From Styela clava (lineage: Eukaryota > Chordata > Ascidiacea > Stolidobranchia > Styelidae): a DNA stretch of 64,000 nucleotides. A program made the translations under genes and the position numbers. Location of the stretch: assembly GCF_964204865.1 (NCBI RefSeq), contig NC_135254.1, positions 5,709,001 to 5,773,000 on the forward strand. The letters are read 5' to 3'. The notes under the pieces were generated by a model, which did not search any database, was not told the DNA's origin, and saw nothing but the letters and a program-made list of their open reading frames with translations. Below are positions 1 to 64,000 of this stretch, one piece after another. Numbering within the stretch: position 1 is the stretch's first letter; each line of letters begins with the position of its first letter.

Positions 1-2
1 GA

Positions 3-314
3 AAGAGTTTCACTCGTTCAAACAATTTACAAGTGCATAAGCGAATTCACACTGGGGAAAGACCTTATGTTTGTGAACAATGCGGAACACGTTTTGTAGA
101 AAAATCTACTTTACGTAAGCATGAGCGAATTCATACTGGAGTAAAGCCGTACATTTGTAAACACTGTGGTAGAAGCTTTGCCCGATCACACACATTACGA
201 GCGCATGAGCGAACTCATACTGGAGAGAAACCGTATATTTGTAAACAATGTGGTAGCAGCTTTACGCGATTGCCTGGATTACAAGTGCATGAGCGAACTC
301 ATACTGGAGAGTAA
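3..314 (+). CDS. C2H2 zinc-finger protein, 3' part (copy A)
   Basis: Four C2H2 fingers read in frame from the window edge, the first lacking its cysteine half. The other three have the C-x2-C-x12-H-x3-H pattern with TGEKPY-type linkers, as in nuclear DNA-binding proteins. The frame ends at a TAA inside a linker (HTGE-stop). Downstream to about 454 lie decayed finger pieces, such as a VCEQCEKYFTKAY-like half finger, so the ancestral array was longer and this copy is truncated. It is nearly the same sequence as the minus-strand copy at 12,022-12,400, including the non-finger stretch after the stop. The 5' part lies outside the window. Whether it is functional or a pseudogene cannot be told from this fragment. 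Confidence 0.75.
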   Translation, partial: KSFTRSNNLQVHKRIHTGERPYVCEQCGTRFVEKSTLRKHERIHTGVKPYICKHCGRSFARSHTLRAHERTHTGEKPYICKQCGSSFTRLPGLQVHERTHTGE

Positions 315-454
315 CATGAATAATGTGAGAAGAGTACGTCAGATGAAGACAACTATTGTCCTTCCTCTCTGGAATATACATTTACCTAAACATTCACTAA
401 TGCGCATGGTTTTGCGATGTTTGTGAGCAATGTGAAAAATATTTTACGAAGGCA
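315..454 (+). pseudogene. Decayed zinc-finger tail of copy A
   Basis: After the copy A stop the sequence still resembles finger DNA (TGTGAGCAATGTGAAAAAT reads CEQCEK), but it carries stops and lost cysteines. It aligns with the minus-strand copy at about 12,040-12,180. It ends where the TA element is inserted. Confidence 0.6.
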
Positions 455-456
455 TA

Positions 457-1914
457 CCGTAAAAGCGCCTAACTTCGGACAGTTCCTAACTTCGGACAAA
501 ATTTTTGAACTGCCATATCTTGGCTAAAACGCGCCGTATATTGCTAATTTTAATTATTATAGGTTGCGCTGTTATATCTACATCTATTCTCATCTTTTTT
601 AATGTTGCATAATTATTTTTTTGGTAAAAAAACGGAAATTTTGCCGAAAATTGACTGCCCGGCATTCAACGGCGCAGAGCGTCGCTCCTACTGAAGCTAT
701 CATCGTCAAAATACCATCATTCGGTAGAGGGCGACAACAATGTATATAATATATTTGAGTGATCGCAAGATGTCGTACGAGATTTAAATAAAACCTAAAA
801 TTCTGAATTATAAATTCCGTAAGAATATTAAGATTTCACGCAGCGTCAAAATTACGTCAACCTCACGTAGATTATTTTTCGCTCACTTCCGACACGACGT
901 CACACTGCGTCGCGGAAATGAATTTTGACGCCAGACACAACGGAGCCAATATGACAATTTCCGTTAAGATAAAGACGGCATTCGAATGTAATATTTTTGT
1001 ATTTTGTTCGGTCATGTATGAATATATGCCAAAATTACATTAATGAAAATACATGTCACACTTAATCGATGCCGTTAAAAATCGAATATATAAAACTATG
1101 ATAATTCCAACGTCCATATGGCACAGTGCACTGACTTAACCATTATTTTATGATTAGTAGTCGAAATGACAGTTATTGAATACGGCCTGGGTGAATTTTA
1201 TTCACTCGAAATTAAAAATAAATTTATTCTCCAACAAATAAACGGGACCTACATGTTTACAAGATTAAGTTGAATTTTAAATTGAACTTTACAATCGGAT
1301 TTACCGTGTGTTTGATATAAATTATCATTTATAAAGATAACCGCGCAGAATAAAAAAAAGCTATCCGTCGAGAATATTAATACTTCAAAGACTTCGATAG
1401 AAGCCCGTTAAAATACTTCATTGTGGATTGAAACGGTTTGCATCAGATATATTTACGTATGCATTTCCTGATTAAAATGACTAACGTGTTATTATGCTCA
1501 TCTGAAGTATCGAAAATAACGAACGAAAGATGTAAACATAGGACGACGGAAGTTTCAAATAATGCATTTTCGTCGTGACGTCAATGTTACGTTACGACGA
1601 CGATCTAGCGTCTTATCTTCACGCAACGACGTGATTACGTCATCCGCATCGGAAGCCTCTTTCTCTCTGTGCGTCGCGGTTACGCAGTGAAGAAAATGAC
1701 TGTCCGAAGTTAGGGCAGTGAAGGATAACGGTCAGATGGCAAGAAATATCGATTATTTCAATAGTAAAAATAGTCCAATTGAACCGAAATTTGCAGGGAA
1801 TGTAAATTACCGCACGAATGTTTTACCGAGCAATTTTGGCACCGTTTGGACAATAAATGGCCGAGTTATTGACGAAAATATAGTAATTTTGTCCGAAGTT
1901 AGGCGCTTTTACGG
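457..1914. mobile_element. TA-flanked inverted-repeat DNA element (1,458 bp)
   Basis: The left end begins CCGTAAAAGCGCCTAACTTC and the right end is its exact reverse complement over 24 bp. TA dinucleotides at 455-456 and 1915-1916 flank it. A second copy of the TAACTTCGGAC motif sits just inside the left end, and a related motif lies near 1703. The paralogous minus-strand locus at about 12,020-12,045 has the same flanks with only one TA between them, so it is an empty site and 457-1914 is an insertion. I see no transposase. TA duplication suggests mobilisation by Tc1/mariner-like or a similar enzyme, which is inference. Confidence 0.88.
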
Positions 1915-1916
1915 TA

Positions 1917-2640
1917 CTCATGGTCGCAAAAGACGATGAAACAAGTATAACCTGTGTAACCTATTTTTTTCAAAACTGGGAATTAAGTCCTAAAATGATA
2001 TGTAAATATATTTGAAAATCTTTTTTAAGATTTGTGTGCATAATACCACACGCTCAAAATTTTTTTGTGATTCACTTCTATTTTGCACAAGGTGGTTATT
2101 TCAGTGTGCAGGAAACCACTTATTATCTACCTCAGCTAAAACTCTTCCAGAGCAAAAATAGACTACTGAACTATTTGATTTACGAATAGATGGAAAATAT
2201 GTTTGAACAAGTGAAAAATTCCAATTGTTACGTTACCTTAAATTTGTTGCCATTGGCTATTGTCAAGGAAGTAAATGGTTTCGTTAAAATCAATGACTGG
2301 TGTTAGAATAGGTATTTTGTGAAGCACTAACAAACATGATAATTAATATTTAAAATTGCAGGAACATCTTTATAATTCATTCACTTTATTGTCAATAGTT
2401 ATTTTTGTGTATGATTCTACCGAAACAAACAAACATGCCCTAAGAGGGAAACACTTGTTAGCCAAAAATACAGTATTTTATTGATTACAGCAGTCAATAT
2501 CAAATTGTTATTGATTTATCATTTTTTTTTATTATGAAATACATAAATGCAGAAATGTGACTATTTGTGGCAATATTCTTAATAATTGGTATAATATAAA
2601 ATGTAATCTGTCAACCTTTTTTTATGCCAGAAGAGTTGTT
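1917..2640 (+). repeat. Duplicated 3' flank of zinc-finger copy A
   Basis: This non-coding stretch reappears, inverted, at 9,060-9,700 and 11,620-12,040 downstream of zinc-finger copies B and C. Shared landmarks are GTTTGAACAAGTGAAAAATT and the CTTCCAGAGCAAAATAGACT region. It shows that duplication involved the genes with their 3' flanks. No gene is seen in it. Confidence 0.7.
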
Positions 2641-2788
2641 TTGGTTCAGTGACTGTATGGTCCTCCCAACCTCCTATCAATTCTGTTGTTAGTCGATTAT
2701 CCATCTTTTACTTATTGAATGTTGTTTTTTGTTTGATTTGTTGGGTAATGACTGGATACTTGATTTTTAGATATTCTGTATTAAAATC

Positions 2789-3715
2789 ATGGAATCCACT
2801 GAAAATCTATTTCCCTGCCTTATCTGTGATGAAAACCTCTCATCAGGGCCAAGATTGAAAAAGCATATGTTTTTGCACATTGACGATGGAACTGGCGATT
2901 TGAATGAACATGCAACTGATATGCCTATCAACACTGTGAAGGAGCATTACGGAGAAGTTATTGCAAGTAAAACTTCTTCACATAGTGATGGTGAAAAGAA
3001 ACCATATGTTCTTGTGCAATGTCGAGAAAGTGGTTTGATCGATAAAACTGGAACTGGGAAAATTGATGTAACCTATATAAACACTAACATCAGACCAGGG
3101 TCAAATTTACAAACTAGCAGTGAAGATAAACGAATTCTTTGCCAACAATGCGGGAAGAACTTCAAATCAAATCAGAATTTAAATCTGCATATGAGAACCC
3201 ATACTGGTGAAAAACCTTACATATGTAAGCAATGCGAAAAGGCTTTTACACAACTATCTCATCTAAAAGTGCACAAGCGAACTCATACTAGAGAAAAACC
3301 CTATATTTGTAAACAATGTGGAAAGTGTTTTACACAATCATCGAATTTACGAGTGCATAAGCGAATTCATACTGGGGAGAAACCCTATATCTGTAAACAA
3401 TGTGGTAATAGTTTTTCGCAATCATCTAGTTTACAAGATCATATACTAACTCATACTGGAGAGAAACCTCATGTTTGCAAGCAATGTGGCAAATGTTTTT
3501 CACGATTGTCTAATTTACAAGTACATGAGCGAACTCATACTGAAGAGAAATCTTATGTTTGTGAACAATGTGGAAAAGTTTTTTTGCAGCCGTCCGGTTT
3601 ACATGTGCATAAGCGAACTCATACTGGGGAGAAACCTTATGTTTGTAAACAATGTGGTAAGAATTTTTCACACATATCCAGTTTACATACCCATGAGCGA
3701 ATTCATACTGGATAG
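2789..3715 (+). CDS. C2H2 zinc-finger protein, 308 aa (copy D)
   Basis: Intact reading frame with an isolated N-terminal finger (residues about 10-30, CLIC...H-x3-H), an acidic/polar linker to about residue 113, then seven tandem C2H2 fingers of the [10 protein letters not shown] type. It is expected to act in the nucleus as a sequence-specific DNA-binding protein. The start ATG lies 18 bp after a strong 3' splice site (TTTTTAG then ATATTC at 2771). The same acceptor is conserved before the ATG of the copy at 59,113, so a separate upstream 5' exon is likely. The frame stops at TAG inside a TG-stop-KP linker, and decayed fingers follow. The true protein may therefore be a shortened version of a longer ancestor. 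No KRAB, SCAN or BTB domain is visible. Confidence 0.85.
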
Positions 3716-3960
3716 AAACCTCAAATTTGTAAACATTGTGGCATCTTTGTTTTTATCAAGTTTATGTGTGAATGAACAAAGTCACACTTGAAAGACTTCT
3801 TATGTCTGTAAAAAATGTGGTAAGGATTCGCGCAATTACTTCATTTAGATTGGTATGAGCAAACTCACACATGAAAAAGACCCGACCCTGTTTACAATTA
3901 ATGATGAGCTTTTTGAGTAAAATTCATTTACAAAAACAATTTATACTGACAACATAAGGA
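3716..3960 (+). pseudogene. Degenerate finger remnants after copy D
   Basis: Directly after the stop the frame reads KPQICKHCG, then a broken finger, a further SYVCKKCGKD piece and a THEKD-like linker, interrupted by several stops. These are leftovers of at least two or three lost fingers, showing that the copy D stop truncated a longer array. Confidence 0.65.
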
Positions 3961-5100
3961 AGAACCCACATGTTTGTGTAAAAGGTTTCTTAAATAATGG
4001 ATCGTTAGAAAGACGTTTGTCCTATGCTTGTAAGCAACGTAATGCAATAACCTAATTACAATGCAGGTATAATTTACTTGTGTTCTTTTGAAATTTTGGT
4101 TGAATTTAAAAAGTCGAAACTTTGAAAATGTTTTTATACAAGTTTTGAAATATTTTCTGCCATATTCATTCGTGCGTTTGTTTTTATACTAGGAGTATAA
4201 TAAATGACATTAATAGTTATTTTATTGGCCATTAGGCAATGTGGGATACCGTATAGTCTTTAGATCCGAAATCCTTTAAACTGCGATGCCAACATTGTTA
4301 GACAATTCGAGAAAAGAAATTTTTGTACTATATTTTGTCCTTATCGTGACGGAGGAAAAAATACATGATTTTACTTATTTTTTTAACAAGCTAATTTAAT
4401 TCCAAGTTTCAAATAACCAATGAGATTAAAATATTTTTCTCTTGGTGTAGAATATGTACTATTCATTGTGCCTTGAAAACTTAGATCGTTAATGATGATG
4501 ACGGTATCATAATGAAGTGAAGGGCACTTTCACAATTGTAAATTGATTTTTACAAATCTATAAGCCTGCTTTCATGAACCAGCAAATATGTATTGATCAA
4601 TTTGGATATCTCTAGAAACAGATTTATCGCTATACACTTTCATGTGCATTATGAATTTTCTTATCAGTAATTGCTATCGTTTTCCCGAAGAGAAATTCAC
4701 ATGCTAAAAAGCACCGCCAAAAAATTTTGTCGAATTTTTTAAATATACTTTCACATGTAATAAACGTTTCAGTGTTGTGACACAAAAATTCTGTTTAGGG
4801 GTAAACACAAAATTGTTCAGGATGCTTAAGTATATTGTGGAGGTACCATAGACATCTTAGCACTAGGCAGCATGCAGCAAATGAGACAGAGAGCTTAACA
4901 GTGACGTCATAACTCATAAATATCATTTTTATTGCGTTTTATGTCGATGGTCATTTGAAATATTCATTATTTTCTAGATATTTTGCTTCATGGAGAATTA
5001 TATCGAAATTACAGAACCAAAGACATATTTCCCGGCCTTCATCTGGCCAATTCGAATATCGCGACCTTCGAATCTTGTGTTTATCCTTCTCCAGGAGTGC
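3961..5100. other. Intergenic, no feature recognised
   Basis: AT-rich sequence with only short chance ORFs. I see no coding exon, tRNA-like box or clear inverted repeat here. Confidence 0.5.
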
Positions 5101-5108
5101 GTAACACG

Positions 5109-8018
5109 CAGTGGCGGCGCGTCAATAGGGCCAATGCCACGGTTGTTTTTTCGGTATAATAAAAAATATTCGAAAAATACCACAATATCGGTTGCACAGA
5201 CTGTCTACACTAGCCATATTCTCCCGACATGATTCATTTTTCGCTCGCAAAGCCTTCGCCGAACGTCGACGGGGCGACGCCGATTTTGCCCCGGTTGCTC
5301 ATTGTATATCGTATTCTCTCTTTTATCTTCCACTCGCCACGTTTGTCTCGTTTGTTTTCTGTTTTTTTACTAAATCATCGGGGCTAGCCCCGAAATTATG
5401 ACGACACAATGCCGACGTTTCTTACAACAACGTGTTGACATATCCACGCATTCCTTCTCGTTCGTTGGTTGCTTGAAGAATTGATAGTTTCCTCGCCTTC
5501 GTTTTTCCACATTCCTTTTGAGCTCCTCACTTCTTTCCGGCTTCGCATTTCTTAGCCTTAGACCTCATAATGAATAAGGTTGACGCACTACTTCGCACTC
5601 CGTTTTCGCAGCTGCCGGTGGAACAAAAATTAGAGGTACAACGTCTTGGGCCTTATCAACCAAAAAATTGTTCACTGGAACAATCCCATGACGGAGGAAA
5701 GCGTCGGCGTACATTCTGCGCAGAAACTTGGTATAAAAAACACGAATGGTTGTTACAGCGAGGACAAAAATGCACTTTTTTGTTTTTATTGCCTACTTTT
5801 TGCTACCGCCCGTGACTCACGTTGGTGTAAATTTGGTTTTAAAGATCTTAAACATCTTTCCGAGCGTGCCAGGGATCATCAATCTTCTATGGAGCATCTG
5901 GACAATGCAGTAAAATACCGAACATTCGGAAATGTTAATATTGCAGCACAGTTGGATGAAGGACGCGCGGTTTCTATTCGTCGGCACAACCAAAACGTCG
6001 AGAAAAACCGCCATGTTCTCGGTCGATTGATAGATGTTTTGAAGTTCATTGGTTGTCACGAGCTGTCCTTCCGTGGGCACGATGAACGGATTGGCTCTTC
6101 TAATAGAGGGGTATTTTTGGATATGGTGGAATACACCGCATCCCTAGATACAGTATTGAGAGATCATCTTGATGCCGCAACTGTTTCGAAAGGGACATCT
6201 AAGGATATCCAAAATGATTTGCTCGACTCAATGTATAAAATTTATTTACAACATTTGGCTCTGGAAATTCAAAATTGCCAGTTCCTTTCGATTCAGTCTG
6301 ACGAGACAACTGACATCACGTGCGTTTCCCAACTGGCTGTGATTTTTCGGTTTGTGAAAGATGGTAAACCTACCGAGAGATTTCACAGCTTTGTACCAAT
6401 CGTTGATTGCACGGCTTGCGGGATATCGGCTGTACTGAAAGAAGTGTTACAGCCTTACAACGCGAAGTCAAAATTGCTCAAACTTATGACGGCGCGGCAG
6501 TCATGAGTGGGTTGAAACATGGTGTTCAAGTTTATATAAAAGAAGATTTTCCTCATGCGCATTCAATTTAACCTCGTTATTAAAAATGTATGTCTTGATA
6601 CCCCTCTCGTCCGTATATTTTTTGCAAATGTTTCGGGGTTTTCTTCATTTTTTTCCGTTTCGCCGAAGCGCTCTGACCTCCTTCGCCAGATATGTAGCCG
6701 CCGTCTCCCAGCTTGTGCACCAACACGTTGGAACTTCCAATCACGCGTGGTGCAGGGCGTGTCCGAAATTAGGTCTGAGCTCATTGAGTGTTTCAATGGC
6801 ATTCAGAGCTCTCCGGTTTGGGACGAACGCTCTGTGAGGGAGGCGGCAGGTCTAAAGCGTCTGCTAGAAGATGGTGAGTTTTCATATTTTCTCCACAATA
6901 TTCTATCACGTGGATGTATTATACGGCGCATTGCAGTCAAGGCTAATGGATGGAGCGTCTGTGCAGTCGTGTATTTCAGACTTCTGCGATGCTGTATCTC
7001 GTATCCGGGAAACAATAAAATACGACACATGGAGTGCTTCTTTACGCCGCGGGCAAACAACGCAGCGTTTGATTTTGTCTGCAAAGGAATGCTGTGACAT
7101 TCTGGTGAATCAAATAGGCGATCGTCTGCGCACTGAACACCTTGCCGCGTTCTCTTTGATGAACCCCAAAAAATTTTCAAAATTTGCACGTCAATTTCCC
7201 ATCCATTTGTTGGCTACTGTCTCCAAATTTTACCCCATGATAAACGTGGGTAAATTGGAAAATGAATGTATATACACCAATCAAACTTTTTTGAACATCA
7301 CATCAACTTGCGCGCTCTATGGGTTCCTCATAGCTAACACTCTAGTAACTACCTTTGCGGCGTCTGCAAAATTTCTGGACATCATTTTGACGACGCCTAG
7401 TTCTTCCGCCGACGCAGAGCGAACATTCAGCACGCTGAAGCGTATTAAAACGTATCTCAGAAACACAATGAAGCAAGATAGATTAAATTCCTTGGCTGTT
7501 TTATTCATTCACAGAGGCGTAATTTCTGGGATGCATGACTTTAATCAGCGCGTTATTGAGCATTTTGCTTCCAAGAAACCGCGGCGTGTTGCATATATGT
7601 TCAAGCAGTAGAAGTCTAGCAGCATATATATCTATGAGTGAGCGACGCATGTCCTTATCTTTGCATTAACTTTCCTTTCTTCATAGTAACGTTTTAAACC
7701 TTATTTTAAGTTTTGTCTGCTTTCCCGAAGTTTCTGTTAATATGTCATTGTATTTATCTGGGTAAATATTGCCTTTCCTTTTGAAAGAGGTTTCAAAATA
7801 AACTATGTCTATATTTATTAATCCCTTGACTTGGACCGGTTTTAAAGACACTTTCTTATCGTTAAAAATTGTCGCTTTTTCCGATTGGTTGTTACCGATG
7901 GAATGGTTTTTATACTCCTAAAATGATGGGAGAACTTACAGCGCTCATCCTGTCCCCGTAGATGAGGGTGACTTGGTCCCGCAGTAGCTTGCCCCGGTTG
8001 TCAAAATGGCCGCCACTG
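5109..8018 (+). mobile_element. hAT transposon (DUF4371 type), probable extent
   Basis: The left end CAGTGGCGGCGCGTCAATAG has the look of a hAT terminus. The likely right end (GCCGCCACTG at 8009-8018) is the inverted match over 10 bp. The element encloses the frameshifted hAT transposase at 5570-7611. No matching 8-bp target duplication is visible (GTAACACG on the left, AATTATGC on the right), so the right boundary is uncertain. Confidence 0.45.
5570..7611 (+). pseudogene. hAT transposase, DUF4371 type, frameshifted
   Basis: Read across at least four frame changes, the parts are: a start MNKVDALLRTPFSQLPVEQK; a TTF-type zinc finger (LGPYQP, WYKKHEWL, NALFCFYCLLFA); the DUF4371/RNase H-like core (SIQSDETTDIT, then TYDGAAVMSG in another frame); and the hAT C-terminal dimerisation region (SSADAERTFSTLKRIKTYLR) near 7400. 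These features place it in the ZMYM/THAP-associated hAT group, a cut-and-paste nuclear transposase. Frames change around 5670-5740, near 6490-6560 and near 6870, so no single product is possible. An AATAAA lies at about 7796. Confidence 0.88.
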
Positions 8019-8058
8019 AATTATGCCCTAACCTGGTACACATACTATGGGAGTACCC
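8019..8058. repeat. Half copy of palindromic MITE family
   Basis: Contains CCTAACCTGGTACACATACT followed by GGGAGTACC, the half-unit shared with 19,985-20,214 and other copies. It abuts the proposed right end of the hAT element. Confidence 0.6.
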
Positions 8059-8137
8059 AATATTCTTTATAGCTCTAATCAGATTTTAAGCTTGTGGTAA
8101 TACATGGAGATAACTGAAAAATTCATGACATTCTCAG

Positions 8138-8246
8138 GTGCTCCTAAAGTATGCGCACCAAGATGTCGTATAACCTGAACCCTAACCTGGTACATAACCT
8201 TAGTTCATGTTGTGCGCCATCTTGGTGCGCATACTTCAGGAGTTCC
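8138..8246. repeat. Palindromic MITE-like repeat, about 109 bp
   Basis: Near-complete palindrome. The left arm contains TATGCGCACCAAGATG and the right arm CATCTTGGTGCGCATA, with a CCTAACCTGGTACATA centre. Related copies lie at 36,392-36,502 and 19,985-20,214, with half copies at 21,724, 57,611 and 57,797. It is non-coding, and the transcript would fold into a hairpin. Confidence 0.85.
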
Positions 8247-8628
8247 CTTTTTCAAAGCGTTATCTTTTGAGCCCACAGGTACAATTTATTATTTTTTCAG
8301 TTGAAATATCAAATTGAAACAGGAAGTCGATTGGATTTACAATTAATTGTTTTAGCCAGAGCCACACACAGGTACAGAAACAAATAGAAAAATTACATAC
8401 TGAAATGTTGAATTGAAACAGACAATTAGATTTACTAATCACATTCTGAATTCTCACACCAGAGGATTGAGTATTTTATGAATTCAGTGCCACTTTTGGG
8501 TTAAAATATGAACACCTAGAAGAGGACTGCATTTTATATGTACATTCAATGAAATACTGTATTTTTTGGCATCTTTGTTTATTTCAGTAGAATCATGATC
8601 ACGCAAAGAAATACCTATTAACAAGAAG

Positions 8629-8975
8629 AGAGCTGTGCTCAAATATATGAACACGTTAACCAACCGGTACCCACAAAAAATTCAGAGTTTCGCGTGGAAA
8701 TAATTTAAAGAATCAAACCGGGCAGCCAGTGTTCCCATGGATAAAATATTAACAGCGAATTTTTAGACGAAATATCAGATTTATTGCGATATTTAGAAAT
8801 AAATAAAAGTAATAGTCTTCTGGCAAAAAATCAATCTTTACTCACTGAAAATTTCAAAGCCATTGGTCCAGTAGTCAAAGAGAAAAGCGATTTTTTTAAA
8901 AAAAATGATGGAGACAAATAATAACAATAACAACAAAATTTTGAAAACAATCGTTATATCCACTACGTGTCCAAT
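8629..8975. repeat. Dispersed repeat with GTGCTCAAATATATG motif
   Basis: Shares AGAGCTGTGCTCAAATATAT, a central block reading ACTGAAAATTTCAAAGC, an (ACAA)-rich stretch and an ACGTGTCCAA end with copies at 23,829-24,103 (inverted), 44,304-44,545 and, partially, 59,379-59,600 and 33,021-33,050. Both ends resemble an inverted GGACACGT, which suggests a small DNA element rather than a SINE. No coding capacity. Confidence 0.75.
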
Positions 8976-8989
8976 AAAGCGGGTGAATG

Positions 8990-9600
8990 ATAAAGATGTT
9001 TCTGAAATTTGCAATCTTGATTTTAGAGTTTTTAGTTCGTCATCAAGGAAAAACACAAAATATCTATTCTAACAGTCATTGTTTTGACCAAAACCATTTA
9101 CTTCCCTAACAATAGCCAATCTCAACAAATTTAAGGTAACGTAACAATTGGAAATTTTCACTTGTTCAAACATATTTTCCATCTATTTGTAAATCAAATA
9201 GTTCAGTAGTCTATTTTGCTCTGGAAGAGTTTTAGCTGAGGTAGATTATAAGTGGTTTTGTACACTAAAATAACCACCTTGTGCAAAATGGAAAAAAATT
9301 TGAGCGTGCAATATTATGCACACAAGTCACAAAATATATTTACATAACATTTTCAATTCAGTAGTTGATTAAAACTGGTAAACTGTTCCGTCACCTAACA
9401 TGTTCCTGAAATTTTCAATATTGATTTTTGTGTTTGTTAGTTCGTCATTGAGGAAAACACAAAATATCTATTCTAACACCAGTCATTGTTTTGACCAAAA
9501 CCATTTACTTCCGTAACAATAGCCAATGACAACAAATTAAAGGTAGTATAACAATTGGAATTTTTGCACTTGTTCAAACATATTTTCCACCTATTAGTGA
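8990..9600. repeat. Tandem pair of about 200-bp non-coding repeats
   Basis: Two direct copies about 400 bp apart (8,990-9,190 and 9,400-9,600) share TTAGTTCGTCAT, CACAAAATATCTATTCTAAC and GTTTGAACAAGTG-complement blocks. A third copy is at 11,620-11,770. They belong to the duplicated 3' flanks of the zinc-finger genes. Confidence 0.7.
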
Positions 9601-9776
9601 TTGAAACTACAAAAAAATTTTGAGCGTGTGCCACAATATATTTACAACATCTTCAGACTTATTTCCCAGTTTGGAAAAAAATGAGGTTACACAGGTTAAA
9701 CTTGTTTTGTCATCTACTTTTTTCATCCATGAGCATGCCTTTGTAAAACATTTTTCACAAACTCCTACCACATTAT

Positions 9777-11012
9777 TTACATTTCTCTTTGGTTACAAAT
9801 ATGAGTTTTTTTTCCAATATGAGTTCGCTCATGCACGTGTAATGTGTGTAATCGTGCAAAGCTTCTACCGCAGTGTTTACAAATATACGGCTTCTCTCCG
9901 GTGTGAATTCGTTCATGCCTACGTAGTTGAGCTTTTTCTTTGAAACTATTTCCGCATTGTTCACAATCATAAGGCCTTTCTCCAGTGTGAGTTCGCTTGT
10001 GCACATTTAAATGATACGATCGCGAAAAACCCTTTCCACAATGTTTACAAAAATAAGGCTTTTCCTCAGTATGAGTACGCTCATGCTCTCGTAAATTGGA
10101 TAATCGTGCACAAGTTTTTGCGCAGTATTTACAAACAAAAGGTCTATCTCCAGTATGAGTTTTCTCGTGTCTACATAAACTAGTTAAGTGCGGAAAACCT
10201 CTTCCACATTGTTTACAAACGTACGGCTTTTCTCCGGTATGAATTCGCTCATGAGCGAGTAAAGTGGATGATCGTGAAAAGCTCTTTCCACATTGTTTAC
10301 AAACATAAGGCTTATCTCCGGTATGAATTCGCTCATGAGCGAGTAAAGTGGATGATCGTGAAAAGCTCTTTCCACATTGTTTACAAACATAAGGCTTATC
10401 TCCAGTATGACTACGTACATGCCTATTTAATTGACCTAACTGCGAAAATCCCTTACCGCACTCTTTACAGATGTAAGGTTTCTTTCCAGAATGAGTACGG
10501 TCATGCACACGTGAATGAGATAATTGCGAAAATCTTTTACAGACATGCGGTTTCTCTCCAGTATGAGTTCGCTTGTGCACATTTAAATTGGATGATTGCG
10601 AATAACTCTTCCCACATTGTTTACAAATATATGGTTTCTCCCCTGTATGAGTCCTCATGTGCACTTTCAAAATATGCTTCCCTTTCAATTTCTTCCCACA
10701 TGTTTGGCAAACATATGTTCCATTTCCACTGTTGGTTTCGACAAGTGACTGGATTTGTAACTTCCCTTCTGATACAGGAGTTATGTTAATTGGCCCACTG
10801 TTATCTGAATTTTCAGTTTGATGAATCAAACTGCCCATTAAATATTGTGCATTAACATCGAGTTTCACTTCATCCCCACTTAGTAAATAACTTTTTTTTG
10901 TGATAACATTCCCACAATGATCATCTGAGTTGGTTGGCTGACTAGTTCCCACAGTGTTACCAGATTCATCATCATGAATAAGCGATCCTGAATGATGGAA
11001 AGTTTTCATCAC
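9777..11012 (-). CDS. C2H2 zinc-finger protein, 411 aa (copy B)
   Basis: Long intact frame: a 100-residue polar N-terminal region, then eleven finger units and a terminal remnant (HICNQREM-stop). Unit 3 has lost its second cysteine through a 12-bp in-frame deletion (HVCKRFSQ in place of VCKQCGKxFSQ). Units 5 and 6 are identical because of an 84-bp tandem duplication. The product should be a nuclear DNA-binding protein. The N-terminal CLICDEN finger of copies D and E is missing: a deletion after AACTTTCC shifted that region out of frame, and the ORF instead starts at the MMKTF codons. A TTTTTAG/ATATTC acceptor is conserved upstream at about 11,075. It is closest to copies A and C. Confidence 0.85.
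   Translation of the reverse strand: MMKTFHHSGSLIHDDESGNTVGTSQPTNSDDHCGNVITKKSYLLSGDEVKLDVNAQYLMGSLIHQTENSDNSGPINITPVSEGKLQIQSLVETNSGNGTYVCQTCGKKLKGKHILKVHMRTHTGEKPYICKQCGKSYSQSSNLNVHKRTHTGEKPHVCKRFSQLSHSRVHDRTHSGKKPYICKECGKGFSQLGQLNRHVRSHTGDKPYVCKQCGKSFSRSSTLLAHERIHTGDKPYVCKQCGKSFSRSSTLLAHERIHTGEKPYVCKQCGRGFPHLTSLCRHEKTHTGDRPFVCKYCAKTCARLSNLREHERTHTEEKPYFCKHCGKGFSRSYHLNVHKRTHTGERPYDCEQCGNSFKEKAQLRRHERIHTGEKPYICKHCGRSFARLHTLHVHERTHIGKKTHICNQREM
10237..10404 (-). repeat. 84-bp tandem duplication of one finger unit
   Basis: Two adjacent 84-bp units encode identical CKQCGKSFSRSSTLLAHERI fingers and differ by about one base at the unit end. 84 bp is exactly one finger plus linker, so this is a recent in-frame gain of a finger. 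Confidence 0.9.
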
Positions 11013-12021
11013 GAATAGGGCAGAGAAAAAGAATTCTATAATTTCGATATAATTTTTTGTAATGTAGAATATCTAAAAATGAGAGTAAATATTTTGCATT
11101 TATTATCATTGAGGTCATTTCAATTTTGTAGCATGTACTGAAAGCCTAACCTAGGATATATTCCCCTTAGTGAGACTAGTAAATAATATAAACATATTAG
11201 TGAAAAAGTCTCGATGCGATACCCGGTTTCAATACCATACTCTATACTGCTCTAATCAGATACAGAGCTTGTGTTGATAAGTAACATGAATATAACTGAA
11301 CAAATCAAGACATTTCCGAATTGCTACCTTTTGAGCACACAGGTACGGAGACAATTTATAATTTTTTTTAAACGAAATTCATACTGAAATATTAAAGTGA
11401 AACCGGAAGTCTATCATATTTACTTATTACATTATGAATTTTCTGAGTATTTGATGAGTTGGGCTAAAATATGAACATTTAAAAGAGAATTGAATCTTCT
11501 TAGAATATTGACTGCTGTAATCATTGAAATACTGTATTTTGGGCTGACAAGTGTTTGTTTGTTTCGGTTGAATCATACACAAAAAAATAACTATTGACAA
11601 TAAAGTGGATGAATTATAAAGATGTTCCTGCTATTTGCTTTGCAAAATAACTAGTCTAACATCAGTTATTGTTTTGACCAGAACCATTCACTTCCTTAAC
11701 AATAGCCAATGGCAACAAATTAAAGGTAGTGTAACAATTGAAATTTTTTCACTTGTTCAAACATATTTCCCATCTATTTGTAAATCAAATAGTTCCGTAG
11801 ACTATTTTGCTCTGGAAGAGTTTTAGCTGAGGTAGTGTACACTGAAATAACCACCTTGTTGCAAATAAAAGTGAATCCATAAAAAAATTTAGAGCGTGTT
11901 GTAATATGCACACAAATCTTAAAAAAGATTTCAAAATATATTTACATATCATATTAGGACTTAATTCCCAGTTTTGGAAAAAATAGGTTACACAGGTTAT
12001 ACTTGTTTCATCGTCTTCCTT

Positions 12022-13376
12022 TGCGACCATGAATATGCCTTCGTAAAATATTTTTCACATTGCTCACAAACATCGCAAAACCATGCGCATTAGTGAATGT
12101 TTAGGTAAACGTATATTCCAGAGAGGGAGGACAATAGTTGTATTCATCTGACGTACTCTTCCCACATTATTCATGTTTCTTTCCAGTATGAGTTCGCTCA
12201 TGGACTCGTAATCCAGGCAATCGCGTAAAGCTGCTACCACATTGTTTACAAACATAGGGTTTCTACGGTATGAATTCTCACATGCACTTGTAATGTGTGT
12301 AATCGCGCAAAACTTCTACCACAATGTTTACAAATGTATGGCTTCTCTCCGGTATGAATTCGTTCATGCTTACGTAGAGGAGATTTTTCTGCAATACTAT
12401 TTCCGCAATGTTTACAAACAAAAGGCTTTTCTCCAGTGTGAGTTTGCTGATGCGCATGTAAAAGAGACGATTACGAAAAACCCTTTCCACATTGTTCGCA
12501 AGCATAAGGTTTTTCTTTAGTATGAGTTCGCTCATGCTCTCGTAAAGTGCATATTCGTGAAAAAGCCATTGCGCAGTATTTACAAACAAAAAGCTTGTTC
12601 CCAGTATGAGTTTTCTCGTGTCTACGTAAGCTATTTAATTGCGAAAAAAATTTTCCGCATCGTTCACAAACGTATGGCTTTTCTCCAGTATGAACTCGCT
12701 CATGAGAATGTAACTGAGATGATCGTGAGAAACCCTTCCCACATTCTTTACAAACATAAGGCTTATCTCCAGTATGACTTCGTTCATGCCTATTTAGTGA
12801 GTTAACTGTGTAAAATCTTTTCTACACTCTTTGCAGATATAAGGTTTTTTCCCAGAATGAATTCGTTCATGTACACGTAAATTGGGTAATTGTGAAAATC
12901 CCTTTCTACATATTTTACAGACATACGGTTCCTCTTCAGTATGAGTTCGCTTATGCACATTTAAATAGGATGATTGCGAATAACTCTTCCCACATTGTTT
13001 ACAAATATATGGTTTCTCCTCTGTATGAGTTCTCATGTGCACTTTCAAAATTTGCTTCGCTTTCAATTTATTCCCACATGTTTGGCAAACATATGGTCCA
13101 TCCCCACTGTTGGTATCAACAAGTGACTGAATTTTTAACTTCCCTTGTGATACAAAAGTTATGTTAATTTCTCCACAATTATCTGATTTTTCAGTCTTTA
13201 CATTGTGCATGAACATCGAGTTTCACTTTACCCCCACTAAGTAAATAGGTTTCCTTTGTGATGACATTCCCACAATGATCATCTGAGTTGGTTGGCTGAC
13301 TAGTTCCCACAGTGTTACCAGATACAAATTCATCATCATGAATGGGTGATCCTGAATGACGGAAAGTTTTCATCAC
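12022..13376 (-). pseudogene. Zinc-finger gene copy C, disrupted
   Basis: Paralogue of copy B. It starts MMKTFRHSGSPIHDDE at 13,376 and breaks at about 13,200, where a deletion relative to B shifts the frame. It resumes with fingers CQTCGNKLKAKQILKVHMRT, CKQCGKSYSQSSYLNVHKRT, CKICRKGFSQ and a [13 protein letters not shown] end. A single-base loss near 12,800 shifts the frame again. Further finger sequence follows to about 12,250 with a TAA in a FS-stop-S position at about 12,470. It then matches copy A, including the post-stop segment. Three or more lesions make it a pseudogene. Its end at about 12,030 provides the empty site for the 457-1914 element. Confidence 0.85.
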
Positions 13377-13440
13377 AAATAAGGCAGAGAAAAATGTCTT
13401 AGTTGGATCCTTTGATTTCGATATTATTTTTCTGTAATGA

Positions 13441-15200
13441 AGAATATCTAAAAATAAGAATAAACAAATTTTTTTTTCATTCTATTTTTTGTGTATTGTT
13501 TTATTTTTTGCGTATGGATTGAAATAAAATCCATCTATCTAGATATTTTAAATTTTTCAACTGCTGGCCATTATCATTAAAGTCTTTTATGTTTGTGATT
13601 AACTGCTTAAAAGTTCCTTGAAAGCACAGACTAGGTAAACTCGTGTGAAAGCATAATCTAGAAATTTGGTAACCTGGGATATACTTACACCCTTGGATGG
13701 GACTAGTAAATAGAAATATTTTTATCTGTGTCACAAGATAAATATAAACAACTCGGTATCGATATTGAATACCAGACAGCATACGCAAGATTCCTAACTT
13801 TCCAGTTAAGCTTCCACAGAAAAATATAGACAGATCATATCATTTAAAACTTGTTTCATAAAAAATTGAAGATCTTTTATAAAAAGACGCCGCCAATAAT
13901 GCAAAAGTGCGAGATTTGAGCATGTTCCGATTCGTAAGTATGTTGATAGGTATTTGTCTGTCTGTTGGACACTTTCGTCGGTTACGCGATATCTCACGAA
14001 GGCTCCAAGTTTTGCATGTGCATTCATCAAATCTCGGACCAGAAGCCTGTTAGTTTTGGATGAATTATGTCGTATAATTAGCGAGTTGTTGATTAATTTG
14101 TGATGGGACACGCAGTATCGCTATTGAGTCAGAGCGAAGGATACACGCCGCTAGATTGATAAGTTGGCGGTCTCCGATCGCTATCTCATTCCAGTCAGGG
14201 TTTAAATTTCCCGCGCGATCTGCATTTCTCATACCAACTGGATAATTCCTAATTTTGAGCGTAGCTTTGGCGATGTATAAAATCATAACTTTATACAGAA
14301 TCCTAAATTCAAATTTGTTAATAGCATTTTAGGATAATAAGAAACAAGGCAAAGTGCTTTCCAATGCTGTAAATTCCGGTTTTTAAAATTACTGATATGG
14401 AAATTTATATTTTCATCAGTACCAGTATGTCTGTATATATTATTATGTCACTTTCAATAATACTTGATTTTTCAACTAGCATTTGCTGGTATTAACTTTT
14501 TTCTTTCAACACCAAGGATAGCATGAAATCTAAGGTCCAATGGCGCAAACAATTACCCTGTTCCACTTTCCAAATTCCAAGAATGCCCTTCATTTGGTTC
14601 AATTGTGTCCCACAAAAGAGGGGCGTCTTGCACGACAGCAGGTGCATCATATCGCACAATACTTGTCTCGAATATATTAATCACATGACCAAAAAAAAAA
14701 ATTTTTCTTGAGTAAATCGGATTATTTTTTTTCGTAGAATTTCAATGATGATGTTTTAAGATTGCGCAAGACAATTAATTTTTGGTTCTTATTTTCATAC
14801 TCAGAATAATTTATACCTTATCCCGCTTTTTTGGAAATAATTTGGATAATGGTTGCCATTGGCTTGTATTCAAAAGTATGGACTTTTTACTAGGATGATT
14901 TTGTGCTGCGCAAAATATTCGCATCCATGACCGATACCACTATTTAAAATGCCTTACCGTGTTAATTCAATTCTATTAACATAACTCAAATGTTAGTAAA
15001 TCAAGCAGTTTACCACACATTTTGAGTCCACAAATTCTCATAGTATGTTAGAGTATTAATACTTTTATACAGCCAAAACGTGTTTTGCTGCTTTTACATT
15101 GTGACGTCACGGGCTCGAAGGATTCGATTCGAGTCTTTAACCTATTACTAGGATTTATCAAATCCCTGTAATGCCGGACTTGTCCCATCCCTAGAAGTTA
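13441..15200. other. Intergenic, AT-rich, no gene recognised
   Basis: Only short ORFs without recognisable domains. 14,805-14,990 is a dispersed repeat (separate entry). Poly-A and poly-T runs are common. Confidence 0.5.
14805..14990. repeat. Dispersed repeat, second copy at 18,777-18,947
   Basis: Both copies contain TTTGGATAATGGTTG, AAAAGTATGGACTTTT, ACTAGGATGATTTTGTG and ATGACCGATA in the same order and orientation. One copy is outside and one inside the foldback element. Nature unknown. Confidence 0.75.
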
Positions 15201-15208
15201 CCCAATTT

Positions 15209-15476
15209 GGCGGTGTGGCTCATCGTGCTAAGCGTTAGGAATACGCTCGCCACCGCACCTCTAATTACTTCGCGTGAGTTTGCAGATCCCATGTGGGTTT
15301 ATTATGTGTGAGAGGATTGCTGGACTCCTCGCCGCCGTAGGGTGCTTCACGTAACCGCTGGTTGGTTACGGGTTTCCGAAAACAAATACCTAATCCAATA
15401 CCCGACATGGAATGGTAACCGGGCGAGAGGCTGTGGCTTGCCATATGGTTGAGCCGTCTTATCGACTTTCCGGATT
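15209..15476 (+). mobile_element. tRNA-type SINE, copy 1
   Basis: The head GTGTGGCTCATCGTGCTAAG resembles a pol III A box. A degenerate B box (GTTTGCAGATCCCATG) follows after an inserted stretch. The body contains GTGAGAGGATTGCTGGA and CCGACATGGAATGGTAACCG, and the tail GCCATATGGTTGAGCCGTCT. The same body is found at 37,681-37,956 and 37,021-37,110. Confidence 0.8.
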
Positions 15477-15899
15477 CTTCATTAAATTAACCTATTTAAA
15501 TGTCGGTCGTGCATAAATCACGACAAAACACCGATTTGGCAATTGGCAACTTTATTAAAATTACTTTCGTTAAATTCACGAAACAGAACTCACTTGCAAC
15601 AATGATTGTTGTTATTTATTGCTGGGCATATATTCTTAAATTTCTCGACTGCTTAAAATTTTTCTATTTTGAACGATGTTGCCATGCCAAATGGAGAAAT
15701 TTGAAATAGTCAAATCGAATGAATATGCTTTTTGTTAATTGCCATTTTTAATAAATTTAATTGAATTACATTTCCAGCATTTGACACCATGAATTTACGC
15801 TCCACAGAAAATTGTTGATGCGTATATTTTAGCCGATATCTGGATATTGATCCATCGAACAAATTATTTTCAAATCTACGCCAACTCGTCGGCGCCCAA

Positions 15900-16382
15900 A
15901 TGTCTGGTGTCAAATCTGTAACAACGATGCAACATGACGTCGCTCACTTAACGGCGATGCAACATGACGTCTCCGAAGTGAGCGACGTCAAGTTCAACGT
16001 GTGCGTCAGATGCTATTATTGTGATAAAAAAAAAATATTCGAATTTCAATTTTTTATCGGGTCTCCTACGACATCTCGCGATCAGTCTAATTTTCTATAT
16101 ACATTGATGACTTCCTCTATCGAATGACGCTATTTTCACGAAGTTAGCATTAGTAGAAGTCACGATTTGAGCCGCTCGAAAACAGAGTGTCAATTTTATG
16201 CTAAAGTGTTATTTTTTCAATTAATAAATTAAATTGCGCAATTGAATATAATAACAGATTTAGATATATAAGTCTTCACTATAGAAACTGCCATGGGCAC
16301 AATATGACGCCATTCAGTCGAGATATAAACGATTAAAAATTCATCCGAAGTTACAATCATCCGAAGTTACCTGCTTTTACGG
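15900..16382 (-). mobile_element. Relic related to the 457-1914 TA element
   Basis: The end CTGCTTTTACGG plus TA at 16,383-16,384, with two TCCGAAGTTAC motifs just inside, mirrors the left end of the 457-1914 element. About 305 bp inside lies ACGACATCTCGCGATCA, matching TGATCGCAAGATGTCGT about 310 bp inside that element, and GCTCACTT/GACGTC motifs also recur. The other end is not identifiable, so it is truncated or diverged. Confidence 0.6.
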
Positions 16383-16585
16383 TACCGGTACACTGCTTTT
16401 CGTTACCAACTAATATATCTAAACATTCTGACCGACCCCTTTCAACTTGTATAATCTATCAATGTAAATTGTACACACAAGAGTTAATATCAGAGGAATT
16501 TTTCCTTAAATTATGTCGATTCGAATCTAGTCCCGTGCCACTTACCGGTACATCACCCACGTGTTTGACTGGCTGAGTGAAATAA

Positions 16586-16594
16586 CTGCCGATT
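16586..16594. repeat. 9-bp target site duplication (left)
   Basis: CTGCCGATT, identical to 23,561-23,569 immediately outside the right end of the foldback-like element. Confidence 0.88.
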
Positions 16595-16744
16595 GGACAA
16601 CACTAAAAGGCTGAAGGAAGAAACGGATGAAGTGGAGGGAAAACGGAAGTTGAAGTGTTCCCAAAGGTGAAAAATTAAAAAACACTAAAAGGCTGAACAC
16701 TAAAAGGAAGAAGTGGATGAAATTTCTTCCGACGGGTAGTTAGG

Positions 16745-18055
16745 TGGCTGAAGTCACTAAAAAGCTGAACACTAAAAAGAAGAGGTGGATGAAATTTTTT
16801 CCGACGAATAATGAGGTGGTTGAAGTCACTAAAAAGCTGAACACTAAAAGGAAGAAGTGGATGAAATTTCTTCCGACGAATAATGAGGTGGTTGAAGTCA
16901 CTAAAAAGCTGAACAGTAAAAGGAAGAAGTGGATGAAATTTTTACCGACGAATAATGAGGTGGTTGAAGTCACTAAAAAGCTGAACACTAAAAGGAAGAA
17001 GTGGATGAAATTTTTACCGACGAATAATGAGGTGGTCGAAGTCACTAAAAAGCTGAACACTAAAAGGAAGAAGTGGATGAAATTTTTTCCGACGAATAAT
17101 GAGGTGGTTGAAGTCACTAAAAAGCTGAACACTAAAAGGAAGAAGTGGATGAAATTTCTTTCGATGAATAATGAGGTGGTTGAAGTCACTAAAAAGCTGA
17201 ACACTAAAAGGAAGAAGTGGATGAAATTTTTTCCGACGAATAAGGAGGTGGTCGAAGTCACTAAAAAGCTGAACACTAAAAGGAAGAAGTGGATGAAATT
17301 TTTTCCGACGAATAATGAGGTGGTTGAAGTCACTAAAAAGCTGAACACTAAAAGGAAGAAGTGGATGAAATTTCTTTCGACGAATAATGAGGTGGTCGAA
17401 GTCACTAAAAAGCTGAACACTAAAAGGAAGAAGTGGATGAAATTTTTTTCGATGAATAATGAGGTGGTTGAAGTCACTAAAAAGCTGAACACTAAAAGGA
17501 AGAAGTGGATGAAATTTTTTCCGACGAATAATGAGGTGGTCGAAGTCACTAAAAAGCTGAACACTAAAAGGAAGAAGTGGATGAAATTTCTTCCGACAAA
17601 TAATGAGGTGGTTGAAGTCACTAAAAAGCTGAACTCTAAAAAGAAGAAGTGGATGAAATTTTTTCCGACGAATAATGAGGTGGTTGAAGTCACTAAAAAG
17701 CTGAACACTAAAAGGAAGAAGTGGATGAAATTTTTTCCGACGAATAATGAGGTGGTCGAAGTCACTGGTTGAAGTCACTAAAAAGCTGAATACTAAAAGG
17801 AAGAAGTGGATGAAATTTCTTCCGACGAATAATGAGGTGGTTGAAGTCACTAAAAAGCTGAACACTAAAAGGAAGCAGTGGATGAAATTTCTTCCGACGA
17901 ATAATGAGGTGGTTGAAGTCACTAAAAAGCTGAACACTAAAAGGAAGAAGTGGATGAAATTTTTTCTGACGAATAATGAGGTGGTTGAAGTCACTAAAAA
18001 GCTGAACACTAAAAGGAAGAAGTGGATGAAATTTCTTCCGACGGATAGTGAGGAA
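16745..18055 (+). repeat. 72-bp tandem array, left arm (about 18 units)
   Basis: Units begin around CACTAAAAAGCTGAACACTA and contain GAAGAAGTGGATGAAATTT and CCGACGAATAATGAGG. Spacing is 72 bp, except for one irregular junction at about 17,761-17,775. The unit has no stop in one plus frame (24 codons, KKLNTKRKKWMKFFPTNNEV...) nor in a minus frame (hydrophobic FLLVFSFLVTSTTSLF...). I regard both as by-products of a period divisible by three, not as genes. Confidence 0.95.
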
Positions 18056-18517
18056 TACTTGAAAATTTAATATATTAGGAATTGGGTAATTTAATGTTTG
18101 TTCTGTTCGTATTTATAAGACAATGTCCTCGTGGATTCGTTTTTTGGTAATTTTTTGTATGTTATGCTCAGTTCGAGCCTGGCGAATTGAAGGCCATGAC
18201 ATTCTCGTTATATTCTTTTTAATTTTGATGTAATGTGCAAACAAATTAATATATATATATTTTCATATCTAGCTGTTCTAGATCAACAAACCTTGTAATT
18301 TATAATATGTTTGTGGCCCACCTCAAAATGCCTCTGAGGCTTACCAGTGGCCCATTGGTTGAGAACCAGTGGTCTAACAGGACTTCGATTTGACTAATAC
18401 ATCATTATTCAAAGTCTTCGTGCGTGAACTGCTTGCAAAATTTATAAAAACAGATATTAAGTTAAAGGAATGAAATACGGAATCAAAAATAAATTATATT
18501 CGGGCACAATATCACGG

Positions 18518-18680
18518 CAATCTATGTACATAGATGTGTGGTCAACTGCGCGATTATTATTAATTTTTGATTCCTTTGTTCGTATTTACAAAATACAACG
18601 GCGATCCATGGACTTAAAATGTGTGGTAAACTGCCCGATTATAATTAATTCTTGATACATATTTTCGTATTTATAAAATA
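18518..18680 (+). repeat. Imperfect tandem pair, about 82 bp
   Basis: Two consecutive units share ATGTGTGGT, AACTGC, CGATTAT and TTCGTATTTA blocks. Inside the foldback interior. Confidence 0.55.
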
Positions 18681-18776
18681 ATAAAAGATATATATGCGGA
18701 CATTGAAGTGCCCGAATATAAAAAAAATCCATTCGTATTTACGTACTCACGAAAAAATTGTCGCAAGTCAGAAATA

Positions 18777-18947
18777 TAATTTATACTTTATCCCGCTTTT
18801 TGCAAATAATTTGGATAATGGTTGGTATATAAAAGTATGGACTTTTACTAGGATGATTTTGTGTTGCGCAAAATGTTCAAATCTATGACCGATAGCACTA
18901 TTTTAAATGCTTGCCGTATTAATTTAATTCTGATAACGTAACTCATG
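18777..18947. repeat. Dispersed repeat, second copy of 14,805-14,990
   Basis: Same order and orientation of shared blocks as 14,805-14,990. It lies in the foldback interior. Confidence 0.7.
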
Positions 18948-19065
18948 GTATATAAAAATATATCGCAGTAATCTGCAAACATGAAATGCATGGTAATATA
19001 GTCATGTTGTAGATAACAGTTATTCCAGTGTTTATTGTATGCAAATTCCTTCATATACTATAGAT

Positions 19066-19401
19066 CAGTAGTCGGCAACCACCGGGCCGCGGCCCATCGC
19101 CGGTCCGCGGAAAGGTCACTACCGGTCCGTAGAAAGGTGACATGAAAACGTACAATGCCATTGTTATCTTCATGTGAGGTTGGGTTTTTAAAATGGCAAT
19201 TACAAAAACGACAGATCGAAGTGGTTTTAACGTAAGAAATGCGTTACGTGAATAGTATCACCTTCGTTTTTGAATGTATTGTCAACATACATTTTCTAAC
19301 GCATATTATTTATTAGATTAGTTCGTTTGTATAAAGGTGGTCCGCCAAAATTCTGGTCAGGCTTTACCGGTCCGTTACTGAAAAAAGGTTGCCGGCCACT
19401 G
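19066..19401. mobile_element. hAT MITE, 336 bp
   Basis: The left end CAGTAGTCGGCAACC and right end GGTTGCCGGCCACTG are inverted with two mismatches. A perfect 8-bp target duplication CTATAGAT flanks it (19,058-19,065 and 19,402-19,409). GC-rich subterminal GGTCCG repeats. Nested in the foldback interior. Confidence 0.92.
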
Positions 19402-19984
19402 CTATAGATCATTGATTTTCAACCGGCGAGAGACCTCCGGGTGTTCCGCGGAAAATTGCTTTTTTGCAGTATTATGATGTCATAATTGATATTTAACCGT
19501 CCGATGGATTTATATAAATTTCACAAAGCGCGGTTCACAACCGCTTCCAATCTTGCTATTATTTTCTACTACCTATCTTTGCGGAATGAGTTTTTTAAGC
19601 ATGACCGGTCTAGGGCTGTGCAAAATATTCGAATAGCGAATACAATATTAAAATATTCGAATGCCATTTTACTATTCGTATGTACAATACCACATTATCT
19701 GTACCGCTTTGCTTGGGCACGGAATTCACGCCGGTAAATCGATCGCTTGGATTACGCGAGAATTCACCCTCGGCTTCCACTGTTATTTTGCAAAAAGCGT
19801 GCCGACACTAGTCCGTAAATGTAGAAACGTCAACCCAGATAAGATATCTAAAATAAAGTTACCAGCCTCCGCATGCTTGACCCGAATAGAAAATCATTTT
19901 CGGAAATTAAGAGTTACAAAGACGTTTTCGATACATGGTGAAAACGGCAATTTTAGGACGTCAGAAAATTCGAGTTATATAATT

Positions 19985-20214
19985 GGTACTCCTGTAATAT
20001 GCGAACCAAGACGTTGGACACCAGAACGTAGTATGTGTACCAGGTTAGGCCAAAATTTTGTTCAAATTTTCCTCATTTTAGTTCTATTACGAGTTCGGAG
20101 ACTAGCCAGGTGACTCCTATAGTATTCGTACCTGAAGTTATGGCCTGACCCTAACTTGGTACACATACTACGTTCGTGTGTCCGCCATCTTGGTTCACAT
20201 ACCACGGGAGTACC
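19985..20214. repeat. Palindromic MITE family, long copy (230 bp)
   Basis: The left half GGTACTCCTGTAATATGCGA and right half ending ACCACGGGAGTACC are inverted. It contains ACCAAGACG and CATCTTGGT arms and CCTAACTTGGTACACATACT in the middle. Larger than the 109-bp copies. Confidence 0.75.
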
Positions 20215-21723
20215 ATATAAATAGCATAGATTTGAAAATGGCGAGTCAGAGTTTTGAAAAGCCGGTATAAAAACTTATAACCAGATAAGAAATGACAGGC
20301 CATACTCTCTTTTAATGGACTTTCTAATAGCTCGGCGTGTATTTTTAGTGATCCATTTCATCCTTGACCAAATAATGTTTCAAAAATGTGAACATTATAC
20401 TCGACCATGGATCATCGGAATTGACTACATTTGTTGCATTTTGAAGCTTTTCCTGCAGTATTAATTAGGGCGTGGCATCATCAAAATCGTCAAGTGGAGT
20501 GTTGAATTTGCAAATTCCGTAAATAAAATTATGAATTTCCCGGTAACGATATTAGCTATGATATTGGTCGGGGTATTGATTTGTTGTAAAATAAATGGTG
20601 ACTTGAGGTGATTAATTCTAATTAGCGTCTTCCCTTCTACTAGGTACGAAAAGCACTTGGGCACAAAATTGTTTACAATTTTTTGGTATCAGGTCGCGTA
20701 TGTAAAATATCGTTCAAGAGTGCTGCCAAACGACAACGTAGAAATGCCTTTATTTCAGATTTTAAATCGACATTCTTTATTCACGCAATCACAGCTTCAC
20801 AGATTTATCTAATCACAGTATCAAATTGATTTATTTCGAAAATAACACTGAGCCTAATAAAGTCAATTGTCGTCTTAATATTAAATGTGTGCATCCCGCT
20901 GACGATAATGATAATATTATTTGCTTAAAACTGGGACGTTTAATTTGCAAACGGCGATAAGTTAGATCAGAGTCGGCGCAAAAGATAAATATCAGAATAC
21001 AATTAATTTGGCTTTGAAATCACTCCTTAATGTCATTAAAATCTGTCGCTGATGTGAACTCATAGTTATATCAATAATATGAAATCTCGATCTCCGCCGA
21101 CCCACGGGAATTAATAGTTGCGCAAAAGAACAAATGGCGGGAATTTAAAAACGTTCAGGGGGACAAAATATCAGCGCATATGACGAAATTAACCAGTAAA
21201 AATCGCTTTGTTGCCGATTTTCAATGTTTCTATTAATTTCCAAATCTACCTCCGACGTTCTGGACCCTGCTGCGTATAAAAAATATTCGGTATTTGTTAA
21301 GAATATTCGAATTATTTGATTCGAAAAAAATATTCGATTTTGCCCACCCTTTTCTTGGCCGCCATAAGAGTATAAAAACACAAAAAATGGAGAGTCGTCG
21401 AGAAAGAGATGCGTGTTTGTCTCTCTCAATTAAATTCCAGCCAGAATAAAAAATTGAAACTCATCGAAACAGGCCCAGATATTACATTAAAATACCATTT
21501 CTGTTCCTAGCTCATCGGTAGCTCTGAATCGGAATATGTGTAACGTCTTTTCAAGCTGAAGTTGACAAGCTAATATTAATCTCGTTAATTTATTTTTTTC
21601 CGAAATGATCGATGTCAGTTAATTGCATAATATAGTTTATTTCCAAAAATCTCATTTGGTGTTCCGTCACAATTTTAGAATAAAAAAAGTGTTCCGCGAT
21701 ACAAAAAAGGTTGAAAATCACTG

Positions 21724-21783
21724 GTGTACGAGGTTAGGGATCAGATTGTGCGACATCTTGGTGCGCATACTTCAGTAGTACCA
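21724..21783. repeat. Half copy of palindromic MITE family
   Basis: CATCTTGGTGCGCATACTTC followed by AGTAGTACC, as in the right arms at 8,246 and 36,502. Confidence 0.65.
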
Positions 21784-22375
21784 ATATTTCAATTTCAACG
21801 AAGTTTAAATTAAATTTCAATCAAAATTAAATGTTTTCTAGAAGTCGGTATCTGATCGTTTATCAATTCATGTCAAGGCGTACCATAACTTAGTCGCAGA
21901 GAAGGTGTGATGTTGCATATTTTTAACAAAATTGCAATGAACTTTCGAGTATACGATCCATTTAAATTTGCGTGTGATAGAAACTTAGGTCATTCAGTGA
22001 AATACTCAACTGACAGATTGGAGGAAATTAATTACCCACACAGCACGTCAGCATCTCGAGTGATGATCAGGGTGTGTTGCGCTGAACATGAAAATGAATG
22101 AAGGCAGATCAATAAAAGTAAATAACGAAAAATTCATTTACATTCCCGTCTGGCAATTGGTGATATTTGGAGTGTTTGTTTTTCTTCGCTAAATGGCTCT
22201 CTTTCTTTCGAATCGCGTAAATCAGATTCGAAAAAAATTGCGATTTGAATCGATTCAATTCATAAATCTAAAAGGGGCATGCCTACTCATCAGTCCGCTT
22301 TCAGGGTCTTCATCCAATCTCACTTCCGTCGGGATATGTTTTGGCTATTTAACTCTCCCAATGTTCGGTATTTTA

Positions 22376-23410
22376 GTGACTTCAACCGCCTCAAAATTGA
22401 TGAGACAAAATATCATCTAACCCTAACGTACTTCTTCCTTATAGTGTTTAGATTTTTAGTGACTTCAGCCACCTCACCACCCGTCGGAAGAAATTCCATC
22501 CACTTCTTTCTGTTAGTGTTCAGCTTTTCAGTGACCTCCGCCACCTCATTATCCGTCGGAAGAAATTTCATCCATTTCTTCCTTTTAGTGTTCAGCTTTT
22601 TAGTGACTTCAACCACCTCATTATTCGCCGGAAGAAATTTCATCAACTTCTTCCTTTTACTGTTCAGCTTTTTAGTGACTTCAACCTCCTCATTATTCGT
22701 CGGAAGAAATTTCATCATCAACTTCTTCCTTTTAGTGTTCAGCTTTTTAGTGACTTCAACCACCTCATTATTCGTCGGAAGAAATTTCATCCTCTGCTTC
22801 CTTTTAGTGTTCAGCTTTTTAGTGACTTCAACCACCTCATTATTCGCAAGAAGAAATTTCATCAACTTCTTCCTTTTAGTGTTCAGCTTTTTAGTGACTT
22901 CAACCACCTCATTATTCGCCGGAAGAAATTTCATCAACTTCTTCCTTTTACTGTTCAGCTTTTTAGTGACTTCAACCACCTCATTATTCGTCGGAAGAAA
23001 TTTCATCAACTTCTTCCTTTTAGTGTTCAGCTTTTTAGTGACTTCAACCACCTCATTATTCGTCGGAAGAAATTTCATCCACTGCTTCCTTTTAGTGTTC
23101 AGCTTTTTAGTGACTTCAACCACCTCGTTATTCGTCGGAAGAAATTTCATCCACTTCTTCCTTTTAGTATTCAGCTTTTTAGTGACTTCGACCACCTCAT
23201 TATTCGTCGGAAAAAATTTCATCCACTTCTTCCTTTTAGTGTTCAGCTTTTTAGTGACGTCAATCACCTTATTATTCGTCGGAAAAAATTTCATCCACTT
23301 CTTCCTTTTAGTGTTCAGCTTTTTAGTGACTTCAACCACCTCATTATTCGTCGGAAAATATTTCATCCACCTCTTCCTTTTAGTGTTCAGCTTTTTAGTG
23401 ACTTCAGCCA
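22376..23410 (-). repeat. 72-bp tandem array, right arm (about 14 units)
   Basis: Reverse complement of the left array. Starts of AGTGACTTCAACCACC recur every 72 bp from 22,459 to 23,398. One 75-bp unit at about 22,675 carries an extra ATC, and a diverged first unit lies at 22,376. The outermost units are the closest match to the outermost left-arm units. Confidence 0.95.
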
Positions 23411-23560
23411 CCTAACTACCCGTCGGAAGAAATTTCATCCACTTCTTCCTTTTAGTGTTCAGCCTTTTAGTGTTTTTTAATTTTTCACCTTTGGGAACAC
23501 TTCAACTTCCGTTTTCCCTCCACTTCATCCGTTTCTTCCTTCAGCCTTTTAGTGTTGTCC

Positions 23561-23569
23561 CTGCCGATT
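23561..23569. repeat. 9-bp target site duplication (right)
   Basis: CTGCCGATT directly follows the right terminus GTGTTGTCC, matching the left flank. Confidence 0.88.
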
Positions 23570-23828
23570 TGTCAGAAACTTTTTATAAGACCCAATTTTG
23601 ATACCGTTGCCACCAGAGTATGCCAGTGAGCCACTAAAAATTATTGAGAGAGAGAGAGAGACAGTTTATATTGGCATTAGGTGATTCCGACTATAATCAG
23701 CTTGACGATATATTTTGAGAAATATAAAATTATTAATATGGTGTGGCATAATCTTTATACGTTCTATAGTTTATTTGTTTGTATTTTTTCTTTTTTCAAG
23801 TACCATAATCGATTTATGTCTCGCTATT

Positions 23829-24103
23829 TGGACACGTCAGTGTACATAACAATCGTTTCAATACTATGTTGTTGTTTTTGTTAGTATTATTCTTCCTCTC
23901 TTTCGTCATGATGAAATCGCTTTTCTCTTCGAATACTGGAACAATTGCTTTGAAATTCGCAGTGGTTGAAGATTGATGTTTTTGCCAGAAGGCTATTACT
24001 TTTACTTATTTCAAAAAATTCTGTGGATTTCAGATTTTTATGTGTCAGAATAAAGAATAGCGACACCTTGTGAGGTGTCCATATATTTGAGCACAGCTCT
24101 CTT
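23829..24103 (-). repeat. Dispersed repeat with GTGCTCAAATATATG motif, inverted copy
   Basis: Runs from TTGGACACGTCAGTG to ATATATTTGAGCACAGCTCT. It is the reverse complement of the family at 8,629 and 44,304. The left terminus GGACACGTCA and the inverted right terminus GGACACCTCA support terminal inverted repeats. Confidence 0.75.
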
Positions 24104-24109
24104 GTTTTT

Positions 24110-24530
24110 CCTCCGATCTTATCATGTCTCCGCGATTGTGTGTACGCACGTGCGTGCTTTAACTAGTTGTAATAGAATATTAATGATCTATCAATCAATC
24201 AATGAATCATCGGGCTTATTTTCGGGAGATGTATTTTATTTTCATTTGTCAAAAACAAAATTACAAAGTAAGGAATTACGAGATTTTTCGAAATAGGGAG
24301 AATATAAAAACCGATATTCATTTATTTATAAATAACACGTTTTCTTCTCTCTCGTTTTAGATAAATCATTTAAAACGTGTAGGAGAGCTTTTTTGCTATC
24401 GACTAGGTCAAAAAAATCTCGCGCCCAAATCATTTTTAAAATCAGGACTAGGTACCATTCTCAGTGTAGGTCTTTATGTCAATGAAACACGGTATTATGT
24501 ATGCCATGTTATTTTATAGTAGTAATACCC
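24110..24530. other. No feature recognised
   Basis: AT-rich, short ORFs only. Confidence 0.4.
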
Positions 24531-24535
24531 TATAC

Positions 24536-25191
24536 AGGTTGGTCAAAGGTTTATCGGCTCCGGGGGCCACAAAATTACTTTTGCATTGTTCGCGGGCCGA
24601 TAATAATGGGTAAACAGTGTAATATAAAACGAACATTTTTATCGCACAAACACACTGATTAGTAGGCTATTTGTCAGTTATCAAACTGAAACATGCTAGA
24701 ACCACGAAAAAAACTTACTAAAACCTGCAAAAATCCTTCCAGATCTACATTTGGTGCAAGATTTCAAACACTTCATAACTAAAAAAGTGTTTCCGCAAAT
24801 GTGAGTGCTTTCGAACATCGATAATATTTTCAAAGCAAAATCAAACCTTGGAAAAAGATATTCTTTTGTCACCAAGACAACTTTTCGCCCACATTTGGTT
24901 ACAAATCTGTTTGAATTCGTCAGCTTTCTTTTCAAACTCATGTATACAAATTCACTTGCCAAGCCCATCATTCAACTTGCCTAGTGTAGTTACCTCAGCT
25001 GGACTATCCATAAAACTAGTCAATTCAGTGACATTAGTGGTGTAACATTGCATCGAAAGATTTTCTGGTTCATTTTATGACGAAACAATATCAAATGCGA
25101 TATTTTGATTACTCTCCGAATGCGAATGCGGGCTACAAAAAATAAAGCTGGGGGCCACATGTGAACTGCGAGCCTGATTTGGACTACCCTG
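24536..25191. mobile_element. hAT-like non-autonomous element, about 656 bp
   Basis: The left end AGGTTGGTCAAAGG and right end GATTTGGACTACCCTG are imperfectly inverted. Flanks CCCTATAC and CTCTATAC agree in 7 of 8 bases. The internal GGCTCCGGGGGCCACAAAAT and the GGGGGCCACATGTGAACTGC near the right end are typical subterminal blocks. A truncated second copy is at 26,238-26,577. Confidence 0.65.
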
Positions 25192-25487
25192 CTCTATACA
25201 TTAACTGTGCATTGCGCGATTTCATCTGAGGTGAAGTCTTCTTCACATGCCTGCCCAGTAGAGCCATATACTGATGACGCATTTGCCCTGGGGCTGGTTT
25301 TCATTATGATTTGTGATAATCAAATTTGCACTCAATCACACTATAATGTGAAATAAACCAGGTTTTACTGCAGCATAATGCGATATTGTTTTACTATACT
25401 ACCGATAGAGCATTAAAACCCAACCAAATCCTCTGCCCCAACTGTGGCATTGTTCCCATACAATAGGTATAACATAGTACTGTTGTG

Positions 25488-25855
25488 CTCTAATTTCTAT
25501 TCGTGCTTGCCCTGTTTTCATTGTTTACGGCGTGGCGCATGAATATTTACGGCTGGTCTGCGTTCCGCTGTTCTGGAGGTAACACGTGAATCTGATGCTG
25601 TGCTCTATTTTATCGTAATCGTGCTTGCCCCATTTTCATTGTTCACAAAAGTGGCGCATTAATATTTACGACTGGTTTACGTTTCGCTGTTCTAGAGGTA
25701 ACACGTGAATCTGATGCTGTGCTCTATTTTATCGTAATCGTGCTTGCCCTATTTTCTTTGTTTACCAGTGGCGCATTAATATTTACGACTGGTCTACGTT
25801 TCGCTGTTCTAGAGGTACCGTAACACGTGTGTTCGATGCTGTGCCCTGTTTGAGA
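25488..25855 (+). repeat. Tandem repeat, three units of 118-119 bp
   Basis: CGTGCTTGCC recurs at 25,502, 25,620 and 25,739. Units share GTGGCGCATTAATATTTACG and TTCTAGAGGTA. An isolated fourth unit lies at 26,576-26,720. Confidence 0.85.
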
Positions 25856-26237
25856 GTAAATGTCAATTGTTGTTTAACAAAGCTCCAACCAAGCATAATA
25901 AATGATAACCGCTCAATAATACAGACGAATTATTATGTTATGTCCTGCGGGCGTTTTCTAATGTTCCGTTTTATATCAAGCGCAGGCATGCCGCACATCC
26001 GTGTGTTTTAGGCCAGTATGGTCCTGTGCGTACATCCCGTCTTCAAATTGCTTTTGCGATACGAATAAACATACACACAAATCCTCGCATCATCTGCCAC
26101 TGTTCGCCTGCCAACATGGCATCGCTGATTGAAACGAGCCTCATGGGCGAATCCGATCGTCTTTCTTATGTTATCAAGTCGTTGTTTCTTCTAATTTTCA
26201 AGTTTCTAGACATTAAGGTGTCCCGGAATGGTTTAAC

Positions 26238-26577
26238 ACAAAGTTGGCAACCCTATCGGCTCCGGGGGCCACAAAATTATTTTTGCATTGTTCGCGGCCA
26301 CGATAATAGGTAAACAGTGGTGCAATACAAAACAAACACTTTTATCGCGCAAACACACTGATTAGTATTTGTCATTTATCAAACTTAAACATGCAAAAAC
26401 CACGAAAAAACTTACTAAAATCTGCAAAAATCTTTCCATATCTACATTTGATGTAAGATTTCAAACTCTTCATAACGGAAAAAGTGCTTCCGCAAATGTA
26501 AGTGCTTTCGAACCTCGATAATAATTTCAAAGCAAAATCCTAACTTTGGAAAATCCCATTCTTTTGTCACCAAGATT
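26238..26577. repeat. Truncated copy of the 24,536 hAT-like element
   Basis: Starts at CTATCGGCTCCGGGGGCCAC and follows the 24,550-24,870 sequence closely, then passes directly into a 118-bp unit (26,576-26,720). Confidence 0.75.
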
Positions 26578-26720
26578 CCTCTATTTTATCGTAATCGTGC
26601 TTGCCCTATTTTCTTTGTTTACAAAGTGGCACATTAATATTTACGACTGATCTACGTTTCGCCGTTCTAGAGGTACCGTACAACATGTGTTTGATGCTGT
26701 GCCGTGTTTAAGAGTAAATG
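26576..26720 (+). repeat. Isolated fourth 118-bp unit
   Basis: CTCTATTTTATCGTAATCGT through TTCTAGAGGTACCGTA, matching the third unit of the array at 25,739. Confidence 0.75.
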
Positions 26721-27300
26721 CCAATACTTATACTTATATGTGAACTGATTGTTGGTGTGAATGTTTGGGAAGTAAGGCGCCTCCATAATAACAATTGTAG
26801 TTTCTAACAACACGGAGAACTATAACAATTATATAATAGGTGAATCACTAATTTTGTTATTTAAAAACGCGGAGGTTGTGTTTTTTTCAAATGTCACATT
26901 TTTGCATTAGTAGTGGGGCTTTGTACAAAAGATCGAAGAAATCGCCACAGCCCTGGTTTAGGTGCTGCACGTACACGGCTCAAACCAACCAAGCATCGTG
27001 AGATTTGCAAAAAAGATGCTATTTAATTAATTATTAGCGATGGCTCACAGCATTCCGCTCGTGATAAAAATATAACATACGCCTGATTAATTAAAAAGGT
27101 CCGACATCCTTGTAACAGGACAAGGGGTGACGAATTTTCTCTGAGCTTAGCAATGATTGCTCGACTCACGTAGACGGTACTATTTACTACTACTATGTAA
27201 ATGGACAAATAATTCGTACCATTGGGATGCAGGTTAAAGTCACCATGACATTCATGTTAATACATTTTGTTAGTTTAAAATTATATAGTAGGAGTGTTAA

Positions 27301-27510
27301 AGTTGGGTTATCACGGAGCATTTTTCTGGTTTAATTTTATTGTACAAATTTTTTTAGAATTTTTGACGCTTTCCGTTTACATAAAATCGACTTAATTTTT
27401 AAAAGTCGACCCGTCAGGAATCGAACGCTAATTAGTATGGCCCCGTGATGACGTAGCAGTGAGAACTCGTCAACGGAGTTTTGCATTAGGTTAAAGGCAT
27501 TTTTGGTACT
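27301..27510 (+). repeat. Left terminal inverted repeat of Kolobok-like element
   Basis: Matches 32,660-32,854 inverted. Shared blocks are GGGTTATCACGGA, TTTTTTTAGAATTTT, CGCTTTCCGTTTACATAAAA and TGATGACGTAG...GTGAGAACTC. Confidence 0.85.
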
Positions 27511-27985
27511 TCGCAATTTTATTTTGGATGGTGTGTCGGTTCTATTGGGCATTGCAGTTTAAAACGGTGCAGTATGTTTTAACATATACCAGTATTTTAA
27601 AATAATTTCAATGCAGTGTTGGCAATGACTGTGAACTCAGCGAACTGCGGTCAATTAGACTACCGTGTACCGGTACCGTACTTGGTATTTCTGCTGAACT
27701 ATTACCGGTAGGGCCTACAGTATTAGGGTACGGTACCTGCGGTACGGCATTGACAGCATATTCTAATATTTTAGGTATTCTTTATATATGAATTATTTAA
27801 GTTTTACACTCTTTATCGGGTTCTGTTTTCTCTTCTAAATCTATAATCCAATATTTTTTTATTACATTGCCAGTGCACCATACCTAACACCTGAACACTG
27901 TTACACCAACCTGCCAACTGACCAACAAACCTAGCAGCAGTATAGTAAATCAAAGTTATATACCGGTATTGACCGTGCATCAGTA

Positions 27986-30900
27986 ATGCCTAGCCGTTGT
28001 GTAATTGGAGGTTGCTCCAACACTCATAGAGATGGAGTGTCATTGCATATTTTTCCGAAAAATCAAGCAAGAAAAAAATTGTGGGTTAAATTTGTAAAAC
28101 TAACCCGGTCTGATTTCTCGTTTCAAACACACAAAAGACCACTAATCTGCAGTGATCATTTCAGTCCTGAAAGTTATGTTGAGAGAATGAAATATTGTGA
28201 TGAGGGCAGCCAGAGAGTTTTAAGTGAAGTTGCAGTGCCTTCCATTAAAAGAGGCAGTGATTTAGAAAAGAAAAAATAAAGATATGTGGTGCAGAAAAGG
28301 GAGGGATTGGTGGTTTGTAGAAAGAAATTATTCAATGACAGGTCAAGTTTTTATATATTCATATTTATCAGTTTTTTTTTTCAGATCGCCAGTGGCTTTT
28401 CACATGATGAAGCTTCGTCATCACAGGTACAGTATTATTTTCTGTCATTTAGGCAGCTGACAGAAGGTTAGAAAACTAATATAAGATCAGGCTATTGTTA
28501 TTCCTCTAAATTTTTTTTCAGCAAACACCAATTTAACAAAATTATGATCCATAAGATACTGTGTGCAATAAAACAGTTGAGCGGTATAAGATTATGGTCA
28601 GTCAAAAGCATTCATTGCAGTTTATTTTGTCAAACAGTTTAGAGATAAATTGTTAAACTGTTGCCATTTCAGACAGTTACACAGCAGTCTAAGCAAACTC
28701 AGACTTTACAGAGACGTGGAAATTACAGTAAAGGTTCAGAACTAGACATATATTCAGGTTATATATTATTGTGGAGATGCTTCTTTCTAATTATTAAATA
28801 TCTGTTGCAGCATGCCAATCCAGCATCCAATTAAGATCAGTCGGCTTGCAATGTGATTTGATAGCTGCACTTCCATTGCAGCTGTTCAAATCACAGGAGC
28901 AAAACATGGTTGTCGACTCCGACTCGATTTCTGAAATGGATGACGACTCAAGTACAGACAGTAGCTCTGACTTGATTAGTGTTTCAGATGAGTCATGCAG
29001 TGCGTAAGTATCAATCCTTGGAGGCAAATTTTATAGACATTTTCATTTAACTTTTAATTAATTTCTAGAGAAGGAGAGTCGTACGAAACTGTAAAGGAAA
29101 AATACATCGTTAGCCGACATAAGCTTTTGCAACTCTTTGCTAGTTGTGAAAAGTGCTCAGGAATTTGTGCCGTCGATGTAGAAAGGGTGGTTGGAACCAT
29201 GGTGGTAATCCAAGCCATTTGTTGCCAGTGTGGGTATAATCGGCATTGGGAAAGCCAGGATTCCATTGGTGGTATATCAGAGGGAAACATCCTCTTGTCT
29301 GCTTCCATTTTGTTTGGAGGAGTTTGTCCCAAAAAAGTATTACGATCGCTTTGTAACTCAGGCATAAGAACCATCGCATACAGGTACATTTTTATTACAA
29401 ACAATTTGTTAGGTAATATGTATTTTTCATATTCATAACAAAAATGGAATATTTATCAGTGAAATATTGAATTAGACAAATTAATTTATTGCTGTCCATA
29501 ACATTATAGTATTTGACATTTCCTATTCAGTACATATCAACGACACCAGGATAAATACTTGCAGCCGGTGATTGTTGCATCCTGGGTTGAACAAAGAGCG
29601 GCATTGCTGGCGGAGAGGAGAGGCATGCCATTGACTATAGGTGGTGATGGCAGGGCTGATAGCCGAGGTCATTCTGCCAAATTTGGATGCTACACTATCA
29701 TGGACCTAAAAACAAATGAAATAATTGATATGAAACTCATCAGGTAAGTTGTAGTGTATATCCAAAATCAACATAATTTCTGTTTTCATATCAATGTTTA
29801 CTATTCGTTATTAGAAAAATGAAGTTACGAGCAGTAACCATATGGAGTTGGAGGGTTTAAAGAGAGGTATAGATGCACTTTTAGAAGAGGGAATAAGAAT
29901 TGGCGAACTGATAACAGATAGACACCCATCTGTGACGAAATGGGTTTGTGAGAATCTGGGACGAAGCATTTTTTTGACATTTGGCACATTGCCAAAGGTT
30001 ATTTTTTTTTATTTCATCAGTGCCATATTTTAAATTTCTGGACTCAGTTGGCATAAAATTAATGTTTCAAAAATCTTATATATTGCATTTCAAATTTTTG
30101 TAGGTCTTGGTAAAAAGATTGACTCAAAGGCTAAACTTACTGATTGTGGCATACTGCAAGAGTGGAGGCGGAGTATTATTAACCATTTGTACTGGTCGGC
30201 GGGTAGCTCGGGGGGCGATGGTGACATGGTTGAGCAGAAAGTCATGAGCCTACTTCGTCACATCCGAAATGTTCACACAGGACATGGGAACCTATACATG
30301 GAATGTCAACATGCACCTTTAGGTGATGAGGAGGAAAAAAGGAAGAAATGGATTCTTCCAGGTAGTAAATAATATAAGAGTTTTAATGGATCACGATCCA
30401 GTAAAAATACTGTAAAGTTTTTGGTGATTGCGGTTTGTCTTATATATCACTTTTTTAATAGGACAGAGAGCGTATGATGAATTGGAGAGTCTTTTTGATA
30501 ACTTTAGGTTCAAAAAAGACATCCGAAAGCTCTCACCATTAGATCAGACATCTGGATTGGAAGGGTTCCACTCCCTATTGAACCATTTTGCTCCCAAGAT
30601 GCTGTCGTATGGTTACAAAGGAATTTTCTGCAGGTGAGTTCCATAAATATTCCAATATCTGAAACAGAATAACGAGTTTTAACGGTGGGTATGTTTATTC
30701 TAGAATGTTATTAGCGGTTCTACACCACAATGCTAATAGTGGAAGACCTCAGGCAAAAACAAAGGATGGGTGCCTGCAATATGAGGTCCTGTATCCTAGG
30801 GGGAAAATGGGACAGCACACTGTTCGAAGAGTACGCTTTGAGCCGTGTTATGGTGAGTCCGTAAAATATAAAACGTTCGACTTGAAAAACAGAAGTATAA

Positions 30901-31097
30901 GTGATTCACTTATCTTTTTCACAGCATATGTGAAAGTCTTGCTTCAGAAAGTTATTTCAGAGGTTGATGGCAGTTCAACCACAAGCCAGGGTGATCTGTC
31001 ACTGATATCATCACCACCACCAACCTTGTCTTCCAGGTGTGAGAGGCCAGATAAGCAGCTCGCAAAACAGGAGCTTCAAAGCCGTTTTAATAGTTAA
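27986..31097 (+). CDS. THAP-domain DDE transposase, spliced (Kolobok-like)
   Basis: Exon 1 (27,986-28,279) encodes a THAP C2CH zinc finger (MPSRCVIGGC...PLICSDHFSPESY). Later exons, inferred from GT/AG borders and continuous phase: 28,385-28,426; 28,673-28,733; 28,811-29,003 (acidic Ser/Asp-rich); 29,069-29,383 (CEKCSG, CCQCGYNRHW zinc pairs); 29,531-29,743 (YQRHQDKYLQP, GGDGRADSRGHSAKFG with catalytic Asp); 29,815-29,997 (TDRHPSV, FFDIWHIAK); 30,104-30,361; 30,462-30,633 (TSGLEGFHSLL with candidate catalytic Glu); 30,704-30,852; 30,925-31,097. The product would bind element ends and cut and paste in the nucleus. Two one-base frame breaks occur, at the A run near 29,815 and at 29,960-29,975 beside a T run. 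The last intron (72 bp) is in frame and open. The junction after exon 1 is unclear. Confidence 0.78.
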
Positions 31098-31110
31098 GTA
31101 TTGACAACTA

Positions 31111-31340
31111 GGGCTGTGGAGCCGAAAAAAATTCACGCAAGCAATTTCGGCTCTAACTTTTCAGGAAATCAAATTTGCCTTATGCAAGCTTTTGTAGTTT
31201 TAGAAAATTCAAATGTAAATTGCTATCACTATTAAGAAGTTAAAATGAAAAGAGAGACTAATCTATGCAAATTAGGCCATTTAAGTTTAAAATTCGTATC
31301 CAAAGGTCAAAAAAACATGTCAACCTCGGCTCCACAGCCC
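31111..31340. mobile_element. MITE-like inverted-repeat unit in the transposase 3' region
   Basis: GGGCTGTGGAGCCG at 31,111 and its exact inverse CGGCTCCACAGCCC ending at 31,340, 230 bp in total. No convincing 8-bp duplication. Confidence 0.6.
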
Positions 31341-31434
31341 ATAGTTCATCAAATGCAATTTGTCCGTTCGCCCTTCTTGGTTTATTTTTCATCATTTGTT
31401 TCATCTTCTGATTTTCTGGTAATTATTTTGTGCC

Positions 31435-31440
31435 AATAAA
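31435..31440 (+). terminator. AATAAA polyadenylation signal for the transposase gene
   Basis: AATAAA lies about 340 bp after the transposase stop, followed by a T-rich stretch. It is the nearest good signal on plus. Confidence 0.5.
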
Positions 31441-31495
31441 TTTTTTTCTCTGAAATCTCCATTGTTTCAACGCCTCTTGTTATAAATATTGGGTT

Positions 31496-31511
31496 GGCCC
31501 TAAAAAGGGCC
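31496..31511 (-). terminator. Histone-type 3' stem-loop
   Basis: On minus the sequence is GGCCCTTTTTAGGGCC, a 6-bp stem with a four-T loop fitting the replication-dependent histone mRNA consensus (GGYYYTTTHHARRRCC form), followed by AACCCA. An AACAAGAGG purine patch about 16 nt further resembles a histone downstream element. It lies about 40-90 nt after the candidate stops of the P2X7-like gene. No histone gene is present nearby. It may process the element's minus-strand mRNA, or be a chance or captured sequence. Confidence 0.6.
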
Positions 31512-31596
31512 CTTTTTCATGCAGTTCGCTGAGAAAAATATTTCTAAGGTGAAGGTGGTTGAAATCCTGTGTATGAGGGGGATTCAAAATGTTCTC

Positions 31597-32322
31597 TTAT
31601 CTTCCTACCCTGCCCCAACACCACTCCACGAATGATCGGTAGGAAGTGTAACGGTTACGCCTGAAAAAATACAACCAATAAGATCGAAAGAAATGACAGA
31701 TAAACATGTTTAAACGTAACATAAACTTACTCATTTGGAGCTGCACTGATTTTGCCCCAGATCTTTGGTAAGTGGCTTCAAGAACAAAAACATTAAGGCA
31801 TATTGGTTCAAATCCAGGATGATCAACAATGCATTGAACCTCAATTCCATGCTGCGTAGCCAAACGTTCCGAAACTCTTTTGACTGCTGGGGCTTCGTGA
31901 CAACAAATGCATGATGCTGGATTGGATTGTTCAGAGCAGTGTGAACAAAAACACCTGCAAAAACAAGTGCGCTAGAATTGTATGGATAAAATGAAATACT
32001 GCTTTATTGGAATATGATTATTCAAGTTATGTTTAACTGATTCTGGATGTAAGACTTTTTATCAAACCATTACTACTGTAGTAGAAGACTACCAACACTT
32101 ATTGTAGTACGGTAGCCTACTGTAATTATCAACGTACCAATCTGTATTGCCCAGACGTTCATGATGCAGCTCTTTTTCAGTGCTACTGACTTCCAGTGCA
32201 GTAAGCTCTTCAGCAGTATATTCAGGTTCGTACATGAACCCCCCCCCCACACACACACACACACCACCTGCAATATACATCTCATCCTCCTCATTACTGC
32301 TCTCATATTCGCTGCCACTCAT
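31597..32322 (-). CDS. P2X7-type ballast (P2X purinoreceptor 7 C-terminal) domain protein
   Basis: Three exons: 32,322-32,138 (acidic N-terminus MSGSEYESSNEEDEMY and FMYEPEYTAEELTALE), 31,954 to about 31,727, and from 31,660. The Cys-rich core CFCSHC...CICCHEAPAVKR, then HPGFEPICLNVFVLEATYQR, then NRYTSYRSFVEWCWGR, matches the zinc-binding intracellular domain of P2X7, known also from many channel-free proteins. No transmembrane segment is present, so this is not a receptor. The second donor is ambiguous (GTAAGT gives the wrong phase; a weaker GTTTAT four bases on restores it). The frame ends at GRVGR-stop, whereas the next frame continues the family-like tail (RKIREHF...YTGF) to about 31,548, suggesting a one-base lesion. 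A C/CA microsatellite lies inside exon 1 (GVCVCVGGG). Function is unknown. Confidence 0.7.
32239..32264. repeat. C-run and CA microsatellite
   Basis: Ten C residues followed by (AC)8, located within exon 1 of the minus-strand ballast-domain gene and translated there as Gly/Val/Cys. Confidence 0.9.
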
Positions 32323-32659
32323 CTTTGTTTCAATTTCAAATTGTTTATACGTATTTGATTTTATGATTAAAAACCATTAATGTGAACTTGTACGAAGTTG
32401 CTATAAATAACAATTTGAAAAACTGTGTCTTAGATAAATATCACATGAAACAATTTGAATTATGAAAATGAAAGCCTACCGTACTCTACCAGCGATGCGT
32501 TTGTAACATACAGCATCATCTCTTGGGCGCCTGACTACATGGGAATCCCACAGCTGTACATTTCTGTTCTATACCGCAATACTGTTCAACTATAAATCAA
32601 ACTTCGCGAAAAAGAAATGGAATTAAATATAGAAATCGCGGTACATACGACGTGACTAC

Positions 32660-32854
32660 AAAATCTGGAATGAGTTCTCACTACTACGTCATCAGAGGCC
32701 GCGTCCGAACTTGAGTCGATTTTTGCTGATGCGGTTTTTAAAAATTCGAATCTCGAAAATTAAGTCGATTTTATGTAAACGGAAAGCGTTGAAAATTCTA
32801 AAAAAATTTGTAGAATAAAATTCAACCAAAAAAATGTTCCGTGATAACCCACCT
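32660..32854 (-). repeat. Right terminal inverted repeat of Kolobok-like element
   Basis: Reverse complement of the left repeat with scattered differences and a longer middle segment. It ends at the TTAA at 32,855. Confidence 0.85.
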
Positions 32855-33020
32855 TTAAGAATATATGCGGATCTTTTGTACAAATCCCCCACCAAAGAAA
32901 ACGCTTAAAAACAGGATTATCCATGGGAATGGGATGGGACAGCACATAGTTGTATTTCCCATGGGACACGAAAACCGTATGATTTTCGGAAAATGATGGT
33001 AAAACATTATGTTATAGATT

Positions 33021-33050
33021 TCGTGTCCATATATTTGAGCATTGCTCTCA
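33021..33050 (-). repeat. Fragment of the GTGCTCAAATATATG family
   Basis: GTGTCCATATATTTGAGCAT followed by TGCTCTCA, the terminal part of the family seen in full at 23,829-24,103. Confidence 0.6.
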
Positions 33051-33409
33051 CGTTAGTTATGAGGAGCAAAATATATTCAGCATTAAAAATAGACTTCGTG
33101 AATGGACTGATGGACACATGTATAACAGTTATGAATATAAAATTGACAAAGTCTGTAAATTTTGTTGTTTTGCATGTTTCTTCGTACATGTAGTCCTATT
33201 GAGTGGACGCTAAACCTAAATTAACAATTATTATTGAATTTTATTCCAATGTGAATCCTATGGGATGGGAATGGGACAAAAAAAAATATGTCCCCAATGG
33301 ACATGCCTGGTAATTATCCAGTTAGGTATAAGAATGCAGATTGAGCTGGAAATTCAGAATTTCAAATCATTCCTAAGCCTAACTGTATAATATTAAATAA
33401 TTGGTTATT

Positions 33410-33478
33410 TTAAAACGTGGCGTTTTTTCCTCAAATTTTGCATTAGTGGCGCGGGCTTTGTACAAAAGCTCCAAGGTG
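33410..33478. repeat. Dispersed GGGCTTTGTACAAAAG repeat
   Basis: TTTTGCATTAGTGGCG followed by GGGCTTTGTACAAAAG. A direct copy lies at about 26,880-26,945 and an inverted partial copy at about 32,870-32,905, all just outside the Kolobok-like element. Confidence 0.6.
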
Positions 33479-33534
33479 TGTTGATTTGTTAGTAAAAACA
33501 TTTTTTTGATAAAAGTTCCCACTGAGCAAAATTT

Positions 33535-35566
33535 TCAATCCGGTTTCAAATTTCGCAGAATGCACCCTGGACTGTACCACGGTAAAAATAATTTTTGAGT
33601 CCTTGATAATTGTATATTCTTATTAGCTTCGATTGTAATTTGATTGTGAGAATTCGAATTGAACGGAAAACGATCATACCAAACCTCGTCAGGTAGTGTT
33701 ATAGTTTCCCCAGTTGTAGAATGAATTTCGCCGTTCGAATTCTGTAAAAAATATAATTTGAAATTACTTTGAAAACGTACTAAATTCAAAAGACGTTTTA
33801 CGGCTTTTTTGTTAACAAGTTACTTGAAAAGCAGCCATGGTATGAGTGGAGGGAGGTTCTATGAACTGCGATGGCAATATATATATCTAAACCTGGCATG
33901 GGCAAACTACAGCCAATCCGGGACAAATCCGAACTGCTGGGTAATTCTATCTGGCCCGCCTGATGCTGCCACAACTAAACTGAAACAAAATTTTGATGTT
34001 TTAGCTAAAAATAGCTCAAGGAATTTGTTGAGACTGCGGTTAAATTTAGTTTCGGCACGGGGCTCATTGTTTTCCACTTTTGCTCTGCAACACTGTAAAT
34101 ATTGTTCATGAAATAAAAAATTTTACGTCACACTTACATGGCGCGCTAGATTAGGTGGACAAAATTTTTGGTTCCTGGTTCAAAAATCTCGCCCACCCCT
34201 GCTAGACACATAAACTGTCATAATCTGGTAAAATATGAATGAAGGTTCATGTTATTTGAAGGCCAGATTCTTCCCGGTTCAGGATATATCTTTCCTGGGG
34301 TTCCAGTCGGTATTTGCCCAGTCCGGATCGATATCGACACAATGGGTACATTTAACAGCCTCGGCCACGTTCCGTCATTGCTTTATAATATAACGGTGTT
34401 ATTAGCCCGATATTATATGGCGTTCATTAAAGAAACAAATGTTCAAAATATGGTTTAGAAAAGGCAGCCGGAGGGCGCCAACTACCGTATTTCCCGGCGT
34501 ATCAGTCGCTTTTCTAGACCCAAATTTTTGGCCTGATTTTGGGGGGGTCGTTTTATTGGGCGAGTATGATAATTTTATGTTTTGGTGTCGCCTCATTATG
34601 TATTAGGTAATGTTCGTCTATTGTGGACGCAATCGAGAGTTGAACACAATTAGATTAAAATTTAAAGACAGTTTGAATTCCCGTAGTTATTATGGATTGA
34701 ATATTAAGCTACAAGTAAACGCCAATATAGGCTATTTTAACCAATGCGCAAACGCGGCGAACGCTTAAAAGGCATTGCATGGTAATTTAAGATTCCGATG
34801 TTGATGCGATTTTACTACCCCGACTTATTGGCAGGTTATATGCAAAACCCTTTTTTTATGCTTAAAAACGGGCCTCGTCTTATTGACCGGGTAGAATTAT
34901 TCGCCGGGAAATACGGTGATCGTTCGTTGAGTATGACCTCGAATTCTAAAGGGCTTTCGTGATAAATTTTGTTATGTCGGAGTCGTGAAATTTCAATAAT
35001 TAATTGCAAGTTGGTAAAATCTCTTACTGCCCTTATTCATTCTATCAACCAATCTATGAAGTACCATGCCAAGATATGTAGGCACATATGCAGCCACTTT
35101 AGTTTTTGAAACATCACAATAACTTAATTCCTGTAAAAATAGTGAAAAATTAATACTGAAATTACAATTATGAATTCCGTGAAATCGAATTTCGAAAGTT
35201 ATTATATTTTATTAGTATTATTTAATTTGTTTTTCAATATTTTCACATGTATTAGGTTATTTTGGTGTTCCAAGAAATAAAGTGGCTACACATACGCCAG
35301 GGCCGTAAAATTCCGATAAAATCTTAATTAGTAGAGCTAATTACTGACCTGATATCCAATTCCTGTCCAAAATGATCTATACTCAAGCCCAAATGTTGTC
35401 CGTAGATAAGCCATCATTGGACGGAAATGTTCCACATCATAAATGTTGGCGAGTTGTGCTCCTCCGGCCGCTTTGCAAAGTTCTTTAGCGTGTTCAAGAC
35501 TAACGTTGTAGGAAGGGTACACGAATGCTTGGAAGCATTTGGAATTGTATTCAAATTTGCAATGAC
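33535..35566 (-). CDS. C-type lectin-like domain gene, two 3' exons
   Basis: Exon 35,566-35,349 follows a TTTTCAG acceptor and encodes HCKFEYNSKCFQAFVYPSYN, then AKELCKAAGGAQLANIYD, then EYRSFWTGIGYQ: the first half of a C-type lectin fold with its WTG core. Exon 33,741-33,535 follows a TTTTTTACAG acceptor in matching phase 0. It encodes NSNGEIHSTTGETITLPDEV, WYDRFPFNSNSHNQITIEAN, a Cys (SPGCILRN) and a stop. Likely an extracellular or membrane carbohydrate- or protein-binding protein. Upstream exons with the signal peptide are not identified. The 1.6-kb intron holds two MITEs. An alternative open piece at about 35,131-35,040 (LSYCDVSKTKVAAYV) could be another exon. I cannot see calcium-binding EPN/QPD motifs. 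Confidence 0.65.
33893..34201. mobile_element. hAT MITE, 309 bp (family of 57,150)
   Basis: Left CTGGCATGGGCAAAC, right GCCCACCCCTG. Over its length it follows the copy at 57,150-57,439 (TCTGGCCCGCCTGATG, TTTTGATGTTTTAG, GGTTAAATTTAGTTT). The target duplication is unclear here. It lies in the lectin intron. Confidence 0.8.
34484..34917. mobile_element. MITE with ACCGTATTTCCCGGCG termini, 434 bp
   Basis: ACCGTATTTCCCGGCG at 34,484 and its exact inverse CGCCGGGAAATACGGT ending at 34,917. Subterminal blocks GGGTCGTTTTATTGGGCG and CGTCTTATTGACCGGG are also partly inverted. No coding capacity. It lies in the lectin intron. Confidence 0.85.
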
Positions 35567-35659
35567 CTGAAAATTAAGAAGGCAATAAATAATTTTATAT
35601 TAATTGGGTTTCGGTGGGACAAATCATTTATCCTTCTTCTATGCCTTTGCATCGGTGAA

Positions 35660-35795
35660 AAGTCAAGTTTATTTTTTCAAACCAGTGAAAAAGGCAGTTT
35701 TGCATAAAATACGGGAAAAAAAAGATAATCACCCATTTCAACTAAGGAAGGGAAGCCGCGAGGAACCAAAGCTGGTTATCGACTAGCGACACCCG
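35660..35795. repeat. Dispersed repeat, copies at 46,641 and 51,112
   Basis: AAGTCAAGTTTATTTTTTC near the start and GCGAGGAACCAAAGCTGGTT near the end. The copy at 46,641-46,755 has TCGAGGAACCAGAGCTGGTT, and 51,112-51,145 holds the start inverted. Confidence 0.65.
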
Positions 35796-35799
35796 GTGG

Positions 35800-36390
35800 G
35801 TCCGTATGCATATAATGCAACTGATGTAGCGAGAGTGAAGACTCTTAAGTGATTTAAGAGTCTTGCTGCACGCTCCAAAAAATCTAGTTCTCTAACATTT
35901 CGTCATACCAAGGTCGAAGTTCCTCAGATATATATTACCGCCCCGTGCAGCACGGTATAATCAGTAATTAGTAGTTTATTTTTCCACCATACTAAATTGA
36001 AACAGAGAGTATGTTTCATTGTCAAACCATGAGACACGCAATATATGCAATACATATATAAATGATAACCCGCGAAGTTGAGACTAATTTTTAATTATTA
36101 TATATAACTAATAAAACAATACATGAATTTTTATGAAATTAAAGGTTTTTTGAAACTTCAGATAAAGGCTAAGCAGGATTCAGGTGTAGCAAAATAATTT
36201 ACGAACTCCCCAGTCACATCTGATTTATTTTGTTTTTGTTGAAATGATGCGTTGAAGGATTAAAAAAGTCAAAAGGGGTCAAAAGGGATTGTAGAGAATA
36301 AATGTTAACTTTATTCCAGGCGAAATAGTTCCAATTCCCGGTATCACAATTGTATAAATATGAGGTATGAGGCTAAATTTTAAAAAAATA
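35800..36390. other. No gene recognised
   Basis: AT-rich sequence without supported exons. Confidence 0.4.
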
Positions 36391-36391
36391 A

Positions 36392-36502
36392 GGAGCTCCA
36401 GAAGTATGTGCACCAAGATGGCGCACAACCTGAATCCTAACCTGGTACACATGCTACAATCAGGTTGTGCGCCATCTTGGTGCACATACTTCTGTGGAGT
36501 TC
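36392..36502. repeat. Palindromic MITE-like repeat, 111 bp
   Basis: Left arm GAAGTATGTGCACCAAGATG, right arm CATCTTGGTGCACATACTTC, ends GGAGCTCC and GGAGTTCC, centre CCTAACCTGGTACACATGCT. The most complete palindrome of the family. Confidence 0.88.
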
Positions 36503-37020
36503 CAAAAACAATGCATTATGAGATGTTTCTTGTAAATGCTATTATATAAAAAAAAATACACAGATTTTATTGGTAAAAGAAAGAAAGGAAAACACCAAAT
36601 ATCTGACGTCTAATTAAAACTAAATGCCTACTTTTACAGACCATTGGCTACGAGTTTTGCGGGAATTATGTTAGACAAGACTCTGGGAAGCAGTAAATCA
36701 TTGACAAATAAATTTTTTATTGTATGCCTTCGGTTCAATTCTGATTTAACTTATACTATATTCAATAACAAAAATTTCAAGATTTACTTTCAAAATGTTT
36801 AGTTTAATTAAGGAAATCCACTCTAAATCAATATGCATCTGAAACAAATACCTGGTTCAATGTCCAATACGGATTGGTCGCTGACCCGAAGACTGTTACA
36901 GTCCTTCGTGACCCCTTATCGATTGCAATGAAACCCTGACGTTATTCCTTATGTGTATATTTCGATTTTTTCTCTAATTCCGGTATACACTTTTTCTTGC
37001 ATGATTAAAATAAAATATCT

Positions 37021-37110
37021 CAATCTGGTAACCGGACGAGAGACCGTGGTTCGCTATATGATAGCTCGACTTCCACCGCAAGGGATAAATATGCAAATCC
37101 TACTCTAAAT
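37021..37110 (+). mobile_element. tRNA-type SINE, 3' fragment
   Basis: GGTAACCGGACGAGAGACCG, CGCTATATGATAGCTCGACT and GGGATAAATATGCAAATCC match the 3' part of the SINE at 37,681-37,956. Confidence 0.75.
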
Positions 37111-37588
37111 TCTGATACTGATGCTATATTTCACAAACCTTTGGCTGTCAAGACGTCTATGCTCGCCTTCTCTGGATTGAGGGCCATTGTTGTGATTATT
37201 TCATTCATTTTTTTAATTTCCCTCTGCATTTTAATCAGTCTTAGATCCGTTTGGCGTTGCGTGCGTTTTTATTATTATTATTATTAAAAGTTATGGCGCT
37301 TTTAATTACCAGGATTATGTGCGCCAGACTGAAAATAATTTTCTGACAAAAAACAGGTCCACAAAAGCCGTACACCATAGTGTAAGTAACACGCTACTTC
37401 AAAATAAATTGCAGTTCAAAATTCCCTACGATACGGAATTAATGTAAAATATAAGCCACACGGAAAATTATATACGTATATAACATATGTCTATATTAAA
37501 CTGCGGGTTGAATAAACAAACCTAATTACATAAGGAATAACTTTTGGATCAGACAGTACGTATTTAATTCGAAATGGAATATTTAAAC

Positions 37589-38590
37589 CAGGGGTCACCA
37601 ACCTTTTCGAGGCCGAGGGCTACTTTCTGGGTACAGATTAAGCCGCGGGCTACCAATTCAATGTATATTTCTAAAAAGTCGCGGCTGTGTGGCCATCATT
37701 AGTGTGCTAAGCGTTAGGTTTGCAGGTTAGAATCCCATGCGAGGATAGTTATGTGCGAGAGGATTGCTGGACCCCTTGCCACCGTTGGGATGGCTTCCTT
37801 CGCCATCAAGTCCATGCTTACGAAAATAAATAAATAACTAATCCCATACCCGACATGAAATGGTAACCGGACGAGAGGCTTGGGCTCGCCATATGGTTAA
37901 GCCGTCTTATCGGCTATCTTCTCCCCCGGGATAAATATGTAAATCCCATCCTATCCGGAGTTTATGTTAAAAATGTTGATTCACAAAGATAGGTTGAACG
38001 AAACAATGGTCTCGTAAAATAGAATTGCTGTATGATTTGAATTGCGAGCTTTTTCTGCCCGTACTGCGCTGACCAGTGGATAGTTAGCGCGGTAGATTGC
38101 GTGACAAGCCGTGAATATATTTTCGCTTTGCCGTCGCTACAATCGCCCCACAAATGAGACACGCGCAGGCTGTTTTCATGGTGGTAAAAATATATCCACC
38201 CCCATTCATCGAGAAAATGGTGGGTTTTTCTGCCATTTTTCTTTGAAATCAAGAATTATATTATTGCTGCTCCAAAAACCAACGGACAAGAAAAAGCGCG
38301 GGTTCGTGGTAAATGATATCAGTGTGATGTCATAATTGCAAGAGTGTTAATTGACCCGTCACACTACTGAGATCAAATAAAAATCAGGTTGATGGCTACA
38401 ATATTTAATATAGTGCCATTCCTGATTCCCATATAAGTGTGATTTACACAAGAATAGCAGGACAAAATTTATTTGATGTAGCTTACTCTTAAGCGCCGTT
38501 ATTAAGCTTAGTTTGAAACAGACCTGCGGGCGACTCATATGGTCTTCACGGGCGACTTGGTGCCCGCGGGCAACGCGTTGGTGACCCCTG
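37589..38590. mobile_element. hAT MITE, 1,002 bp, inserted in LINE ORF2
   Basis: The left end CAGGGGTCACCAACC and the right end GTTGGTGACCCCTG are inverted. A perfect 8-bp duplication ATTTAAAC lies at 37,581-37,588 and 38,591-38,598. A subterminal CGGGCGAC/GCGGGC-rich block is at the right end. No transposase. Contains a SINE at 37,681-37,956. Confidence 0.93.
37681..37956 (+). mobile_element. tRNA-type SINE, copy 2, nested in hAT MITE
   Basis: GTGTGGCCATCATTAGTGTG with GTGCTAAGCGTTAGG (A-box side) and GGTTAGAATCC (B box) about 25 bp on. Body GAGAGGATTGCTGGACCCCT, GACATGAAATGGTAACCGGA and GCCATATGGTTAAGCCGTCT. Ends GGGATAAATATGTAAATCCC. Best-preserved copy in the window. Confidence 0.85.
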
Positions 38591-41500
38591 ATTTAAACTA
38601 TGTGCATTATTTATCAAAATATTTCTTTCATTAATATACTTTGGACAAAATAGTAAAAAATGGGCTACAGTTTCTTGTACAGAGCAAGTATCGCATTCGC
38701 CATCTGGGTGACAGCCTATTTTAAAAAGATGGTGGGAGAGCCTGCAATGTCCAGTCTGAATATAATTGATTGGGGATCGCGTTAGAGAAAGGTTCGGATA
38801 TGAATCTGCTGTCGGAATGAACATTTTGAAATGTGATGCGATGGTCGACGATTGGTATTCAAATTTCCATTTATTCAAACTTATACTTCTAATTACAGTT
38901 TTTGCCTCTTGTACTGTATGTGGGATATTGTCGATAGCGGCGTCTCCAATGCACGATCTTGCAAGCTGATCCGCTCTTTCATTTCCCAATATGCCCACAT
39001 GACCTGGAATCCAAATATATTTGACGTTGATACCTTCTTTTCTCAAATTAATAAGTATACAAATTATTCGCGCAACCAGATGGTGAGATGAACTATTGAA
39101 ACATTCGATACTTTTAAGTGCGCCAAGACAATCCGAAAGAATCAGTACTGAGGAAGGGCGATTTATGCCTATCCATTCCATTGCCATGCTTATTGCATAA
39201 AGTTCGTCAGTGTATGACGTTTGGGTTCGTGGTAATGAAAAGGTCATAGTAGTTTCACTCTGTAGCACGTAAAAAGAACAGCCAACTCCTTCCTCTGTTT
39301 TAGATCCGTCAGTGTAAACATATGTATAATGTTCAAAGATAGATTGAATATAATCATTACTCACAACCTTGATATTGTTTGTTGCAACCGGTTTTAGTAT
39401 ATTGACGAGTTCACAATCAACAGCTGGTTTTTCTATCGTCCATGGAGCATCGTAATACACTGGATATCTCGATACTTCCAAATTGTTGAAAATATTCGAA
39501 CTTGTCAACATGTTAAATGTTTTGAAAAGAGGGGAATTGGGAAAGTATTCCTGCCAAGATTCTCCAATTATATGTTTTAGAGGATGATTATTTATAGAGA
39601 TGAGGTTCAATTTATAATTGAGACAAAGCTGCAGATGTCGGATATGTAAATTTAATTCTCCCGTAGCTGCAATGGAGGTACTTTTCATAGCGCCACAGCA
39701 TATTCTTAGACACTGGCTTTGTATTAACTATATCTTTTTCAGGTAGGAATTAGGAGCAAAAGAGTAAGCTTCCATTCCATATTCATAAATAGGTTTTATT
39801 ATTGATCGAAATAAAGCGATAAGAGCTTCCTTGGAGGCGCCCCATGATGTACCCGTAAGAAGCCTTAAAATGTTTATTCTTTTCAGAGATTTCTCATATA
39901 TGTAGTTATATGATGTTTGTAAGACAGACGTTTATCAAAAATAATTCCCAGGTATTTAAACTCTGATTTTACTGGAAGCACTTGACCACCCATTTTCAAT
40001 CTAATATTGTGTAATCGTCGTACCTTGGTAAAAACCATGGCTGTTGACTTCGTTTTTGAAATTGTGAAACCCCACTGTTGACACCATGTACTTATCACGT
40101 CTAAAGATGATTGGATTGAAGCTTCTATTTTCCTAACTTGTAGGCCCGATTCCCAGATTGCTCCGTCTTCCTAAAAAAGTTTACATACTGATGCCGCTAT
40201 GTTAGCGGGTAAATCATTAATGAAAAAAGAATGGGACTGATCACACTGCCTTGCACAATTCCATTTTCTTGTTCGAATATTCTGGATAGAGTGGATCCGA
40301 TACGAACTTGAAAATTTCATTTTTGAAGGAAAGATTTTATCCACACGAGCATACGTCCTCGAATTCCGAGTGCGTGTAACTTCGAGATGAGTCCACTACG
40401 CCATATCATATCGTAAGCGCGTTGGATATCTAAGAAAACGGATACGACATGTCTTTTGTTATTGATTGCTTTATACACTTCATCGTGCAAACATAATATG
40501 TTGTCAGTTGTAGATTTTCCACGACGAAAACCTGCTTGATCATCACTTAATATATTATTTTTAGTTAAAAACCATTGTAGTCTTTTTGCTATCATAGTTT
40601 CCATAATTTTACAAAGATGACTGGTTAAAGCTATAGGTCTGTAGGAATTTGGCGAGGTAGCCGGTTTATTAGATTTAAGTATGGGTATTATAGTGGAATG
40701 CAACCATTTGCTTGGAACATAGCTAGACGCCCAAGATTTATTATAAAATGACAAAAGTGTCTTCATCGAAATGTCGGGAAGGTGTTTGATCATGTCGTAA
40801 CATATTCCGTCTTCACCAGGGGACTTATTCTTTTTCGATGCCAATGCCAACTTTAACTCTTCTATTGAAAAATTTGTATTAATTTCGCTAGAAAAGTTGC
40901 TTTCGATTGAAATAGATCTAAAAGTGTTCCTTTCAAATTCTGCCTTTCGCGAAATAATTCCTTGGCAGTAGTTATCAGTACTACTAACCGAGTTAAACAC
41001 AGATCCCAGCATATTAGCCTTATCCAAGTCAGTTGTTAAAATTTTATCAGCGTCATGCATGGTAGGTATATTAATATTATTATGACGGGAAGTGCCGGTG
41101 AAGCTTCGAACAACATTCCAAACTGTTGACAGACTACTCTGCTTATTCAACGAATTACAATATTGTATCCAACTATTTCTTTTGGTTTTTAGAATTATCC
41201 GTCTACATTCCGCTCTGCGCTTTTTAAATTCTACTATGTCACTCTGATTCCACGTTCTTTTCCTTTTTAAATATGATGCTCTTTTTAATCTAACAGCTTT
41301 ATCACATTCCGATGACCACCAAGGAACTGGCGATTTGTTTTTGATATTTTTGGTATAAGGGATGGATTGTTGAGCCGCTTCAGTCAAGCGATGTGATATG
41401 TTATTACTAAAAACTTCTACGTCGTCTGATATCAGTAAATCATTGATTGTGTCTATGCATTTTAATTGAAATTTATTTCAATCAGCTTTCTTCAGCGACC

Positions 41501-42296
41501 AGGATGAAAATTGTATTTTATGAGAGAACTTTACTCAAAGATAGGTTAAAATTATGCAGTGGTCGCTCCCGATGAACTGGTCAGTGACAACCGCGCGACA
41601 TTTCGAAGCAATATCAAGCGTAGCAATCGATAGGTCCAATAGAGACCACCTATTTATAGCTCTCATGGATATATTCATTCTTGTTGGTTGGGAAGTGTTA
41701 AGTATTACTAAATTATTTTCTTCAACGGCATCCATGAGCATATTACCCCGTGAATTTGTCATGGAGCTCATCCACATCCGATGATGTGCATTAAAATCTC
41801 CAAAGAACATTGATCTACATGGAAAGTCTCGGATGAATTTGAAATGGCTTTGATTCAAAATATTTCCCGGAGGTATATATACATTGACAAATTTATGTTC
41901 ATGTATTTCTATGCATTGTACTTCAACAGGCGATGGTGCTTTCAAAGAGATCTCTCTGTAAGGTAACGAGTTTCTAACTATAATAGCCAGGCCACCTCCT
42001 GCTATTGATCTATCTTTTCTTATTATTGAATATCCTTTTAAAGAAGGTGAGTACTTCGATATTAAATGAGTTTCTTGTAGTAAGATTATATCTGGTTTCT
42101 TTTCTAAATTATATATATACTTCTTAAATTCGTATAATTTTCTGTATATGCTCCTACAGTTCCACTGTAGTACGCAAAAAGAAATTTCCCCAAGTTCCGC
42201 CATTAAGTTTCGTCAGAAGCCTTGTACTGAGGCGTTACACTGTTTAAATCAAATCCAAATTGTTTTCCGGCTGACATGGATATTATGGAAGATATG

Positions 42297-43389
42297 TCAA
42301 CACTTTCTAGCGAACGAACTAGCAACTATAGTGTTTTGTATGACCTCAGTTAAAAATGCAAAAAATTGAATGGGATCTACAGTGATTTGTGGTCTTTGTT
42401 TTGGCACATTTTCGTTTATATCAAGACGCTCTGCCTGTGATTGGTCAGATTTAGATAAAGAATGGGTGATATCTCCTTGTCGTTGTTGATCGGATGTCCT
42501 GGAATGTTGGGCACTGCTATCTAGAGAAATGTGAGTACTACCAGTTTCTAGCGTTCTGGTATGGCATGGTGTTTTCTCTGCCAGACTGATGAATGGTGTG
42601 GAGACCCGACCGTCTTGTTTTTTCTTTGTTTTTAAAGACGGGAAGTTATCCTGGGACAGAAAAAGATTTTTATTTATCGCGAGCGTAGATTCGCGCACTA
42701 TGAGAAAGACCGCAATTTGTACAATGTGGTGTAGCATTGCATGATGCTTGTTCGTGTGCTCCGGTGCAGCGCTTCTTACCGCGACAATGTTTACCAATAT
42801 GCCCATATCTGTTACAATTGAAACACCGTATCGGAGGTGGGTTATATTCATGGGTCTTGAACCTCAGGTATCCAATCTCAACCGTAGAAGGCACAATATT
42901 TGTGCTGAAATTCAATAAGACCGTAGAGCAAAGTTCAAAGCCCGAGCTTGTTTTACGTTTTAGTCGCTTTGCTTGTACAACGCGGAATTTAGCAAGTAAG
43001 CAAGCTATCTCATTGTCTGTCAAATCTTCTGGAACGTGTTTGATAACGCACTGTCCAGAAAAATCTCGACTCAGGTTTTTTTCCGTTTTGACGAGGATCG
43101 ACGTTGAAGCGTTTCCTAGATTATTACATGCAATCATGGCGCTAAATTGCTTCGTTGTGACGCATTTTACGAGCAAGTCGCCAGAAGGTAATGGACGGGT
43201 GCTTTCGCATTCACCTATTAATTTCTTTAGAGAATCCGATACAACAAGCGGATTATATGATCGCAATTGACGGCCTGCCTTAGTAGCTTTAATTAGCACA
43301 CATAGATTTGTGAAATCCACCTGTTGTTGAGAGTTCGTTTGTTCAATAGCAGGTTCTCGGTGGTTTTGTTTGATGATATCACATTGCAC
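42297..43389 (-). pseudogene. LINE ORF1 (gag-like) with zinc knuckles
   Basis: Begins at about 43,389 (or slightly upstream). It has a basic central domain, then CCHC knuckles CFNCNRYGHIGKHC and CTGAHEQASC plus CTNCGLSH near 42,700. A one-base frame change at about 42,690 separates this from the C-terminal part (DNFPSLKTKKKQDG ... to 42,297). The role would be RNA binding and RNP assembly. It is the normal ORF1 partner of the ORF2 below it. Confidence 0.85.
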
Positions 43390-43400
43390 ATTGATCTTAA

Positions 43401-43621
43401 CCCTTTTTAAGCCTCAAGCCCTGCCCATTTTTTGGGTATTTTTAAACTCATTTTTTTATGTCAACCATTAAGCCCTAAAGCTTTATTCATGGATTTTCAA
43501 AAGCGTCTGCTAGAGTTCTATTCATCAATATATCTTTAAAACACACCCCTCGAAAAAAATTTTTGCAAAAAAATTTCTAAAAAAAAATTGGATTTTGAGA
43601 TATTCTGTGTACAGTAGAGGG
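43401..43621. mobile_element. TTAA-flanked MITE, 221 bp (piggyBac-type ends)
   Basis: TTAA at 43,397-43,400 and 43,622-43,625. The ends CCCTTTTTAAG and, inverted, CCCTCTACTG share only the first CCCT, as short piggyBac-type termini may. A/T homopolymer-rich interior. It sits at the 5' edge of the LINE. Confidence 0.5.
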
Positions 43622-43625
43622 TTAA

Positions 43626-44300
43626 TAATTAATTCCTAATTAATTAATTTTTTCTTCAACGTTTTCGTCAAGTTTTTCCTAACATAACAATACCAAAACG
43701 ACTATTATAGCATAAATGGTTATCACTCTGAAATTCACAATTGTATTTAGTGTATTGTCAAGTTCAAGGTCAAATTACCGATACTGATGACGTCACAGCT
43801 CTTATTATTACTGCACAGACCACCCCCAATGCAAAAAAATTAAATTTTTTCGACGGAAATGCGCGTAGAACGGCGTAAACAATCTCATACGCGCATTTAC
43901 GCGTTAAAATTACCATTAATTTTACGTTTTTTTTACATACAAAAAATCTCCATACCTCTGCCAACTATGGAGCATTCGAAATCATATTTATCAAAACAAC
44001 ACAGCGCCAGGGATGGTCAGGGATAGTTAGTATGACTGAAAATACATGCTAAAACAATAATAAGTCGTTACAAAGGAGTATTTCCTGTCTGAGCTGAGTC
44101 ACATTTTTCAGACGTCTGACAGGTGATTTTGAAATCCAGGATATTTATACGATTCGCACTTTGCGTCACGGCTGGAAGGTTTTATCGCTTCTCTCATATC
44201 AGGGCATTACGTCGATAAACAGCTAAGAGCGATATTGACACTATAAGTACCGAAATTTAAAAACTATAAAAAGTACACCCATATGGGCGTTCCGGCTGTA
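43626..44300. other. No gene recognised
   Basis: AT-rich. Short ORFs without domains. Confidence 0.4.
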
Positions 44301-44303
44301 CAA

Positions 44304-44545
44304 GAGAGCTATGCTCAAATATATGGTCACGTAGCGCCACCCAATGGCAATAATTTTGATGACGTCATAGCGAAAAAAAAAAGTAATAGCCCTCTGGAGA
44401 AAATTTTTATCTTTAACCACTGAAAATTTCAAAGCAATTGGTCCAGTATTCGTAGAGAAGAGCGATTTTTTAATGATACTGACGAAAGAAAAAAACAATA
44501 CCAACAAAATTTTGAAACGATCGTTATGGCCACTAAACGTGTCCA
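44304..44545. repeat. Dispersed repeat with GTGCTCAAATATATG motif
   Basis: GAGAGCTATGCTCAAATATA to CTAAACGTGTCC, with the ACTGAAAATTTCAAAGCAAT core. Compact copy of the family at 8,629 and 23,829. Confidence 0.78.
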
Positions 44546-45169
44546 AGAAATGTGAATAAAACATAAAACGATCCATTTCCCACGACAGTTAAAAAAATTG
44601 TAAAGATACCCAAGAAGTTTTCCTCATACAGTATAAAATATGGTATTTTTATGCTCCAAATCACTCCCAAATTTATTTAACTTCAACGTGTTTTTATTAC
44701 AGTGTCAGTCATTTGAACTCAGCGATAAAGTTCGGGATCCGAAGACATATCAGGTTTCTTAATTTTACGCGCCTAGGGGCGATCAGATAGAGTTGCAAAA
44801 TATTTAAAAAATGCTTCGTTTGCGAAAAATAGTTAAGATAAAATAGTGATAGAACAGGTTTTTATTCATTTCTAAGAAAAATGAAGCGTTTGCAAAATAA
44901 AACACGATTTTGGGGCGAGACTAAAGTACGGCTGTACATCTGGCATTATATTATGAAACGACGCTAAGCTTAATGAAATGCAATGCCTTTGGCCTTATTA
45001 AAAGAAAGTATAGTTGCAACATAGGCTTTTTCATATTCGCAAATTGGGTGTTTAATGACTCGTTTTCGACTATATCAAGACCATAGTCAGTTTTTCAATA
45101 GAAGAAAATTAAACTCACTCACTTCCTCTCTTTCTCAGAAGCGAAACTTTGAACAATTATAGTCTAGTC

Positions 45170-46075
45170 CAGGGGTGGGCAACCCCTGGCACGCGTGCCA
45201 GATTTGGCACGCGAGCCCATTTATTTGGCATGCGAGAGAGGCCTCGGAAACGATATCACTCTTCTACAGATAAAAAGTTTCAAGACTGAATTATCTGATG
45301 AAACTAGGTGTTCGTTTCAATCGTTTATTCAATATCGTTTGTTAACAATCCGATATTTATTTAAACGTTTTGTCCTTTCATGACATATGGCTACAAAGAA
45401 ATATATTATGACGTAACAACTGAGTGGTGCGCAGCATTCATTTGGCTATATTCTTACGTATAGTTCGTCTGTGCCAACCTTTTTATTCGTCTTTGCTTGA
45501 TTTATGAGGTTGTGCATCATGTTGGTTAGAAATACTTGCTAACTTACAGTTATAAATTGATTTCGGAAAAAATACAAGCGATTAGGGAAGGGAATACAAG
45601 TGCAGAAAACTAACTATTGCGTGAGGATGCAATCCCGAAAATTTTTCGTGTTTAAAAAACTTTGTAATGGCATTACGCTCCACGTTTTCATATACATATA
45701 TTTGTGAAGCTCTGTTCTCAGTTATGCAATTTATTGAGTCTCGTAACAGGAGTAGCCGAAAGATGAAACCAGTAGTTCGCGTATTTCTTTGAAAGATACA
45801 AAATATAAATCCAGCGTGAAATCTCTATCAGCGGTAATGCAGCAGCAGAAGTCTCACTGATAGAAAATGATATAAAAGTAATCAAATCTGTTAATCAGAC
45901 ACATATTTACCTGAATAGTGAACCTGTCTGTACATGTTTCAAAGGTTTATTATTGTGTATTTTTTCTTTGGTAGTAGCAAAGCATTGTTTTTAATTTTGG
46001 TCGGCACGCGGAAGAATTTTGTCGTTAAATTTAGTCGATTATGGCACGCGAGCCGAAAAAGGTTGCTCACCCCTG
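45170..46075. mobile_element. hAT derivative, 906 bp
   Basis: The left end CAGGGGTGGGCAACC and right end GGTTGCTCACCCCTG are inverted with one mismatch. A perfect 8-bp duplication GTCTAGTC flanks it (45,162-45,169; 46,076-46,083). Near 45,700 a frame reads CEALFSVMQFIESRNRS, resembling the hAT C-terminal dimerisation region, so this is an internally deleted relic of an autonomous hAT rather than a pure MITE. Confidence 0.92.
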
Positions 46076-46083
46076 GTCTAGTC

Positions 46084-47250
46084 AGTGATAAGATTCAAAA
46101 TTTTTAGAACGGGCTCTCGTTTGTATCGAACTCACAAACAAGAAGTTTCTTGCATTTCAGAAAATGCACTTATGCCATTACTTAAGCTGCATTAACACCA
46201 CGACGCTTTAAATACATAACTTTCGAAAAAAATCGATAGCTTCAGATGCGGTTGCTAGCGTTACCGAAAACTATGCTTCAAACACCTCGATCGAGTACTC
46301 GAGCTAATTTTTTCCATTTTTAACAGTAATGGAACGCACGCAACGCCCATTCTGTTCAGGCCAAGGACCTCGGACATTCGTGGAACACGTTGGGAAAACT
46401 GGTGTATTCGTGACTTATAATTTATTATTGGATCAGACATCCGTTATCGAATTTAACATTTCCTATAGTAATATCAAAAATTAGTACTTGGTTGTAAAGG
46501 CGTTGAGACTGGCTCACCATGTCATCTGCTAATGTCGACATGGAATGCCAGTCAACAACATACTAGCGAAGATTGGCTGATGATAATGATGATTCGAGCA
46601 ATGTAAGCAAAGTTAACTATTTTACGATTTTTAAATATTACAAGTCAAGTTTATTTTTTCCAACAAGTGAAAAATATCACTCGAGCACAAATTATGAGAA
46701 AATTCTAATTACACTGGGAAAGGGAAGTCTCGAGGAACCAGAGCTGGTTACTAACACGCGTCCGTGGTCGTGAAAATTTTTACGTATCATTTTAGACATA
46801 ACATGATTCAAAGGGTTAAATTTCGGAGGAAAATGCCCACGCCTCGCAATACTAATTATTATCATTTATTTATGTGGTCATAATTCATCTTGAGTTATGA
46901 ATGCATATTATGACGTAATTTTATCTCTTCAAAACCGTTTGTTGCGTCACTATTTTCATAATGATTGAAATTCATAATATTATGACATTATAGCATGGCG
47001 TCGCGAATTCCCAAAATGTTTCCCCGAGCATAGATTTTCTTGTTTTTTTCAGTAATAATTACAAATCCCGATGTTTTTTCCTCTCGTATCTTCAGATCTT
47101 TGTATGTTGTTGAGCGAGAGATTTTTCGCGGACTAAAAAACTCCTTTGCGGATTTTGCTCGACGTCAAGAATTCCACATTTCAAATTTGCGAGTAGTCTG
47201 AAATATGATCGTTGGGCCTTAAGATTGAATAGCGGCGCTAGCGCTCGAAT
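46084..47250. other. Intergenic with one dispersed repeat
   Basis: 46,641-46,755 matches 35,660-35,795 (repeat). No coding exon recognised otherwise. Confidence 0.45.
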
Positions 47251-47631
47251 TGTCATGTGCAGTGCTCTTCAACCGGGTATACTGTATACCTAATTGTGTA
47301 CCAGACCATTCGTAGGATATACGACTGATAAAAGGTATACGAAGGGTATACAACTGATAAAGGGTATACGAAGGGTGTATATCCTAGATCAGGAATTGTA
47401 AGCTCTAATATAATAACTTTTAAAATATTCAATTAGAGACAACAATGCAAACGCGACGCATATGAAGTGTGAAAAGGGCATTCACGCAATGAACCGACTT
47501 GAGCACATTGTTACATCACAAATTATGTAGATAATTCAGGCACGTGTCTGGGTTTTGATGATTTCGGCTGCCGTGCACGTCGCTTGATCTGCTGAAAAAA
47601 AAATGAATTACACTATGTTTTACGGGAAGTC

Positions 47632-48960
47632 GTGTATTTTGTGAATACGATTAAGAATAGTTCAAAACAAACGAGACTTTTCTCGAAACTGTGTGAAGAA
47701 ACAGCCGCCACTTTCAAAGAACTTCTTCTACATTCAGAAGTACGGTGGCTGTCCCGAGGAAAAGTTCTTTTCCGTGTGTTTGAACTTCGCGAGCAATTAG
47801 GCGTATTACACTGATAGAGGAGACCAAAAAAGCACCAAGTTTCGCAATATATATTGGGTTGCAAAATTAGCGTACATGGCGTCGATTTTTGATCGTTTTA
47901 ATCAAGTGAACGTCAGTCTTCAAGGAGATGATATATTTCGATCAGCGATATCAATGCTCTGAAGAAGAAAATTCAACTCTGGAAAAGCAATGCTTCTTCA
48001 GGAAACTTCATTGACTTTCCTCTTTTAAATCAATATTTGAAAGAGTCCGGGTGGCAGTTAGGGCTGGGCATTTTCGAATACCTTGTGATTTCAGAATCGA
48101 ATAATTTTTTCGAATCGAATCGAATCTCGAATACTTGAAAATATAAAATTGTAAGCGACTTTATCATAGTAATTGGTCCTCTCAACAAATGAATTACTGA
48201 AGAGATAGAATAAATCACTCAGATAGATTACTGAGCGTTCACACAGAATAACAAACACGTTTTTTCAATAACTCACCACAGAAAATAGTCATATGTTAGA
48301 ATTTCGTTGAAAAAATATGACTTCAATGAAAAAAAAATTGGGGAATTCACCTCGACCATTAGCGGAAAGATAAAAACAAGATGGCGGCGATTCGAAATTC
48401 CAGTCTGAACCGATTCGAATAATTTACTATTCGATTCGAATATTCGATTCGAAATGCCCAGCCCTAGTGGCAGTTTGAGGTCGTTTCAACGATAAATACC
48501 ATGTCTACCCTAATTGTTGGTCATTTGAACTTATGGGGTGATAAATAATGCTTTGTACTTTCCTGAAGATAAAAACACTTGGATAGACGTCAGGAAGAAA
48601 ACTCGTGGATAATGCAGCCATTTACCAGTGAACCAACAGAAGACGAAGAATTGTTGGAACTTCGGGAGTATTTAAATCAAAGTATTTCATTCCGCCAATT
48701 GGATTACTCGGGAGTTTTGGGTTTCTCTTTTTGAATTTCCCCGAGTACAAAAATCTGACAGAAAAGGCCGTTGCTCTCCTGGTACAGATGGCTACTTTTT
48801 GTGTGAAGAAGGGGTTATCAGTCTTGTTGAAATCAAGTCGGAAAAGCAAAACTCAATACTTGATATTGATTCACTAATGCGGGGAGCAATTGAAAAGGAA
48901 CTAAAACCCTGTTATGGACGAATTGCCAAAACTATACAAGAACAAAGAAGCCACTGAAAC
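47632..48960 (+). pseudogene. hAT transposase remnant (ZBED/SCAND3-like)
   Basis: The open stretch VNTIKNSSKQTRLFSKLCEE, then HSEVRWLSRGKVLFRVFELR, is the conserved middle of the ZBED5/SCAND3-type hAT transposases. Pieces in other frames continue (KKAPSFAIYIGLQN; FKSIFERVR-type; after the nested MITE, ESGWQFEVVSTI; PFTSEPTEDEELLELREYLN). The N-terminal half, including the BED finger, is missing. Stops and frame changes are numerous. Confidence 0.85.
48059..48466. mobile_element. MITE, 408 bp, nested in the hAT relic
   Basis: Ends TAGGGCTGGGCATTTCGAA-like (left TAGGGCTGGGCATTTTCGAA) and, inverted from the right, TAGGGCTGGGCATTTCGAAT. A perfect 8-bp duplication GTGGCAGT flanks it (48,051-48,058; 48,467-48,474). 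Arms rich in ATTCGA. hAT-type. Confidence 0.94.
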
Positions 48961-49576
48961 TAAATTAACATTGTCTTTACATTTTTTACACATTTGGGTG
49001 TTAAATTTATTGCATCTGTGAGTAAAAACTAAAAGAAGCATTTTTAATTACTCGCCCCGCCACCTAGATTTTAGTTCTTTTCAATATGTGCCTAACATTT
49101 AATGTTCATTTTAGCTTGAAATAAAAATTGGTATTTGTAAGGTATACGAAGTTCTCGAAAAATTGTAAAAGGCATACCACGGTAGAAAAGGTTGAAGAAC
49201 ACTGGTCATGTGATTTAGGGACAGAGCTACTGTGTCTACTTCCGCTTTAAGGCGATGGTTTCCGCCCTTTTTGATATACTACAATACAGTATATAAAAAA
49301 TACAGTCTGATATCAGAAGTGAAGTGCTCTAATTTTTCATATAGGCCTATACTGTCCCAAATGTAATAAATGTTATAATCTAAATTAGAAACTTTCTTTT
49401 AGCAAGGAGATACATAGAAAAATTCAAAAAACAATCTCGTTGAACAAAAGTTTGTGTTCTGCTGGCAAGGTATTCTTGTTGTCTGTTTAAAAAATCAAGT
49501 TCAAATCTTTCATTTTTCAATTTTATTGGTGACAGCTGTACAGAATAACAGTTTGTAGAGTTTAAACTAGTTTTTT

Positions 49577-50618
49577 GTGGTTTTGGTAAATGAAAAATGG
49601 ATCTACAATCAAAAAAGCTTGTCCGAGCGACTCAGTCAGATTGCCTTATGTCATAATTTGATAGGTTCAAACATAATGGGTTTCTTTGTGATTTTGAGGT
49701 TGGTGGAAAATCTTTTCGAGTGCATCGTACTGTCTTGGCCGCCTCTTCAGAATACTTTGAAGCCATGTTTTCAAGCAACATGAAGGAAGTTCATTATGGC
49801 CACGTTAATATGAAGGATGTCGATCAGGATCAGACAATCGTCTCGATATAAAACAAGAAGCCGAACAGTTCGTGATAACTAATTTCAAATCTGTTATTTC
49901 TTCTGAGATGTTTCCATTCGTCACCAAATCAGATCTCTTGCGTTACATGAGAAACGAGACTTACCAAACATCATGGGAAGCTGTTGTAACATGGGCAAGA
50001 AGTAAAGACAACGTAGATGTTTTCGAGGTTGTCCATACTGACAAATTTCCATTTAAATTTCTTCTGCAAACTGTCCTTGAAGAACCCATTGTAAAAAAGA
50101 ATAAAACGACTAAAAATTCAGTGATTACCGCCTTATTCTCTGAGGTAAAAAAGATGGAGACAGGTCTCGAAATTGACAACTGCTTTACTTTGAAGAACCT
50201 GGCTGAAACACATCAAGTTAATGATCCGAGTGCAGTACGAAATGTGATAACTCAATTTTTGGGGGCAAATTTCGAACGTGTTATAAAGAAAAAAGAACTT
50301 CTTGACATAAGCAAGGATGACATAATGGCACTTTTCAAATCTTCAAGCACAAAATATTCTTCCGATGCTGTCAAATGGGAGGCGATGCTAAAATGGGTGA
50401 AACACGGTGTCGGAAGTAGAAGAAAAATATTCCCAGACTTGTTTAGTTTTCTCAAACTTGAAGATTTATCTCTTGAGTTTCTAAAGGAGACAGTCCGAGT
50501 TGAACCCTTGGTTAAGAAAGCAGAGAAATGCATCGACATGCTCATGGAAGAAATTTTCTCTCGCGCTTCTGCAAAAGTTATTCAACAAAGAAAAACAAAC
50601 AAAGATATTTATTTATAA
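49577..50618 (+). pseudogene. BTB-BACK-BACK protein gene, broken, intronless
   Basis: N-terminal piece NEKWIYNQKSLSERLSQIAL, then after a frame change near 49,677 the BTB half CDFEVGGKSFRVHRTVLAAS and SSEYFEAMFSSNMKEVHYGH. The second half of the BTB is missing and the frame shifts again at about 49,835. A BACK domain follows (IKQEAEQFVITNFKSV, SWEAVVTWARSKDN), then a 248-residue open frame to 50,618 holding a second BACK-like unit (AVKWEAMLKWVKHGVGSRRK). No kelch repeats follow. Relatives are cullin-3 substrate adaptors. Absence of introns suggests a retrocopy or a single-exon KLHL-like family member. Confidence 0.8.
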
Positions 50619-50655
50619 AAAATATTTGCCCTGGCCATACGAGTGCATCTTGAAC

Positions 50656-50826
50656 CAGTGGTTCCCAACCTTCCCACCCCAGCTGACTGATAACGTCAAA
50701 TAAATTGACCTCACAAAACAAAATGGGCAGAGGTCAATTTGCTTTGCAGAAAAAAGAAAAAAAGGGCATTTCCAGAACCAGTGGTTCCCAACGTCGATCG
50801 ATGGGACCAGCGGTTGGGAACCGCTG
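50656..50826. mobile_element. hAT MITE, 171 bp
   Basis: CAGTGGTTCCCAACC at left and GGTTGGGAACCGCTG at right. Flanks TCTTGAAC and TTTAAAAC match 5 of 8. An internal CCAGTGGTTCCCAACG suggests a composite. Confidence 0.65.
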
Positions 50827-51660
50827 TTTAAAACAGTGGTCATCAAGCACTTTTGCTTTTGTTAATTCATATCTATGCTGGAGTGTTTAAAATAAACTCT
50901 GAATGGGAGCTAAGAATTTTTTGTTTGAGAATTGAGATTGCTATAAGTACTCTTATCCGGTCCGCGACACTTCACTGTATTATAGTAACAAAACAGCTGT
51001 TTTGAAGAATATATATTCCTTATCACATTAACCGCTATGCAATCACACCATCCCTTCCTCAGTAAAACTGTAAATTATCATTTTCTCGTAGTTTGTGCCT
51101 GCGATATATTTTTTACTGGTTGAAAAAAATAAACTTGACTTGACTTCCCAGTTGCTATTTCAAGTACATTTGAATTGTGCGAATATTTGCCAACATATAG
51201 ACTTATTCAATGTTTCAGTATGAATACTTAATACCCTATTTTTCGTTTTGCTAAGATTAATAAGCATATCCGGTTCCCCTACACTTCAATTTTGGTGGGT
51301 TTTTCATTCTCATTTACTATTTGAATATGATTTAAGATTTGATGTGTTATACTAATATTGCTCTTCAACCAATCTTAGCATTAATTAGAATGAGTGCTAA
51401 GTATCAATTTATAATCATTATGTGCCGAAATTAGTAAGTAATGTTCTTTCCGTCTGATAAGTTAAAATTGAAAAGTTTCTCTCCTTGTCAGTTAGGCACC
51501 AATGCTCGCTTATAAGTTTATTTGGTTAGAACCAGGTCATGTTTGTTTCGGTAGAATCATACTCACAAAATTACCAGTTCTTCCTACAAGGCCGTAATAT
51601 AGTAGTACAGAACTTGTAGTTTCTTTCATTTTGCTGAGGTAAATAAATATGTTACTCTTG

Positions 51661-53981
51661 GTAACAGGAAATTCAAGTTCTATGTTCGGTTCCTTGGATA
51701 ATCAACAGAGTCCTCAGAGTCCCCCTCCAGAAGGATTGGAATGTTTTGGTAAGTTTATTTCTCACCCTCCAGTTATTTTATCAAAAAATTTTGTGTTTGG
51801 ACCAATAAGGAGGTAACTAATTTTGTTCGCCTATTTTACATAGAGTTGTGTAAAGGGACTGAAACCTATGGGCAGGGGGACTATTCACTTGGCTTACACA
51901 GACAGTCCTCGAACTCGTAAAAGAACTAAAATAAGGAAAATTGGGATAATATTATGGCTTAACCCTAACCTGGTACATAGGGTATGAGAATACCAAAAGT
52001 TTAGGGATGAAGAAATACGCTTTCTTATCATGGAAATAAATTTTGTACATGTTGGTGTTTGTTGTTTTAATTAGCAGAGCTTAATTTAGTTTTTCTTATA
52101 CTCAATATATTGAACTAGATGTTTCTTTGCTTTCTTGAATTTATTCAAGGTGAGAGACAACAATGGGGAGGAGGGGGAATTCCACTACGATCTCTATTAT
52201 CAACATGGGTGAATGTGCCGCCATCTAGTGGTACAATGACAAAAAAAACACGAAGGAGATGAAATTGCTATCACCCACACATTTCCTACTAGTGTTCTTA
52301 ATATGAGTTTCATGACTTCATAATGAGCATTAAGTCAATGCGCCACTTTCAAAATTTACAAGGGTGATGACTAGGTTTAGTACATGTCTGGGTTTAGCTT
52401 GGACAGTCCCGCCCTGTAAACCTAACTGTACCGGTCATGCAGTGTTGCAGTCAAAAATATTTATTATTTAATATTCATACAAAATTGTTTTTTTCAACGG
52501 ATACAGCTCATTTATCAATGATTTGTGACTGACTTCACTAGTTCAGTGAGAGAGAGAGGATTACCTGTAAGTTATATTGTTTTGTCATGATTATTATATG
52601 AATAATCTATACATCTAACAGTAACTTTACTGCCGTTAAAATAATTAAAATGCTGAAAAGAAATTGCACTTTTTCCAATGATTTTGATAGTACTAATTAG
52701 AATGGAATATTGGATTTGTTCGATCAGCGCTGTCCTGGTTTTTTGTTTTATGTAAATGGTTATGACCAATGGTGTCAGGCATGTGGATGGAAAGTTGATT
52801 TTGAATTGAACTTGTGTTATTGCAATTTGATTTGGTTAGCTGGGATAACTTATGTCTAGCTGTATAAGCAGAGCTACCATAACGTCCTTATTTTGAAGGA
52901 TTTGTCTTTATTTATAGTAATTTTGCCCTTATTTATAAGAAACGTTCTTATTCTAACATGTGTCCTTATTTTTGTCCCCATTTTATGGGTAGATGTTTTA
53001 ATACCAGGCACTTACGTAATAACCATTCATTACGTAATAACAGCAAATTGATTGACACAATGACAAAACAATAGCTTATCGGCCAAAATCAGTTTGTGTA
53101 ACTTAAATGAAAATACAACTTAAAAGTGAGATGGAACAGATTGTATCTAAGAATAAAGAACTGCTGGAGCAAATCCCTTCTCGTATAAAATTTGATTAGA
53201 CACGGTCGCACCGGCATGAATACATTTTGTGTATTACATTTCGTTATTCTATCATTATGTTCCCCGATGTCCTTATTTTTGGCTGCATATCGATAGCATC
53301 CCTGTGTATAAGATATTCGGGGATTGATAAAACGTTGGTGACTGGTCATATTTTTTGCTCTGGAGTGAATTTGTATGAAATTTTCTAAAGAGGAGTGATA
53401 TTTAATTGTCTACTTTTATAGAATAATTTGACACATATATGTTGCAAATGATAATTTTGTGTATTTGGTATTCAGGGATTTTTATTACATGCTTGTCAAT
53501 TCACTGAATATTTGCCGAATAATGAGGTTGGAGAAGAACTGGGACCAGATTTAAACGATACGAGGACTTTCGGGCCATTTCATTTGGAAGGACCCTCTTC
53601 AACAATGATGTCATAAAGCTTCAATTAAATAATTATGACACCTTTATAAGCCTGAAATGTTATGTTGCATACATTATGGCATCATGAACAAATAATAAAA
53701 TTATGTAAAATAATTTTTTTTAGTAACAGGCATTAAATGTATGCCCATAACCCAAACAGATTGGGCAAACATATATTTTTCAAATCAAAGCATGATGTTT
53801 GCCTTCACAAAATACATCGAAATATTTCTCTCATATATGTTTTCTTGCGAGTTGTTGTCTGGCACTAAATTCAGTTCAATATTCCCTTTTTTCTTATTTT
53901 AACATTAATAATTTCAGAGATCAATATCAAAGCCTTCTTGGAGCATTGAACAACATGGGAATCAATCAAACATGGAATTGA
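51661..53981 (+). CDS. Possible small spliced gene, exons only tentative
   Basis: The segment ending at a good donor (51,748 then GTAAGT) reads MFGSLDNQQSPQSPPPEGLE then CFG from an ATG at 51,682, after a TAACAG acceptor. A second piece after TTCAG (53,476-53,614) is open as GFLLHACQFTEYLPNNEVGE ... to a TAA, but its phase does not follow from the first. A third, after TTTCAG (53,918-53,981), reads DQYQSLLGALNNMGINQTWN and stops. Composition looks coding, but I recognise no family and cannot join the exons consistently. Confidence 0.25.
51752..53470. other. Intronic or intergenic, no feature recognised
   Basis: Contains a CCTAACCTGGTACATA half of the palindromic family at about 51,958-51,996 and otherwise AT-rich sequence. 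Confidence 0.4.
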
Positions 53982-54732
53982 CTTTTCAGTCTTCAAATAA
54001 CTTCAATATGAAATAGTTTCTTGAATATTCAAAGAGATTTTTCAAATACAATCCATATCAGGGCTGGGCAAATTTACGGTCATCGGGCCGGATAAGGCCC
54101 ATCGAAGTGTTTCATCCATTCCACTTCTGTCAGCTGAAATTCCAACTACGGTTTTTATGGATAAAAATTTCCATTGAAAATAACGTCATAATGACCCCAA
54201 TTGTTACATTGTGCTCCCTGTTATTATATAAACATTAGCCTAGCTGTTGGAATAGCTCTTTAAAATTGTTTTTTTATGTTTCGTTTTCCTATTAGGTGTT
54301 GACACTCTGGTCCATTAACAAAGTCAAGTATTGCTTTTGATCCACTCAGTAAAGTAATTGCCCACCCAGCTTTATTACCCTAGGGAACCCCACGTAACAC
54401 CCCTGTTACATGATCTTTAGAAACCTGTAGAAATGAAATGTTTCACAGCGCACCCCGACGTTATAGATCATAGAACCCCTAAGGCCCAATGTTACTCAAC
54501 AGTACAGCTTTCGTGCACCGATCGGCCGGTTAGGTGGCGCTCCAGAGTATTGTTTATCATGGTGTGTGGGATTTTTGACAAGATCCTGGAAGACCTAGAA
54601 ACATCGGATCATATATGAAGAACGACGATCGGTGTCAAATAAATGGTGAGTTGGGGTCTTAGTTGACGTGATATAGATTACTATGTTGTATGAATTGAGA
54701 ATCTAGAGTGAATACTGACCCGACATACTAAG

Positions 54733-54804
54733 GTATCACCGGTGTCACATCGGGATTAGTCATACAAATGGAGAAATTCAATTTGCATGTGACACCGGTG
54801 ATAC
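54733..54804. repeat. Perfect 18-bp inverted repeat, 72-bp hairpin
   Basis: GTATCACCGGTGTCACAT at 54,733-54,750 and its exact inverse at 54,787-54,804, separated by 36 bp, upstream of the piggyBac ORF. Subterminal hairpins in piggyBac elements can be transposase-binding sites; that role here is inference. Confidence 0.85.
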
Positions 54805-54898
54805 AATAGTTGCAAGCATTCACATTATAGCCTTGAACTTCCTTTTTTCTTGCTTGGTCAGGCCACTAACCATATGTATTCATTTTTTTTTCTAGAAC

Positions 54899-56970
54899 AT
54901 GGCATCGATTGGGCCAAGCAGCTTGCGGAGAACTGGAATCACAAGAGTGTACAATGCTGATGATATTCTTGTCATTTTGAACTGTGATGATAATAATGGT
55001 GGATGCACTAGTAGTGGGTCAGATAGTGAATACGATATCAGAAAAGACGAAAACAACGGCTCCCAGGTTCATAATATTTTCAAATAATGGTTACATAGTT
55101 TCTTTTTTTGAAGAAGCATTACACAACTGCTTACGATCAATTATCGCTCACAGACACAAAAAATATCTTCTGACAAATATCTTGATCACTCATTGATCGA
55201 AACAATAAATAATGTTGTTCTTTGTTTTTATTTCGACATATTTCATTTTACAGATTGAGTCCGAAAGTTCTGACGACGACGTTCTATTGGCGAATCTACG
55301 AGTGCAAAATCAAAAACAAAGCCAAATAGAAAATGCAACCGACCGCAATGAGTTTCGGTGGAAAAAGAAGCACAACGATAGACCTGATGCAACATTCCTC
55401 GGTCCACAATTAAATCCTCCAGCTGACATGATTGTAGATACGCCATTGCGTTATTTCCGACGTTTTGTTACAGAGGAAATGCTGCAACTTCTGACAGAAC
55501 AAACAAACCTCTACAGTGTTCAAAAAAATGGTGTTTCGGTCAAAACGAACAAAAAGGAAATTGAGCAGATATTAGGAATGTATTTGCACATGTGTATAGT
55601 GCAGATGCCCAGTGTTCGGATGTATTGGGAAACTTCAACATTTTATGAGCCAGTGAGTGGAGTTATGTCTCGCAACCGCTTTCAAACATTGCTGAGAACT
55701 CTACATTTTGTAGACAATTTGACTGTGTCTGACAACGAAAAACTTTCTGACAAGCTATGGAAGATTCGTCCGTGGCTAACAATGTTCAGAGATGCATGCT
55801 TACAGGTTACAGCCGAGGAATACAACTCTGTTGACGAGATGATGTGCCAGTATAAAGGCACGACAAGTTCCATACGTCAGTACCTGAAGAGTAAGCCTCA
55901 TCCGTGGGGTTTTAAAATCTGGGGAAGAGCGGTTATAAGTGGAATTCTTTTCGACTTTGATGTCTACCAGGGTGGTACCGGTGAACGCACAGAGTTAGGA
56001 CAAGGTGCGGACAATGTTCTCAACTGACATCAACATTGCCATACCATGCAAACTACAAGATATTCGCTGATAACCTTTTTAGCATCTTTCCACTCATCCA
56101 AAAATTATCAGAGAGGGGAATGCAATATGTTGGAACCGTGAGAAAAAATCGCCTACCCAACTGTAGCCTGGACGATGAAAAAACATTAAAGAAGAAAGGC
56201 AGGGGGAAGATGACTTCAGAGTTCAAAACAATAACATAATAGCCGTAAGATGGTATGACAACAGGGCAGTGTCACTACTATCTTCGTACGTAGGAGTGGA
56301 GCCAATTGATCAAATCAGACGATGGGACAAACGAACGAAACAGCATGTGCACATAGCCATGCCTGCTATCGTTCAAGAATACAATAAGTTTATGGGAGGT
56401 ATTGATAAATTGGATTCATTTCTTGCAAAGTACAGGTTCCGAATGAAATCAAAAAGATGGTATCTTTATCTTATTTGGCATTTTATAATGGTTGCTATTG
56501 TGAATGCCTGGCTCTGGTACCGCCGTGATTGTGCTCTGCTCCATCTTACAACGCGAATTATTATGAAACGGAGACATTTTCAAGCAGCAGTCGCAAGTGC
56601 TTTGATCCATGTCAATACTGACACCCGTCGCGGGAGACCATCGTCTGAAGTTGAAGAAATTCGCAGCCCCTCAAGAAAAATTTCCATGGCCCCATGTGAA
56701 GATATTCGCCGAGACAAATACGCACACTGGCCAACGAAAATTGAGAAAAGGGGAAGATGCAAATTGTGTGAACGCAATCAAACAAATACCAGTTGTTTAA
56801 AGTGTAAAGTGAGACTTTGTTTTGTCGAGGGCCGCAATTGTTTTATGACTTCCACGCCTGAGGAACTTCAACTTGTTTTGACTAGATTTTTCACATTTGT
56901 ATACAGTGTAAATCCCATTGTAACACATATGTCACATTTGAAAAGGGGGTTGAATGAGGTCAAAGGTTAA
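54899..56970 (+). pseudogene. piggyBac transposase, two exons, two frameshifts
   Basis: Exon 1 is 54,899-55,066 (MASIGPSSLRRTG..., donor CAG/GTTCAT). Exon 2 starts at 55,254 after TTTTACAG, in phase. The DDE_Tnp_1_7 domain has all three catalytic aspartates: SVDEMMCQYKG, FADNLFSIF and MGGIDKLDSF. The C-terminal zinc ribbon is CKLCERN...CLKCKVRLC...CF. One-base losses near 56,020 (before LTSTLPYHANY) and near 56,230 (before IAVRWYDNRAV) break the frame. The enzyme would excise and insert at TTAA sites. The C-terminal tail ends at 56,970. Confidence 0.88.
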
Positions 56971-57149
56971 AATGGTATAAATATTTGTTCAACATGATTA
57001 AAATGGACTAAGAATCCCAAATATCAGATTTTTCCTTCAACTATTTCATTATCTGGGTTCCCCGGGGTTAATTACTCTATTCGAATCTGCCAAAATCAGA
57101 CAGGGTTTTCAAAAAACAGAAACAAGGACATTTGGAGCACAATCTAGAG

Positions 57150-57439
57150 CAGACATGGGCCAAATTCGGCCGGCTAGGTAATTAAATCTGGCCCGCCTGA
57201 TGATGCCACAACCAAACTGAAACCAAATTTTGATGTTTTAGTTAAAAATAGCTTAAGGAATTTGTTGATATTGTGGTTAAATTTAGTTTTGGCACAAGGT
57301 TTATTGTTTTCCACTGTTGCTTTTGAAACACTGTAAATATTGTTCATAAAATGCAACTCTTTAAATCATACTTACATGACCCGCTAGTCTAGGTGAGCAA
57401 AATTTTTGGTTCCTGATCCAAAAACCGTGCCCACCCCTG
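57150..57439. mobile_element. hAT MITE, 290 bp
   Basis: Left CAGACATGGGCCAAATTCGG, right GTGCCCACCCCTG. Flanks ATCTAGAG and ATCTAGCG agree in 7 of 8. Second copy at 33,893-34,201. Confidence 0.88.
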
Positions 57440-57610
57440 ATCTAGCGGGTACATGAGTTTTGTGCAAAGTGTCCTGGATTACTGAAACTTTTCGGTACAA
57501 TCATACATAAAAGGAGTTCAAATTTTTAGTCATCCTGTACGATTCCAAATACATTTTGAAATATTATTCTGAAACTTGGGCCGAATCAATATCGACAATA
57601 TTCAATTTTG

Positions 57611-57822
57611 GGAGCTCAGAAGTATGTGCACCAAGATGGCACACAACCTGAACATAGTATGTGTTGTTGTACAGAATAACCTAGGTCCTAGATGAATTTA
57701 TTTTTTTAATACCAGAAGTTAACTGAAATCAAATATGTGTGTAACCACTTAGTTTGTAAAGCTGAAAATTGTAGATTGCTAAATGAAACTGGCTTTCCAG
57801 AAGTATGTGCACCAAGATGCTG
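57611..57822. repeat. Two half copies of the palindromic MITE
   Basis: GAAGTATGTGCACCAAGATG occurs at about 57,618 with CACACAACCTGAAC, and again at about 57,800. The right arms are missing. Confidence 0.65.
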
Positions 57823-57824
57823 TT

Positions 57825-58206
57825 CAAAACGTGCTGCTACTATTCTGCCATGATGAAATCTAATCTAAAAGGTTTCTTCTTTTCTCCCAATATGTCGTTA
57901 TGCTGAAATTTCCAAAATAATCCACGAGGAGGCGTAAAATGTTTTTTCTATTTTATTCTCTCCGATACCCATTTTAAATTTATTAGACGTTCAATACCGG
58001 TGTATTAGCAACTGAAAAAGATAATTGTTCAACTTTTTAGTGATTTTAGTGGAAGTAGAAAACCAATTTTAATTATCATATATATTTTCCTTAAAAGTAC
58101 CAAAAAATGCACTATGTTTGGTATTAAATATGGCCAGTTCAAAACGTGCTGCTACTATTCTGCCATGATGAAATCGAATCTATAAGGTTTCTCCTTTTCT
58201 CCCAAT
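57825..58206. repeat. Direct repeat pair, about 68 bp, 312 bp apart
   Basis: GTTCAAAACGTGCTGCTACT and CTGCCATGATGAAATC with TTTTCTCCCAATA occur at 57,825-57,893 and 58,137-58,206. Confidence 0.85.
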
Positions 58207-58350
58207 AGTTAGGTTAGATCGATCCAGTATCACATGCTGAGTCAGTAATCCTAGAAACATGGTGCAGGGCTGAGAACGTATGTTGGGGTGTAATTTTTTG
58301 ACCAGATCTTGGAGGCATGCGATCTCCTTTTGTAACATTGAAAACATAAA

Positions 58351-59113
58351 TTATGCAAAAGGTTTCACTTCGGTATGAGTTCGCTCATGCGCACGTAAAT
58401 TTATTAAATCTGAAAAACTCTTTTCACATTGTGTACAAGGATACTGTTTATGCTGTTGTAAACTAGACAGTTGTGAAAAACCCTTTTCACATTGTTTGCA
58501 AACATAAGGCTTCTCTCCAATATGAATTCGCTCATGCCTATGTAAATGAGATAATCGTGAAAAACACTTCCCATATTGTTTGCAAACATAAGGTTTTGTT
58601 CCTGTATGAGTTCGCTTATGCTCTTGTAAATGAGATGATTTCGAAAACCACTTTCCGCATTGTTTACAAACATAAGGTTTCTCACCAGTATGAGTTCGCT
58701 TATGCACATTTAAATGCCACTCTGATTTGAAATTCTTTCCACATTGTTGGCAAACAAAGGTTTCATCTCTACTGCTGGTTTGTAAATTTGACCCTGGTAA
58801 CATTCAATCGCACACAACTGATTTTCCAGTTTCAGCTTCATCACTCAAACCACTTTCTCGACATTTTTCTTCGCCACCTCTTTGTAAAGAACTTTTACTG
58901 ATAATGTCTTTTCCGTAACGCTTCTCAGGAGTTGGTAAGCTGACTATTTCCCACAATGTTGTTGGTTGCATATTCGCATAAATCTCCAGTTCCATCATTA
59001 ATGTGCAAAAACATATGCTTTTCCAAACTGGGCCCTGATGGAAAGTTTTCATCACAGATAAGGCAGGGAAATACGTTTTCGGTGGAGTCTATGATTTCGG
59101 TAAAATTTTCCAT
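58351..59113 (-). pseudogene. Zinc-finger gene copy E, disrupted
   Basis: Paralogue of copy D. The start MENFTEIIDSTENVFPCLIC at 59,113 lies just after a TTTTTCAG/ATATTC acceptor. The frame fails near 58,970, and the following frame reaches a stop (VVCD-stop) right before [20 protein letters not shown] at 58,803. The remaining array has two good fingers, a third with Cys to Tyr (CKQYGK), a fourth fused by an in-frame deletion (LQQHKQYPCTQC) and a fifth. It ends TEVKPFA-stop. A frame break and a stop before the array argue for a pseudogene, although the array itself is open. Confidence 0.8.
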
Positions 59114-59378
59114 AGTTAGGAATATCTGAAAAATCCTTGTATGTTTTCTATACTTTGCACCACTGACTATCGCCTACACTAAAAACGATCAAATATATGT
59201 ACACAAAGGCCAAAACGAAGTAGTAGTAGGGTGACTCTATGCGGAACTCTGGGAATATTTGATACCGTTTGCAGGTATGTATACAATCTGTCTACTACCA
59301 GTACGTAGTTCGCAGTCTTCACCTGAATGTCAAAAAGCAACAAAAGCGCCACAAGTCAGTCACCAAGTGTTAAATTTT

Positions 59379-59600
59379 TAATTTTGATGATGTCATTCCA
59401 CACAAAATGACAAATCTCACAGATAATAATACTAATAAATAATAAAAGTAATAGCTTTATAGCTTTACTTTAATGGCTTTATAGCTACAAATACTATCTT
59501 TGAACCATTGAAAATTTCAAAGCAATCGGTCCAGTCGCCATTGAGAAACGCTATTTTTCCACAACAGAAGAAAAAATACTACAGTAACAATAACAAGAGC
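59379..59600. repeat. Partial copy of the GTGCTCAAATATATG family
   Basis: Contains TTTTGATGATGTCAT, AGTAATAGCTTTATAGC (internally duplicated) and TTGAAAATTTCAAAGCAATC. It lacks clear termini. Confidence 0.6.
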
Positions 59601-60411
59601 ATAATTAGTTTAACTACAAAACGATCCAATGTAAACTTATACAAACAAAAAGGTTTTCTAGAGAATATACATTATTTTTCTCAACAGTTGAGCCTAAAAA
59701 TTATGAAAAATCACATTTCTATAGACCTAAAACACCGCCGTAGAAAATGCAAAAAGACGAAAAACTCACCAGGTCTCTCTGTAGCCGAGTTGTCCGCCTC
59801 CCCTTCACACTGTCCTCATCTTTCTTGACTTCTATATTAGGTAAATCAATGTTTGAGTATTTGGAGAGCTGCTTTTATATTCGAATTACCTGATTCCAAG
59901 ACAAAAGATCAACTTGACTCACGTATGCAGAAAGAAGTCAAATGTATAACTATGATACGATTTTTTTTTTGTGCCAAATAAATTCCAATGCCCAACGGAA
60001 TTTTCACTTTATTTTAAATACATAGTTTTTAAATCCTACTCCCCCCAATACATATGAATAGGAAAAATCAAAATACAGACAAAATTCATACCATTACCAC
60101 GATGTCATTAATTTAATATAATCCAATATATGCCCAAAACATTGAGTTAATCCACATGCAATCCACTCAGCAATTAGTTGTATATAATTTTAATTTACTG
60201 GTAATCAGTTTATTTTTAATTAGCATGAAAAATATAACAAGAATACAAAAATCACACAGAGAATATGGAAAAATCCACGCTTTTGTATTGGGTTTTTCCT
60301 ATTCGCCATCTATGTTCCATAGTTAATACATCATCCTCTTATGAAAATGATGTACAAATAACATACTTTCAATAATTTTCACAGTATGGTGCTGCATATA
60401 AACTTACATCA
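59601..60411. other. No gene recognised
   Basis: AT-rich, no supported exons. Confidence 0.4.
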
Positions 60412-61230
60412 TGATTGACCTATGTATAAGATCATGCATGTGCTCATATAACAATATTTCATTTCTTTCGCTTGCTTTTAGTAAATTTGAAATCCCTACC
60501 AGTTTACACTTGAAAATTGAACGCATACTACTTTTCATTTTATCTATTTCATCATATTTTACTAAATTTCGATATTCCCAAATTGTTGATTTTCCGCATA
60601 TTATTGTGATTAATTTTGATTTGCAAGTATTTTAATTAATATCTATGCAACACCATTGCCAAAAATCAATAGACCAGTCACATTCTAAAAATAGATGACA
60701 CACAGTTTCTTCAATATTATTTAAACATAGAACACATATTCCTGGTTCATCAATGAACCAGTGTTTTATTTTATCTCCTGTGGGCAACCCAATATGAATT
60801 ATCTCCCAACATAACTCTTTATACTTGTTTCCAATATTTTTTTCCATATTTTACTCCAATTAATTGCCTTAGTTAGGTGTAATTTATTTAAGATGTATTC
60901 CTTATGGTTTTTCAAAAATGTATCATTTTTCTTACTTTGTAAAATCCTATAAATTTGATTAGTGGTTAAGTCTTTCGACCCATTGTACCTATCAATTAAT
61001 ATTCTTGTTTGACCAAATTCCCTATTCTTTGATAAAATCTCTCTCCATTCTATTGGAAGTGCTTCTCATATTTGCCGTAATTCATTTTCGCACTTATTTA
61101 TCAAGCATTTTTTTCTTAAAGTACTTATTGCAGAGTTTTCTAGCTGGGGGTAGACTCTTTTGGAAATATCGTACAGTGTTTTGCCAAAGATATCACTACG
61201 GTACTATTAGACTCTAGTATTTTTTTATGT
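60412..61230 (-). pseudogene. LINE 3' fragment, Tx1/L1-type, zf-RVT end
   Basis: On minus, reading through several frame changes: ALPIEWREILSKNREFGQTR, RYNGSKDLTTNQIYRILQSK, then the open stretch WEIIHIGLPTGDKIKHWFID, CVLCLNNIEETVCHLFLECD and FWQW, the reverse-transcriptase zinc-binding domain (C-x2-C...H-x4-C). A distal piece reads CGKSTIWEYRNLVKY. This is the C-terminal end of ORF2 of an L1/Tx1-like LINE, 5'-truncated. Confidence 0.75.
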
Positions 61231-61353
61231 AAAATTAATTCTACCAGGAAAAAATTACATCAGGCATAAAATAAATTAAATGGGTCTTCGGGTCTTGACT
61301 TCCTTGTGTCTTTGTTTTGTAATGAATATCTGGCAGTATTTTTTAAAAATTAA

Positions 61354-61719
61354 AATTTTATTATTACATCTGTCATCTGTCACAAATTAAAATCAAGATC
61401 TCCGAAGAACCCCATCATCATCAAATTCGTCAGAAGATCAACGAAGAATATGGTGTATGGTAGAAAAAAAGAACTCAAAGGCAGCGGATTGTCCATCACT
61501 GAGTCCTTGACCCGTAGCAGGCTCAAGCTACTCAGCGCTGCCAAGGAAGCCTTCGGAAAACAAAAAGTGAGCACAATGAATGGGATTATCTACGCTTACC
61601 TAGATAAAAGGCGAGTAATATCTTCCTCAAATGATATCACTACTCTCTCTCGTCCCCTCTACTCCAAGGCTGCTGCCCGTTCAGTGGGACCAACCTCAAG
61701 ACGTAGCGGTAGCCTATGA
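61354..61719 (+). CDS. LINE ORF1, C-terminal part
   Basis: The open frame reads KNPIIIKFVRRSTKNMVYGR, then KELKGSGLSITESLTRSRLK and YLDKRRVISSSNDI, the conserved C-terminal ORF1 segment found with CR1/L2-like LINEs (pattern: PI-I-KF, R...KKxLKGxGISIxExLT). It ends at 61,719, 180 bp before ORF2. The upstream part of ORF1 is missing, so this is a remnant. Likely RNA-binding function in the intact element. Confidence 0.65.
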   Translation, partial: NFIITSVICHKLKSRSPKNPIIIKFVRRSTKNMVYGRKKELKGSGLSITESLTRSRLKLLSAAKEAFGKQKVSTMNGIIYAYLDKRRVISSSNDITTLSRPLYSKAAARSVGPTSRRSGSL

Positions 61720-61898
61720 GCGGAGGGGAACGATTAACTCATTCATAATCTCCATTTTTCTTATTTGAATAGGCTAGTGCTGTCTAATCAATGGTTCTCC
61801 ATCTTTTAAACATCTGGAAACCTATATAGCCAGACTAGATATTTAACTTATTTTTTTTTCATTTTTATTTTTTACTTTTATTTTGTTGTGCCACTGCC

Positions 61899-64000
61899 AT
61901 GAAAACTAATTTAAAATACCCATGTAGAAATTGCCACAAATCAGTTCGAATCAATCAAAAAGCTCTTTATTGTGACATTTGTTCTTCTTGGATACATTTA
62001 AAATGTACCAATATTTCTGGACAAAAATATGAAAATCTTGAATCTGAAGCTGATGAAATACCTTGGTGCTGTTTCCTTTGTGAAATAGACTGTATGCCAT
62101 TCTCTTGTCTCTCTGATTCTGAAATATCTGAGTTATTTGTTCCCCTTCATACAGAAAAAGCTGAAGCCCAGGCACTTGCCAAAATTCTTGATCCTGAATA
62201 CCTCAACAAAATGTTTCTTGATTCAGCAAATACTGATACTGATGAATTCAACAACATTGATAGTGTTTTCTTGTACAATTGCTCAAATCAATATATCTGC
62301 TCCAGTGATGTCAATGCCCTTAAATTCAACGACAGCCTTAAACTAAGTGGTTTCATGACCCTCTCCATCAATATCAGATCTTTAGCCTCTTTCAAAAACT
62401 TCACAAAATTTGAAGCACTAGTTAATTCACTGAATTGTAAGCCTCATGTAATTGCTGTAAATGAAACATGGATTGTATCTGGTACAAATGGCCATTTCAA
62501 TGCACTGGATGGCTATGTTTTTATCTCTAATAGTAGATCTCATCACCGAGGTGGTGGTGTTGGTCTCTACATTCGAAATGATTTGAAATACATTGTCCGC
62601 AAAGATATTACTATAATGTGCGAAAAGGTTTTTGAATCTATATTCATTGACATATCATTGGAAAATAAAACAATAACCTGCGGTACTATTTATAGATCAC
62701 CACTAACTGATGAATTGAACAATGCTAACTTTCGGAATCTCTTGTCCCAAGTTCTCTCAAAGATGAACAGGTTGAATTATAATTATATAATGGGTGACTT
62801 CAACTATAATCTTATTGATGAGTCCAATATGAATACCAGCCTATTTGTTGATATTATGCACAACCTGGCCTATTATTCTTTGATAAACTGCCCCACCAGG
62901 ATAACTTCAAGTTCTGCTACCTGTATAGACCATATCTGGACAAACGTATATGATAAAAAAATTAACAGTGCTGTTTTAGCAGAATGTGTTTCTGATCATC
63001 TGCCGATTGTACAATGCTCTCTTCTAGAAAAGCAAATTCAGACCAGAATTGAAACGCTTTATCGCCAGTTTACTTCGTCCAACTTGAATACGTTTAAGAA
63101 TGAACTGAATTCTATTGATATTGATGACTTCAGCAGCATCCAGGATCCCAACACTTGCTTTGAAAATTTTTTTGAAAAATTCTCCACTGCTTACTCTCAA
63201 TCTTTTCCTTACAAAAAACAGACAAACAGATCAAACAAACCTTGGTATGATACTGAGTTACGCAAACTCAACAAAGTCAAACAAAAACTTTATAAGAAAT
63301 TAATAAACAATAAAAACATAAATGACAAGCACAAATTACAGTTCAATGAATGCAGGAACCTTTATACTCGATTGCTCCACAAAAAGAAATCGAATTATTA
63401 CAAATCTAAATTTGCTTCTCACAAAGGCAACATCAAGGCAGTGTGGAAAACAATTAATGAGCTTATTGGTAAAAATAAAACAAATTCTTGTTCTTTGATT
63501 GGACTTGATTGCAGTAATACACAAACTGCAAATAAATTTAATGAACACTTTTCCCAAGTGGCACAAAGCCTGCTTGACTGTATGCCACAACCAGCTGGCT
63601 GTGACAAAAATTACATTTCATATCTTGGGAAGCAAGAATCCTCATCCATGTTCTTAAGGCCAGCTACATCATCAGAAATAAAAAATATTATACGCGATAT
63701 GAAGCCCAAGTCAAGTTTTGGAATCGATGGTATTCCATTTAAAATATTGAAATATGTTCCAGAACATATTATTGATATCCTGACATATATATTTAATCTT
63801 TCACTATCTAGTGGATTATTCATTGAAAGCTTCAAGACATCCAAAGTTCTTCCTCTGTTTAAAAAAGGTAGTGTTTCAGATCTTGGAAACTATAGACCTA
63901 TTAGTCTTTTACCATCGTTTTCTAAGATTCTTGAAAAAATAATGTATAGTAGAATGTCAAACTACTTTGAAATTAACAATGTTTTCCACTCGCATCAATT
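61899..64000 (+). CDS. LINE ORF2: PHD-like finger, APE endonuclease, RT (partial)
   Basis: Open for 700 codons to the window edge without a stop. N-terminal PHD-like finger (residues 7-60: YPCRNCHKSV, CDICSSWIHLKC, WCCFLC), then an acidic linker. The APE-type endonuclease has VNETWI, GGGVGLYIRN, GTIYRSP, MGDFNYNL, CIDHIWTN and VSDHLPIVQ. A basic linker follows, then the start of the RT (MKPKSSFGIDGIPFKILKYV, LPLFKKGSVSDLGNYRPISL, FSKILEKIMYSRMSNYF). Start chosen at the first ATG, just before the cysteine finger and after a T-rich stretch. The catalytic RT part lies outside. Lack of lesions suggests a recent copy. Confidence 0.88.
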   Translation, partial: MKTNLKYPCRNCHKSVRINQKALYCDICSSWIHLKCTNISGQKYENLESEADEIPWCCFLCEIDCMPFSCLSDSEISELFVPLHTEKAEAQALAKILDPEYLNKMFLDSANTDTDEFNNIDSVFLYNCSNQYICSSDVNALKFNDSLKLSGFMTLSINIRSLASFKNFTKFEALVNSLNCKPHVIAVNETWIVSGTNGHFNALDGYVFISNSRSHHRGGGVGLYIRNDLKYIVRKDITIMCEKVFESIFIDISLENKTITCGTIYRSPLTDELNNANFRNLLSQVLSKMNRLNYNYIMGDFNYNLIDESNMNTSLFVDIMHNLAYYSLINCPTRITSSSATCIDHIWTNVYDKKINSAVLAECVSDHLPIVQCSLLEKQIQTRIETLYRQFTSSNLNTFKNELNSIDIDDFSSIQDPNTCFENFFEKFSTAYSQSFPYKKQTNRSNKPWYDTELRKLNKVKQKLYKKLINNKNINDKHKLQFNECRNLYTRLLHKKKSNYYKSKFASHKGNIKAVWKTINELIGKNKTNSCSLIGLDCSNTQTANKFNEHFSQVAQSLLDCMPQPAGCDKNYISYLGKQESSSMFLRPATSSEIKNIIRDMKPKSSFGIDGIPFKILKYVPEHIIDILTYIFNLSLSSGLFIESFKTSKVLPLFKKGSVSDLGNYRPISLLPSFSKILEKIMYSRMSNYFEINNVFHSHQ

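Follow-up and report, generated by a model that had tools for sequence, protein, structure and literature searches.

A decayed two-gene Kolobok transposon, probably of Kol0 type, from the ascidian Styela clava

Described Kolobok lineages and the Styela element

The closest described systems are the Kol0 families of Kolobok transposons, which according to the available text of PMC9587614 (Kojima & Bao 2022) encode two proteins, a transposase and KolX, the latter resembling the ballast domain of P2X7. In the same text, the origin of P2X7 is traced to a fusion with KolX and Nanor is regarded as a likely domesticated KolX. The Kol0 hosts named there are vertebrates, annelids, cnidarians and sponges, while the words tunicate, ascidian, Ciona and Styela are absent from the part of its main text that was available. 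As far as this text and our searches go, ascidians are a new host group for Kol0-type elements.

We analysed a stretch of 64,000 nucleotides of Styela clava DNA (the window), in which a transposon of 5,554 bp occupies positions 27301-32854 with TTAA directly at both edges. We consider it, with a probability of about 0.93, to be a decayed Kolobok DNA transposon of Kol0 type with two genes, one for a transposase and one for KolX. It shares with the Kol0 lineage (Kolobok-1_XT type) described in the available text of PMC9587614 the TTAA duplication, the AG...CT termini, a DDE transposase with DxxH and finger, and a ballast-like second protein; it differs in that the window copy is decayed and the host is an ascidian. 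In KolobokP, which encodes a transposase and a His-Me nuclease, the second gene likewise lies downstream of the first and on the opposite strand, but the terminal repeats are long and direct, and the nuclease stands where the Styela element, with its inverted repeats, has KolX (same source). The XKol transposons of Xenopus are similar in their THAP, DDE and H2CH motifs, AG ends and TTAA, whereas their description, in the available text of PMC6004289, covers the transposase and not KolX. The original prediction had held that a ballast-domain gene as the regular second gene of such an element was not a standard description; this is wrong, as the pair of transposase and KolX is published for Kol0 in PMC9587614. 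Starting from raw sequence, the locus independently confirms the link between Kolobok and the P2X7 tail that had been published. Besides, an ascidian family is added whose sister insertions are about 2% substitutions away from the window copy and in which open KolX second exons survive, and this family is material on which the role of KolX in transposition can be tested.

The ends of the element are as follows.

27297..27300, no strand: TTAA, left target site duplication (read from the sequence)
27301..27468, plus: left terminal inverted repeat, starting AGTTGGGTTATCACGG (arm match and gapped comparison)
32672..32854, minus: right terminal inverted repeat, finishing CCCACCT (arm match and gapped comparison)
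32855..32858, no strand: TTAA, right target site duplication (read from the sequence)

Positions 27297-27409 and 32746-32858 form inverted arms of 113 nt each that are 90% complementary, and in a gapped comparison bases 1-168 of the left end match bases 1-183 of the right end at 78% with 17 gaps, an imperfect inverted repeat. A 22-base end motif, allowing at most 3 mismatches, occurs twice in the window, both times at the element ends (mean of 0.00 in 100 shuffles). The termini are AG...CT, that is, of the 5'-RR / YY-3' type, and the 4-bp TTAA duplication is found on both sides not only in the window but also at the duplicate L009 and at L012. The borders and flanks had been predicted correctly almost to the base; the inverted repeats were also right, with a length of about 200 bp that is slightly generous given the 168 and 183 bp aligned.

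The transposase and its lineage

The plus strand of the element carries the transposase gene, whose parts are listed below.

27986..31097, plus: spliced THAP-DDE transposase gene, decayed (tblastn with the sister protein P0003; sister comparison)
27986..28279, plus: first exon region with the THAP domain, ending in a TAA that is absent in the C8 sister (Pfam PF05485; sister comparison)
29517..29747, plus: exon with the first catalytic Asp (GGDGRAD), a stop-to-stop frame (reading frame and motif)
29815..30000, plus: exon with the second catalytic Asp (TDRH) and DxxH, the DxxH out of frame in the window (motif; sister comparison)
30461..30637, plus: exon with the catalytic Glu (GLEGFH) (motif; tblastn)

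The THAP domain of the window copy matches PF05485 with E 3.7e-16 and 60.1 bits (cut-off 23.9), which together with the catalytic motifs and the tblastn match of P0003 bears out the predicted spliced THAP-DDE transposase. The gene is damaged by one nonsense codon and two frame lesions, of which the first is the loss of 1 nt shortly before the 29517-29747 exon ends and the second is a gap near 29954, where the C8 copy has 10 nt more.

Residues were counted in 38 aligned transposase proteins, 2 of them from Styela. The first catalytic D is present in 37 of 38, the second D in 38 of 38 and the E in 33 of 38, while the DxxH motif keeps its D in 36 and its H in 35. For the H2CH finger, the first H was found in 37 proteins, the second H in 22, the C in 36 and the last H in 37. 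The DDD/E triad with DxxH between the second D and the E is present in P0003 and in most of the 38 proteins, and an H2CH finger between DxxH and the E accompanies the THAP domain, as in Kolobok. Altogether, the characters of the Kolobok superfamily found here are the TTAA duplication, RR/YY termini, DDD/E with C/DxxH, the H2CH finger and the THAP domain. A tree was built from 23 of the 38 proteins, which we chose for a named source and a length over 400 aa and which include no named Kol0 references; 10 of its 20 inner branches are open, and Styela sits on an open fork.

The KolX-like gene

The minus strand carries a KolX-like gene of two exons.

32138..32322, minus: exon 1, with donor GTACGT (GTAAGT in L009 and L010) (sister comparison)
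31545..31954, minus: exon 2, the ballast-domain part (CFCSHC...CICC), its frame stopping early at 31597 (sister comparison)

Positions 32322-32138 join to 31954-31597 in frame, giving the two-exon product with its early stop. Compared with L009 and L010, the window copy has a 40-nt deletion, and a conserved cysteine is lost with it (the P0001 C160 segment). A spliced minus gene with the P2X7 ballast domain had been predicted: the two exons stand, and it turned out that the joined window product matches P2RX7_C (PF20478) with E 0.011 and 16.1 bits, below the cut-off of 23.5, while the sister protein P0001 from the C10 copy, where the second ballast exon is kept whole, lies above it (32.3 bits, E 1.2e-7). 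It is through P0001 that the second protein shows the ballast similarity expected of Kol0. A further intron inside exon 2 was considered and rejected, the stretch being kept open in L009 and L010; a protein search with a query from which this intron-like stretch had been removed still recovered P0001, and a second search of this kind found nothing.

P0001 contains 11 cysteines (C34, C36, C39, C48, C50, C51, C74, C85, C119, C145 and C160), candidates for the seven zinc ligands of a ballast domain. With the P2X7 ballast and the NANOR-like ZCD proteins (PF20478, PTHR36981; PMC7016195) the Styela KolX has in common the cysteine cluster and the PSC...IR...YTGF tail, and it differs from them in being carried by a transposon and having no channel. 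At the guanine-nucleotide site, 2 of 5 residues have equivalents in P0001 in a weak alignment (R546 and R578), and equivalents of H547, R574 and K583 are absent when this alignment is read by eye; invertebrate ZCDs are reported with equivalents of R546 and R578 (PMC7016195). An AlphaFold model of P0001, made from the single sequence without relatives, has a mean pLDDT of 37 and so lends no support from structure, and a PDB search with P0001 gave two P2X7 sequences alone, at non-significant E-values of 4.5 and 6.5. Two protein searches for KolX relatives (27 and 44 candidates) returned the same two Styela proteins, which reflects the shallowness of a word-based search and not the rarity of KolX. 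A profile search of the genome with PF20478 gave no match and is uninformative, since its 14 controls were likewise without matches.

Recurrence in the genome and the role of KolX

When the genome was searched with the terminal repeat, both genes were found again at sister loci. Five loci have a left end that resembles the query at 91% or more, and four of them (the window, L009, L010 and L012) hold pieces of both genes; at L011, neither gene was found within the 9 kb examined. L009 shares its flanks with the window and is therefore a duplicate rather than an independent insertion. L012 (C8), where the transposase is accompanied by a shortened ballast gene, is an independent insertion, because it has TTAA on both sides and its flanks differ from those of the window. 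At L010 no right end was recognised in the stretch examined. A genome search with KolX covered all 61 candidates and gave 23 rows, among them decayed relatives at C9 and C18. There, pieces of the transposase neighbour KolX and the convergent order is again the same; C9 showed no termini, and the left-end match at C18 is weak (55 nt). Among 16 loci, L013-L028 (which cover 16 of the 31 rows with diverged ends, and one lone right end besides), a KolX match was found in none and a transposase match in 4, so most of them are also without the transposase and not without KolX alone. Ends without the minus gene, which the original prediction would have counted against itself, do occur, but as the C8 deletion derivative, in which most of the gene is gone, and as relatives whose ends have diverged. 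The claims that the element is a Kolobok, that the minus gene is part of it and that ballast-type proteins travel by transposition are judged right.

From what is known of the family, the terminal repeats would be bound by the THAP domain, and excision of the element and its insertion at TTAA would be the work of the DDE domain. For KolX, we tentatively propose a small zinc-stabilised accessory protein with an acidic start and a basic rest, working beside the transposase; it may, for instance, help to assemble or protect cut ends, and would then hold in Kol0 the place that nucleases and helicases have in other Kolobok lineages.

It is somewhat doubtful, though quite conceivable, that KolX is instead a passenger or a dying accessory, dispensable for the transposase. 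All four close KolX copies are damaged or changed: besides the lesions of the window copy, L009 lacks 12 nt at the acceptor of exon 2, L010 has a different N-terminus with its product annotated from an inner Met, and in the C8 copy, which keeps its transposase exons, KolX exon 1 is gone and exon 2 is incomplete. We give this reading more weight because L009 and L010 are not wholly intact. Against it, the second exon in both is open to the natural stop and 99-100% identical to P0001, and a 50%-identical KolX still lies beside transposase remains at C18; such long retention would argue for use. In a bolder form of the accessory reading, which we regard as improbable, KolX would be a true transposition co-factor of Kol0, binding zinc as well as a guanine nucleotide by way of the two arginines common with P2X7. 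If so, the P2X7 ballast would go back to a transposition factor that was domesticated and senses nucleotides, and the Styela family, whose separate insertions carry near-identical second exons of KolX, would be tractable for a test.

It is very improbable that the minus gene came from the host, as a ballast-domain gene captured by one transposon copy, and is not a regular second gene. KolX-like pieces at C6:12868659, C17:18636444 and C18:18363982 do have no P0003 transposase match alongside, but L033, the one of these three examined in sequence, is a decayed piece of 63 aa; both genes recur with constant order and strand at C5, C8 and C10, as well as in decayed form at C9 and C18, and the pairing of Kol0 transposase and KolX is published in other animals (available text of PMC9587614). 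A piggyBac-type element is scarcely credible, although piggyBac also duplicates TTAA and a protein resembling the KolX C-terminus is reported from a few of its families, since the AG...CT termini are of the type given for Kolobok in contrast with piggyBac (both points from the available text of PMC9587614), the transposase carries THAP, DxxH and H2CH finger motifs, seven scanned exon pieces and P0003 gave no DDE_Tnp_1_7 match, and the piggyBac-type ORFs of the window sit elsewhere, at 55209-56967.

Structure of the two-gene element

The Kolobok element was recovered at the same limits as in the original prediction, with a TTAA on each side. Its parts are as follows:

27297-27300 and 32855-32858: flanking TTAA
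27301-32854: Kolobok element (5,554 bp)
Within the element, plus strand: spliced transposase gene, starting with a THAP domain
32322-32138, minus strand: exon 1 of the KolX-like gene
31954-31597, minus strand: exon 2 of the KolX-like gene

The element termini read AG[T/G]TGGGTTATCACGG, and the end motif is confined to the two element ends (shuffle mean 0.00). Over their outermost 113 nt the inverted arms show 90% complementarity, and gapped alignment lengthens the arms to 168 and 183 nt (78%); the predicted inverted repeats are present, but at these lengths rather than about 200 bp. A short repeat around GGGGCTTTGTACAAAAGATC lies in both orientations on either side of the element (26900-26938, 32869-32894 and 33436-33475), and is probably an older repeat that received the transposon.

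The predicted spliced THAP-DDE transposase is borne out by a THAP domain at the start of the plus-strand gene (PF05485, E 3.7e-16) and by later exons that match P0003, a 716-aa Styela clava protein from C8, piece by piece. When the 7,992 candidates that share most words with the query were scored, at least 38 proteins were related at E 1e-10 or better, from named sources such as echinoderms, fish, amphioxus, acorn worm, ticks, coral and sponge. Two are Styela proteins, one of which (P0004) has the same frame break as the window copy. Of these 38 proteins, 37 retain the first Asp, all retain the second and 33 the Glu; the DxxH motif keeps its D in 36 and its H in 35, and the H2CH finger positions are kept in 37, 22, 36 and 37. 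THAP residues occur in 19-25 of the 38, and nearly all remaining sequences are gapped there.

The KolX-like gene is convergent with the transposase gene, with about 450-500 bp between the stop codons. Its two exons join in frame, and the product ends prematurely: exon 2 lacks 40 nt present in the sister loci L009 (C5) and L010 (C10), so the reading frame is shifted and the stretch KIRFPLPSCVVV is missing when compared with P0001, the KolX-like protein of the C10 copy. P0001 scores 32.3 bits against the ballast domain P2RX7_C (cut-off 23.5), whereas the window product reaches only 16.1 bits; the predicted spliced ballast-domain gene is upheld by the exon join and the sister protein. Residues 34-182 of P0001 match C10 at 100%; residues 1-33 are acidic (pI 4.3) and the remainder is basic (pI 9.1). 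Besides, P0001 has a cysteine cluster, and it has the two arginines reported as conserved in invertebrate ballast domains (PMC7016195). A sequence search of solved structures matched P2X7 chains alone (E 4.5 and 6.5), which is no evidence by itself but is consistent.

Published counterparts and the putative role of KolX

The pairing of a ballast-domain gene with a Kolobok transposase had been thought not to be a standard description, and this does not hold: Kol0 Kolobok families are already described as encoding a transposase and KolX (Kojima and Bao 2022, PMC9587614). According to that paper, KolX is similar to residues 476-595 of P2X7, a region with seven cysteines and two zinc ions; fusion with KolX gave rise to P2X7, and Nanor probably represents a KolX that became domesticated. 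Stand-alone ballast domains were described by Rump et al. 2020 (PMC7016195), where the available text does not mention transposons in connection with them; there, an Ixodes ballast protein is preceded by a domain printed "TAHP", which we read as THAP; that would agree with a fused Kolobok gene model. In the literature from 2020 onward, PMC9587614 was the sole paper found joining P2X7, ballast and transposon; it was also the sole one found for KolX with Kolobok. The literature search found no paper on Kolobok in Styela and one review on Kolobok with ascidians. The window element is a real feature, well read, of a published kind, and its novelty is, as far as these searches go, limited to the ascidian family.

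By analogy with the family, the THAP domain would bind the element ends and the DDE domain would cut and join at TTAA. For KolX, we tentatively favor a role as helper in the transposition complex (probability roughly 0.3). That it is a passenger is only slightly less likely, and the bold reading as a nucleotide-sensing factor is improbable.

Sister copies, decay and diverged relatives

The genome was searched with the left 210 bp, 40 of 120 candidates were scored, and 20 stretches plus two extensions were then analysed. Among the scored rows, at least five are full length (91-100%), at least four match positions 1-99 only (91-93%; the right ends of the window element, L009 and L012, plus L022), and at least 31 show 71-77%. 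Pieces of both genes, whose recurrence between the same ends had been proposed as the check, lie at four of the five close left ends (window, L009, L010 and L012 on C8); the fifth, L011, has neither a transposase nor a KolX match within its 9 kb. Substitutions relative to the window copy are about 1.1% in L009, 2.0% in L012 and 2.2% in L010 (BLAST pieces of at least 150 nt, in which inverted ends may be counted twice).

The window is C5:5709001-5773000, and L009 (C5:5996063-6003494) lies about 260 kb from the window element on the same contig. Since it shares the window flanks, on the left at 92% across 263 nt and on the right at 99% across 406 nt, transposon and flanks were duplicated together, and L009 is a later duplicate rather than a new insertion; this may be a segmental duplication or an assembly haplotype. 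L012 has TTAA on both sides and other flanks, and keeps the transposase exons. L010 has the left end, a large internal transposase deletion and a whole second KolX exon; no right end is recognisable within the stretches analysed.

All four close KolX copies are damaged or altered. The second exon is open in L009 and L010 and reaches the same natural stop. L009 lacks 12 nt, including the AG acceptor modelled for the window and L010, with another AG just upstream; in L010 the upstream exon 1 start is out of frame, and the annotated product starts at an inner Met; L012 is truncated, having lost exon 1 and some of exon 2. The window KolX donor is GTACGT, against GTAAGT in L009 and L010. Compared with the C8 copy, the window transposase is interrupted by a TAA codon where the THAP exon region ends, and it shows a 1-base loss where the first-Asp exon ends (L009 has a different, 7-nt loss there) and 10 nt missing near 29954. 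The last is also missing in L009 and is thus older than their duplication. Judged by its sequence, the window copy is very unlikely to yield a working transposase or a working KolX.

The 16 further loci L013-L028 comprise 16 of the 31 diverged rows plus the lone right end L022. KolX matches none of the 16, and a partial transposase match occurs at four (L014, L018, L020 and L023). Copies with these ends but without the minus-strand gene, which would count against the prediction, do occur in the literal sense: they are L012, a deletion derivative with most of that gene gone, and relatives with diverged ends, most of which lack the transposase as well. L013, L014, L015, L024 and L025 are short TTAA-flanked elements (1.65-2.66 kb), ordinary non-autonomous derivatives. 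The L024/L025 region is a tandem array, with three left ends (C16:14949898, 14955781 and 14961664) at 5,883 bp spacing; each belongs to a 2.66-kb element that has related ends and TTAA on both sides. The long elements L017 (290-7033), L027 (297-7962) and L021, with related ends and jerky/Tigger-like and hAT-like reading frames (named by eye), are probably nested insertions.

A genome search with KolX gave 23 rows (61 of 61 candidates scored). Decayed KolX loci occur on C9, where the pieces match at 69-83%, and on C18, where the main piece matches at 50%; both are adjoined by transposase remains in the same convergent order. Three orphan pieces lie on C6, C17 and C18. Six matches cover exon 1 only (71-72% identity), five of them scattered over 0.5 Mb of C16 (C16:13969777, 14064861, 14176265, 14290463 and 14455230) and one at C17:10954165. 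Among the loci examined, which include the C6 orphan, no whole KolX gene without element remains was seen.

Other features of the window

A 72-bp repeat unit (product like NNEVVEVTKKLNTKRKKWMKFLPT) forms arrays at 16683-18053 and 22430-23472 (about 19 and 14 copies), which face each other inverted with 4.4 kb between and are open on both strands. On the second array (22416-23411, minus), PET, C4bp_oligo and Phage_lambda_P exceed whole-protein Pfam cut-offs; as no single stretch passes, these matches are probably an effect of the repeats. Pieces of a piggyBac-type transposase at 55209-56967 (DDE_Tnp_1_7, E 3.4e-39 and 2.2e-17) represent a second TTAA superfamily near the Kolobok copy.

Other reading frames and coding pieces of the window
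2771-3712: C2H2 zinc-finger ORF
5634-7608: DUF4371 and hAT-dimerisation pieces
38549-42212: LINE-type pieces (RNase H, endonuclease)
49809-50615: BACK-domain ORF
61839-63998: PHD-plus-endonuclease ORF
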